The translations under genes were made by a program, and so were the position numbers. From positions 41,740,555-41,804,554 of the forward strand of contig OX467083.1 in NCBI GenBank assembly GCA_950106755.1: DNA of 64,000 nt, read 5' to 3'. This document shows, piece by piece, positions 1-64,000 of the stretch (position 1 is the stretch's first letter; each line of letters starts with the position of its first letter). Origin of the DNA: Climacium dendroides (lineage: Eukaryota > Streptophyta > Bryopsida > Hypnales > Climaciaceae). The notes beneath the pieces are model-generated. The model was not told the DNA's origin and did no database searches. It saw nothing but the letters and a program-made list of their open reading frames with translations.

Positions 1-1310
1 GTCGGTGTTTGTATTTCTGGTGTCCCCGTTTGGAGTGTTGCTGTGGTGCGGATCGTTGATATTGGAATGTGTTTTCCGTTGGTTCAGAGGGTTCTGGAGC
101 ACTGCACCGACGAGCAGAAGCAGAAGGGGATCATGGAGGAGATTTTACGTTCCACCTGTGCTCTTGCTCAAGATCAGTATGGCAACTACGTGGTCCAGGT
201 CCGTGTGGTGTCGCTGTTATGGTGTCTCGTGAGTTTGAGCGTGAGTTGTGACTCCGTTGTAGTTTGGGATCGTGACTGTTCCAAGTTCCAAGTGTGTTTG
301 AGAGGGTGTGTGTGTGTGTCCTGCTTTGCTTACGTGCGTATGGATGTGGGCGGTCTCGATGACTTTTGTTTCAGCATGTGTTGGAGCACGGGCGCGATAA
401 TGAGAGAACTGAGATCATAACGAAGCTGGCCGGTCAAATTGTCCAAATGAGTCAACACAAGTTCGCGTCGAACGTGGTGGAGAAGTGCTTGGAGTATGGT
501 GGTCCGGTGGAGCGTCAGATTTTGATTGACGAAATGCTGGGCCTGACGGACGAGAATGAGCCGCTGCAGGTACGAGGGGAGTGTGCTTGAGAGTGAATTG
601 TTGCAAGATCTTGTACATTGCTTGCTTTGTGTGTGCAAGCCTGAAAGCAACGGGCGTAGTCTTTTGGCCTGGTGCAGCTTTGGTTGGTGCTGGAACGATG
701 CATGGAATGTCGAGTGTGATTTGTTGGAGCGGTTGTTTTCTTGCGTGGAGGACCCCCATCCGTTTCCTGGATTGACATTTCTGTGCTGGCTCGTGCTTTC
801 GCAGTTGCTGCGTGTCCCGACTGATGGAAATGCCTTGTTGGCCAGATGCTTACCAGGAGGTGTCTTTTTCTCTTTTTTTCTTTTTTTGCAGGCGATGATG
901 AAAGACCAATTTGCAAACTATGTTGTCCAGAAGGTGCTGGAGACATGTGACGAGTCGCAGCGTGAACTATTGCTCGGTCGTATTCGTGTGCACCTGCATG
1001 CACTGAAGAAGTACACGTATGGGAAGCATATCGTTACACGTGTGGAGAAGCTGGTCGCTGCTGGCGGTGAGTGTTCTGTTTTGATGGTTGAATGGTTGAT
1101 TGCGTAGAGCCAGGATTTGGTAGGGAAGCGGTAGTTGGTGTTTTTTCGTCGAAATCTGTTTTTTTTGTGCGTGGCCAGTGGAAGGTTTTTTCGTGTGCGC
1201 TGCGTGTTTGTTGAGGCGTGCCTGTTGCGACGCTGGGCTTAGTGTATTTTGTTTTGCGTGCAGAGAGACGAAGTGCTGCCTACATGGCGCATAATTTGGC
1301 TTCCACTTGA
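1..1310 (+). CDS. PUM: Partial Pumilio/PUF gene copy: last four exons only (Puf repeats 5-8)
   Basis: Exons are read at 88-198, 375-569, 892-1066 and 1264-1310, joined by GT-AG introns. They encode the end of a Pumilio homology domain. The repeat signature residues are NYVVQ (repeat 6), SNVVE (repeat 7) and NYVVQ (repeat 8), followed by a short tail ending NLAST and a TGA at 1308-1310. PUF proteins bind UGUA-containing 3' UTRs and repress or destabilise the mRNA in the cytoplasm. The sequence matches the reverse complement of 29402-30711 with no length change, so it duplicates the 3' end of the complete - strand gene. Position 1 falls in an intron. Repeats 1-4 and the N-terminus are either beyond the window edge or missing. 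A copy without the first four repeats would not form a full RNA-binding arc. Confidence 0.85.
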
Positions 1311-2499
1311 ATCCCGGTGGAGTCTTTGTTCGGTGCTGGCTTTTCGAGTGGCGGAAGGGTATGCGACGTGGATGTCCTTGCGTGTTGGCTTCGTGTGTCG
1401 CTGGTGTGATGGCGGAGATTGTTGCGCATTGAGCTGAGTGTGTTGAAGCGTGCCATGGGAAGGCATCTTTTCGGCGGTCCGACGGCCTTCGTGAGCAGTA
1501 AATAGTGTACTAGTGTAGGATTGTAGTCCGTTGGCGTTTGAAGGTCGGGAGAGGGTCTGGGTGAGCATCCTAGCATATGGTGCTGGCGTGTATCTTGTTT
1601 GGATGGCTGTCATTAGTCTGTGTATCTATAAGTACTAGGTCTCTTCCTATATTTGGAGTTGGGAAGTCCGTGAGTAATGGCGGCTTGATTATGTGTTGGA
1701 TCCACCCTTTTTCTCTCCCTGGTAGTGTGATTTCAGGTGGTTCAGTTGTGCCCTGGACTAGTGTGAATGGGTAGGGAGCAACGTTAGTGTGTGAAAAGAA
1801 GGCAAGGGTCGAGGCAGGAGTTAGCTGTAACGGGCGTGTACAAAGAGCCCTTCGTTCTGAAGTGTACAGACTGACATGTGTAGGTCTTGTGTCAAGACGT
1901 TGTTTTTGAAGGATCGGGGCTTGGGTTTGTTGTAGGACTCTTGTCCTTTCTTGCTAGTGCTGCTACCGAAGGTTGGTTCTTGTGCAGCTATTGCGCCAGG
2001 GCCCTCGTACTGTAAATAGGGCGCCCTTTAACTGCAAGGGCCAGCTGGCAATGTCTTAATTCATTTATCCTCGTTCAATGTAGTGAACTTGCGAGTACCT
2101 TTTATTTATTTGCGCACTTGATGTTTTGTTTTGGTTTCCCTGAATGAAAAGATTCATTTTTTTTGTGGTCCCTCGTGGGGAAACTGGGCGTTGTATTGGA
2201 TTCCGTGGGGTCTTGGTTGTGATTGGGTTGTGTGGATTTTCTGTGTTGTTCTTTGTGCATGTATACCATTAGTGTGTGCTCGTTTTTTTTGTGGCTTGGT
2301 GACATGCTTTTGTGTGGTGTTTTGTTCTTGTGACTGAGTTTGTTCCCAAGGTGCTTGTATTTCGATATTTTGTGTCCTCTTGGAACTTTGCTTGATGATT
2401 TTTTTTTGATTGAGTTGAGTAGCCGTGGAATTTTAGTTATGGTGTATGAACTCTCTTCCTAGATTCCACCAAGCATGGGAAGTTGAGCTTGGACTTATC

Positions 2500-2505
2500 A
2501 ATAAA
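2500..2505 (+). promoter_or_regulatory. Possible polyadenylation signal AATAAA of the PUF copy
   Basis: An AATAAA hexamer lies about 1.2 kb after the stop codon of the partial PUF gene. The same hexamer is at 28207-28212 in the other arm. The position would give a long 3' UTR; plant signals are loose, so this is a candidate only. Confidence 0.3.
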
Positions 2506-2810
2506 TATAGTTGTCTGAAATTTATCCCCGGATCGTCATCATGTTCTTGATGAGGAACTTTTTGTCAGCGATTGTGTTTGCCGTGCTTGTGCCGACAAAT
2601 TTGTTAGGCGTTGTTGTGCTTACACATTTTTGTGGGAGGAGCCTGGGACTTGTCCATCCCCACTCCGGTCTGGATTGTGATGTCCTCGATCGAGACGTGC
2701 CGTTCCCACTCCATGTTTGGAGCAGCGTTCACAGAACTGGCTAAAATTCGCTTCATTGCTGCTTAAAATGCTCAGTTGCTAATTGCATGCACATTGTTGA
2801 AAATCCTTGA

Positions 2811-4520
2811 GTCAACAGTATCCCTGCTACTTCCTATTTTAATCGGTCGGGCCTAAATCTGATAATAAAAGTAAATTCCAAGCTGTTTCTGGAAGCCCAA
2901 AATAGCCTCAATGATGTTGCTAATGCAATTTTGGTTAGTGCACCTTAGTTGCACCTACTTTTGTAGGGTCATTGCAACGACGACATGGTTACGAAGAAGA
3001 TTCAGTAGGAGGTGGAATACATGACTCACTTCCATTAGAGTTTTCATAGTAAGCAACAATTTGTCTTTCCATCTTGCTATTGCATCCATCATGTTTGGAG
3101 TTGTACCATTTCTTCTATGCCTTAAAGAAGGGATATATGTGGAGTGGGAACGCACATAGAGATTATTTGTTATAGCAATATTTCTCATTATCATGTCCGC
3201 TTTGGGTTTGCTTACTTCTTTTGGAGCGATGTCAAATTTGGTTGTATTAGAAGACTATTCTAGGCTACATGTTGGTCTCTTATTCTATCCTATGTTATTT
3301 GGCAGATAAATATGCATATTAGGCATTAGTTTATTTTTCTTAAGATTGTTGTGATTGGTATTCAATAGAAATACTAAGATTAGATACTTGTACAATTTTT
3401 AAAAAAAATTCTAGGTGTCGTGGTTTCATTGGAGATGTCAACTAAAGATTTGCATTTGTGTAGGTAACTTGGTCTATTGTTATTAAGAAAAATGTACCCA
3501 TTGTCAACTAGGACCTATATCCAATGTAGGGGACATTGTTTCCAACGAAGGCAACACTAAATTTAATTCTAGCCAAAAAGGAATTTTAAGCATATTCTAA
3601 TTATATTCTCAAAATGTTCTTTTTTGAGTTCAAAACATTCTACATTACATGTAAAATCTTATAATTTGGTAGAAATGTTACCTTTCATGAATATAGAGTT
3701 GAAGTTGGAGTAGATGAAGAAATATAGGGCTTACCATGATCAATTATGAACATGATTTTTGTACATGTACACTCAGGGAGGACACTTCCCGCATTTTAGA
3801 AACCTAAGTGCGGTAGAAGATAGATTAGATTTAAATCATTTTGGGTAAAATTTATAAGAAACTTACATATAAATTAGTGAACATTAAACGCGGCATGTCC
3901 TTTATAAGTAATATAGGTAGCCAGAAAATATGGTCCATTCAAATTTAGGTAGATATAAATTAGGGGCAAAAGAATGGGATCCATGGAATTAAATTTAGTA
4001 GGTTCAGTTAAAATTCTACTACAGTACTAATCAAATACAGATACTATATAAGTCTAGGGTATATCTAGAGCATATCTTGAAGTCAGTGGATGAATGAGCT
4101 CATTTTAATCCGGACTTTCTGTTAAGCTTTAGTACTTTAGTACGTTTTCAGTGTAACGGCTAGTAGGAAATGTGCATGCGCATGATGCGTAGTGAGTTTG
4201 ACAAAATTTGAACTTGTGGTTTAGGGCATGGAGGTGTGGTGAAGGTGTTTCGGATTCTTTGTAGAGGGATCTCAAGTAGTTTGAACGGAGTTGAGGTACT
4301 CGCAGTTGGTCGATGCAGGCACGATTTCTATGAGGTTTAGGGTTTAGGATTTACTTGATTGTCTTCTATTGTCAAATCTACTACAAAGTGGAAACGAGGT
4401 CCTCCATCCAATGTTTCAAGGTTAATTGCTACTAATGTTTTACATGCTGTAGATGAGGGTGCTTGCTGGTTGGGTAGAGTCCAAGCCATGAGGCAACGCA
4501 ATGGGAAGTAGCTTGGTGTG
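2811..4520. other. AT-rich intergenic stretch, no supported gene
   Basis: The short open frames here (for example 2955-3194 on the - strand) show no recognisable domain and no splice partners. No terminal repeats were found. GC content drops compared with the inverted-repeat arm. Confidence 0.5.
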
Positions 4521-4790
4521 CTGCGGCAGCCTGTGGACTTGCTTGCGAGGTTGGAAGAAAATGAGAAGTGAAAAGCTCAGAATCCACATATTGAGGTCAT
4601 GTTGCAGTATTACTGCAAATATATTGGATGAGACAAATTCAAATATGATCATACTGACAACAAATGGATTGACATCGATTGCATTATCTGTACTGTGACG
4701 TTGGTGTATAACCTTGGAAATGAGGTCTACTCTCTAGATCGAAATGATGCAGAGCATTTGCATCAGTTTCTAACCGACAGAAATGCAAGA
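4521..4790 (+). pseudogene. Broken coding fragment of unknown gene
   Basis: One frame reads through about 90 codons with two in-frame stops. It includes strings such as LLARLEENEK, VMLQYYCKYIG, DNKWIDIDCIICTVTLVY and NDAEHLHQFLTDRNA. The composition (charged, W and C-rich, long read-through between stops) looks like former host coding sequence rather than random AT-rich DNA. I do not recognise the family. It lies just upstream of the HAT-repeat fragment and in the same orientation, so it belongs to the same patchwork of gene fragments. Confidence 0.4.
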
Positions 4791-4942
4791 TGATTTTTGG
4801 TATGGAATGTGGATATGGTGCTTCTTCTCGCACAACTGTGGATGTCAAGGTATTTTTGCACTAATCATTGCATTGAATGCCAAGACGTATTGTCCCTTTG
4901 CTTTATAATATACGCAGCGCATGTTTGGAAATGTTTCGCAGG

Positions 4943-5410
4943 CTGTGTCTTTGCTTCCGAGAATCGACTAGCTCTGGTATAAGTATATTCATATGGAAGA
5001 GATGTTAGGAAATTTGCCTGGAGCTCGACAAATCTTTGAGCGGTGGATGACTTGGGAACCTGATCATCATGGTTGGGCTGCATATATTATGTTTGAGCTT
5101 CAATACAACGAAATCGATCGGGCAAGGTCAATCTACAACAGGTTTGGTAATTTGAGATTTTTGACCTATTATGGAAGTTGGAGTTCAAATGCTGTACTTA
5201 ATTTGTTTAGGGTGTAGCGTTCCTAGCATTTCATTGTAGTTCTTATTTTTCGCCTTGTCATACTGGCTGTCCTTTATAATGTGTTCCACTTAACTTTCTT
5301 TGCTTTGGTTTGAAACATATAGGTATGTAGAATGTCACCCTGGCGATAAAGTTTGGATTCGGTATGCGAAGTTTGAAGTGAAGAGTGGTGAAATTGCTCG
5401 AGCTAGATCG
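4943..5410 (+). pseudogene. Crooked-neck-like (CRNKL1/CLF/Syf3) HAT-repeat fragment with retained intron
   Basis: Crooked-neck proteins are HAT-repeat scaffolds of the spliceosomal NineTeen complex. The first exon (4943 to about 5140) reads AVSLLPRID, stop, [14 protein letters not shown], then [14 protein letters not shown] and [20 protein letters not shown]. These are typical HAT helices with conserved W, Y and E residues. After an intron with GT and AG ends (about 5141-5322), a second exon reads YVECHPGDKVWIRYAKFE and SGEIARAR. The retained intron shows it is a DNA-level copy, not a retrocopy. It is broken by an in-frame TAG between RID and LWYKY, lacks most of the roughly 15 HAT repeats, and runs directly into a PPR fragment. 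Confidence 0.75.
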
Positions 5411-5790
5411 AATGCATGTGCTCTAATGAATTGGCTTGTAGAGCATGGCTATGGGCACACCGCATATGAACTGTTTCTTCAAATGCAATAGGAAGGCATT
5501 AAACTGAATGCATTTACTTATGCTATCATTTGGAATGCATGTGCAAGCATTGGGGCTTCGGAGTGGATGAAGGGAGGTTCACAGGCATGTTGTTGAAACA
5601 GGACTTCAGTCGGATTTGCGTGTTTGCAATGCACTTGTTCACATGTAAGGTAAATGTGGCAGTTTGGATGATGCACGAGTGGTTTTTGAGAGGATGGAGG
5701 ATCACAATGTAATCCCTTGGAATGTGATGATTGGTGGATTTGCTGAACGTGATTGTGGCTGTGGCTATGCATATATGTGGTATTTTGGGT
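5411..5790 (+). pseudogene. Pentatricopeptide repeat (PLS-type) protein fragment
   Basis: The frame at 5423 reads NWLVEHGYGHTAYELFLQMQ, then a stop, then EGIKLNAFTYAIIWNACASI. After a frame change come pieces like RVCNALVH, CGSLDDARVVFERMEDHNV and WNVMIGGFAERD. These are the L, S and P motifs of plant organellar RNA-editing PPR proteins. At least two stops and frameshifts make it non-functional. It follows the crooked-neck exon almost without a gap, so the two fragments were joined by rearrangement or by capture in a transposon. Confidence 0.75.
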
Positions 5791-6389
5791 GATGCACAAG
5801 AGAGGATTAGGAATAGATTGAAGTAAACATTCAAATTCCCTTGGAAATTGAAGGTACAAAATTTGTCCTAATGATGGTACTGGTCTTGATGATTTTGAAG
5901 TATTGTAGATGAAATGGCAGATTTAATGATCAAACTCCGTCAATGTTTGCAATCTGGTTGGGTGCAGGAGTTCAATATGGCAAGTGCCTCGAACGACCTC
6001 TCTAAAGTTTGGGTAGCACCATGTCATAGAGCTTGATTTTGTTTTCTCACATGCGGTGGAGGGCATTAGAACGGCAACAAGGTGTTGTTGCCGTAGTTTT
6101 GTATATGAGGCATATGTTTGTATTCACAATTCACAGCCAGGCACATTTAAACATTGATGCACATTGATACATTGTTGTTGATGTGCATTCACATTTTCAG
6201 TACTGGTTTTACATTTATAGTTCTATGAACTTCATGTTTATGTTTTTAAACACATTTTGTATATAAAACCTCTTCAATACTTTTTCATTTCTAATGTCTT
6301 GCTTTTGATTCTCATTCATGCATGTATTTGTGTTGAAGTATGCATTGTTATAGATGGCATACATTTTTCAACTATAACTTGAATCCTTT
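5791..6389. other. AT-rich spacer, nothing recognised
   Basis: There is no coding continuation of the PPR fragment after about 5790. No terminal repeat or RNA gene was seen. Confidence 0.4.
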
Positions 6390-6528
6390 CACTACTAGAA
6401 AATTTCGTATTTCTGTTGTTTTGGTCGCGTTGATCCGGTCAAAATTTGACAGAAATCTGTTGGTTTCAACAGATTTTGACCGGATCAACGCGACCAAAAC
6501 AACAGAAATACGAAATTTTCTAGTAGTG
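6390..6528. mobile_element. 139-bp CACTA-type palindromic MITE
   Basis: The element starts CACTACTAGAAAATTTCG and ends with its exact complement. The two arms match perfectly for about 56 bases and are separated by a short loop. It is flanked on both sides by TTT, a 3-bp target duplication as expected for the CACTA (En/Spm) superfamily. It has no coding capacity. The unmutated arms suggest recent movement. Confidence 0.9.
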
Positions 6529-7827
6529 TTTCTTCTATAAGGTATTTTCTAGTCACTTTTATTCCCATTATTTTTTTAGTTAGTTTTTTTCTTTACAAAG
6601 AAAATAGCCTCCAATATATTCCTTTGACCTACATATTATAAGTAATGATAGATATGATAATATGGGTGATTTTTTTTGCTTTAGGTAATGATAGGGGCCC
6701 TTTAAATGCTTTCTAGGAGGTAATTTGACCCCCAAAAAATACCCCACCACTGCATGTGGGTCCCCCAAACATACAAGGAGTGTCCTCCCTAAGCATGTAC
6801 ACTAACATTGGTGTGTGGACCAAAGGATTGCTCTTATGAGATGTTTGAGTAAGGTAACTACACCTTAAATCACATGCTTTTTAAAACCACATAGGCTAGA
6901 TTCTTGCCTAAATGTACTTCTATTGTTCATGAGTCTATGGTTGGTTACCCTAAACTCTATTTTCAGTACTTTGAATATTCATAATTCATTCATATAGTGT
7001 TTGAAAAATGTATTCTTAGAGTTCATCTAAAATCCTCTTTTGGCTTCCAACAAGATCCTACCAATTTTTTTTTCAATATAGTAATGGAAACCATGTTGAA
7101 TTGCTTATTTGTGCAAATTTAGGTGTAGTTACCTTAATGGGTCCTGGTATGTGCCATGCCATGCAATGGAAGCCAAAGGTTTTGGCTCATTGTGTACACC
7201 TCTTCCATGCCCGAGTCCCTTGGGATTTTGGTGTAGGACTTGTGTAGGGTGCAATGATTTCTTCCACGCAGAAGGTAATGGTACTCTCTGCCTTCACAGA
7301 GAACCTAACCTACAGTGACTACCAAAACTGAGTACGAACATAGCATACTGAAATTCAACAAACAATGTAGGAAAATTGGATGCACCCAAAATGTTTCATG
7401 TACAAACACATCGTGCCAAAATCATATCGAGCCAACATGAGAGAAAGTGTGCAATAAGTAAACAATAGACCCTGTAATTGGCTAGTAACCTAACCACACC
7501 AAGATCCAATAGCTCTTGACCAATAGTGGACACCATGGTCACAAGGAAAACGCCTTGTAACTTGTGATATGAGTCACAATCACAGTAAAAGCCTACAAAC
7601 AATGATATCAATGCGAAAAACATCCTATCACCATCAACACTAACACTGGCAACATCCATAGCATAGTAAAGAAACACCCCCCATAGTACTTAGTACACCA
7701 GGTGTAGCAAGTGGTTTTACAACCACTCCATTACTTGTCCCCTTTGCCAGTGTGGAAGCCCTTTTCACACTAGTAAACTTAGTAGCCTTCTCTAAAGCAC
7801 TAACGAGAATCCAGTGGAAAAACCGTA
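6529..7827. other. Spacer that should contain the 3' end of the gypsy element; LTR not delimited
   Basis: On the - strand, sequence just downstream of the PHD finger (about 7700-7830) still looks like decayed coding sequence. The 3' LTR of the retrotransposon is expected between here and about 6600. I found no convincing direct repeat with the region right of 16870. Confidence 0.3.
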
Positions 7828-8148
7828 TTAAGATGTCGATGCTTGTCTACGCCCTGATACACACTTGGGACAAACCCAACGGCCCGTTGGGATTTCATTC
7901 AAAGGAGGATTCAAACAATCCATGTGCCACCCTGTGGAACAAATATCACATAAAACCATGGTAGCAACACGCTTGGCATTGCCACACAACACACATTTCA
8001 GTCCAGCTGAAATCTGTAAATTATTTGAATCGATCCGTTCATCTATGTGTGGCAAATGATACAATGCACAATTGCGCATGTGATCCTTCCAGACCTTGCC
8101 ATCACGTTCCTCCAAAAGTAGCACGCCAGACTTGAGTACCTCACGCAC
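7828..8148 (-). pseudogene. PHD finger (C4HC3) at the pol C-terminus of the gypsy element
   Basis: An open stretch of 106 codons contains the zinc ligands CVLC, CDIC, HMDC and CPKC, with the aromatic residue of GWHMDC and the loop NPPLNEIPTGRWVC. This is a full C4HC3 plant homeodomain finger. PHD fingers read the histone H3 tail (unmodified or trimethylated K4). Just before it, the stretch SGVLLLEERDGKVWKDHMRN matches the end of an integrase C-terminal domain, so the PHD finger is fused behind the integrase rather than being a separate gene. All ligands are intact here although the rest of the element is damaged. A role in choosing insertion chromatin is inference. Confidence 0.85.
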
Positions 8149-8499
8149 TCATAGAATAATACACCTTGCAATCACGTTGAGGGAGATTGGTGTCGTTTGC
8201 TGCAAATAAATGTCGTCACATGGCAGGAAATGTCGAATCTGAGGTCAGTAACCTCCTCCTCATATTGTGGCATAATGCAAGGTGTCTCTATGTTGTGCAA
8301 TTGAAAGGTTCTCCAAAGCCATAGGCATCATCCTCTTGTACAAATCTATCCGTTGCTCGCAAATGCGTGCCTACATGTTCAGTTCATTTAAGCCATCCAA
8401 TATCTTATATGTATCTTGTTTGATAGCCATGGGTAAATTAGGGTGGTGCCCAAACAACAAATAATAGAGTGAAAATAAGCTAGAGATGCTTGCTTACTA

Positions 8500-10000
8500 A
8501 ACCGATGGTCCATTGCTATCCACGGTAGTTGTAAGTCCCAATCTATATGATGACCCTTCTTCAAGCTATATTTTTAAAGTCCCTTCTTGACGGTTTGCAC
8601 CATGCGCTCCACCAATAAATCTGCTTTGAGATGATCTCACAAAGTAGCACTACTAGAAAATGGTGTTCAAGTTAACAAAAATTTAACAATTTTTTGTTGA
8701 TTGGAATACTATATTGATCATTTTAACAATTTTTCGTGATTTGAACTAACTCACAAAATAGTCATTGAATTTTTGTTGATTGAAATAATACAACATCCAA
8801 ATTAGCAAAAAAGTTAACACTTTTTTGTTAAAAAGACATGCCTATCACACATTGGTGATATAAGAGAGGTGATTTTGGTGACATAAGAGAGGAAAAGATA
8901 ACCTCTTTATACAAATTGAGTGATAAAAGGTCAAAACAAACTATATGGGATATGTGAATCATTCATAGTTTTAATTCACATATCCCATATGGTTTGTTCT
9001 ACCTTCTACCATCCTATTTCTATAAAGAGATTGTCTTCTCTATTGTTCTATCACCAAAGCCACTTCTCTTCTATCACAAAATATTAAGTTCTATGAAACT
9101 TGTCTCCTAACTTAATTATAAAGTATAGCTTTCTTCTAATTAAATTCTAAAGTCTAATTTTTCGTCCTATTTATGTGTTTTTTTTGGCCTATATGGTAGT
9201 TTGTACTAAACTGGTTTTTGGCTTGCCATGTGGCAGCCATTCATTGAGCAAATTTAAAAATGAATTAATATTATTATTTTTTTGATTTGACCACCATAAC
9301 AAAGTAGACAACAGTTTTTTGTTAGATGCTGTCTAAGACAACGCGGCCACAGATACAAACGCCCTCAATACTTTTTGGTTAATTTTTTGTTGACATGGTC
9401 ACTATTTTTCTACTAGTATAGTGTGGTGATCAATCATGGCTTGTTCACACAGGACTTGAAATTCTCTCAAGAACTCATGCCCTTGGTCAATTAAAACCTC
9501 AGTTGGAACTCCAAAATGATTCAACACCCGGTCCAAGAATGAATAAGTTGCCCTTTTATTGAATTTATCAAGCAGTGCCACTAGCTCAATCCATTTGGAA
9601 AAGTGTTCAATCATCACCAATACATACTTGTTGTGTCATGATGTTATTGACAATGGTCCTGCAAAATCCAAACTCCATCTATAGCCCAATTCCATGATTG
9701 GCAACGGTTGTAATTAAGGCATTGGGGCATTAAATAATGCCCGCACTCTGTCACAAACCGTACATCTAGCTATTAATTGTTAGACTTGCGTTTGCACGCC
9801 TCGCCACCAATATTGAATTTGCAGCAAGTTGTGAGTTCATTGCACTCCAAAGTGCCCCCAAGTCCTTATATGCAAGCAAGATCAACTTTCCTCTCTCAAG
9901 AGGCGCCGAAACCACCTTCTTAGTTCTTATTGCTGTTTGGCTATACTTGAAGTAAATAAGCCCCTTCCTACACAAACCTTTTTGCTTGTTGTAGGATTTG
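8500..10000 (-). pseudogene. Integrase of the gypsy element, interrupted by a MITE
   Basis: The N-terminal zinc region is read in a shifted frame around 9740-9830 (QIQYWWRGVQTQV, then CTVCDRVRA). The core has RWSLDFAGPLS with the first catalytic Asp near 9670, MIEHFSKWIELVAL, and DQGHEF with the second Asp. The third acidic residue lies in LVERMVQTVKKG (about 8580-8620), on the far side of the inserted MITE (8648-9423). Downstream, the - strand reads DWDLQLPWIAMDHRFSKQ, typical of the core-to-C-terminal link. Several stops and frameshifts are present. The enzyme would have inserted the cDNA into the genome. Confidence 0.85.
8648..9423. mobile_element. 776-bp CACTA-type foldback MITE inside the integrase
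   Basis: Left end CACTACTAGAAAATGG, right end CTAGTATAGTG; the ends agree apart from a small indel. Flanking triplets are TAG and TGG, a 3-bp target duplication with one mismatch. The element folds on itself around 8965: AAACTATATGGGATATGTGA on the left faces TCACATATCCCATATGGTTT on the right, and weaker pairing extends outwards. No coding sequence was found. It separates the second catalytic Asp of the integrase from the third acidic residue, so it arrived after the retrotransposon. Confidence 0.8.
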
Positions 10001-10251
10001 ATCCGATCCTTCCCCTTGGTTGACAATGTGGTTACTAATTCGCCATGCTTCAAATATTTCATCACATCTCCATCCTCAAAAATGTCTTTGGTGCCCTCAG
10101 ACTTTTCACTACCATCTGTATCCATCGTGGCTACAATGGCTTCTTCAATAATGTCTCCAATCATCGCCAATAAATTCAAATAAACGACAACATGCCAACC
10201 TGGTAATGAATCTTCTCTCTTCATGTGCCAATGAGCCCATGTAGAGTCCAC

Positions 10252-10716
10252 TTAGCTAAGACGTGGATTGTGGCTCAAGCTGTCAACATCCATGTTCACC
10301 AAGTGGGCACGGAGCATAACTTTAAAATCATAGTCCATTAGCATCAAGGTCCATCGTGCAAGCTTGCTAGTGAGCTTGTCAGACTCCATGAGCCACTTCA
10401 ACGGTTGGTGATTTATAACCAATAGAAATTCGTTGCCATATAAATAATAACAAAAGTGGGCAATGGCCCAAATCGTTGCTAAACATTGTCCCTCATATGA
10501 GCTGTATTGTGCTTTAGCGTTGTTGTTAGAGCAACTAGCATAAGCTACCACAAATTCCTTGTCATTGTCGTCCATTTGAGTCAGCACTACGCCAATTCCT
10601 AGTGAACTCCAGTCCTTGTGCAATTGATATGTTCTATCAAAAATTGTCCTCTTCAAGATGGGTGTCGATGATAAACGCTCCTTCAATTATGTGAAGGTGA
10701 CCTGCTCATCTCCCCA
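10252..10716 (-). pseudogene. RNase H domain of the gypsy element
   Basis: Open for 144 codons with LHKDWSSLGIGVVLTQ, YSSYEGQCLATIWAIAHF, NEFLLVINHQPLKWLMES, KLARWTLMLMDYDFKV and a VDSLSHNP end. This is the Ty3/gypsy-type RNase H joined to RT. The first catalytic Asp (DWSS) is kept. The Glu expected in the YEG-x-CLA position is Gln, and the Asp of the usual DHQPLKW motif is Asn. With two of the catalytic acids gone, the domain cannot cleave RNA in RNA-DNA hybrids. Confidence 0.88.
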
Positions 10717-10719
10717 CAT

Positions 10720-11500
10720 TCAAGGTTGATCATTCCTTGTTAGTATGGTTAATGGCTTTGCAATGGCATTAAACATCTTTACAAACTTCTGATAGTAATT
10801 GCACATTCCCAAAAATGTCTGCAATCTACTCACATCCTTTGGTCTTGGTATAGAAATCATCACTTTCATTTTGCTAGCTACCACATCCAATCCACCAGGG
10901 TATATCATATGGCCCAAGTACTCTACATGATCATAATAAAACTTACATTTGTTTGGATGCAATTTTAAGCCATGAAGTCTCAGTTGAGCAAAAACCTCCT
11001 TCAAGTGAGCTCTGTGTTGGTTTTGATTCATGCTATAGACAATAATGTTATGAATGTAGCATTTCACAAAATCCAAGCCTGAAAAAGATATGGTCTATGA
11101 CCCTCTGAAATTCAGTAGGAACATTTTTCAAGCCAAAAGGTAGAAACCTCCATTGATAAAGTTGGTCCTTTCCATCCTCATTGATTCCTCAGAATGTTGT
11201 CTTTCCCTTATTACCTTCTCGAATACCAAGTTGGTGATAACCTGACCAGAGATTCAAAGTACTAAATACTTTGGCATGGCCAATGACATCAAAGTTCTCC
11301 TTTGATGTCAGCATTGCATAATGGTTGGACTTCGTGAATTTATTAATTCTCCAATAATCCCCATACATCCTCTTTTCAGTCCAATTACCAAAAATATCCT
11401 TCTTGGATGGTATGACTATCGCTGATGCATACTCATAGTCCGAAGATGCTAACTCCACCAATCCGGCCTTCAAAAACTCCTTGGTTTGGTCTTGAATCAT
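10720..11500 (-). pseudogene. Reverse transcriptase domain of the gypsy element, catalytic box lost
   Basis: Two open pieces (11189-11500 and 10720-11076) are separated by a frameshift. The first has EYASAIVIPSKKDIFGNW, GDYWRINKFTK and AKVFSTLNLWSGYHQLGI. The second has VKCYIHNIIVYS, HLKEVFAQLRLHGLKLHPNK, VEYLGHMIYPGGLDVV, FLGMCNYYQKFV and AKPLTILTRND. These are the ordered RT blocks of Ty3/gypsy. The usual Asp in the FSTLDL block is Asn, and the two Asp of the Y-x-D-D box are His and Asn, so all three metal-binding acids are gone. Confidence 0.92.
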
Positions 11501-12064
11501 CTTGCGCTCTACCTCACTATACTTGTACGGCTTGCGATAAATCGGTGCGTTATCATACGTACCTCTTGTCCCTTAAGAACTTCCAAGTCTTTCAAACTAA
11601 AAGCAAAGCAATCCACGTGACTCTTGAGGAATTCTTATTCTTGTTTCTCCTCTGTTTCATCTTCCAGGCCTACTAACGGTTTCCAAATTTTCTTGGTCAC
11701 TGTTTCCTTTCGTTCTTCTCTTGAAATAGATTTCTCCACCTTTGGTTTCTATTGTCTATCAGTTAAAGCAACTTGATCTTGCTCCACACCTACCATACTA
11801 TATTGTTCTTCAACTTGACTCAAGCACCATAGTTCCATCTTCGGTTTGACCAATTGATTCCAATTATTCAAGTTTGTCCTTGAAGTTGTGAAAAATGCAT
11901 TATTTTTCCACATATTCCATGATGAGTTGTAAAGGCGTCTTCGCCCCCAACCATCAAGTGTGGTGTCTCAGAACTTGGTGGTTTCATAGCTGTTTGCAGC
12001 TCATAGAATCCCAAGTGGCCATCCAATGTCGAAGCTAAACGCTCCTATTCGGTTGTTACAAGTG

Positions 12065-12990
12065 ACACAATCCATGAGAGACAATTTAAATCCATGGCCT
12101 AGCTAATGAGATATTGCCTTTGAAACTTATTAATGCTAGATGCTTGGATGATTCCCGTTTGAAACCTCATAGCCCGTTCCCACTCATCAGCGTTGAGTTC
12201 AACCATCTCTTCAGTACAAGGACCATTGTCCTTGAACGCATAGGACTTGGAAAAACTCACCAATGATGGTAAAGCTCTCTGTGGCTCACCCTTACGATTT
12301 ACCACCACAAGTGGTGCTTGATCATCATGAAAAATCCGTTGTGGTGACCGATGAAGGTCTAAAATATCCTTCACATATACGTCAGGCTGGTGAATACATT
12401 GTATTGCTACATGCAAGAATTCTGGTGGAGCCAAATTAGTCCACCAAAGTCATGGCCTATGAACTCTAGAATCCACCGCTGCTGCATCCAATAATACTGG
12501 AATACCAGGAACTTTGTGGACATAATCAAGACTGTCAAGTGTGTAGATTCGTGATGTACCAACCACTGGTACATTCTCAATGATGTACCCCGGAGGCCGC
12601 CGTTGAGAAGTTTGAATATATTTAAGTATTTTCACCATGTCATAGAATTTTGAAGAATGTTTATCCTTCAACTCATTTTGTTTGTTAGTCATAGACATAC
12701 CTTGGCATGGCCATCCTATGATAACCAAGTCTACCGACCCCAACTGAACAATGTCTTGGAGGGAGATGAATGATATATCGCTCGGCAATGCAGAAAATGT
12801 GATCGTGATAGCATTGGTGTGCAATAAGGTTGAAAATGCTCAATATAAACATCGGACATGGTGCTTGGCCACGTGCTGTACCATATCATCGTTATTGACA
12901 TAAATATAACGCTTCACCTTTATACCTACTTGCAATATGGCCGCCAACCCTATGCCAATGCCACCAAACAACTCCAAAAAATTATACCTT
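12065..12990 (-). pseudogene. C5 cytosine DNA methyltransferase domain inside the gypsy pol
   Basis: The motifs follow in canonical order. Motif I is FLELFGGIGIGLAAIL (about 12945-12980, AdoMet binding). Then come YIYVNNDD, motif IV GWPCQGMS with the catalytic Cys (about 12690-12715), motif VI YIIENVP, motif VIII around SRVHRP and LWWTN, a segment with ALPSLVSFSKSYAFKDNG, and motif X QRQYLISQAMDLNCLSW. The length of about 300 residues fits a catalytic domain alone, with no BAH or UBA domain. Enzymes of this fold transfer a methyl group to cytosine C5. Two in-frame TGA stops break it, at 12840-12842 and 12450-12452; the catalytic Cys and the ENV motif are intact. It lies between protease and RT in the same orientation, so it belongs to the element and is not a host gene. 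Confidence 0.93.
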
Positions 12991-13270
12991 CTTTTGGTGG
13001 TTTCCACCAGATTGTTGAAGTGTCCAAATGAAGACTGTTGTTGTCTTCACTTTCAACCACTTTGTTCTTTTGTAGTAACAAGGGTTATTGCCACCCCTCT
13101 TGGGTGACTTTGCTAACTGTCTCTTGTAGTTCCACGGTACTATCCCATGCTGCTTCCACGCCGAGACAGTACAACATATCGCCTCTAGTGTCCTTACCAT
13201 CATGATGATCATAGTGCTCAATGACATTCAAAAAAGCAGCAACAAGAGGATCTTTAAAATCCTCTTTGAA

Positions 13271-13965
13271 TCATAGTTGACCCTTGTCTACAAGTCCAGC
13301 AAAACAATAGAGATCAGCTAAATTACTAGTAAGAACTGATATAAATCGAGCTTGTAGTTGAATTCTGTACCCATCTTCCACTTGCCATCCCGGTCTATAG
13401 TATGTTGTCTCTTCCCAGAAGTCCAAGGTGAATCCCATAGAGTATAATACCGTAGCCCCCATCAAAACATCATATAATTTAGCCTCTGTGACTATGGCCT
13501 TCACCTTCATGAAGCTAGCGTTCTCGACATCATCTTGGCACAACCGCAGTATCAACTCACCCCTTATGGTGCCCTTTGCCGTTCTATTGAAGTACTAATC
13601 GTCCACAAATATGTTTCCAACACATTCTCGGTCAAACCCAAGCCTTCAATTGCTAACCCTCTCAACATCAAGGGTTGTGCATTGGAATCCAATAGTACCC
13701 GTTGAGGCATAAAAACTCTCCCTTTGGATTCAACTAATTGAAAAATATCTTGAGAATTGTCTAATACCACTACCCCTAGGGTAATGGAGGACCGTTCTAT
13801 TGTTGGGCGTGTTGGCATAGTCTTGATCCGGGCAACGGCTAATAAAAGCCCTTTTGCTTTAGTCCACTCACTATCAGTCATTGCTTGTGGCTCAAGCATA
13901 GCTTCTATGGAGCTCACCAATGCCGAGCCGCCGCTCTCACACATGGTAGCCACCAACTGAAACAC
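13271..13965 (-). pseudogene. Retroviral-type aspartic protease region of the gypsy element
   Basis: The stretch 13564-13965 contains PQRVLLDSNAQPLMLRGLAI, the active-site loop in which the usual third residue Gly is Asn. The next open stretch (13271-13555) has VTEAKLYDVLMGATVLYSMG and FTLDFWEETTYYRPGWQVED, the C-terminal half leading to the methyltransferase. A stop and frameshift separate the two. The protease would have cut the gag-pol polyprotein. Confidence 0.75.
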
Positions 13966-14430
13966 TATACTAGCACTAAATTATGCTTGGGAAATCATGG
14001 ATGTTGTGAACAAAGGAGCTTAATAAACATTGGTTGCTACATCCAAAAGATCACCTGTACCTTGTTCATTACCATATAGAGTCCGAGCAGCTCGTCGACT
14101 ACTCAAATTGTGATGTAGTGGTACCATGGAAGAAGTGGGCACCATATCTTCAAGTGTAAATGATTCTGGTATCCTAGCTTGGCAATTGGCCTGATCTCTC
14201 TGTGGATTCAATCCCGAATGTACACCTCGTGGTGCATCATGTACCATGGTCTTGCTCCTAGTCAATGCATAAGCATCTAGTGGCGTGGTCTAAGCATCAG
14301 ACATGCCACACAACATATGGTCACTTTCTTCCACATAAAATGAAGTTGCCTCCATAGTAGTAGTAGCACTCATAACTGCCATTTTAGCCTCTAATTCTTT
14401 GAAATGTGCCTTCCATGACATTTTGTCTCC

Positions 14431-15553
14431 TCACGTAGACTTGGCCTCCTTGGAATCATTGTTTTTTGCCTCCTTTGTGTTCTTGAGCTTGAGTTCGAGA
14501 TAAACCTTCAAACAATTGGCCTCCACATGACCCTTGATCCCGCAATTAGAGCAAAATGCACTAGTTTTTGCTATATTTTTGCGAGATGTCTTTTTGCAAT
14601 CTCGCCGCCTATGACCAATACCCCCACAATTGAAACATGTGATGTCAGTGTCTCTAGTAGGAGCTGGAATGCTCGCCTTTGCCATCTTGGTCTTTTCTTG
14701 CAGTTTCTCCTCCTTGTGCAAGAATCCTATGACCGCCTTTTCCTCCAAGAGATTAATCTCAATCCTCTTGGAGGTCTCAGAAACATACCTTAAGGTAGAC
14801 GGGACACCCAACCTCAAGGCCTCACCTCGAACGAGAGTTTTTAGCTTTTTATCCAAGATGCTATACCAGTGCTAAACAGCTTGCTGCTCAGTCACTTCAT
14901 GGGTAGTAGAAATCAACCGCCTCAATCTCGAATGCGCCTTTCGCAATGACTCATCACTTCTATGTGCAACCGTGCGAAGTGACTTCATTTTGTCAACCCT
15001 TTGCTCGTAGTAATCCCGTTGCAGTTGCAAAAAGAACTAAACCGTGAGATTGAAGGGAGGTGGATCTGGTGTTGGTACCGGACTCAAGGTCATAGTGGCC
15101 TCTTGGCCTCCCGTGCTTATACCCCTTTCTTCCTTCTTTCCTCTGCTAGTAGTTACTATGGCAATGGATCCCCCTCCCCAAACATCAGTATAGTTTAAGG
15201 TGTAGTAATCCCACCAGGCCAAGATCTCTATGGAATAAGCAAGCTCAAATTCCCCATAGTCTGTCAATGGTGCCCTTTCAAGACACCTGAATAGCCCTCC
15301 ACACTATATATGGATTGAAGTTGGTGTTTTGTGACCTTTGGAGTTCACACCACATAGTGAATTCCCTGCGGAAGTCATCCACTTCCATGGTACCATTGGC
15401 ACTAGAAAACCATTGGACTCCTCGATCAACGCCTCCATACGATTTAGTCATCTCGTTCCACGTGAATATGGATTCGTTATGAGCAAATCTTACCGTGTGG
15501 TCAACTGCAATGACGGGTATATCTTCTCCCTTGTCACATTCACTATCGTCCAC
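14431..15553 (-). pseudogene. Gag: capsid and two CCHC zinc knuckles
   Basis: Three open pieces in order give the capsid (MEVDDFRREFTMWCELQRS, then LTDYGEF-like sequence with EILAWWDYYTLNYTD), the capsid C-terminal part (MKSLRTVAHRSDESLRKAHS, VTEQQAVQHWYSILDKKLK, LRLGVPSTLRYVSETSKRIE) and the nucleocapsid. The nucleocapsid has two zinc knuckles, CFNCGGIGHRRRDC and CSNCGIKGHVEANC. Gag packages the RNA in virus-like particles. Stops and frame changes lie between the pieces. A lysine-rich tail follows the second knuckle and leads to the protease. Confidence 0.88.
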
Positions 15554-15639
15554 CTAGTCTGCTCGATCTTCACCAGAATTTGGAAATAAATCACTTGAGA
15601 TCCTCCTACCTACATTAGGAAAAAATTGAACTCACAAAG

Positions 15640-16862
15640 AGGCCTTGAGTTTTTTTACTAATTTTTATATTAATTGAATGAATATAAAGGTGGTCGGTCA
15701 TATCCTCATTAATACCACCACTTGGCGTATGCTCCATTCTTCATGATGAAACCATCATAAGATTTATAAGATCATGGAGATGGATTGGGTAATGATGACA
15801 ATTTTTTTGAATTCATAGTGTAATTCATAGCCCAATTAGTGAACTGAGAAGGCTTTTCCCACTTAAATTTATGAGATTATGGAGATGGATTGGATAATGA
15901 TGATGAATTTTTGAATTCATCATGCAATTCTTGGCCCAATTAGTAAGTTGAGAAGGCTCTTCCCACCCAAGCTTTTGCATTACAAAGCGACCTCTTTTGG
16001 GATTCAATTTTTTCCTAATGAGAAGGGCCTTTGACTTCGAAGATGTACCGGTACAATACTACTAGTGTTTGATGACTCAAAAACGATGTCCTTAGCAAAT
16101 GGTGTCCCGCTCCTAGTGTAATTCGGCCTCCTAGGCGGATCCAACTTTTACATGCAAATCAAATTGCACATGTAAAGTTGTCAAGCCTCATACGTCCCGT
16201 CACGCATCCCCTCCATAGCCTCACAATAAATAGTTGGTGACACCTCCATGTCAAGGAAACTAAATATTAAAAAATTCCAAACACTAGATGCTCTCTTTAA
16301 CACCAACCTTGTTCCCACTACCATGTGGTGTGGAACAAATAGTCCGTGGCCCAAAACTCTGTGAAGATCAATGAAAATGTTGGCAATTGAATTGCCCCCT
16401 CAAAGATGTGTCTCACCACTTCTCAGCGTTGACCCTTGTTTCTTAGCACAACCGCCACTTGTGGAATGACCAAATCCACTGCCTCCACCCAACCCTTTAT
16501 CCGACTTAGTGGGGCTTCAATCACAGGCCTTTGTACTTGTTTGTCACAAATGATACTCACCCCTCGTTGTTGAGTCCAAAATTTGATGACTTTTGGACTC
16601 AAAACCTTAGTGTCTAGCTACTTGAACGATTGTACTCCAAGTCGGTCACGGGCCAACAATGATAATACAAATGGAGCAACTGGTTCTTGAAATTGATGTC
16701 TTGGAGGTGATTCATCCAATGATCCTACTTGAAGACTTTGGAAGGATTCAAAGGATACCTTAGACTCTTCCTTAGTGAGGTCAATTCAAACTCTTTCTTC
16801 TTTCGCTTCTCCAATTGGTATCAGTCTAAAAGGCTTAGGGATATCCTTGCCCTTGTTCATGG
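15640..16862 (-). pseudogene. Degenerate coding-like region upstream of gag
   Basis: From an ATG near 16857 the - strand reads NKGKDIPKPFRLIPIGEAKE, then SFESFQSLQVGSLDESPPRH, APFVLSLLARDRLGVQSFK, VIKFWTQQRGVSIICDKQVQ and SRIKGWVEAVDLVIPQVAV, interrupted by stops. After a frame change it continues with SPTIYCEAMEGMRDGTYE. It looks like former coding sequence of several hundred residues. I recognise no domain. It may be the N-terminal part of gag, an extra retrotransposon ORF, or a captured host gene. Confidence 0.5.
15770..15966. repeat. Imperfect tandem duplication, two units of about 100 bp
   Basis: The unit starting ATCATGGAGATGGATTGGGT (15771) is repeated at about 15874 as ATTATGGAGATGGATTGGAT. 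Both continue through similar GAATTCAT, CCCAATTAGT and GAGAAGGCT blocks. It lies inside the degenerate region upstream of gag and probably arose by slippage or unequal exchange. Confidence 0.75.
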
Positions 16863-16870
16863 TGATACCA

Positions 16871-18793
16871 CATAAACCAACCCACCATTGCAAACCAAAG
16901 GTAAAAATCACAGAAGGCTAATGGCATGCCATATGTAGGAAAATCAACTTTCACTCAGAAATAAAAGAAATGTTTGATAATTGGTACATGTCACCAACTA
17001 CACTCCAGAAGTAGAACTAACCAATTACATTGCTAGTTCTACAGAAAAATCCACCTATCCCTACTGCTAATGCCTTAAGCCTAAGTGGTCAATCATTCAA
17101 TAAGTAAGATGGGTTGATGTAGTTATTCCTCATAATCATCCTATGGATACTCCTACTTCCATAGAGTTCAAATTTGAAAGTCAAATTTATGTTTTAGGGC
17201 CTCCAAGTGAATGATTCCACCCTAATTAGGGTGCTGAAATTTCTAAACACAAGCTAATTTTCTCCCATTTGACAAGTTCCCTTGCCAACTGAGCCCTAAT
17301 CAACACTCACTTGACTCCCATGAGAATCTAAACTTTAAAAAAAAGTCTTTTTTTTTAAAGCAAATTTGGGGTCTTAAATGCCCTTGAATGACTGGCTAAC
17401 CAGTCACCAATCTTTTTGTGACCGGGTACCACCAGTCACCTTGTCACCTCCCAATAATCAAGTGAAGAATGCAGGCACTTACAAGATGCAAGATGATCCC
17501 CTAACCTCCGAAATACTCAATTTCAACTGCTACTACCCGAATATGCCTTCCCCAAAAGCATGATGTGCAACCGGTTGTACCGAAACAACATTCACGCACC
17601 AACCACCACACACAAGATGTTTGCAACCGCACCCTTAGTGAACAAAGACTTGGTGCCCGACTTCGCAATAATCTGCTTGAACCCGTTTCAAGTCCACTAG
17701 AGGCTATAGAGATTGCAAATGTACATTTTCGGACTGCAGAAATTGATTTTACCATCGAGGTTCTGTCATAGCTAGGTCAATCCGGGATCACCTCCAATTC
17801 AAGTCTTTGTTTGCGTCTTCATCGTAAGCAAAACCATTTGGTTCATAACAGGCACACCGCACACCTTAGGCACCAAGCTCCCGATATTCCCTCATTCTTC
17901 TATTTTCCAGCTCCTCTCCAGCTTGCAAAGATCTATGACCCAGCCTTGAACCAAACAATTTCGCCAAATTTAACACCATTCTCGGGAGTCACGCACCCCA
18001 AAGCTTCCAACATAGCCCAGCGCTTCCTCCCTTTCTCTGTGGCTACAGTACCATTTCCCCCCCTTACAACTTCAAGCTCCCACTTAGAGGGTTTTTAGGA
18101 GAGACAAACACTTTTCCCCCTTAAGTTTTGGGACACTCTTAGGTGGCTTCTTCCTAACCCACCCTTTTCTTATCCTAATCCCCAAAGCAAAGCCAATAAT
18201 GCACCTAATTTCCAAATATGGGTTTAGGACCCGTTTCCAAGGCTTAACCCCCCCTAAACCCATGGTTATGGTGCCGAAGCTCCAACTTTGCTTGCAATTC
18301 CAGCACAAAAAGAATCCCTAAAAAACACTCAAAAATCCATTTTCCACTACTTTAGGTGTCAATTTTCACTATGCATACACCTATAAACATAGTGACATCT
18401 TTCTCAAGTAATAAACGTGAGGAAAAGTCTAGAAAAAACTCACAAAGAATTACAAAGTTGTATCAATGCCATTCTTAAAAAGTGATAGTATGTGTAGATG
18501 AAGTCCACAAGGCAAAACCTCTTACTCCATCATGTGGGAGACTCAACTTGATAAAGATGAGTCTCCAAAACCTCCACGTGGAGGTCAAGGGGATTGAGAT
18601 GCCGGGTGTTCCAAACCTCCTTTGACACCTCCACGACTCCACAAACGCCACCCGATGCGGAATCCAAGTTCATGCGTCTCTCATGACAAATGAAACTATA
18701 AATTGTACAGAATTACCATTGCAATCAATCATACTTCCATGGAGATTGAGGTCTATTACACACAAGTATGCATGTACAAAAAAAAGTGAAATT
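16871..18793. other. Region expected to hold the 5' LTR of the gypsy element; no gene supported
   Basis: Short coding-like strings occur on the + strand (for example VNKDLVPDFAIICLNPF near 17640) without continuation. I could not find a pair of direct repeats with the left flank, so the LTR is either strongly decayed or displaced. Nothing else is recognised. Confidence 0.35.
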
Positions 18794-20047
18794 CAGTCCA
18801 AAACTCAGTTTTGCTCACATTAGCTAGAACAAAGTTAAAATTTTGTCCACCTACCTTTAGCAGCTATAACAACTGCAATGCACTTAGGCATGCTTCTATA
18901 TAAGTTCTTATACTCATTGGAAGTAATTGAAGCTCAACAATCCTCAACACGCTCCCACAATTCTAACATTCTTTTGGGAGGTCTCTCATATTAGCCTATA
19001 TATTGGTTCAATTGATATTTTAAATTTTCCCACAAGTGTTCAATCAGATTCAAGTCTAGAGATTGCACCAGCCATTTCAAAAGAGTGAATTCTTAAGAAT
19101 TCAACCAACATCACACGTTCTTGGATGTATGTTTTGGATCATTATCCTGTTGAAAAATCAAACCGCTAGAATCTAAATTGTATGTATATAGTGTATGAAT
19201 CAATTCTCATTCTAAATCTCTCTATACATGTACTGATCCATTCTTCCCTCAATCCTACACATCATACCAGGTCCACTCGGAGCATGCTAATCCACATCAT
19301 TAGTCCCCCACCTCCAAACTTGATAGTTTGTTGCACCATTCCAACACTTCTATTCTACACCTCACGAAACCAACACCAACTACGACTATTAGAGCAAAAT
19401 CGGTTGATTTTTGTCTCATTAGAGAATATTACACAATCCCAATCATCATCAATCCAATGGCAATGATGTCTAGCAAATTCTAATCGTCCCTTAATCTGAT
19501 GAGGTGTGAGCTTTGGTTTCTTTTGCTTCACTTTACATTTCAATTTTGTTTTTTGTAACACTCTCCTCATAGTATATCAACATGAAGCTCTTCTCTCAAG
19601 TAATTTCCAACTTTGTGTGCAATTTCTAAGCCACCTACAGTGATTTCTCTCACACAAGCCCTACGATCAACTACACTATACACCTGTGATTTGCCACCAA
19701 AACTGCGATTCACATCACTCAACTCACTCAAATATTGCTTACAAAATCATGCAACCCAACTTTGGAATACTTGTAAGTCTCTAGCAACATTTCTAGTACT
19801 TTCACCCCTCCTCAACTTCTCTAAAGTAGCTTCTTCTATCTGCTTTCTATCAGCAATAGAGAGACCTTAATGAAACCGTTTTGCTCAATTTGCATACATG
19901 ATGTGCATTGAATAGGGACACAATTATAAATGTGAAGGCCAAGAACATGCCCATCCAAAAAATCAAACCCAAAAAACCACTTGTGCATGTCAAATTTGTA
20001 GCATTCATTGCGTAATCCAAGTGTGAGCATAACTAAGTTTTAGAGCT
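18794..20047 (-). mobile_element. Tc1/mariner-type DNA transposon, dead
   Basis: Imperfect terminal inverted repeats are visible. The left end reads CCAAAACTCAGTTTTGCTCA (18798-18817). The right end, reverse-complemented, reads CTAAAACTTAGTTATGCTCA (20024-20043). The length of about 1.25 kb fits a Tc1 element with one transposase gene between them. The limits are uncertain by a few bases because TA target duplications were not clear. Confidence 0.75.
18830..19868 (-). pseudogene. Tc1-like transposase pseudogene
   Basis: The N-terminal DNA-binding part reads ADRKQIEEATLEKLRRGEST, RNVARDLQVFQSWVA, then SELSDVNRSFGGKSQVYSVV. The middle has KPKLTPHQIKGRLEFARHHC and WDCVIFSNETKINRF, where the first catalytic Asp is Asn. 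Further on are IFQQDNDPKHTS with the second Asp intact, and DLNLIEHLWENLKYQLN with the third acidic residue (Glu) intact. Several stops and frameshifts are present. The family cuts and pastes at TA dinucleotides. Confidence 0.85.
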
Positions 20048-22236
<2,189 letters not shown>

Positions 22237-22468
22237 CTTTCACTTGTGATGGGTTGTACCGTTTGCCTACGATCAGGAGCAGTCTCTCCTTTGCTTTTTT
22301 ACTGAGTTGCAACTCCTTCAAAAAGACGGCAAGTTTCACTTTCCATGTGGGCTGGGTGCCATGCATCCCCACCAGGTCCCAATACTGCTCGAGTCGTCCA
22401 TCGCAAAATTGGGCCTTCTCCTGGTGGATCAATGTTTGGCGACGCTCCTTTCGCACAGAGGTCCTTTT
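22237..22468 (-). CDS. Exon resembling mitochondrial ribosomal protein mS35 (MRP-S28 domain), partial
   Basis: On the - strand an AG acceptor precedes an open exon of 232 bases that ends at a GTATTT donor. It reads RKERRQTLIHQEKAQFCDGR, LEQYWDLVGMHGTQPTWKVK, LAVFLKELQLSKKAKERLLL and IVGKRYNPSQVK. The last half resembles the conserved core of the mS35 family: a beta strand, a short helix with LSKKAKERL, then VGKRY. mS35 belongs to the small subunit of the mitochondrial ribosome. The following exon, which should carry the DRF-REEN-like part, was not found by eye. It could also be a gene fragment. The family assignment is tentative. Confidence 0.45.
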
Positions 22469-23032
22469 CTGCACTCAAAAGTCAACACACAGGCTTTCAC
22501 AGTAAAGTTTACAAGTGCAGGCCAATATAAAGCAATTCAACAATGCAAGAGTAATTCAACGATCTCTGCTCTTGCAGACGATTCTCAAATTCCATTGCAA
22601 GGTACAAGTATTTCTGAGTTTCTGAGGCGAGATTCTAAGGCCCAAAATTGCACACTAGAAGTTGAGAGCCTATTAGCAGATGCCAAAGAACGAGCTTTCT
22701 GTTGCACTGGAAGAGGTTTAGGGTTTCTTTAACGTAATTTGGAAACTCTAAGTAGGGGCAGACGTGCTGGGAAGAATTTCTGAGGTTCAGAAATTGCACA
22801 GGGTCCGAACTAGAAGAAAGTAGAGAAATCTTGCACTAGAAGTCGTCGAGAGCTTGTATCATCCTTCACACCAACTCTTAAGCCCTAATAAAACTCTGAT
22901 AGAAGATTCCACATCTACAAGAAGCTCTGAAATGTTGCAAAGAGAACCAAACCTGGGAATACGGAGTCCAGCGTGGGATGCCCCAGCCACTTGTAGACGA
23001 TACCACGAGTGTTGTACAGATGAGTGGTACCT

Positions 23033-23145
23033 TCACTCCAGCGGCACCATGTCTAGCTCATCTTCAATTCCAAACTGTTCTTTTTTCTTCATCTTCTTCG
23101 GCCGAGGGGGCTCCTCGCCATCTTTGAGCCGTTCAGCACGTTCAC
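23033..23145 (-). CDS. Candidate exon, C-terminal end of an unknown charged protein
   Basis: After an AG acceptor (TTCTGCAG) the - strand is open for about 37 codons: ERAERLKDGEEPPRPKKMKK, then KEQFGIEDELDMVPLE and TGA at 23033-23035. The lysine-rich and acidic composition and the clean acceptor suggest a real terminal exon. No upstream partner was identified. It lies 581 bp from the start codon of the divergent proline dehydrogenase gene. I do not recognise the protein. Confidence 0.35.
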
Positions 23146-23199
23146 CTGCAGAACCAAGCGTGACAATCAAAATCACCCATTCTACAACAATGTATGAAT

Positions 23200-23725
23200 C
23201 AACCTAATTCCGACGATTCCGTACTACTGGGTTGGACATTGACATCGATTTCTTCTATAATTGTTCAGACAGAAGGTGACAGCTCTGGCTTGTGCAGAGC
23301 ATCTTTCTTTATTAACGACAATGAGAAATCATTATGATTTCTCATCCCTTTTCCACGACTTTCATTCTCACTAGTTTGTCGGGTATTCTTTCCAGTTTCA
23401 GCTGTGTGTTTGGGCTACTCGAGATTCGGTTTCTACAACGCACTGAAGTTGCTCTTTATCGCACCGCTACGCTACAGTTGGCGTGATTTGGCAGTTTCAT
23501 TTGAAGAAATTAGGAGCGCTCTTGGGTGCGACTAGATCATAGTTGACTTCGCAGAAACGATTTCGTTGTGAATCTGTTTTGATTTTAAAGCTGTTCTTTG
23601 TTTCTCGATTAAAGAGCTTCGTGCGAAATTTGGTTCAAGTGATTGCTATCTGTCAAGGTCCTTATTTGTGAAAGAGAGCGTTGATTATTAGTTGGAAGTA
23701 TTTGCAATTCGTGTAAATCCAGAAG
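23200..23725 (+). promoter_or_regulatory. Upstream region of the proline dehydrogenase gene
   Basis: This gene-free 0.5 kb lies directly before the ATG at 23726. It should hold the promoter and 5' UTR, possibly shared with the - strand exons to its left. I saw no copy of the ACTCAT element known from Arabidopsis proline-responsive promoters. Confidence 0.4.
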
Positions 23726-26216
23726 ATGGCATGGAACAAGGCTCGCACTGTCGTGCAACTCTATTCCTCGTCGTGCAGAGAACTCGTGAGGTGTCGATTT
23801 GAAGTCATCAGAGGAGTTACGACGAAGGCCGATCTTTTCACGACGCAGCCCACTTCGGATGACATTGTACTGAGCAACAATGGGGAGGCGTTATATGCAA
23901 AATTGACCTCGAAGGAGCTACTCAAGGCGCTGTTGAACCTTCAGTTGGTTGCGTATGAGCCCATGGTGGACTTGAGCATCAAGATTCTCACATCCGACTC
24001 TATGAAATCTCCTTGGTTGAGGGCGGCGGTTTTACCCGTTCTCAACAGAACCTCTTACTCCCATTTCTGTGCTGGAGAGAACGTCGAAGAAGCCTCGATA
24101 ACATTGGCAAGAATGTGGGAGCTAGGCGTACGTGGCATCATGACCTACGGACTTGAAGACGCAACGGACAGCGAATCTTGTGACCAAAATCTTGACAAGT
24201 TTTTGCAAATTGTTCGACAGACCAGTCAGCTGCCGCCGGAATCTGTAAGATCATGCTTCACTTGCTTGTCCGATTTGACCGTAATTTCCAGATTCTTAGT
24301 CTAAGATTTTTCGTTTCGTCTTCTTAAATGCTTGCTTGCTACAGAAAACACGAGTCACGCGTTAACTCGATTTTCTTGCACGAGTTTTCCATCAGGTGAG
24401 CAGTGCTTGCGTGAAGATCTCGGCCATTTGCCCCATCCAAATTCTCGAGCGCGTGAGCAATTTACTGCGGTGGCAGCATATGAACAAGGATTTCCGTCTG
24501 CCATGGAAGCAAGATGTAATCCCTGTCCTAGCAGAATGCAGTCCGATGTATCACGTTCAGTCTCTTCCGCAACCTCTAACCGAAGAGGAAGAGAAGCAAT
24601 TGATGTTGGCCCACAACCGCCTTGCCAAGCTCTGCCAAACTTGTGAATCGGAAGGAATTCCTCTGCTGGTCGATGCTGAGTATTCTCTCGTACAACCAGC
24701 GATTGACTACATCATCAATGTAGCTGCCAGCGAATTCAACAGAGCCCCACAACCTCTGGTTTATGCAACCATGCAAACTTATTTGAGAGACTCCTTCTCC
24801 CGCCTCAGTATGGCAGTGAAAGGCTCACATCACAGGGGACAATCGTATGGTGTGAAAATCGTTCGCGGCGCCTACATTTCTCGAGAGAACGCGCTGGCAG
24901 CTTCTTTGGGGGTTCCTTCTCCAATTCACCCTAACATTGAAGCAACGCATCGGTCCTATGATTCTTGTGCTGCGTTCATGCTGGAACAGACAGCTTCAAA
25001 CGATGGGTCGGTGGTGCTTGCAACTCACAATCTGAACTCAGGTGAGTAGTCGACCTATCAGCATGCCAGGGGGGTCACATTGGCTCACATTCTCCTTCTC
25101 GCACCGGTTTCTTTGAATGCCTGTGAATGTTGAGTAGCACCCTATCACTGCCTCATCTGTAAAGTTAGGTTTTAATGGGTTTTACCTTTCATTGAAAGAG
25201 TTTCAAACTTCTTCTCCGAGGATTACCTCATTATCATACACATTTCTTTTTACTGTATGAGATTCATTTGGAATGGTGATGCACCTAGTTTGTCTATTGA
25301 AAGTGTGCTATTGTCATTACATTATTCAGTCTGAACCAGAATTGTTGGTTGAATTAGTTAGTTTCAATGATGATGGATGATGGATCATGACATTTCGCAT
25401 CTCAGTCTCGAGGATTGTCCAATTACTATAAAAAGTGATGAACTACTAAGAGATTAAGATCGGGGACTCGATTTGCAGGTCGCGCAGCAGCGGCTAAAGT
25501 TCAAGAACTGGGTTTAGCGCGAGGAAATCCTCGGGTTCAGTTTGGACAGCTCAAAGGAATGGCCGATGTGCTGTCTTTGTCCCTCGTTCATGCCGGTTTC
25601 CGAGTGAGCAAGGTACTACCATTCGGAACCGTTGCCGATTTCATCCCATTCATTGTCAGACGTGCGGAGGAGAATCGTGGCCTTCTCGGCAATACTGTCA
25701 TTGATCGTCAGTTCCTCAGGTGCGATGTACTTCCTATGTCCTATCTCTGTAAAAACTACATTGTTGCAATTACCCATTCCGTTGAAATGGACTTTTCTTC
25801 GAAAATGTAGCTGGTTGTCACATGACGGTCCGCAACACAAAATTCACCTTAATCTGTGCTCCACAGTGATTTTAGGAAGCTGGTCAAAGTAATCTAAATT
25901 TTTCAAATTTTATCGAGGTGCTTTTGATCAATTTAGAAACCTCGAAGTACCTTAGCTTACAACAACCCCCTTGGGTATATCATAATGGTTGTGGGTCACA
26001 TTAATTTTTCACTCACTGCAATTGAACACACACACTACATAATAACTGTATTTTAGTATAGCAATTACCGTATTACAATAATAATTCGCCCAAATCGCTG
26101 GGAGGCTCTTCACACTCTAACAAGATATTCATCGCTATTGTCTTTACTGACATTGTGATCCTTTGGGATTCAGGGCAGAGCTGACAAGACGACTACAGAA
26201 AAGCTTCACCTCGTGA
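23726..26216 (+). CDS. PRODH: Proline dehydrogenase, mitochondrial (four exons, 482 aa)
   Basis: Exons 23726-24244, 24396-25041, 25479-25719 and 26174-26216 join in frame through GT-AG introns to give 482 aa, close to the roughly 500 aa of plant enzymes. The enzyme is an FAD flavoprotein of the inner mitochondrial membrane that oxidises proline to pyrroline-5-carboxylate. The first 30 residues are basic and fit a targeting peptide. Conserved blocks are VKISAICPIQILERVSNLLR, LLVDAEYSLVQPAIDYI, VYATMQTYLRDS, GVKIVRGAYISRE, ATHNLNSGRAA, GQLKGMADVLSLSLVHAGF, VLPFGTVADFIPFIVRRAEE and DRQFLRAELTRRLQKSF. They cover the TIM barrel, the FAD and substrate residues and the C-terminal helix with its RRAEENRG motif. 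No damage is seen. The ATG at 23726 is the first in the frame. Confidence 0.95.
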
Positions 26217-27906
26217 TGCAAAAATTCGCATCTAACTTTCGGTAACTTTGCACTCCTCATCGAAGGGGGCTTCTTCAGTTCGCAATAATCGTTGCCTCGG
26301 TTGCCTTGCTTTGAAAACCTCATTCTAAAGTTCCCAGAAACATCGTGGGAGATATGCGGGGAGGGACGGCCATCTGTGTTTGCCATAACAAGGCACTTGT
26401 AATTGTATATATAGAAGCGCCACATTGTGTAATTACTAGCTAGCTAGGCACTCGTCCTCTGGCCTTCTCTCTTGTCGGTAAGGTTTGCGATTGACACCAT
26501 TGCTGGCGATCTTGAGCTAATCTTGCTAGTGTTAATTATATTATGTCGTGTGTTGCTAGCTTCTGAGTGCAATAGATCGATCTCGTAGGTGAAATTTATG
26601 GAAAATTTCAGTGCACGGATCGGGGCATGCATTGATCTGATTAAGAGAATTTCGGTTCTCTTCTGTACGTGTTTCAGGGATCATCTTCAAACTCACCGAT
26701 CGATCTTTCTTTGCTACCTCGCTAGCTGTACCCATTTAATTTCTCTCTCAGCTGCCTGCCTTGTGGTCTGTACAGCTGCCTGCCTTCCATGTGCCATTGG
26801 GGCATATACATTAGCTTGTTGTGCCCAACAGGCATCTAATTAATATGCAAAATTGCATGTACTGCAATAGGAAGTGTGCACCTCGAAGCTAGGATTTCCA
26901 CCCCCCTCTTCCCCTCCCGTCTCCCTAAATCATTTTCTTTTCGTGCCAGTCCATTGCGCCAAATTCATGGAATACTACCAATTTCACGGAATTGACGTTT
27001 TCGGGGCATGCTTTCCATTTCTTAGTTTGAGATATGGATGGAATGGAGTAACTAGGCTTACGAAACAGATCACGCTGGCAATTTGGCCCTACACGATGCC
27101 ATCGTGAATGGGGTCTTGGCGGTAGTAACATCCCACGTAAGCATATGTAGCGTGTGTTACTCTTAATGAACAAAACATGTTACAAAACATGTCTGCGCTA
27201 CTGCCACTCAGTCTCCGGAGCGATTCCAAGAATCCCTTCGAGAGAAATGAATAGTCCAATACCTTCACAAATTCAGCTTCACGCTCCAAAATGCAGTGTT
27301 CTGGAATGTCGATCTTGCAGCTGCCATCATGAGTGATTCTCTGTCCATTAATGTCGGTATTGCTGTTACCGTCACGTGCACTTGCTTCGCTCGTCCACTA
27401 GAGCAACGAGAGTAATCAATGGATATTATCTGGACTCTTCAACAAAAAAATATTGTATGAGTTTGCTTCAAATCGCGGTTTAAACTTCGAGGTCTTTTTG
27501 GATCCTCGTATTGAGTGCATGTATAGTTGCTTCCTCTTCAAAACTGCACTCCCAAGTTCTGACGCAATGTCACTGACGCAATGTCACTGTAGAATCTCTC
27601 CTTCCTTTCAACAGACGAGAAGAACCAGCAATGCAAGCAATCCAATACAGAATTCGGTACCTCCCAACCAATGATCCCAGAACTAGTTTCTGGAATTTAG
27701 TGCAATATTCTACAAACAGGCAACAACATGGAATACCTTGAGAGCAAGCAGTATTAAAAAAAATAGAAAAGAACGGAATTTGGAAGTAGTAAAGGATTAT
27801 TCGGAGTACTATAACACAAAAATGACTAAATAGATGTTAATTCCAATACCCAGAGAGTTGCAAATTGACCATCAAATTATATAGTCTTGGCTAAAATCAA
27901 AATATA
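26217..27906. other. Downstream region of proline dehydrogenase, no gene
   Basis: It contains the probable 3' UTR, then mixed sequence with no long coding frame, domain or terminal repeat. The PUF 3' flank with diverged homology to the left arm begins at 27907. Confidence 0.5.
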
Positions 27907-27954
27907 TCAAGGATTTCCAGCAATGTGGAATTCGATACTGAAAATTTTGAGAGG

Positions 27955-30711
27955 AATGAAGCGAATTTTAGCCAGTTCTGTGAACGCTGCTCCAAACATG
28001 GAGTGGGAACGGCACGTCTCGATCGAGGACATCACAATCCAGACCGGAGTGGGGATGGACAAGTCCCAGGCTCCTCCCACAAAAATGTGTAAGCACAACA
28101 ACGCCTAACAAATTTGTCGGCACAAGCACGGCAAACACAATCGCTGACAAAAAGTTCCTCATCAAGAACATGATGACGATCCGGGGATAAATTTCAGACA
28201 ACTATATTTATTGATAAGTCCAAGCTCAACTTCCCATGCTTGGTGGAATCTAGGAAGAGAGTTCATACACCATAACTAAAATTCCACGGCTACTCAACTC
28301 AATCAAAAAAAAATCATCAAGCAAAGTTCCAAGAGGACACAAAATATCGAAATACAAGCACCTTGGGAACAAACTCAGTCACAAGAACAAAACACCACAC
28401 AAAAGCATGTCACCAAGCCACAAAAAAAACGAGCACACACTAATGGTATACATGCACAAAGAACAACACAGAAAATCCACACAACCCAATCACAACCAAG
28501 ACCCCACGGAATCCAATACAACGCCCAGTTTCCCCACGAGGGACCACAAAAAAAATGAATCTTTTCATTCAGGGAAACCAAAACAAAACATCAAGTGCGC
28601 AAATAAATAAAAGGTACTCGCAAGTTCACTACATTGAACGAGGATAAATGAATTAAGACATTGCCAGCTGGCCCTTGCAGTTAAAGGGCGCCCTATTTAC
28701 AGTACGAGGGCCCTGGCGCAATAGCTGCACAAGAACCAACCTTCGGTAGCAGCACTAGCAAGAAAGGACAAGAGTCCTACAACAAACCCAAGCCCCGATC
28801 CTTCAAAAACAACGTCTTGACACAAGACCTACACATGTCAGTCTGTACACTTCAGAACGAAGGGCTCTTTGTACACGCCCGTTACAGCTAACTCCTGCCT
28901 CGACCCTTGCCTTCTTTTCACACACTAACGTTGCTCCCTACCCATTCACACTAGTCCAGGGCACAACTGAACCACCTGAAATCACACTACCAGGGAGAGA
29001 AAAAGGGTGGATCCAACACATAATCAAGCCGCCATTACTCACGGACTTCCCAACTCCAAATATAGGAAGAGACCTAGTACTTATAGATACACAGACTAAT
29101 GACAGCCATCCAAACAAGATACACGCCAGCACCATATGCTAGGATGCTCACCCAGACCCTCTCCCGACCTTCAAACGCCAACGGACTACAATCCTACACT
29201 AGTACACTATTTACTGCTCACGAAGGCCGTCGGACCGCCGAAAAGATGCCTTCCCATGGCACGCTTCAACACACTCAGCTCAATGCGCAACAATCTCCGC
29301 CATCACACCAGCGACACACGAAGCCAACACGCAAGGACATCCACGTCGCATACCCTTCCGCCACTCGAAAAGCCAGCACCGAACAAAGACTCCACCGGGA
29401 TTCAAGTGGAAGCCAAATTATGCGCCATGTAGGCAGCACTTCGTCTCTCTGCACGCAAAACAAAATACACTAAGCCCAGCGTCGCAACAGGCACGCCTCA
29501 ACAAACACGCAGCGCACACGAAAAAACCTTCCACTGGCCACGCACAAAAAAAACAGATTTCGACGAAAAAACACCAACTACCGCTTCCCTACCAAATCCT
29601 GGCTCTACGCAATCAACCATTCAACCATCAAAACAGAACACTCACCGCCAGCAGCGACCAGCTTCTCCACACGTGTAACGATATGCTTCCCATACGTGTA
29701 CTTCTTCAGTGCATGCAGGTGCACACGAATACGACCGAGCAATAGTTCACGCTGCGACTCGTCACATGTCTCCAGCACCTTCTGGACAACATAGTTTGCA
29801 AATTGGTCTTTCATCATCGCCTGCAAAAAAAGAAAAAAAGAGAAAAAGACACCTCCTGGTAAGCATCTGGCCAACAAGGCATTTCCATCAGTCGGGACAC
29901 GCAGCAACTGCGAAAGCACGAGCCAGCACAGAAATGTCAATCCAGGAAACGGATGGGGGTCCTCCACGCAAGAAAACAACCGCTCCAACAAATCACACTC
30001 GACATTCCATGCATCGTTCCAGCACCAACCAAAGCTGCACCAGGCCAAAAGACTACGCCCGTTGCTTTCAGGCTTGCACACACAAAGCAAGCAATGTACA
30101 AGATCTTGCAACAATTCACTCTCAAGCACACTCCCCTCGTACCTGCAGCGGCTCATTCTCGTCCGTCAGGCCCAGCATTTCGTCAATCAAAATCTGACGC
30201 TCCACCGGACCACCATACTCCAAGCACTTCTCCACCACGTTCGACGCGAACTTGTGTTGACTCATTTGGACAATTTGACCGGCCAGCTTCGTTATGATCT
30301 CAGTTCTCTCATTATCGCGCCCGTGCTCCAACACATGCTGAAACAAAAGTCATCGAGACCGCCCACATCCATACGCACGTAAGCAAAGCAGGACACACAC
30401 ACACACCCTCTCAAACACACTTGGAACTTGGAACAGTCACGATCCCAAACTACAACGGAGTCACAACTCACGCTCAAACTCACGAGACACCATAACAGCG
30501 ACACCACACGGACCTGGACCACGTAGTTGCCATACTGATCTTGAGCAAGAGCACAGGTGGAACGTAAAATCTCCTCCATGATCCCCTTCTGCTTCTGCTC
30601 GTCGGTGCAGTGCTCCAGAACCCTCTGAACCAACGGAAAACACATTCCAATATCAACGATCCGCACCACAGCAACACTCCAAACGGGGACACCAGAAATA
30701 CAAACACCGAC
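27955..30711 (-). repeat. Inverted repeat, right arm (3' part of the complete PUF gene)
   Basis: This arm pairs base by base with 1-2757 in opposite orientation, with 25.2 kb between the arms. It contains PUF exons 8-11, their introns and about 1.4 kb after the stop codon. The homology ends on the left side near 27955 in an abrupt drop, followed by weak homology to 27907. On the right side it runs at least to 30711, where the partner reaches the window edge. Confidence 0.93.
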
Positions 30712-33700
30712 GGAAAGGATGGGGACTTCCCAGGAATAAAGATTTACCTGGATCACACGGCATCCATACGGATGCGTGGAAAGCGTCACCACTTGACTGT
30801 AAAACGCAGAGATTATAAAATGGATCTTGTCCGGCGGCACGCACTCAATGCACTTCTGGATCACGTGGTTTCCGTTCTGGTCGCGCACACATCGCATCAC
30901 GTGACCATCCAACTCCGACACCAACTGAGTCTGCTGGTCCACATCCACCACCTCCAGCGCCTGAACACAGCACCCAAAACAAAAATCAATCACGCTCGTC
31001 CGAGACCCAAAAAAAACACAACTCCTCCGTTCGAGGAACCACCCCACGCTCCGTACCAACCGAAAAAACCACCGCACAATCCTCCACAACCAAGCTTCAA
31101 ACCACCAGACCCTCCACGCACCCACCGTCCAACAGACCCTTCACAGCGCACCCAGGTGCCTTACCTTCTGAATCACCCTGCAGCCGTACATCTGCAAACT
31201 CAACACCAGAACATGACCCACCAACTGACTTGCCAGCTCTCTTCGCTGCTGCTGAGTCCCATGCTCGAAGAACTGCCACAAAAAAAAGAAACAAAAAAAA
31301 CAGTCAAGCTTCCACCCTTCCACACCAACGGAACAACACGGGCACGCAGATGCACGGACCGACTATATAATACGCACCAACACCAACCACGCTGCACCCC
31401 AGCGGATCCATCCGACAGCAGAATCCATCCAACCACACACAAAGCTACCGACTCCCAAACGCAGACACAGATCACTCCTACCTTTTGGATGACATAATTG
31501 CCGAAAACATCCGTCATCAGCGTCAGAGCTCGCGGAAGAACTTCCTGGAAAACCATGTTCTTGTCCTCGGGAGTCGCGGTTTCCAGTTTCTGCTGGATGA
31601 AACGACTCCCATGCTGATCGGCACTGCACACCAACAGAGACAACTACGTCATCCTTCACGCTTGAAAACATCCAACGCGCGACCAACTCGACACTAATCC
31701 AGCAATAATACACGACACTTCTCGACTCTCGAGACCCACGGCAAGCTGGAAACACCCAAAAACAGACACCTCACACCACATACAACGTGAAACGGACATA
31801 CCTGAACTCCACCACGTGCCCGGCGATGTCCGACAGCTCGAATCTCCTCGTCTTACTGTTCTTGAATTCCTCCAACAAAGAAGACCCACGCACCTCCTCC
31901 GACGTCTCGCTCGACTTCTGCGCTTGCCACCCTGCGTACGCGCCGCCACTGCCGGATCCCACGTTCCCGGAACTCGTCCTGGACGCGGAAGACAGACGAA
32001 TGTTGCGCTCGTCACGCCTCATCGAGAAACCGCCAGGGCCCACCGGAGAACCGGGCAACACAGGGCTCGTCAGCGGCGAGTTGTTGAACGCCACCATACC
32101 CACTCCGGGAGGACTGCCATAGTACGCAGGACTCACCGAACCGCTCTTCTGGCTCGCGATCGGGATACCCATGGAACCCGCCCTCGCGAACTGAGACTTC
32201 TGCTCGGCGCTGTAACCCAGCATCGCGCTCAGCTGGTTCTTCTGAAGCTCCACCATATCCACATGACCTCCAGACATGTAATTCCGCAACAAAGACGGGT
32301 CCACGGAAGCTGCACGGGCCTCCTCCGCCGCTCGCGCGTACTGCAAATAAAGCGGATCGTGCATCTGGCCCGACGCTTGACCGCCGTACTTGTAAAGATT
32401 CTGCATCTCCACGGCAGCTTGCGCAGGAGAACCGGGCACGCCGCCTCGAACACCCATGCTCGCCAGAGCAGCCGCAGTCGCAGGATCAAACACCGGCGGC
32501 GGGTAACCGCCCATCATAGGGGCAAGCAGCGCAGGGTTCACGGGGTAACCACCCAAACCGTACTGCGGACCATACACAGCTGCAGAGTTCATGTTCGCAT
32601 AATAAGGGTTCTGCTGGGCCATGTACATTGCAGCAGCTGCCGCTGCATACATGTTCGCAGGGGTCGTGCTGCCCTGCAGATTCCCAGGAAGACCGCTTCC
32701 TTGACCTGCCGGGGGGGCCATGCCCGGCACGCCAAACTTAGGCTGACCGCGGTATCCAGAGTCCACACCCGAATACAACTGCTGTTGCTGCTGCTGCTGC
32801 TGCTGCAAAGTCTGAGAATAGGCCAAGGCCTGAGACCGTGCACACAGCAAGTCCTCGTTACCCACTGCGTCCAACTCACGCTCAAACGACAAAAAAGGAC
32901 CGGACACGTCCGAACTCGACGAAAGGGGAAAACACGGAAAACCATCAGAGAGCAGCGATACACACCTGGGCTGCCTGGGCCTGAGCTTGAGCCTGAGCAG
33001 CTAGTTGGGCCCGCTGCTGCTGCTGCTGCTGCTGCTGGCGTTGCTGCTGCTGCTGTTGCTGAAGACGCACTTGCTGTTGCTCCTGTTGTTGTTGCAGTTG
33101 CTGTTGTTGCTGCAGCTGCTGCTGAAGCAAATCCCTGTCCTCCGTCGCACTAGAGGATCCCTGCATGTCCGCCATACTCAGACCTTGCATGGCTGCTGCG
33201 ACGAGGTCCGCATTACTTGCACTGCCTGGCCTCTTCATCTGAAGCGCATGAGCGAAATCGGCTGCACTTGCACTGGCCGCACGACCCAGGCCCACGCTTC
33301 TGCTGTCAGAGCCCTGGAAAGACAGGGTTCCTCCGGAAAGACCTGAAGTGGCGATCGCAACACCTCAGCTGAGAATGGCAGTTCCAACATCCAAACCACA
33401 CACCCGAGTGCACATAACTTGACAGACTCGATGCAAGGAAAAGAGCATGTCACGTTCACAAGTTCATCCACTAACCAACATACAAATAACGAAATGAAGA
33501 AAAGAGAGGCGGAAAAGACTGTACCCGACACCCCGCTCATTTTCGCCAAACTCGGACTCGCGGAGCGAGCATTACTCAGAAGTGAAATCTCGGGTGTCGG
33601 AATTCTCGGCACCGGAGCAGCAGGCCCAGAAGACTGGTGCAGAGTCGACACTCCAGGGATAGGGGTCGTAGACCGAGATCCCATGCCGCCTACCACGGCA

Positions 33701-34784
33701 TTCGACTCTCCAGACGCCAACTCCCGCAGATGGGCCAACTGCAGGTCCAAGACCGCACTTGCAGCTTCGCTCTCGTCGTTGGCGGTTCGGCTTGACGACC
33801 TCGACAAGTGATACACAGGCGACGGGGTCCGGGGAAAATCCTCCTGTCAGAGATCCAAATGGACAACCACTCAGACACCACTCCACGCTGCTTGGAAAAG
33901 ACTCCATGCACGACTGGGAACGATCAAAACCTCCGGTGCATTCGCCAAAACTGGGCCCCCAGTTACTACAGAAACAGAAACTAACGTGCTAGGTCACGAT
34001 CTCCATGCAAAAAAGGGTCAACAAAAGCCGAAACGCATAGTCCACCATCCGCATATCAGACAATGAAACGTACCTGAATCAGATCCACCAGGCTCTTGGG
34101 ACGAGGCCCCAGGCCCGACGATAGACCCATGAAACTGTCTCCTCGGTCGGCCCAGTCACTGGACACCGTCCGGACAAGGCCACCCATGGGCGAGTTCTCC
34201 TCCTCCGGGGCCTCAGGCTCCTCCCTGTGGGTAGGCAGCACCGGCTGGCTCGAAAACAAAGACCTGCTGCTGCTGTCATCCATCGATCGCAGCTTCTTCT
34301 TGTCCCCGTATCCGCCCGCTCCCATACCCGATTGCAACCTCTGCGCCAGACGGTAGTTGTTCCAAGAAATCAAGGGCGGGGGGAGACGCGGATTCAAGTT
34401 GATGTTGTTGTAATAATAAACCAGATACTTGGGATCCGCGCGCTGCGCTTCCTCCGCATCCAAAACGTCCTCCTCGCCCGACGGCGAGGTCGCGCTGCGT
34501 CCGCTTCGCGGGCTCGTGGGCATGTCGAACAGACCACCCATCGCGGCCAGGGAACCCTCCACGCTCGGAGGAGCGCTGCCGCTTCGCTGCGGGACGTGGC
34601 CAGAATTCAGAATGTTGTCGAAACGGGTTCGACCTTTCAGAAGACGACCCAGCTCCGTCACTCCGTCCAAGGCCTGGGAGGCGCCGTTCTCGGACCGCAG
34701 GCCCTCGCCCAGACCTCCCATGCTCCCTCTCATCCCTCCCGACATCATCCGAACAGGACTCTCTGTCGCCATTCCAACATTCAC
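29402..34784 (-). CDS. PUM: Pumilio/PUF RNA-binding protein, APUM1-6 type (11 exons, about 1141 aa)
   Basis: Exons on the - strand are 34074-34784, 33525-33843, 32966-33342, 31802-32829, 31482-31623, 31165-31272, 30748-30960, 30514-30624, 30143-30337, 29646-29820 and 29402-29448. All junctions are GT-AG and in frame. The N-terminal 800 residues are low-complexity, with a plant NABP-type motif [16 protein letters not shown] and two polyglutamine tracts. The C-terminal Pumilio domain starts [20 protein letters not shown] and has eight repeats with signatures SRFIQ, NYVIQ, CRVIQ, NHVIQ, CRVIQ, NYVVQ, SNVVE and NYVVQ. That set predicts UGUANAUA recognition. The protein would repress or destabilise target mRNAs in the cytoplasm. 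The start may be Met at 34784 or 34772. The 3' half is duplicated at the left edge of the window. Confidence 0.93.
32766..32811 (-). repeat. CAG/CTG trinucleotide tract encoding polyglutamine
   Basis: Near the start of PUF exon 4, a run of CTG on the + strand encodes nine consecutive Gln after LAYSQTL. It is in frame within the coding sequence. Confidence 0.85.
33005..33135 (-). repeat. Interrupted CAG/CTG tract encoding Gln-rich segment
   Basis: In PUF exon 3 about 40 residues are mostly Gln, broken by Leu, Arg, Glu and Val, and are followed by alternating Gln-Ala. Such tracts are prone to length change and are common in the unstructured N-termini of plant Pumilio proteins. Confidence 0.85.
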
Positions 34785-36400
34785 ATCTCAGCGACGACGC
34801 GGGGTTCAACCATTCTCAGGCCACCTCGGCTCGCTCGCTCGCTCGCTTGCTTCGAAGCACAGGGGCGCCCGGGGACCCCAATTTCTATGGAGGGCAGACG
34901 TCTAGTTAGACAAAATCTCTGCTGCCCTGAAATTCCCGCATGCCGACATGGCTGGCGACCTCGAAAAAAGAACCTCGAACCTCTGCAAACAACACAGGCT
35001 GTTAGGGTCGACCATAGAAAAATCAACATTCCGCCCTTGACGATGGAAATGCAAAAAACAACGGAAGAAGAGGACCCAAACTTACACCCACACTGGCCAA
35101 AGACGGCAGAAACGGTCTACGGTTGCGCGAGTATAGATCTCCCTACAACTTGCTCAACCCGTGGCGGCGTCAAAGCACGGCCATTGCTAGTCTACCAAGG
35201 CATTATGCCGAAACCGTGAAAATCCCAATCGGTCACCTGACCTTCGCTGAGCTGCCAGGAGACTAAGGGAATTGCCCAATTCGTCTCAATGAATACCACC
35301 ACTGACGATGCATGCCGAGAAATATTCCACTACACGGGAGAAACGGCGCGCAAACTTCGTGTTTGAGGGATTGGCAAGAGTCGAGTGAAAAAAAAAAAAC
35401 CGGAATTGAGAAGTCTGATCCAAGTGTGCATTAAGTCCACGGCATTATGCAGGTCTACGACTAGATCTCAGTTCCACTAACGACATCCACAAAGACCAGC
35501 ATTTGCAGCACCTTCGCGCAGGCAGGGCACGACAATCCAATTGGTTCACCCAGCCCAACGGACTGCGAAGGCGAACAACGTGTCCCGAAAGCGGAATATT
35601 CAGCGAACATTCAAACATTGCCAGGTGCACGAATCCCACAACGCCCACACCAGAAATCCAATCTCACTCACTCCACTCGCGGAAAGCCTTGGGCCATTAG
35701 GATCGAATTAGGAATGCGGAAAGGAAATCAATCGTCCCGCACCACCACGAAGCTCAAACCCAAGAACCGCGCGAAGGACGCGGTGAATTAGGGCACAGGT
35801 CAAAAGATCGAAATTCAGTCCACTACGGAAGCGCAACCCGCACACCGACCTGACAAGCCACGTCCTTCGGAAGCTCCTTTCTCGCAGCCACGTCCCTCAC
35901 AGACTACCAGCAACCAGACATCGTCGCCCAAAGGATCACAGCCGAGCTGCACTCCCGGCCGGGGAAGCGACCATAAAAATCGAAGAAAAGATGAAAGAGA
36001 GGCGACAAGAGAGGGGCAAAACCTGAGCAGCAGCGAGGGACGAGGGCTGAGGCTGCGTGCACTGTGGCATCGACAGCAGCCGCAGCAACAGCAACAGCGT
36101 GGCGTGCAGCTTGTCCTTGGCTATGGCGCTTTCGCTGCGCTTCCTCTGCATTGGAAAGACGCACTCCCCCTCAAGCGTCCGTCGTCTCCCCCTCCATTAC
36201 GGTACGCCTCTCTGCGTCGTTCGATGCCTGCATCGCACGGCCGTCGCGGCTCCTCAGTGGGGATCCCGTATTAGGGAAACGGAACCGGGGAGCGGGACCC
36301 CTCCCGCCGTCCGATCGCCTCCTGCCTTGCGGCTGCACCGTCGGATGGCCCCATCGGCGCCCCTTTCCCTTTTGGCGTTAAGTTACTCCCGCTGCTCCCT
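34785..36400 (-). promoter_or_regulatory. 5' leader and promoter region of the PUF gene
   Basis: This stretch is GC-rich compared with the DNA to its right and holds no gene of its own. A GCTC-rich run lies at 34829-34850, close to the start codon. Several short upstream frames occur on the - strand, including one at 35936-36151, so upstream ORFs or a 5' UTR intron are possible. GC content falls at about 36600, where the repeat mosaic starts. Confidence 0.45.
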
Positions 36401-36609
36401 TAGTAACTTGAGTCACTAATCCCATCGCTAATCGTGCTCAGCTGGGCAACAGAATCAGGTGGTCGCTGTCTGTGTTTGTTCCTCCTGGGCGGCATGTGTC
36501 CCGCATTCCCGCGCAACTGAGGAGAGCAGCTGGATCGCGAATGGCAGCTTCGGCAGTCGCGCTGCGAACTAGAGCTGCGCAACCGGCTTGGCTTACACCC
36601 CCTTCAATT

Positions 36610-38193
36610 CACACGGAGGAGCATTGGAGGAGGGCCCCTAGTAGGACTACTAGTGGTCATGTTGGCCTTACTAAGCCTTGTTGAGAAGAATGATTCACGT
36701 AGCTTGCATTTGGGGACAAAAACAAAATGAACACTGAAGTATTGCTAATCACACTTGAATCCAAAAGGAATGGTAGGATTCGCATTGGACCTTCTAGGCA
36801 AGAATTTATAGAGGCCAGTTTCAAAGACGAGGGAATCCCAATGATTGCGATGCGCTAAGTTACCTTACAATGTCAAGGGATCCAATCACTTTTCTTGCTC
36901 TTGTGGTATCTAGTTAATGAACCAACACAAACCATCGTATTCAAAATAAAGGACAAGCTCCTGGTCCATCATAAATGTACAAGAATCCATCTATAGTTAA
37001 CATTATAAAGTACAAGGAAAAGCTTCAGTTGGTTATAAATTTTGTTTGTGACCGCTTGCCCACTCTATAGCTGTATTTGGACATTATTTGAGAGAGTGCC
37101 TTCCATCTCTAATCTCGTACTCCCAACCTGTCAATTCCACATGTAAGATGCGTAGCAACATTCTTGTATGGTCAATACATTGTCACTTTCGTGTCCAATC
37201 TTATACCCTCCTAGGCACGTGCCAAATATGTAGCTGTATTTCTACATTATCTGACAAAGTCACTCCCATCTCTAATCTCATACTCCCAACCTATCAGTTT
37301 CACGTGTGAGACACGTAGGTACATTCTCGTGTAGATAATTCACTATCACTCCCTTATCTAGTCTTGCACACACATCCCGGCCACATGCTAAATGTATAAT
37401 TATATTTTCACATTATTTGATAGAGTCACTCACATCTCAAATCTCGTACTCCCAACCTGTTAATTCCACATGTGAGACGCATAGGTACACCCCTATGTAG
37501 ACAATACACTGTCACTCTCTTATCTACTTTTGTACATTTCTAGCTACACATCAAATCTATAACTGCATTCCCACATTGTTTTATAGAGTGCCTTCCATTT
37601 CTAATCTCGTACTCCCCACCTATCAATTCCACATATGAGATACATAGATACATTCTTGTGTAGACAATATATTCTCACTCCCTTATTTAATCTTGCCCCC
37701 CCCCCTCCAACCACATGCTCAATCTGTAATTGTATTTTTACATTATTTGATAGAATCACTCCTTTCTCTAATCTCGTACTCCCAACCTATCAATTTCACG
37801 TGTGAGACACGTAGGTACACTCTTGTGGGGACAATACACTGCCATCCCTTGTCTAATCTTGTATCGTTTACAATGAAAGAAATGACAAATGCACTATATA
37901 AATACAAGGTGGAAATGGTACTAAACAAATTCAATGAGTTTCAAAGGTACTTAATTTCTGATTTTTTTAACTAAAGCAAGACATCAAATTTTTTTGCTTC
38001 TCCTGCTTTTTTGTTCTCTTTTGAAAAGCTCCTAAATTTTGAGAATCAGAAGATAGTTTTTATATTATTTGGTCTTGGCAAATGAGTTGGCATAGATAAC
38101 CAACATCTTTAAATCTATCTACAAATAAATTGGGAATATGACAATTTAAGGGTGGATTGGGGTAAAAGAATTTGAATTCAAATGAAAAGTCAT
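36610..38193. repeat. Repeat family A, copy 1
   Basis: It begins near GGAGCATTGGAG (36620) and ends at GAATTCAAATGAAAAGTCAT (38173-38192). Between these lie a non-coding head, five tandem units of about 165 bp and a tail starting ATGAAAGAAATGACAAATGC. Copies 2-4 share this plan. No coding sequence or clear terminal repeats were found, so the class of the element is unknown. Confidence 0.8.
37081..37875. repeat. Five tandem units of about 165 bp inside family A copy 1
   Basis: Units start at ACATTATTTGAGAGAGT (37081) and at related words at 37244, 37412, 37574 and 37740. Each contains CTAATCTCGTACTCCCAACC and a variant of CACGTGTGAGACACGTAGG. Units within one array differ more from each other than from the unit at the same place in other copies, so the array was present before the block was duplicated. 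Confidence 0.88.
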
Positions 38194-38196
38194 CAT

Positions 38197-38488
38197 ACTA
38201 CTAAAATCATAAGTCCCTCTGTAATATCACAAATGCTACCATTAATACTAGGGGCTCGTCCTTGCTATACTACGCATTCATTGTATCACATATTAGTAAA
38301 ATTTTAATATATTTGAATAAAATGCATGATAATGATTTCAATAAGTCTTTAAAATAATTATTTTAAATATTTTTTATATTGTATTTTCACACAATGTGAT
38401 ATTATAGAAATAGAGTAGCAGTTTGCAATCACTTCTGTAATATCACTTTCTACAAAGGGTGATATTATAGAAATAATATAGTCGTTGC
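38197..38488 (+). mobile_element. Truncated copy of the TACTACTAAAATC inverted-repeat element
   Basis: It shares its first 290 bases with the full copy at 42431 and then breaks off at GTCGTTGCAA, where repeat family B begins. The words TAATATCAC and GTGATATTA occur repeatedly. Confidence 0.75.
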
Positions 38489-40085
38489 AATGAATACATG
38501 CAATTTTCTTTATTGATTCCAATGATATAATAATAAAAAACTTTTTCTTTATTATTTTTTTTGGAAATTTTATCAATGAATTTTCTTAAAAAGATACCAA
38601 CAAAATTGTGTACAATCATTTTGGAACAAGGAGTACACTTTATAATTTATGTTTAAAAATCTTGATTAAATTAAAGTACTATAGATGTTGAACTTTATAC
38701 CAAATCTTCATATCTTTAGAAACATTGTCTATGTCAAAGACCTTAAGAAGATCTCTTCAAATTAAATTAGTTACATTTTATCTTACAAGAATTTTTTTCT
38801 CTAATAAATTAACTACAATGTTATTTTGGTTGTTTTTTCCAAACTTCATCTTGAGATTCAAAGTGATTTTTTTCGGCATAAGACAAAACTAACAAACTTA
38901 AATTTCTATTATCTCTACATGAAAATTCCTTAAATTCTTTATAATATTGGAAATTGAAGCTAAGAGCCAAATATAAGTTTCAATCAAGAATATGGAAATG
39001 ATATTAAAGACAAAGCAAATTTGAAGCCAAAACATGAAGAAAGACCAAAAAGGTTGTAAGAGAGTTGCACTCTTTGTATAGATTTGATAAATAAAACTAA
39101 AAAACATAGAGATTGTAATGTATAGAACCTATAATTTTGGTAAGAAAATTCTCTTTTGATTTTTCACTTTCCTATGATTGAGTTAGAACTAACTATAATT
39201 CTTAAATGTAGAAAGCATTAACTTTGCAACAAATCTAGTCAAGCAATTTTTTTTAATTTCCCATTTTTTTAGACTCATTTGATTGCTCTGGTAACCCCAA
39301 CAATAGACACCTCACACCTATTTTGTCATCCTATCCCCTCTAATCTAGATTCCATTGACCTTCCTCAACGCGGTAGCAACCCTCTAACCCTCTAGCGACC
39401 TGTGAACTATCTTGTCCTTTCCACCCATCTCCTCTAATCTTGATTCCATTGACCTTCCTCAACGCGGTAGCAATCCTCTAGCGCCCTCTGAACTATCTTG
39501 TCCTTTCCACCCAATATGCAATGTCTTTCTCACCTCCACCGTGTTGCTTCAACTTGCCTTGGATTTCAATCAATGTGTCCCTCTCACCTCCACTGTGTTG
39601 CTTCAACTTGCCTTGCATTTCAATCAATGTATCTCTCTCACGTTCCCTCTTACTCCACTGTCTTATTTTATCGTGTTGCCTCAATTGGCCTCTGGATTTG
39701 ATTGATGGAAATCTTTTCAAGACAATAACTTTAAATCCAATAATGTTGCTTGTCATATTGTACATACAACAACATTATTGGATTCTACCACAATCCACCG
39801 AATTATAAAGAATCTAGCAATATCTAATGGATATTCAAAAATCTCTTGAGTGTTGAGAGGAATTTTGAAAAGGACACTCTCCAGATTTTTTAATACCTGA
39901 GAAATATTATTATTCATATACAATTATTAAAAATATATTATAAAAATAACAATATTTGAATATTTGAATTTTAGTTATTTTTTTGCTTTTGGAGATTGTT
40001 TGTTCCTACTTTGGATGGTACATCTTTTTGTCCTAAGCACTATGACTTTGGGTCTGGGCATTTATTTAAATAGAAAATTAATCTA
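38485..40085. repeat. Repeat family B, copy 1
   Basis: It begins at TTGCAATGAATACATGCAAT and ends at AAATAGAAAATTAATCTATT. It contains a 55-bp minisatellite (about 39527-39690) and a conserved stem-loop (39736-39782). It is nearly identical to 45648-47338. Open frames such as the one at 39412-39705 reflect the minisatellite and are not credible proteins. Confidence 0.82.
39736..39782. repeat. Conserved stem-loop in repeat family B
   Basis: TCCAATAATGTTG is followed after about 20 bases by its exact complement CAACATTATTGGA. The same structure is seen at 46989-47035, 51246-51288 and 52879-52929 in otherwise diverged B copies. Confidence 0.8.
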
Positions 40086-40675
40086 TTTTCCTATCTAAAA
40101 AAAGGTTTTAAAATATTTTGCCAAAATTGAGATCACAAGGATCTATTCAAATATTAATTTGTTCTTTGATGTGACATTTGCATTTAGAAGTTAAAATGAT
40201 GTTTTTAACGTCATAATCTTGCAAAGGATTCAAAGTGTCCGATCTATGACTTTCAAGTTATTTAGAAACAAAGAGTGCGACTACCAATATGCATAAACTT
40301 AATGGATAATTTTTAGGTTGATGATCATGGAGGTAGGTTCATCGTTTTAGGTTTCACCTTGAAATTATGGACCCAAAAGCACTTAATCAAATTTCATATG
40401 CACAATCCTCCATTCTCAATATAATCATTTTAAAAATTATACATGAATACAATTTTACAATAATATCTAGGAAAGGAATCAAATGTCTTCTATAGGTCAT
40501 AAAAATTTCATATTTTTTTGTGAAAATTTAAAAAATATATAAATCTTTGAAATAGGTGGGAAACTTTGTAGCAAATCCCAGTATACTGAAAAATCTTGAT
40601 ATGAATTTAGCCATAGATATCATTAGTATATGGCAAAAAGTGACAAAAATACATGACAAGCGTGGTTTAAGTCCT

Positions 40676-42412
40676 TTGCTACACAAACTCAATAACACTT
40701 GCTCTCGTGGTACCTAGTTACTTAATGAACCAATCACAAACCATCGTATTCAAAATAAAGGACAAGCTGCCGGTGCATCATAAGTGTACAAGAATAAGTC
40801 TACAGTTAACATTGTAAAGTATGAGGAAAGGCTTCAGTTGGTTATGAATTGTGTTTGTGACCGCTTGCCCACTCTGTAACTGTATTTGGGCATTATTTGA
40901 GAGAGTGCATTCCATCTCTAGTCTCGTACTCCCAACCTGTCAATCCCACATGTGAGGTAAGTAGTGACATTCTGCAAGATCGAAATTTTGCGATGGTAGG
41001 GCTCGCATTGTACCTTCTAGACAAGAATAGGTAGAGGCTAGTTTCCAAGACAAGGGAATCCCAATGACTGCGATGCACTAAGTTACCTTATAGTTTCAAG
41101 GGATCCAATCACTTGTCTTGCTCTCATGGTACCTAGTTAATGAACCAACACAAACCATCGTATTCAAAATAAAGGACAAGCTCACGGTCCATCATAAGTG
41201 TACAAGAATAAGTCTACAGTTAACATTGTAAAGTACGAGGAAAGGCTTCAGTTGGTTATAAATTGTGTTTGTGACCACTTGTCCACTCTGTAACTGTATT
41301 TAGACATTATTTGAGAGAGTGCCTCCCATCTCTAGTCTCGTACTCCCAACCTGTCAATCCCACATGTGAAGTAAGTAGTGACATTCTTGTATGGTCAATA
41401 CATTGTCACCTTCTTGTCTAATCTTGTACCCTCTTGGACACATGTCAAATATATAGCTATATTTCTACATTATCTGACAAAGTCACTCCCATCTCTAATC
41501 TTGTACTCCCAACCTATTAGTTTCACGCGTGAGACACACAAGTACATTTTCATGTAGATAATACACTATCACTCCCTTATCTAATCTTGCACCCCTCGGC
41601 CACATGCTAAATGTACAACTATATTTTCACATTATTTGATAGAGTCACTCACATCTCAAATCTCGTACTTCCAACTTGTCAATTCCATATGTGAGACATG
41701 TAGGTACACTCCTATGTAGACAATACACTGTCACTCCCTTATCTACTTTTGTACATTCCTAGCTACACGTCAAATCTATAACTACATTTCCACATTGTTT
41801 TATAGAGTGCCTTCCATTTCTAATCTCGTACTCCCCACTTGTCAATTCTACATATGAGATACGTAGGTACATTCTTGTGTAGACAATATATTCTCACTCC
41901 CTTATTTAATCTTGCCCCCCCGGACCACATGCTAAATCTATAATTGTATTTTTATATTATTTGATAGAATCACTCCTTTCTCTAATCTCGTACTCCCAAC
42001 CTATCAATTTCACATGTATGACACGTAGATATACTATTATGGGGACAACACATTGTCACTCCCTTGTCTAATCTTGTACCCTTTATAATGAAAGAAATGA
42101 CAAATGCACTATATAAATACAAGGTGAAAATGGTACTGAACAAGTTCTATGAGTTTCAAAGGTACTTAATTTCTGATTTTTTTAACTAGAGGAAGACATC
42201 AAATTTTTTGGCTTCTCCTCCTTCTTTGTTTTTCTTTTGAGAAGCTCCTAAATTTTGATAATCATGAGATATTTTTTATATTATTTGATCTTGGCAAATG
42301 AGTCAGCATGGATAACCAACATCATTAAATCTATCTACAAATAAATTGGGATTATGGCAATTTTAGGGTGGATTGGGATAAAAGAATTTGAATTCAGATG
42401 AAAAGTCATAAT
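40676..42412. repeat. Repeat family A, copy 2, with duplicated head
   Basis: The head segment appears twice (about 40690-40970 and 41105-41385) before five tandem units at 41304-42085. The tail matches copy 1 up to GAATTCAGATGAAAAGTCAT. A run of AAT repeats and a full inverted-repeat element follow at 42413-43282. Confidence 0.8.
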
Positions 42413-42430
42413 AATAATAATAATAATAAA

Positions 42431-43282
42431 TACTACTAAAATCATAAGTCCCTCTGTAATATCACAAATGCTACCATTAATACTAGGGGCTCGTGCTTGC
42501 TATGCTACACATTCATTGTATCACATATTAGTAAAATTTTGATATATTTGAATAGAATGCATGTTAATGATTTCAATAAGTCTTTAAAATAATTATTCTA
42601 AATATTTTGTATAAATATTTTCAAGCATGCATACATAGAAATTGTATTTTCACACAATGTGATATTATAGAAATAGAGTAGCAGTTTGCAATCACTTCTA
42701 TAATATCACTTTCAGCAAAGGGTGATATCACAGAGATAATATAGTCGTTGCAATTAAGGTGATATTAAAGAGGATCCATAGGATGATATTATAGAGGTAG
42801 CAAATCCATTGCTTCTCTTCGCTTTACACTTCTTTGCACTTTTATGATTTTGTGCTTTTGTAAGTTGTGAGCTTTCATGATTTCAATTTTCTATTGCTAC
42901 TACCAGATGATTTTGAGAAATTTATTCAATTAAAGTGATTTTGGATTCCACAACAATTAAATTGTTCACAAAGTTTTTGAGATTTATAAGTTCTTTTCAA
43001 TTCTTCAATTTGGGGTTGCCATTTTTTGTAACAATGGAGTCAAATTTCTAATGCATTTTAATGTATGTGTATTTTGGATTGCATATGTTTCATTCATCAT
43101 TCAATAAATTTCTATTGTACATTTCAATATATACTTACTTATTAAAAAAATTATACAAAGATTTTAGTCATTTTTATTTGAAGATTTATCGAAATTTTTG
43201 TTCTACATTCTATCTAATACATAAAAATTCTTATAAAATTCTAATGATGAATGCGTAGCATAGCAAGCGCCAACCGCTAGTA
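42431..43282 (+). mobile_element. 852-bp inverted-repeat element, full copy
   Basis: It starts TACTACTAAAATCATAAGTC and ends GCGCCAACCGCTAGTA. Inside it, TACTAGGGGCTCGTGCTTGC (42481) faces the end of the element as an imperfect inverted repeat of about 36 bases. No coding sequence was found. In family A copy 4 the corresponding site is empty, which defines this as an insertion. The superfamily is unresolved. Confidence 0.78.
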
Positions 43283-44130
43283 AATATTTTAAAATTTCAA
43301 TGAAGACCACCATGTGCTTTTACTCACAGCAAAAGCTTCATTGACTATTCTACAATTTTAAGGGAGTCATTTTGTCATTGCAACGTATAGGGAGACAAAA
43401 ACACCACATTAGAATCCAAATGGAGGTGATTAGTCCCCTCTAGGAAAATAATGGTAAACTACGCGTTTTGTTTTATCCGTCTATAATGTGTGTTTTTGTA
43501 CTAAAAAACAAATTGATTGATATACACATGAAAAAATTCTTTGATTTGCCATTGTTTTGCAAAAGCAAAATTAAAAATACAATTCATGAAAACACCCCAC
43601 TTCAATTGCATGAAATTTTTTTTTGTCTTAAGGCCTTCACAAGTGGCCTTGCTTAGATCCTCCTTGAAATCGCCCATCAAACACATAACACCCACAACAT
43701 TATTTTAGGGTTAAATTGTTGTAATTGACCTAACTAATTTATGTAGTCCATCCTAACAAGATGACCTTGAAGATTAAAAAATGAACCTCTGAAATGCACT
43801 CTTACATACACATTTATAGCTTTAGTTGTAAAAATTGTCTAATTGTACACAACTTGATAGGCAAAATTCCATTTCATAGGGTCAACTACTCAAATTTCAT
43901 TCTTTGAGGTTCATCCAACAAATTAAAAAACAAGATATTTATTTGTGGAAATTTTCATTGAGATGCAAGATTTTAGAATAATTACTATAATATTCTCCAT
44001 TTTGTACGTATGAGATTGCCAAAATTCACTAAAGAAAATTTTAAGATTTAATGATTTAGCTTCACTTGAACAATTTGTCCATATATTTGAACATATAATT
44101 GAAATTTCATCTATGATCTTCATCTATAAT
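43283..44130. repeat. Family A tail and a dispersed repeat (family C)
   Basis: 43283-43590 continues family A (compare 49036-49330 and 45095-45240). The stretch 43600-43770, beginning TTGCATGAAATTTTTTTTTG, recurs at 51800-51975 with small differences. The rest is AT-rich with no gene. Confidence 0.65.
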
Positions 44131-44144
44131 GCTCATCTATGATG

Positions 44145-45640
44145 AGCATTTGAGTACGGCTACTAGTATTAATAATGTTGCCTTATTAGATCTTGTTGAG
44201 AGTCTAAAGGAGATTCACATAGCATGCATTTTGGATCAAAAACAAAATAAACATTGAAGTATTTAGTTAGTATTGGTCTTGTTGATTACAGTTGAATCCA
44301 AAAGCAATGGTAGCTATAGGCTTGCATTTAGCATTTTAGGCAAGAATCTATAGAGGCTAGTTTTAAAGACAATGGAATCCCAATTTGAGTCCCAATTACT
44401 AAGATGCAATAAGTTATCTTATAGTTTCAAGGGATGCAATCACTTGTCTTGCTCTCGTAGTACCATAGTAAATAGTTAATGAACCAATCACAAACCATCA
44501 TAATCAAAATAAAGGATAAGCTTCCGATCCATCATAATTGTACAAGAATCATGTACAAGAATCCATCTAAAGTTAACATTATAGGATACTAGAAGGGGCT
44601 TGGTTATAAACTTTGTTTGTAGCCACATGCCAATCCTATAAGTGTACTTGGACATTATTTGAAAAGGTACCTCCTATCTCTAATCTTGTACTCCAAACCT
44701 ATTAAACCCACATGTCAAACATGTAGTTATAATACATTGTCACTCCTTTGTCTATTCTTGTACCATCCACCAATGAAAAAAATGATAAATGCACTATAGA
44801 AATGCAACCTGAAAGGATTACAAGAGAGGTGCTATGAATTTCAAAGGTACTTAGTTTTGCTTTTTTTAAATCAAAACAAATCATCAATTCTTTTTGTTGC
44901 TCCTCTTCTTAGTTTCTTGCTTGAAAAGATCCTAAGATTTGAAAATCATGACGTAGCTTTTATTTTATTTGGTGTTGGCAAATGAGCCAATATGGGTAAC
45001 TTATATCATTAAATATATCTATTCTAATTGATTGGCATTGTGACAACTTTAATGTGGAATTGGAGGTAAAAGAATTTGAATTAAGATGAAAAGTCATGAA
45101 TATTTCAAAACTTCAATGAAGACCACCATGTGCTCTTAGATACGGTAAAAGGTTCATTCAATATTCCACAATTTTAAAGGAGCCATTTTACAATTGCAAC
45201 ATATAGGGAGGCACTGAAAGCACCACATTAAAATCCAAATGGAGGTATATAGTTTCCTAATGTTAATGATAATTTGGGTTTTTCAAACTTAGCTTAATTG
45301 GCATTTTTAGTTTAAGAAAAGAACCTTCAAAAATGATTTCATTGAATATGTAAATTTAATATTTTCTTTAATTTAAGGCAAAATCACCATAGAATATTTC
45401 TTTAAGGCAAAAAAAATTCAGCAAAATCAATAATATTAAAGTGACGATCAATTTTTGAAGAAGATTTGAATTATTGGTTTTATATTTTATCAATACATAA
45501 TGGCTTGTGCAATGGTAGATCCGACCATATAAATATGATTTATATGTTCCTACCTCTGTAACAAAATGATTGTCCATTTTGATTGCTAATTTTTTAAGGT
45601 TATTTTGAGTAGGTCATATGGAGACTTTGTTGTGGCTAAT
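44145..45640. repeat. Repeat family A, copy 3 (short and diverged) with tail
   Basis: The head (near 44180-44600) and tail (44760-45090) match the other A copies, but most of the tandem array is missing. After 45095 it follows the shared tail, and 45240-45600 matches 49540-49860. It ends where family B copy 2 begins. Confidence 0.65.
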
Positions 45641-45647
45641 TTTATTC

Positions 45648-47338
45648 AAGTTGCAATGAATACATGCAATTTTCTTTATTGATTCCAATGATATAAAGTG
45701 AAAAAAAATTCTTTATTATTTTTTTGCAAATTTTATCAATGAATTCTCTTAAAAAGATACCAACAAAATTGTGAACAATCATTTTGGAACAAGGAGTACA
45801 CTTTATAATTTATGCTTAAAAGTCTTGACTAAATTAAAGTGCTATAGATGTTGAACTTTATACCAAATACTCATATCTTTAAAAACATTGTCTATGTCGA
45901 AGACCTTAAGAAGATCTCTTCAAATTAAATTAGTTACATTTTATCTTACAAGAATTTTTTTCTCTAATAAATTAACTACAATGTTATTTTGGTTGTTTTT
46001 TCCAAACTTCATATTGAGATTCAAAGTGATTTTCTTTGGCATAAGACAAAACTAACAAACTTAAATTTCTATTATCTCTACATGAAAATTCCTTAAATTC
46101 TTTATAATATTGGGAATTGAAGCTAAGAGCCAAATACAAGTGTCAATCAAGGATATGGAAATGATATTAAAGACAAAACAAATTTGAAGCCAAAACATGA
46201 AGAAAGACCAAAAAGGTTGTAAGAGAGTTGCACTCTTTGTATAGAATTGATAAATAAAACTTAAAAACATAGAGATTGTAATGTATAGAAGCTATCATTT
46301 TGGTAAGAAAATTCTCTTTTGATTTTTCACTTTCCTATGATTGAGTTAGAACTAACTATAATTCTTAAATGTAGAAAGCATCAACTTTGCAACAAATCTA
46401 GTCAAGCAATTCTTTTTAATTTCCCATTTTTTTAGACTCATTTGATTGCTCTGGTAACCCCAACAATAGACACCTCGCACCTATTTTGTCATCCTATCCC
46501 CTCTAATCTAGATTCCATTGACCTTCCTCAACGCGGTAGCAACCCTCTAACCCTCTAGCGACCTGGAAACTATCTTGTCCTTTCCACCCATCTCCTCTAA
46601 TTTTGATTCCATTGACCTGTCTCAACGCGGTAGCAATCCTCTAGCGCCCTGTGAACTATCTTGTCCTTTCCACCCAATATGCAATGTCCTTCTCACCTCC
46701 ACCGTGTTGCTTCACTTGCCTTGGGTTTCAATCAATGTGTCCCTCTCACCTCCACCGTGATGCTTCAACTTGCCTTGGGTTTCAATTAGTGTGTCCCTCT
46801 CACCTCCACCGTGTTGCTTCAACTTGCCTTGCGTTTTAATCAATGTGTCCCTCTCATGTCCATCGTGTTGCCTCAACTTGCTTTTTAATTAATGCGTCCC
46901 TGTTACTCCACTGTCTTGTTTTATCGTGTTGCCTCAATTGGCCTCTGGATTTGATTGATGGAAATCTTTTCAGGACAATAACTTTAAATCCAATAATGTT
47001 GCTTGTCATATTGTACATACAATAATATTATTGGATTCTACCACAATCCACCGAATTATAAAGAATCTAGCAATATCTACTGGATATTCAAAAATCTCTT
47101 GACTGTTGAGAGGAATTTTGAAAAGGACACTCTCCAGATTTTTGAATACCTGAGAAATATTATTATTCATATATAATTATTAAAAATATATTATAGAAAT
47201 AATAATATTTGAATATTTGAATTTTAGTTATTTTTTTGCTTTTGGAGATTGTTTGTTCCTACTTTGGATGGTACATCTTTTTGTCCTAAGCACTATGACT
47301 TTGGGTCTGGGCATTTATTTAAATAGAAAATTAATCTA
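45648..47338. repeat. Repeat family B, copy 2
   Basis: This is nearly identical to 38485-40085 over its full length, including the minisatellite (about 46686-46900, with one or two more units than copy 1) and the stem-loop at 46989-47035. It joins directly to family A copy 4. Confidence 0.82.
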
Positions 47339-47340
47339 TT

Positions 47341-49857
47341 CACACTCAGGAGCATTGGAGTAGGGCTTCTAGTACTACTAGTAATGTTTGGCTTACTAGA
47401 CCTTGTTGAGAGTCCAAAGGAGATTCTAGAATGATTCACGTAGCACGCATATGGGGACAAAAACAAAATGAACACTGAAGTATTGCTAATCACACTTGAA
47501 TCCAAAAGCAATGGTAGGGCTCGCATTGGGCATTCTAGGCAAGAATTTATAGAGGCTAGTTTCCAAGATGAGGGAATCCCAATGACTGCAATGCACTAAG
47601 TTATCTTACAGTCTCAAGGGACCCAATCACTTGTCTTTCTCTCATGGTACCTAATTAATGAACCAATCACAAACCATCATATTCAAATTAAATGACAAGC
47701 TCCTGGTCTATTATAAGTATACAAGAATCCATCTACAGTTAACATTGTAAAGTACGAGAAAAGGCTTCAGTTGGTTATAAATTGTGTTTGTGACCGCTTG
47801 TCCACTCTGTAACTGTATTTAGACATTATTTGAGAGAGTGCCTCCCATCTCTAGTCTCGTACTCCCAACCTGTCAATTCCACATGTGAGGTAAGTAGTGA
47901 CATTCTTGTATGGTCAATACATTGTCACCTTCTTGTCTAATCTTGTACCCTCTTGGGCACATGTCAAATATATAGCTATATTTCTACATTATCTGACAAA
48001 ATCACTCCCATCTCTAATCTTATACTCCCAACCTATTAGTTTCACGCGTGAGACACACAAGTACATTTTCATGTAGATAATACACTATCACTCCCTTATC
48101 TAATCTTGCACCCCTCGGCCACATGCTAAATGTACAACTATATTTTCACATTATTTGATAGAGTCACTCACATCTCAAATCTCGTACTTCCAACTTGTCA
48201 ATTCCACATGTAAGACACGTAGGTACACTCCTATGTAGACAATACACTGTCACTCCCTTATCTACTTTTGTACATTTCTAGCTACACGTCAAATCTATAA
48301 CTGCATTTCCACATTGTTTTATAGAGTCTTTTTTTCAAGGAGGTGGTAATGCAATGATTCAAGGAATGATGGGAGTGCATCAGAAATCTCTTAGATTAAC
48401 ACTAGAAGAATTCAGAGAACTCCCTAATTATGAGAGTGCCTTCCATTTCTAATCTCGTACTCCCCATTTGTCAATTCTACATATGAGATATGTAGGTACA
48501 TTCTTGTGTAGACAATATACTCTCACTACCTTATTTAATCTTGCACCCCTTGACCACATGCTCAATCTGTAATTGTATTTTTACATTATTTGATAGAATC
48601 ACTCCCATCTCTAATCTCATACTCCCAACCTATCAATTTCACGTGTGAGACACGTAGGTACACTCTTGTGGGGACAATACACTGCCATCCCTTGTCTAAT
48701 CTTGTATCCTTTACAATGAAAGAAATGACAAATGCACTATATAAATACAAGGTGAAAATGGTACTGAACAAGTTCTATGAGTTTCAAAGGTACTTAATTT
48801 CTGATTTTTTTAACTAGAAGAATACATCAAATTTTTTGGCTTCTCCTCCTTCTTTGTTTTTCTTTTGAGAAGCTCCTAAATTTTGATAATCATGAGATAT
48901 TTTTTATATTATTTGATCTTGGCAAATGAGTCGGCACGGATAACCAACATCTTTAAATCTATCTACAAATAAATTGGAAATATGACAATTTTAGGGTGGA
49001 TTGGGATAAAAGAATTTGAATTCAAATGAAAAGTCATAAATACTTTAAATTTTCAATAAAGACCACCATGTGCTTTTACACACGGCAAAAGCTTCATTGA
49101 CTATTCTACAATTTTAAGGGAGTTGTTTTGCCATTGCAACGTATAGGAAGACAAAAGCACCACATCAGAATCCAAATGGAAGTGAATAGTTCCCTCTAGG
49201 AAATTAATGGTAAACTACATGTTTTGCTTTATCCCTCTATAATGTGTGTTTTTGTACTAAAAATCGAATTGATTGATATACAGATGAAAAAATTCTTTGA
49301 TTTACCATTTTTTTGCAAAAGCTAAATTGTAAATACAATTCATGTAAACATGTGCAATGACTAAAGTGACAACAATTGGTCAACCTACCCTACTTTGTGG
49401 ATAGTTTTATGAATGGAATAAAAATATGACAGTGTGAATTGTAAATCTTATAATCAACCTATTTTAAATCCTTATAAATTTTGCAAATGTTACTATGTCT
49501 TTACACATCTATGAATTTTATTCATCCATTTTTTAAAAACATTTGTATAGTTTCCTAATATTAATGATAATTTGGATTTTCAGAATTTAGACAAATAGGG
49601 ATTCTTAGTTTTTTAAAAGAACGTTTGGAAATGATTTTACTAAATTTATTAATTTAATATTTTCAAAAATCACCATCAAAATATTCTCATGTTCACATTT
49701 TTGTTTGACTACTATAATATGAATTATTACTTTGAAAAGTATAAATTAAAAATTTCAATTATCGATTTTGTATTTTATCCACTTTATATTTTATCAATAA
49801 TGGCTAGTGCAATGGTAGATTTAACCTCATAGCTATGATCTATATATTTCTATGTGT
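47341..49857. repeat. Repeat family A, copy 4, with a 105-bp insertion and tail
   Basis: The head starts ACACTCAGGAGCATTGGAG, and five tandem units run from 47823 to about 48715. The fourth unit is interrupted at 48328-48432. The tail continues without the inverted-repeat element that copy 2 carries, so this is the empty-site version. 49330-49857 is AT-rich and partly matches 45240-45600. Confidence 0.78.
48328..48432 (+). other. 105-bp coding-like insertion in a tandem unit
   Basis: The insertion lies between two copies of AGAGT, a possible 5-bp target duplication. It starts with a T-run and CAAG. The + strand is open throughout and reads FFQGGGNAMIQGMMGVHQ and KSLRLTLEEFRELPNYE. The composition differs from the AT-rich surroundings. 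It may be a captured exon or transcript fragment. I do not recognise the protein. Confidence 0.45.
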
Positions 49858-50723
49858 TACTAGCAGTTGGCGCTTGCTATGCTACACATTCATCATCAAA
49901 ATTTTATATGAATTTTTATGTATTAGATAGAATGTAGAACAAAAATTTCAATAAATCTTCAAATAAAAATGACTAAAATCTTTGTATAATTTTTTTTATA
50001 AGTAAGCATATATTGAAATGTACAATAGAAATTTATTAAATGATGAATGAAACATATGCAATGGTAGATACTATAAAAGATACACATACATTAGAATGCA
50101 TTAGAAATTTGACTCCATTGTTACAAAAAATAGCAACCCAAATTGAAGAATTGAAAAGAAAAACTTATAAATCTCAAAAACTTTGTGAGCAACTTAATTG
50201 TTGTGGGATCCAAAATCGCTTCAATTGAATAAGTTTCTCAAAATCATTTGGTAGTAGCAATAGAAAATTGAAATCATGAAAGTTCAAAGCTCACAGAAGC
50301 ACAAAATCATAGAAGTGCAAAGAAGTGTAAAGCGAAGAGAAGCAATGGATTTGCTACCTCTATAATATCATCCTATGGATCCTCTTTAATATCACCTTAA
50401 TTGCAACAACTATATTATTTCTATAATATCACCCTTTGTAAAAAATGATATTACAGAAGTGATTGCAAATTGCCACTCTATTTCTGTAATATCACATTGT
50501 GTGAAAATACAATTTCTATGTATGCATGATTGCAAATATTTTTACAAAATATTTAAAATAATTATTTTAAAGACTTATCAAAATCAATATCATGCATTCT
50601 ATTCAAATATATCAAAGTTTTACTAATATGTGATACAATGAATGTGTAGCATAGCAAGCACAAGCCTCTAATATTAATGGTAGCATTTGTGATATTATAG
50701 AGGGACTTATGATTTTAGTAGTA
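49858..50723 (-). mobile_element. Inverted-repeat element, full copy in opposite orientation
   Basis: The reverse complement aligns to 42431-43282 over its whole length, beginning TACTACTAAAATCATAAGTC at 50723 and ending GCTAGTA at 49858. It is surrounded by different flanks than the + strand copy, so it is a separate insertion. Confidence 0.78.
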
Positions 50724-51600
50724 TGATAAGAAGACCAAGAAGGCTATGAGAGAGTAGTATTCTTTGTAAAGATTTGATAACTCAAAACTAAAAGGCATAG
50801 AAACTAGGATGCATAGAATCTATTATTTTGGTAAGAGAATTCTCTTTTGATTATTTTCTCTTTCCTAAAACAAAATCTTCTAACTACAATTCTTAAATTG
50901 AGGAAGCATTAACTTTATAAAAAAATTAATTAAGCAATTCAATTTTTTTTTGCAATTTTTAGAACCATTTCATTGCTCTAGTATTCCACCTTAACATCCA
51001 ACGTCATCCTTTCAAAACCCAACAATACATACCTCGTGCTTATTTTGCCACCATAGCCACTCCAATCTTAATCCCATTGACCTTCCTTGATGTAATAGCA
51101 TCCTCTTAATGGACCCTAGTGACTTATAAACAATCTTGTCCTTTCCACCCGACATGCAATATCCCTCTCAACGTCATCATGTTGCCTCAATTGGCCTTGG
51201 ATTTTGATTGATGGAGATTTTTTCAGGATGATAACTTTAAATCTAAATAATGTTGCTTGTTATATGGTACATACAACAATATTATTAGATTCCAACATAA
51301 TATATTTAATTATAATAAATTTAATAATATCTCTTGAATATTGAAAAACCTTTTCCACACCCGAAGAACTTCTTGTAAAGGACACTCAAGAGATTTTTGT
51401 ATATCCAAGAGATATTACTATTTATATATAATTATTGAAATATAATCAAAAATAATAATTTTTGAATACTTGAATTATGAATTTTAGTGATTTTTTGCTT
51501 TTGGAGATTGGTTGTTCCTATTTTGGATGGTATGACATTTTGTCCCAAGTACTATGACTTTTGGTCGAGACATTTTATTTAAATAAAACCTCCATCTTAA
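50724..51600. repeat. Repeat family B, copy 3, diverged
   Basis: It follows the B plan in order (GAAGACCAAGAAGGC, stem-loop at 51246-51288, end near AAATAAAACC) with many substitutions and only one minisatellite unit. It is older than copies 1 and 2. Confidence 0.65.
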
Positions 51601-52330
51601 TGCCATGATTATGCATTAGGATAGTTTAGAGAGGCCACCCTAGTGTCAAACTTTCCATCCTGAATTATACCCAAACTCACCTACTCTTTGCAAACTTTCC
51701 TATTGCATATTACGCACTAAGAGAGGATTCAATAAGAGACGTTTTACCTGTAATGCTCCATTCAAGGAATTTCCAATATCAAATACATATAAGACTCCCA
51801 TTCAATTGCATGAAATTGTTTTTGGTCTTAGAGGCCTTCACAAGTGGCCTCACTTAGATCCTCCTTGAAATTGCCCATCAAACACATAACATCCACAACA
51901 TTATTTTAGGATTAAGTTGTTATAATTGACCTAACTAATTTATGCAATCCACCCTAACAAGATGACCTTGAAGATGCCATACCTATCCGTAAACTAAAAC
52001 TCCTCATAACTTTCATCTCATTAATTGAAATGAAATGATTCAAAGCTTTCTATATATATAAATCTAGAGAACCAATTTCAATTTTTTATTTATTTTTAAA
52101 AGTATTTTTTAAAGAAGTTTTTTGGGTTACTTAATTTTCTCACTAAATGTTAAAAATTACATATCGACATGCAATAACTTTTTAACCATGTAGTCAAAAG
52201 TTATGAAAATTGTTGTGCCTTAAAGCTACACATGGGGCACATGTTTTGTGAAATGGTCAAAGAAAAGAAATAAAAAATTCCATTTGTAGTGAGCTACCCA
52301 AAATCTCTATGATGCCAAAAAATGATGTTT
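51601..52330. other. AT-rich spacer with a family C copy
   Basis: 51800-51975 repeats 43600-43770. The remainder shows no gene and no terminal repeats. Confidence 0.5.
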
Positions 52331-53030
52331 GAATCTTTAGGGGTTAAAATCCAACAACATCCTTTCAAACTCCAATAATAGACCCCTTAGGCCTATTTTA
52401 CCACTCTATTCCTTCCAATTTTGATCCCATTGACCCCCCTCGACACACTAACAATCCTCTAAATGGACCTTAGCAACTTATGAATAATCTTTTCATTTTC
52501 CACTTAACATGCAACATTTCATTTAACTCCATCATATTGCTTGAACTAGCCTAGGGTTTGATTGATGGGTCCTTCTCAACTCTACCATGTTGCATGACCT
52601 AGCCTTGGGGTTTGATTGATGGGTCCCTCTCAACCCCACTACATTGCCTCAACTGGCCTTAGGTTTTGATTGATGCATCTCTTTCAACTCGACTGTGTTG
52701 CCTCAACTGGCCTTGGGTTTTGATTGATGCGTCCCTTTCAACTCCATCGTATTGCCTCAACTAGCACAAGAACTAGTGTTGGGTTATAATTTGATGTGGC
52801 CCTTTCATATCCATCGTGTTGCCTCAACCAGCCTTGAGTTTTGATTGATAGAGATCTTTTCAAGATGATAACATCGAATCCAATAAATAATGTTGCTTGC
52901 CGTATGGTACATACAACAACATTATTGGATTCTACCATGATCCACCTAGTTATAAAAAATCTAATAATATCTCTTGGATATTCAAAAATCTCATGAGTGT
53001 TTAAAAGATTTTTGTAAAGGAAACATGTCA
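52331..53030. repeat. Repeat family B, copy 4, with expanded 55-bp minisatellite
   Basis: About five units of 54-60 bp at 52556-52860 share TTTGATTGATGGGTCC and TTGCCTCAACTGGCCTT. One unit has a short internal insertion (AGCACAAGAACTAGT). The stem-loop follows at 52879-52929. Frames through the array are not real genes. Confidence 0.75.
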
Positions 53031-53790
53031 CTTACTACATACCCTTTGATTTGATTTCTACAATGACTTATCATATCATTTTTTGTCTTGTTTTGTGATC
53101 TTCTACACGATAGATGAATTGTGCTATGGGATTGTCATCCTCATGCACTACATAAATATGGAAATGTACAAAAGAAATTTTAACTATGTAGGTTATAAGA
53201 TTTTAGTATTTAAATGAAAATAAATGCTTTTATAGCACCAAACCATACTAGGATATTAAACTTTGAATCCTCTTAGTTTTAAATTTTGGTGCTACAAGTT
53301 TTGAGATTTAAATCTCTTTAGTGGAAAATTGAATTGAATGCAATGGAAAAAATTCAAAATATGAAATTTGGTTTTCATTTTGAAAAGTGTTTGGTAGAAC
53401 TAGGTTTAATATGGAAAGAAAACCTAAATTGTTAAAAAAACTCTAAGATGCTGTCAAAAGACATTAATTCTAAAAGTGAGAGTACTAAAGAAAACAATTT
53501 AGAGCATGTAAAGTGTGATTTTTAGAAAACCATAACAAGTGACTTCAAAAATCGATCATAAATATTTTTTATTTTTAGAACAAATTATTATGATTGGCAA
53601 CAAAACAAGACCCTTCACAACTTTCACTTCAATAATCCATAGGACAAATTAAACGTTTTATATTGATAAAAATATATTGTAGAAAAAATAATTTTTGGAT
53701 TTTGAGTTTGTCTTTTTTTTGCATTTGGAGATTGGTTGTTCCTACTTTAGATGGTATAACTTTTGGTCCAAGCATTGATTTAAATACAAA
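53031..53790. other. AT-rich spacer, nothing recognised
   Basis: No coding frame, terminal repeat or RNA gene was seen. The last part (53690-53810) matches the end of family B. Confidence 0.4.
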
Positions 53791-54300
53791 ACTAATCTAT
53801 TTACCTATCTAGAATTCCTTAAATTCTTTATAATATTAGGAACTAAAACTACGAGCTAGTAAATAGGTTTCAATCAAGGATATAGAAATGATATGAAAAA
53901 CAAAAAAGATTTGAAGCCAAAACATGAAGGAAGACCAAAAAGGTTGTAAGAAAGTGTAGCATTCTTTGAATAGATTTGATAACAAAAATGAAAAGGCATA
54001 GAAATTGTAATGCATAGAATCTATCATTTGTTAAAAATTAATTAATTAATTTTTCTTTTATTATAAATAAATTAGAACTAAGGATAATTCTTCAATTTAT
54101 AAAGCATCAACTTTCAATCACAAAAAATTTAGACAAACAACTCATTTTGTTCCCGATTTAATTGCTATGGGATTCCCACCATAACATCCAACAACATCCT
54201 TCCAAATTACAAAAATAGCCACTCGGGGCCTGTTTTGATATCCTAGCCACTTCAATAATAAACTCATTGGTCTCCCTTGCCACGCTAATAGCACTCTAAA
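53790..54300. repeat. Repeat family B, copy 5, partial
   Basis: It contains the B segment with GAAGGAAGACCAAAAAGGTT and the following AT-rich part up to the CACTA MITE at 54310. The minisatellite and stem-loop are missing. Confidence 0.6.
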
Positions 54301-54309
54301 TGGAACCTA

Positions 54310-54442
54310 CACTAGAAGAAATCCGCATTTAACTTGACGGATTTTTCATGTTACATTGGACGTAATTTTTGACATAAAAACATGAAATTGTAACATGATG
54401 CGCAAAAAAATCCGTCAAGTTAAACGTGGGTTTCTTCTAGTG
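54310..54442. mobile_element. 133-bp CACTA-type MITE
   Basis: The ends CACTAGAAGAAATCC and TTTCTTCTAGTG are inverted. The inner arms AACTTGACGGATTTTT and its complement also pair. It is flanked by CTA on both sides, a 3-bp target duplication. It is related to the element at 6390 by its CACTA ends but has a different interior. Confidence 0.88.
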
Positions 54443-54519
54443 CTAACAACTTGTAAATAATTTTGTTCTTTTTCCACTCAACAAGCATCTAGCTTCCAAC
54501 TCCAACCATAAACCACTCC

Positions 54520-54830
54520 CAAGAAATGCACCATTCATTTCCTGGGAGGCTTCTGGGGCGCAACGAGGTCGTAATGCTCAATTATGCGGGCAAACCTGTG
54601 TAATCGGGCATTACGGATTTTCCATCCAACTACGATTCCTCATCCGACTGATTTCATCCAACTTCGACGTTTTTTGCTCGTGATTTACGCCGGTCAATGC
54701 CCTCGTTGTCGCAGGTTTTGTGAATTAAAATGCCTCCTCATCGGACTCCACTCTCCTTATTGGCATTTTAATTCGCAAAATCCCCTCCTCCTCGGGTTAA
54801 GCTTGCATATTAAGCATATTCAATCATGTG
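54520..54830. repeat. Palindromic repeat, copy 1
   Basis: Arms TTTTGTGAATTAAAATGCC and GGCATTTTAATTCGCAAAA (54717-54780) face each other across about 27 bases. GCATTACG-type words are repeated upstream. It resembles 55520-55840. GC content is higher than in the neighbours. Confidence 0.6.
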
Positions 54831-54915
54831 CTTTGGATTTTTTACGAAATGCAAGTCTTGCAAATATTAGTTCAAAGAAATGAATTTGAAGATTGAGTTT
54901 CTTGTTTGTGTGTAT

Positions 54916-55115
54916 AGAAGTAAGGTCCAAATCTGCACCCATCATATTTAGCGCTAGATAAAAATCAGCATAATTACAATATTGAACAACTTCATACCAT
55001 CACTTTATATTTGGAGTTGGAAATTAGCCCACAAACAAAGGCTAAAAGTGAGCCCTACACCAGAATTCACAATTTCTATAGCTGTGGAAAACTTCAAGAA
55101 CAACCACCGCAGCTT
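54916..55115. repeat. Dispersed repeat D, copy 1
   Basis: About 200 bases starting AGAAGTAAGGTCCAAATCTG recur at 60429-60620 with few differences. It may be a fragment of the exon-like stretch there. Confidence 0.8.
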
Positions 55116-55457
55116 AATTTAGCCATATTGATAACCAATTCTTAGCAAACACTGCTCCGAACCCAAATTTTACCTCTTCTTGTAAAAGGCCTATATAACA
55201 TAACCGGTTGTTGATTTTTCAATGCTAGCGTGGCACCATCCTATTGACAATCGCTCATCATTACCATTACAAGTTGCAACTCATAACTTTCTTTCCTTTC
55301 AACTTTCTTCCTATATCCTCGGATCATGAAGATTAAAGGTTATGATTGAAAAACGTACATATGATAACTCTTTGTTGCTAGCGCAGTTTATTGATTATCT
55401 AATACACAACTTGGTAGTATAGAGAGAGCCTACATAGTACTACTACAATTGAGCACG

Positions 55458-55483
55458 ATATATATATATATATATATATATAT
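55458..55483. repeat. AT dinucleotide microsatellite
   Basis: About 13 uninterrupted AT units. Confidence 0.95.
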
Positions 55484-55519
55484 CCTCGATGCACATATTG
55501 CAAATCCTATAATAAGCAA

Positions 55520-55840
55520 ATACTTTTGTATGGAGTATGGGCTACTTTGCTACCACCATAGCAAAGTATGCCATAGTGTCCTGTTCATTTTTAGAATAGG
55601 TTTAGTGCTACAATTATGGCGTAATACCCAATTGCACATTTTTGCACTTGTAATCAAGCATTATGCACATCCCAATTGTTTTTGTTTGTCCTATATTTCA
55701 TCCAATTTTTTTTCTTGCAGTTTACACCAGGCAAAGCTTCTTGTCATTGGGCATTGTGTGATGAAAGTGCCTCCTCGTTGAGCTCTACCTTCCTTGTTGG
55801 CCATTACGCAATGCCCTCCTCCTCAGACATTGCCTTATAC
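55520..55840. repeat. Palindromic repeat, copy 2
   Basis: GGGCATTGTGTGATG faces CATTACGCAATGCCC (55749-55815). The loop contains CTCCTCGTTGAGCTCTACC, similar to the loop of copy 1. The stems of the two copies differ in sequence but both still pair. Confidence 0.6.
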
Positions 55841-55849
55841 AAAAATGTT

Positions 55850-56920
55850 GTGAGCGTGAATTCAGAAGATTCTAGGGTTGACAACCTCCTTGCTTTCAAA
55901 ATTTCACTAAATATATTTTGCGGTTTAAGAATTGGTATGGCACAAATACGTAGCCCAACTAATCCAAATGCAATACAATACACTAAATAATGAAATGATG
56001 AGGTTGCCCCCACTAATTTCTTGACATTTTACACTATATAAATATCAATTTGCTACAAAGATGCAATAATTTTAATCAATAATTATTGTTGTGTACATTT
56101 TTTTAAATTAAAAAATAAACTCAAAGAATATAATACGCCTCCACGTGGAGATTCAAGCAAGGTAATTTTTCTAGATAATTAAGACAGTCGAATTGTTAAG
56201 GCAACCTAATTTCACGATCTTGTGTAGTAACTTTAGAAATGTAAGGGAGCCGACCCATTTCCGACCACTTAAGCAATTTTGCATATCTGGAGTGCTGTTT
56301 TCTTGAGTGGAGAAATTTTTCCATGTACAAAAATAGAATTTAGAAGGATTCCATATTTTTTCAGAATTTTATTTCTCAAAATATAATTACTATGAATTTT
56401 TTAGTTGAAGATTCTATTCAACACATTCTTGTCATATAGGTTCTCCTATTTCCAACCATAAGTTGGTTGTAAAATCAACCAAGGCTACAGCCAATCATAA
56501 TGTGCCACGATTGCATTGGAGATTGTGCCACAATTAATGTCCTGCTTTCTCCTGCTGATTGGAAAGAGTGTAGTCTATATGACGGGAATGGGTCCCTGGT
56601 CGGGAATGGGTCGCCTCCCTTAGTAGCAAATTCCAAGGTCAATTTTGGGTTTAGAGTGAAGGGTGAGTATGCATGGGCCTTGGAATTAATTGTTTGGGGT
56701 GAATTTAAGTATTGGTTTGACCAAATCACCATTCTCTACAAACCACAATCCGGGGAGATTTTTAGCTTAACCGGCTAAAATCCTACATTTTCTGAGACCA
56801 AACGGTTGCTGGAAGCATTCTCTCGGCTAGACCTTTATGAAATAGAGAATATTCTCTGATTTTCTTCTTAAATGATTGGTTTTTTTCCGAATTTTTTGAA
56901 ATCCATTCGGAAATTCTCAA
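55850..56920. other. Intergenic stretch, no supported gene
   Basis: Open frames occur on both strands at 56475-56778, but no domain, splice partner or codon pattern supports either one. Confidence 0.4.
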
Positions 56921-58424
56921 AATCAACCGGCTAACTCGTAACTAAATGCCGGTACTCCCCGTACATTGCTGCAAACCAGAAATGTCAGCCGCGATCGTCG
57001 CTCTCTCTTTCCTTTCCCGCTTGATGCTCTTCCAGTTCTCTTGATATAAATTCTGTGCATCATTCTGCCTTTGCACCGGGTTCGCGATGTCCGTGATCGA
57101 CTGCCTGCAGCATGTTCTGGCACAGTCGCCGGGTGCGGAAAAACCCAAAAGTTTGCTCCTTCTGCAAGTGCTCGTGCGCCGTCTCAATGACATGAAGAGC
57201 ATGCAGTACTGCATTTCGAGTGGGAAACGGGCCTGCTAATTTCGGCGTACAGTACCAGATGAGGGATGCTGCTGTCGTCGCTGCCATCGCTTTGACACTG
57301 CCGCACCATCTCCAGAAACGGGAATGATATACTGTTTGGACCACTTTAGCAAACAGGGCACGGTCTGAATCGAATTCGGAGCCATTGGTAGAGACAAGGC
57401 CAGCAGAACAAGTGACCACAAGCAGTTGCTACAGGATGAGTTGGAACCGCCATGCAGATTTGGCACGTCAGTGGGTTGCATTGATCCTCGGAGCCAGACG
57501 AAGACGAAGACGAAGACGGCTTCCCTCCATGAGAAATGAATCAATTGATCTCTCGTCCAGGTTTCAATAGAGAAGCTTATAAAGGAAAGACTCAAAATCC
57601 AAAGCACATATCAAAGCGAAGATCGAGAACAAATGAAACTGGCAAATTAGATGCTCAGGTGAAGATGGAAGGAGTGGAAGGCGCAGGAGAAACTGGCCTG
57701 GCTAAATAGTTTTCATCGTGGAGGCTTCCGATTCCACCCTAACGAGATTTCAAATTCTTGCTTGACCGTTGTCGACAGCAACTGAAGCTTCTGGAATCAG
57801 GGCGAATTCTATAGCTGAGTGACTTGAAGACAATTCTCGGCAGTTGGAACCTGAGAAGATGTGCTATGTGCTGAAGACTTGACACGTGTTCAATGACGAG
57901 GCAAATCTATACAGCAAAAGTGAATGTGAAGGCCACATAGACTAGTGCAGTGCTCTGAGACGCAGCTAGTACACGCTCACCCATCCTCTGTTATTGGAAT
58001 CTTTGCACACAAAATTTGGCATCATATTGGAAGTAACTTGGATAGCTGCAGAGGATATTCACTGCACAAATCTCATAACGAAATTGTAATCAAATGATTT
58101 AACTTACTCCTACTGTAGGATCTTCTATCTGTTCTGGTGCTGTCTGTACATGTCAACCTTATATCTGCGCCTGAATAGGGGTCAGTAGGTATGATAAAAT
58201 ACACGTTGCCAAGCTTTATTAGGGACGAGTGACAACAGACAATGGATGACACTGGATAGCATGTCACAGCCTGCAAGAGAGGGACGTTTCCCTATTTGCC
58301 CTGAGATAGGTCTGAGACATTCACTAAGGGTACTGTATAAACAGTTTGAGAATGCCTCTTGATTTCTCACAAGGAGTGTTATCATGTCAGGCATTTGATG
58401 AAAACTACCTCGTCCGAATCGTCC
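56920..58424. other. Possible - strand exon around 57060-57420, otherwise nothing
   Basis: One - strand frame is open for 119 codons with non-repetitive composition (for example ALFAKVVQTVYHSRFWRWCG and AVLHALHVIETAHEHLQKEQ). It is GC-rich compared with its surroundings and may be an exon, but two other frames are also open. I do not recognise it. Confidence 0.3.
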
Positions 58425-58676
58425 CTAGGAAGTTTCAAACTTGCTGTCCCTAAAGAAAGGAAACCCTAACCGCAGATTCAATCTTTCAGCCAACTCAAAA
58501 CGCATTCCGATTCCAGTTAGCATGTCCTGCTCAACCATGACCAGCCAGGAGCCGCAACATCTGTCAGCAAACTCCATCGTGAAATTCGGGCTCCCACTAG
58601 GGTTCCGCAGATCGATTTGCGAGACAGTAGGAGAAGTTCCACAACGCGGAGGCGCACTACTGAGCATGCAATCTGT
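58425..58676 (-). CDS. Candidate terminal exon of an unknown protein
   Basis: After the acceptor TTTCAACAG the - strand is open for 83 codons to a TAG at 58425-58427. It reads CMLSSAPPRCGTSPTVSQID, LRNPSGSPNFTMEFADRCCG, SWLVMVEQDMLTGIGMRFEL, then AERLNLRLGFPFFRDSKFET. The composition looks like real coding sequence. The upstream exon may be 59735-59940, but the reading phase between them is not certain. No family recognised. Confidence 0.4.
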   Translation of the reverse strand, partial: TDCMLSSAPPRCGTSPTVSQIDLRNPSGSPNFTMEFADRCCGSWLVMVEQDMLTGIGMRFELAERLNLRLGFPFFRDSKFETS

Positions 58677-59734
58677 CTGTTGAAAGCGAGGTACATGGCA
58701 AGACCCAGATATTAGTCGGATTATTCCCAGAGCAATCTGGCTCAATATTCATGGACAGTTTGCCTAAGGTTTACTAATTCACAAATTGAGTTAGCTAAAA
58801 GGGTTATCTCACTCGGCTACCGTGTAACTAGAAGATGGCACTCTCCATTCATTGGATTTGTCAAAATGTCGGAGAGGAGTACCTGAAACGAATTACTAAC
58901 CTCTGGATATGAGCAACAGGGTGGACCAGCGACGACCGCTGCCGGTCTTGCTCCGATTTGGGGAGGATGGAATCGATCAATTGTCATGTCGTCCACGCTA
59001 GCAAGCCCTTGGTGTCGGAGACCACCACTCCTTCAATGTCCACGTCCCTGGTCGCTATCACTGCAATGCAACTTCTCCCCTAACTCAAGTAAACTCCAGG
59101 CAAATTCAAAACAAAACTCATGGCGAATTGGCGATCTAGGGTGAGGCCAGTGACGACTAGTTCAGAATTGCCTGGGTGAATCTAGTATGTCCAAGTCAGT
59201 GATCGTCATGAACGATTCTTCCCGAATTTATTGCTAGATTCAGCGGACTCACGAGGACTGACAGAGACATGAACAATTGAACATAACTAAAATGATGGAT
59301 TCGGTTGCTTATGCTGGTACCGACAGTTGCATACAAGGTAAATAATTTTGTCCTCCAGCCATGTGGCTCATGTGGCGATTGTTTATAAGATAAAGACTCC
59401 AGTTTATACTATTCTAAGCTATATTTTCTTGTTTGTGTTTCATAGTTTTTTGTAATAAGAAAATTTTGGCGAATCCCAAGCCCTCACATGGATGGATTTG
59501 TGAAATGTATTAAAGATTCCAAATTTCCTAAATTCTTGTTGCGAAGGTCTTTTCGAGGTTGGTTTTGGCAATAGATCACTAAAAACAAATACATTGGTTG
59601 TACAGTCGATTCAAATAAGTTATAACTTCAAGAAATGAATCATTTACTCCAGTAAAAACGCTATAGCCTAAAGAAACTTGCTTCAGGTAGTGATACGAAA
59701 TAGAATAAATGGTGTACACGCAGGGTAATGATGC

Positions 59735-59940
59735 TTACACGACGTGGACAGTGCGACCCCATCCACTGATGCAGTCCCGATCCACTAACGACAGGATTGC
59801 TTGTGATATCACCTCGAACCCCTCCTCCGGGCCCTTCAATTCATAATCAATCCTTAATTCACTCGTAGCACGGTCTAAAGAGATAAAAGAATGTTCATGA
59901 TCAAAACTCAATTCATTGTTAATTGAGCATTCAATACTTT
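59735..59940 (-). CDS. Candidate internal exon
   Basis: The - strand reads NNELSFDHEHSFISLDRATS, ELRIDYELKGPEEGFEVISQ and AILSLVDRDCISGWGRTVHV, then a GTGTAAGC sequence that can act as a splice donor. The acidic helical composition is typical of coding sequence. The start of the exon is uncertain. No family recognised. Confidence 0.4.
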
Positions 59941-60428
59941 GTAGTAAAATTAAAAGCTTGAATCGTCTGCTATACCAAATCAGGTTTGTATATATACTCG
60001 CAAGCAACATACAACGACTCCGCAGCACCACGAAGTCCTTTGCTAGCTGCCTGCACAGCAGTTCAATATGACAGAGCTTGCTCTCAAGTATTCTCCGTCG
60101 AAAGCAAAGGAAGTTAGAAAGTTGCGCCAAATATGCAGTCTTAATGCAATCGGCTATTAGCAACCTGGGTTCCAAACAGAAGCCTTTCTTTTGTTAACTT
60201 GGGCACTTAGAATGTTTCAGATTCGCATGCTGCAATCGCTGCACTTCGCTTTAACGATTCTCCACTTACTACCTCGAAAGCCTTGCTCTCCTTACAAGTA
60301 TGATCCGCTACTACAGTGAAACACAGCGAATGACCTAACCAAAGTGATTGAAAAAGGCAGGGAGAAGTGCATTACTTGGCACCGATCAAATCAGTTGTGC
60401 AGATGAAGTTGTACAGATGACAGGCTCA

Positions 60429-60881
60429 TAGAAGTAAGGTCCAAATCTGCACCAATCCTAGCACCAGATAAAAATCAGCATGAGATATTGAACAACTTCG
60501 CACCATCACTTTATATTTGGAGTTGGAAATTAGCTCATAAAGGCTAAAAGTGAGCCAAAACTAAAATCTAACACAGCAGACTTCACAATTTCTAAAGCTT
60601 TGGAAATCTTCAAGAACAAACGTGACTGAATTAGAGGTAAACTTAGGGTTCTCAGCGGTGTTTGGACTGCAGTAAGTAGGACTCCCCAATTCTTGTGGGC
60701 CAAACCCACCGCCACCCCTAAAGGACAACATTCCCCATCGAACGCCTGATCCGTCTTCCCCAAAATTCACGCCCATACCACCAAAAGGCGAGACGTTATG
60801 TCCAGTTATTTTAAACGTCGTTGTTCTAGTTTGCAGAGCTCTCGAAGGTATGAATTGTTTTATCAAGTCGCAGAATGACAA
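60429..60881 (-). CDS. Candidate exon with Gly-rich segment; includes dispersed repeat D copy 2
   Basis: On the - strand 60561-60881 is open: TTTFKITGHNVSPFGGMGVN, FGEDGSGVRWGMLSFRGGGG, FGPQELGSPTYCSPNTAENP. The part 60429-60620 recurs at 54916-55115, so one copy is a displaced fragment. I cannot tell whether it is translated. Confidence 0.35.
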
Positions 60882-61439
60882 TTTCTAAGTACATTGTATT
60901 TGGAACTGTCCAGACTGTTTTGGTGAACATCTTCTGGTACCTTATGTTATTTTTTGATTCAGGAGGCAAAACTCCGGAATGTCGCATGGGGGCATATTAA
61001 AGAATTGGATGTTAAGCACCCAAGCAATCGATTTCTTCGACTCTACAAAATTCAAGCACCAATATGACCAGATACAGAAAATCGAATGAGCCAGAGGAGT
61101 CATGCGGTCACTGAGGAATGCAAGCAAGCCAGGATTTGTTGCTTCACGAAAACATGATATGATGAATACGGTCAACTGAATTCCAATAACGCTTCTTAAT
61201 TTTGAAGTACCGATTGAAAGTCATCAGGCAGCCTAGTTCGAATTAAATCCTAAGACAACTGGCAATACCCTAGCGAAATAATCTGAGGGACATCGCTTTA
61301 AACCCGAAAGATTCAATCCCTTAACCGCTCCGGGGACTTCACTTATGCAACAAAACCACCAGCTGCAGGATTGGGCTGCGTCGCTACTGAGTTCGAATTG
61401 AAAAGTTTCAAAAAGATCAGTGAAAACCACGGCGAGGGC

Positions 61440-61659
61440 TGATGTCACTGACCTGGGAGAAGGTGCGTGCCGGTACGAAGTGGGCTTGGACTTGCATCTT
61501 CTCGATCCATGGCGAAACGGGCGCGGCTTCACTCTCCTTCCCCTCCTGAAGCGGACCTCGCAGTCTGAGGACTCGGCTCCTCGCGCACAAAATTTCTTCC
61601 ACATTCTTGGCCACTGCCTGTGACCGTGAAAATTGGGCAGGGTGAACTGACCCCCTCAT
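61440..61659 (-). CDS. Candidate first exon
   Basis: An ATG at 61659 opens a frame reading MRGSVHPAQFSRSQAVAKNV, EEILCARSRVLRLRGPLQEG, KESEAAPVSPWIEKMQVQAH, then FVPARTFSQ before a GTCAGTGAC sequence that could be a donor. The region is GC-rich and lies upstream of the other - strand candidate exons, which would fit one multi-exon gene from 61.7 to 58.4 kb. No family recognised. Confidence 0.35.
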
Positions 61660-61845
61660 TGCCCCATTTTAACCCTGGGGAAAATGCTGTGGAAATTTTT
61701 ATCTGCAATCAGATGAATTTTTTTGCAAATTCTGAATTCAGATTTGCAATCAGCAGCCCCAAATTAGCTAGGGATGATATAGAAAAATAAAAAATCTTGG
61801 CAAAATATACAGGGCTTTTTTTCACAATTAACCCTGGCCGGGGCA

Positions 61846-62007
61846 ATGAAGGGGTCAGTTCTCCCTGGCCGTGAAAATTGGACAAAAGTTTTTGAACTAG
61901 TGAGAAATAGTAAGCAAGATTTATCAATGAAGGGGTCAGTTCTCCCTGGCCGTGAAAATTGGACAAAAGTTTTTGAACTAGTGAGAAATAGTAAGCAAGA
62001 TTTATCA
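61846..62007. repeat. Tandem duplication of an 81-bp unit at the transposon end
   Basis: Two identical 81-base units start ATGAAGGGGTCAGTTCTCCC at 61846 and 61927. They lie side by side and include the terminal inverted repeat sequence. Confidence 0.95.
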
Positions 62008-62194
62008 TACATATTACACATGTTGTCAAGAACATGTTATGAAAAATTCATGAAAAGAAAGTTGAAATGATAGAAATAAATAAAAAGAAGTATGCAAAAA
62101 GCATGGCTAAGAACATATGTTGATTAAGTAGGAAAACTCAAAATGAAAAGCTCAAAAGTAGCAAATGCTACATATGTACAACAACTACAAGTCT

Positions 62195-63064
62195 ACCAAC
62201 ATGTGTATCCACCCTTAGCTGCAAGAAGATCAGCCTCCCTTGCTAGCATTGTTTAGATGAGCTTCTGTACAAATTCTACTTCAATGCTCTACCAAACAAC
62301 CTGAATCTTCTCCCATAGTAAATGTCTATTTACTACATTCCACAACTGAAGTGTTTGGTAGGATTTAAGTCAGGAGATTATGATGCCCACTCCATCATAG
62401 AGAAATCATTATCATACTAGAAAATGACTTCTACCTCATCAAGACTTTATTTCTCAATAGTACACAACAACTACGAATTTAAAATGTCAAGATGAACTTG
62501 CAAATTCATAATGCCATCAATGCGGTAAAGGCTTCCTACACCTACCCAACTTGGCAATCACGAAGAGGCTCTGTAGGATTTTCCTAACACCATTGATGAC
62601 CATCTCAACCCAAAACATTGAACTTGGACTCGTTTGTCCAAATGACATGATTCCATTTTTTTACATCACAATTCTATGAAGCCTTTGCCCACTTTAAATG
62701 CTTCTACCTATGCCTCTTTGTCAACAATGGTTTCTTCCTCTTCACTCTATCTCCAAGCCCTTGGCTCTGAAAACTTGACAAATAGTCTCATCACATAGAC
62801 AAAGACCTTGAGCTCTCGAACTACGCCCTACAACTGCTACAATCCCTAATTTTGACTGATTGAGAGTCTTTACAACAAGCCTCTCATCCTGAATGCTTAA
62901 GATCTAGGATGATTAGACACCTCCCCATCTTCTCTGGACCGAGCTAAAATGTGACCGACTATGCTATAGGGAATGTTAAGATATCCGGCTATGAAACGTT
63001 GTGAAAATCCTTGCTCACTCAATGCTATGACTTGGGAATGCTCATGAAAATTGGTTTTCTTCAT
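62195..63064 (-). pseudogene. Tc1-like transposase pseudogene
   Basis: It starts MKKTNFHEHSQVIALSEQGF, SQRFIAGYLNIPYSIVGHIL, ARSREDGEVSNHPRS, a helix-turn-helix DNA-binding domain. Later pieces in other frames include RAQGLCLCDETICQVFRAKG, a degraded first catalytic block ending in SKFNVLG, QYDND at the second Asp, and QSPDLNPTKH, where the expected Glu is Lys. It ends near LLAAKGGYTCW. Many stops and frameshifts are present. Its sequence is clearly different from the element at 18.8 kb, so two Tc1 lineages are present. Confidence 0.8.
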
Positions 63065-63450
63065 TGTGACAACTAGAAATGTGAAGAGTTTCAACTTAAG
63101 ACTTTTGGAAGCTCTCAAAGATCTCTACTCACAATGGAAACACAAGTGGAAGAAGAAGTCACTATAATTAACATATGTAGTTGGCCACCTTTGAGATAAA
63201 TTAAACCACTCTCACAAAAATGTACCACTTGGATTACCCAAAAGAAGCCATTTAATACTACATTAAATGATGTTGATTAATTCTAATTAATTTAGGAGGC
63301 GGATTCATTACATTCTTTCCACAATTTCATGCCAAATGGATTCACAGACAGTGGTCAAATACTTTTGTAAGTCACTGTAAATGTTATAGTGGTGCTCCCA
63401 ATTTCAACATTTGTCCACATATTAGATAGAAAATATCTCATTAGAAAATA

Positions 63451-63710
63451 CTCCCTCTATTCCCAAATGATCTTGTTGAACAACATATTCCAAATTAAGG
63501 TTAAAAAAAATATTTTAAAAATGTGTTTCATTTGTTTTTCGATTGATGATAGCATAAATAGAAAGGAAACTATTGCTTGGGTTTGTTTTGTTGGTCCCAT
63601 GTAACAATCAAAGCCGAAATTGACCAATTTTCAATGTTCTAAAGTGCAATAGAAAGATCATATTGGAACAAGAAATTGAGGTCAACAAAAAGATCATTTT
63701 GGGACAAAAG
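63451..63710. mobile_element. 260-bp Stowaway-like MITE
   Basis: The left end CTCCCTCTATTCCCAAATGA and the right end, reverse-complemented as CTTTTGTCCCAAAATGATC, form terminal inverted repeats of the Stowaway type. The element is flanked by TA on both sides. No coding sequence. It lies inside the second Tc1 element. Confidence 0.85.
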
Positions 63711-64000
63711 TATTACATTAGCACATACTATATCACATATCCATAATTATTTTCATCCACAATCTAGGAATTTCATCTAAGATTCTCTTTTTAATTTGAA
63801 GTTTGCCGCCTTTTCAATACTATTTGTGTTACAAAGATGTAGTACAGGGTCCATTGCTTTGGTACATACAGTTGTCAGAAAGGCCAATCTCATAGACTCG
63901 CTTGTAGATAAGGCATCACCATCATTAAGGCTAAGGTGAAGTGACCCTCTCATTGTCCTAAGGTTTACCTCTAGGATTTTATTTATTTGCAATACATGGT

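What the first reader, a model, noticed from the sequence alone, without database searches (positions are those of the whole stretch)
7828..15553. Gypsy retrotransposon carrying both a cytosine DNA methyltransferase and a PHD finger
Seen: one strand and one order of gag, protease, C5 methyltransferase (FGGIGIGL, GWPCQGMS, IIENVP, QAMDLN), RT, RNase H, integrase and a C4HC3 PHD finger. Known: cytosine methyltransferases captured by retrotransposons have been reported in a charophyte alga and in dinoflagellates (de Mendoza et al. 2018, from memory). PHD fingers read histone H3 tails. Inference: the element couples DNA methylation of its own copies or target sites with chromatin reading. This could let new copies be methylated on arrival, or steer integration. 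The writer-plus-reader layout in a land-plant genome may be undescribed.
Basis: partly seen in the sequence, partly recalled or inferred. Interest (0 to 1): 0.92.

Follow-up and report, generated by a model that had tools for sequence, protein, structure and literature searches.

The report
Retrotransposon with methylation writer, histone reader
This is the broken remnant of one copy of a real, repeated family of plant jumping genes that carry both a DNA-methylating enzyme and a probable histone-tail-reading domain, so these elements may mark their own DNA and choose where in the chromatin they land.

Summary
Confirmed, and wider than stated. The minus strand holds one decayed Ty3/Gypsy-type element: gag, protease, DNMT3-type C5 methyltransferase (in-frame stops), RT, RNase H, integrase (split by an insert) and a C4HC3 PHD finger. 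Its ends lie outside the given coordinates (7394-18688, flanked by CATT). The layout is no chance build-up: in the window's own 412.6 Mb genome, 41 of 60 methyltransferase loci have integrase/PHD downstream on the same strand, none in another order (0.07 expected). Relatives occur in liverworts and Sphagnum. A sister arrangement, with the methyltransferase between RNase H and integrase, occurs in chlorophytes and metagenomes; 77 of 80 chains long enough carry the PHD. Better-kept copies show split direct repeats (A-coding-B-A-B), TG...CA ends and 4-bp duplications, the repeat layout reported for KnitGypsy-Dnmt3 of Klebsormidium (PMC5890265). Catalytic and zinc-binding residues are nearly invariant. 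The mechanism (methylated cDNA, integration into chromatin lacking H3K4 methylation) is inferred; between young copies dN/dS is about 1, so recent selection is not shown. My paper searches found no report of a PHD in this family.

The parts
7394..18688 (-). whole decayed element, A-coding-B form, with inserts
   Evidence: shared with other copies up to these points; repeats A and B placed by BLAST; CATT at 18689-18692 and 7390-7393 read from the printed flanks
18409..18688 (-). 5' repeat A
   Evidence: 79% identical to repeat A of the copy at C34:33.41 Mb
15611..16020 (-). about 410 bp extra relative to four other copies, holding the 104-bp tandem repeat 15762-15966
14434..15553 (-). gag with two zinc knuckles
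   Evidence: PF00098 E 7.5e-10 on 14434-14871; P0003 residues 1-672 align to 15451-13585
13292..13980 (-). protease region
   Evidence: colinear with P0003, P0007 and P0012; no Pfam match
11991..13046 (-). DNMT3-type cytosine methyltransferase, one frame with 4 in-frame stops in the stretch read
   Evidence: 61.6% to P0002 over 12980-11976
10723..11572 (-). reverse transcriptase, in more than one frame
   Evidence: PF00078 E 6.2e-10 on 10723-11094; P0018 colinear
10255..10686 (-). RNase H
   Evidence: PF17917 E 7.8e-28
9405..9860 (-). integrase, zinc-binding part and core
   Evidence: PF00665 E 3e-10 on 9405-9635; P0018 residues 621-766 at 70.5%
8632..9432 (-). insert with about 57-bp inverted ends (CACTA-like) inside the integrase
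   Evidence: inverted match 9378-9432 with 8632-8687; ends printed
8263..8636 (-). rest of integrase and its C-terminal part
   Evidence: P0017 and P0018 alignments
7831..8148 (-). integrase end and C4HC3 PHD finger
   Evidence: PF00628 E 1e-11; 54-56% identical to P0016 and P0017
7394..7735 (-). 3' repeat B
   Evidence: 88% identical to repeat B of C34:33.41 Mb over 7735-7399; end read from printed flank

Best explanation
The window holds a decayed copy of a multi-copy retrotransposon family with Ty3/Gypsy-type pol. The family carries a DNMT3-type cytosine methyltransferase in gag-pol and a PHD finger at the integrase C-terminus, has DIRS-like split direct repeats (A-coding-B-A-B) and inserts with 4-bp target duplications. 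Shown by sequence: the anatomy, its recurrence, near-invariant catalytic and zinc-binding residues across great divergence, and the ends. Inferred: the methyltransferase, made together with RT and integrase, methylates the element's double-stranded cDNA before or at integration; the PHD, which resembles fingers that read unmodified H3K4, tethers the integrase to nucleosomes without H3K4 methylation, as chromodomains are thought to do for chromoviruses. New copies would then arrive methylated and away from active promoters.
Confidence: 0.6

Rival explanations
1. Both domains are chance insertions in this one dead copy.
For: The window copy is heavily decayed and carries other inserts.
Against:: the same domains at the same places in many copies and species.
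Confidence: 0.01
2. The methyltransferase mainly serves self-restraint or host fitness: it methylates and silences integrated copies or competing elements, lowering harm; the PHD recruits it to integrated copies rather than guiding integration.
For: PMC5890265 discusses a benefit through slowed transposition (section 11). Writer and reader are encoded by the same element.
Against: The PHD sits on the integrase end in the chains where the layout is visible, which points to integration.
Confidence: 0.2
3. The PHD reads H3K4me3 and targets active promoters.
For: Many PHD fingers do so (recalled).
Against: The place of the aromatic-cage Trp of BPTF/ING-type fingers (recalled) is Gly in 73 of 86; several of the best PDB matches are recalled readers of unmodified H3.
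Confidence: 0.12
4. The methyltransferase acts on RNA or is only structural.
For: PMC5890265 raises RNA methylation for a LINE-type element (section 11).
Against: Near-invariant catalytic Cys and Glu; DNMT3-type sequence and fold.
Confidence: 0.08
5. The split repeats are by-products of nested insertion or recombination in an ordinary LTR element.
For: Some copies have only A-coding-B or are rearranged.
Against: A-coding-B-A-B recurs in six copies of one subfamily and in one copy of the other with unrelated repeats, with matching duplications outside.
Confidence: 0.06

Closest known systems
KnitGypsy-Dnmt3 of Klebsormidium nitens (PMC5890265; abstract, sections 9 and 11 and passages read)
   Same: DNMT3 without the DRM rearrangement inside a Gypsy-type pol; repeats laid out as in DIRS elements (A-coding-B-A-B)
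   Different: No PHD mentioned in the main text; reported from a charophyte only; sequence kinship and domain order not tested here; 4-bp duplications not seen in the passages I read
SymbioDIRS-Dnmt3 of Symbiodinium (PMC5890265, passages)
   Same: DNMT3 in pol, A-coding-B-A-B repeats
   Different: Tyrosine recombinase instead of a DDE integrase
Chromoviruses (Ty3/Gypsy with integrase chromodomain; PMC2864245, PMC3350952 seen as listings with abstract starts)
   Same: Chromatin-reader domain at the integrase C-terminus
   Different: Here a PHD; no chromodomain in the Pfam scans of P0018 and P0019
Arthropod retrotransposons with a methyl-CpG-binding domain (de Mendoza 2019, seen only as a reference entry)
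   Same: Retroelement that captured an epigenetic domain
   Different: A reader of DNA methylation, no writer (recalled)
CR1-type non-LTR elements with PHD-bearing ORF1 (recalled, no call)
   Same: PHD in a retroelement
   Different: Other class, other protein, no methyltransferase

Membership tests
DNMT3-encoding Gypsy elements (KnitGypsy-Dnmt3 type) | DNMT3-type domain inside gag-pol | tested here: met
DNMT3-encoding Gypsy elements (KnitGypsy-Dnmt3 type) | A-coding-B-A-B repeats | tested here: met
   six copies of one subfamily and one of the other; the window copy shows only A-coding-B
DNMT3-encoding Gypsy elements (KnitGypsy-Dnmt3 type) | sequence kinship with the Klebsormidium copies | not tested
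Ty3/Gypsy LTR retrotransposons | protease-RT-RNase H-DDE integrase order | tested here: met
Ty3/Gypsy LTR retrotransposons | two identical LTRs | tested here: not met
   none in 10 copies nor in 6 further loci; split repeats instead
DIRS elements | tyrosine recombinase | tested here: not met
   rve integrase found; no phage-type integrase match in the Pfam scans
DNMT3 methyltransferases | unpermuted motif order and DNMT3 fold | tested here: met
   motifs in order
DRM methyltransferases | rearranged catalytic motifs | tested here: not met
   motifs I, IV, VI, VIII and X run in order; DRM2 matches weaker and partial
Chromoviruses | chromodomain at integrase end | tested here: not met
   PHD there instead
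H3K4me0-reading PHD fingers | binding of the unmodified H3 tail | not testable with these tools
   similarity only; cage position Gly in 73 of 86

The most novel reading that the evidence does not exclude
An ancient, green-lineage-wide class of retrotransposons hard-wires a DNA-methylation writer and a histone-tail reader into its replication machine. It copies itself through DIRS-like split-repeat cDNA, methylates that cDNA with its own DNMT3, and uses a PHD on a DDE integrase to insert pre-silenced copies into chromatin without H3K4 methylation. The methyltransferase has changed place within pol between the algal-type and bryophyte lineages while the PHD stayed put.
Probability: 0.35. Interest if true: 0.92.

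Novelty: new variant of a known kind. Interest (0 to 1): 0.76.

Why it matters
It would show that a retrotransposon can carry both an epigenetic writer and a reader, and that such elements are an old part of bryophyte genomes, against a printed statement that land plants lack DNA-methylase transposons (PMC6338049, passage). Marchantia, a laboratory plant, has relatives, so whether a transposon gains by methylating itself becomes testable. A DDE integrase and 4-bp duplications together with DIRS-like split repeats also raise the question of how such an element completes its DNA ends.

Tried and rejected
Ordinary LTRs: no direct repeat of 60 bp or more in window 1-24000 and no long match between the flanks; other copies later showed why. 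Viral and prokaryote collections: one search found none; two searches gave 45 and 6 loci; the 40 best tblastn hits printed fall in the methyltransferase part of the queries only, so no retroelement was found. Integrase-PHD structure: poor model (pTM 0.37), not used. Host: no tRNA or Rfam hit and no named record; left open. Deamination signature: 15 of 26 stops fit one C-to-T type change, 11 do not; too weak to use. Selection between young copies: not seen. Motif counts by strict patterns gave only 29, 32 and 15 of 49 for motifs IV, VI and X; they missed variants such as GWECQD, and the alignment columns replaced them. One capture or two: the methyltransferase tree separates the two arrangements by one branch (quick tree, support 70 and 89, very long DNMT3A outgroup), while the integrase-PHD tree nests the bryophyte rows among the others with weak support; one capture with relocation is likely, not proven. 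Host DNMT3 sequences of plants were not available for the tree. Paper searches showed no report of a PHD in this family; most subscription papers and all preprints of bioRxiv are outside that library.
Full report
What is in the window. On the minus strand, separate open segments match in order zinc knuckles, C5 DNA methylase, reverse transcriptase, RNase H, integrase core and PHD finger. Four of the ten segments, among them the protease and the first RT part, had no match above a curated cut-off and are placed by colinear alignment to relatives. The copy is dead: 26 stop positions lie in the aligned stretches, the frame changes between domains, and an insert with CACTA-like inverted ends splits the integrase. 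The methyltransferase stretch keeps one frame through four stops.

Relatives. A search with the methyltransferase part gave 14 proteins: 9 named Marchantia polymorpha, 1 Calypogeia fissa, 1 Sphagnum fallax, 3 unnamed; the best, P0002, is 61% identical. P0007 of Marchantia runs methyltransferase-RT-RNase H, and gag and protease lie before the methyltransferase in P0003. A search with the integrase end and PHD gave 10 proteins. Eight were scanned with Pfam and each has a PHD match, in P0025 below the curated cut-off; the other two, P0016 and P0021, have it in the precomputed column. P0017 of Marchantia holds protease, methyltransferase, integrase and PHD remnants in one chain.

A sister arrangement. 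A profile with match columns mainly from the protease-methyltransferase part found 214 proteins; 120 were listed. In my scan all 120 have the methyltransferase; 80 run at least 190 residues past the integrase match, and 77 of these 80 have the PHD (not P0038, P0045, P0139); 49 single chains read RT-RNase H-methyltransferase-integrase-PHD. Among the 144 proteins held, chains with both RT and methyltransferase have RT first in 59 and the methyltransferase first in 4 (P0007, P0008, P0011, P0015), the four named as bryophytes. Named members of the RT-first kind include Haematococcus lacustris and Chromochloris zofingiensis, both chlorophytes; for both the Pfam methylase match alone is below its cut-off.

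Conservation. In 86 retroelement rows the catalytic cysteine is present in 84 (2 gaps) and the motif-VI glutamate in 86. In 86 PHD fingers the first six zinc ligands are present in 86 and the last two in 85 (1 gap). The methyltransferase is DNMT3-like by sequence and, for P0002, by predicted fold (mean pLDDT 66.9, higher over most of the methyltransferase).

Same genome. The window lies in an assembly of 412.6 Mb in 123 contigs. PF00145 matches 50 places. Searches with P0002 and P0016 gave 88 pieces each (lower bounds), grouped into 60 and 60 loci. 41 of 60 methyltransferase loci have an integrase/PHD locus downstream on the same strand within 15 kb; 0 have another order; 0.07 are expected by chance. 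The hits fall into two groups, about 50-63% identical to P0002 (the window copy among them) and about 40-43% with fewer stops.

Ends. Ten copies with long integrase-PHD stretches were examined. Nine, of the younger group, carry a 343-bp repeat A and a 107-bp repeat B: six as A-coding-B-A-B (one with an extra inverted B), two as A-coding-B, one rearranged. The tenth, C35, carries the other group's A and B. Of six further loci, C34:33.41 Mb shows A-coding-B-A-B with unrelated repeats of 326 and 340 bp, C37:15.99 Mb has B-A-B downstream broken by an insert with no A found upstream, C3:34.86 Mb has A and B, and three show B only. Ends read TG...CA. By reading the printed flanks, 4-bp duplications are exact in six of the eight younger copies whose ends were read and match 3 of 4 bases in two; they are also exact in C34:33.41 Mb and in the window copy. 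Choosing ends by eye leaves some freedom. A1 and A2 within a copy are 95.9-99.4% identical in the six, which suggests recent activity if they are alike at insertion.

Mechanism. Shown: anatomy, recurrence, conserved residues, ends. Inferred: methylation of the element's cDNA and PHD-guided integration. The PHD profile's best PDB matches include KDM5A/B, CHD4, MLL3, ATXR5, BAZ2, PHF21A, UHRF1 and AIRE; most of these I recall as readers of the unmodified H3 end. Animal DNMT3 enzymes carry an ADD domain that reads unmodified H3K4 (recalled); this element pairs a DNMT3 catalytic domain with a PHD at separate sites.

Against. Between nine young copies dN/dS is about 1 for the methyltransferase (median 1.21 over 34 pairs), RT (0.85), protease region (0.93) and gag (0.78), so the differences look mostly like decay after insertion. 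No functional data were reachable.

Known or new. PMC5890265 (abstract, sections 9 and 11, passages) reports DNMT3 in a Gypsy element of Klebsormidium with DIRS-like repeats; its main text does not contain 'PHD'. PMC12344493 (passages) mentions DNMT3 in retrotransposons of streptophytes and dinoflagellates, naming Copia and DIRS. PMC6338049 (passages) says transposons encoding DNA methylases are absent from land plants. PMC6317226, a survey of plant LTR elements (passages), contains neither 'PHD' nor 'methyltransferase'. New as far as these searches go: the PHD as a family trait, the bryophyte and chlorophyte spread, the two places of the methyltransferase, and 4-bp duplications together with split repeats.

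Noticed in passing
window 1-2810 and 27907-30711: Inverted duplication, 99.5% identical over 2810 bp, cut by the window start; it holds part of a gene that reads like a Pumilio-type RNA-binding protein (my reading, not tested).
   Followed up: partly
window 36600-54150: Nested segmental repeats with 162-bp and 54-bp tandem arrays recurring several times in AT-rich sequence.
   Followed up: no
window 6390-6528: Palindrome of about 140 bp, 90% self-complementary, close to a CACTA-like end in the printed sequence.
   Followed up: no
P0025: A related integrase-PHD chain followed by a stretch with DPFGG and SPPF motifs that looks like an adenine methyltransferase; Pfam gave no match to it.
   Followed up: partly
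P0022, P0024, P0069: A PTM/DIR17-type Tudor domain follows the PHD, a possible second chromatin reader (P0022 below the cut-off).
   Followed up: no
P0130, P0100, P0114, P0122: A G-patch domain in related chains.
   Followed up: no
P0102: A full element polyprotein filed under a bacterial MAG (Minisyncoccia), probably eukaryotic contamination.
   Followed up: no
window 23717-25807: Open frames that read like proline dehydrogenase exons (my reading, not tested).
   Followed up: no
window 7831-15553: CpG observed/expected is 0.48 in the element against 0.89 and 0.93 in the two gene-like stretches, but the flank is as low (0.39).
   Followed up: partly
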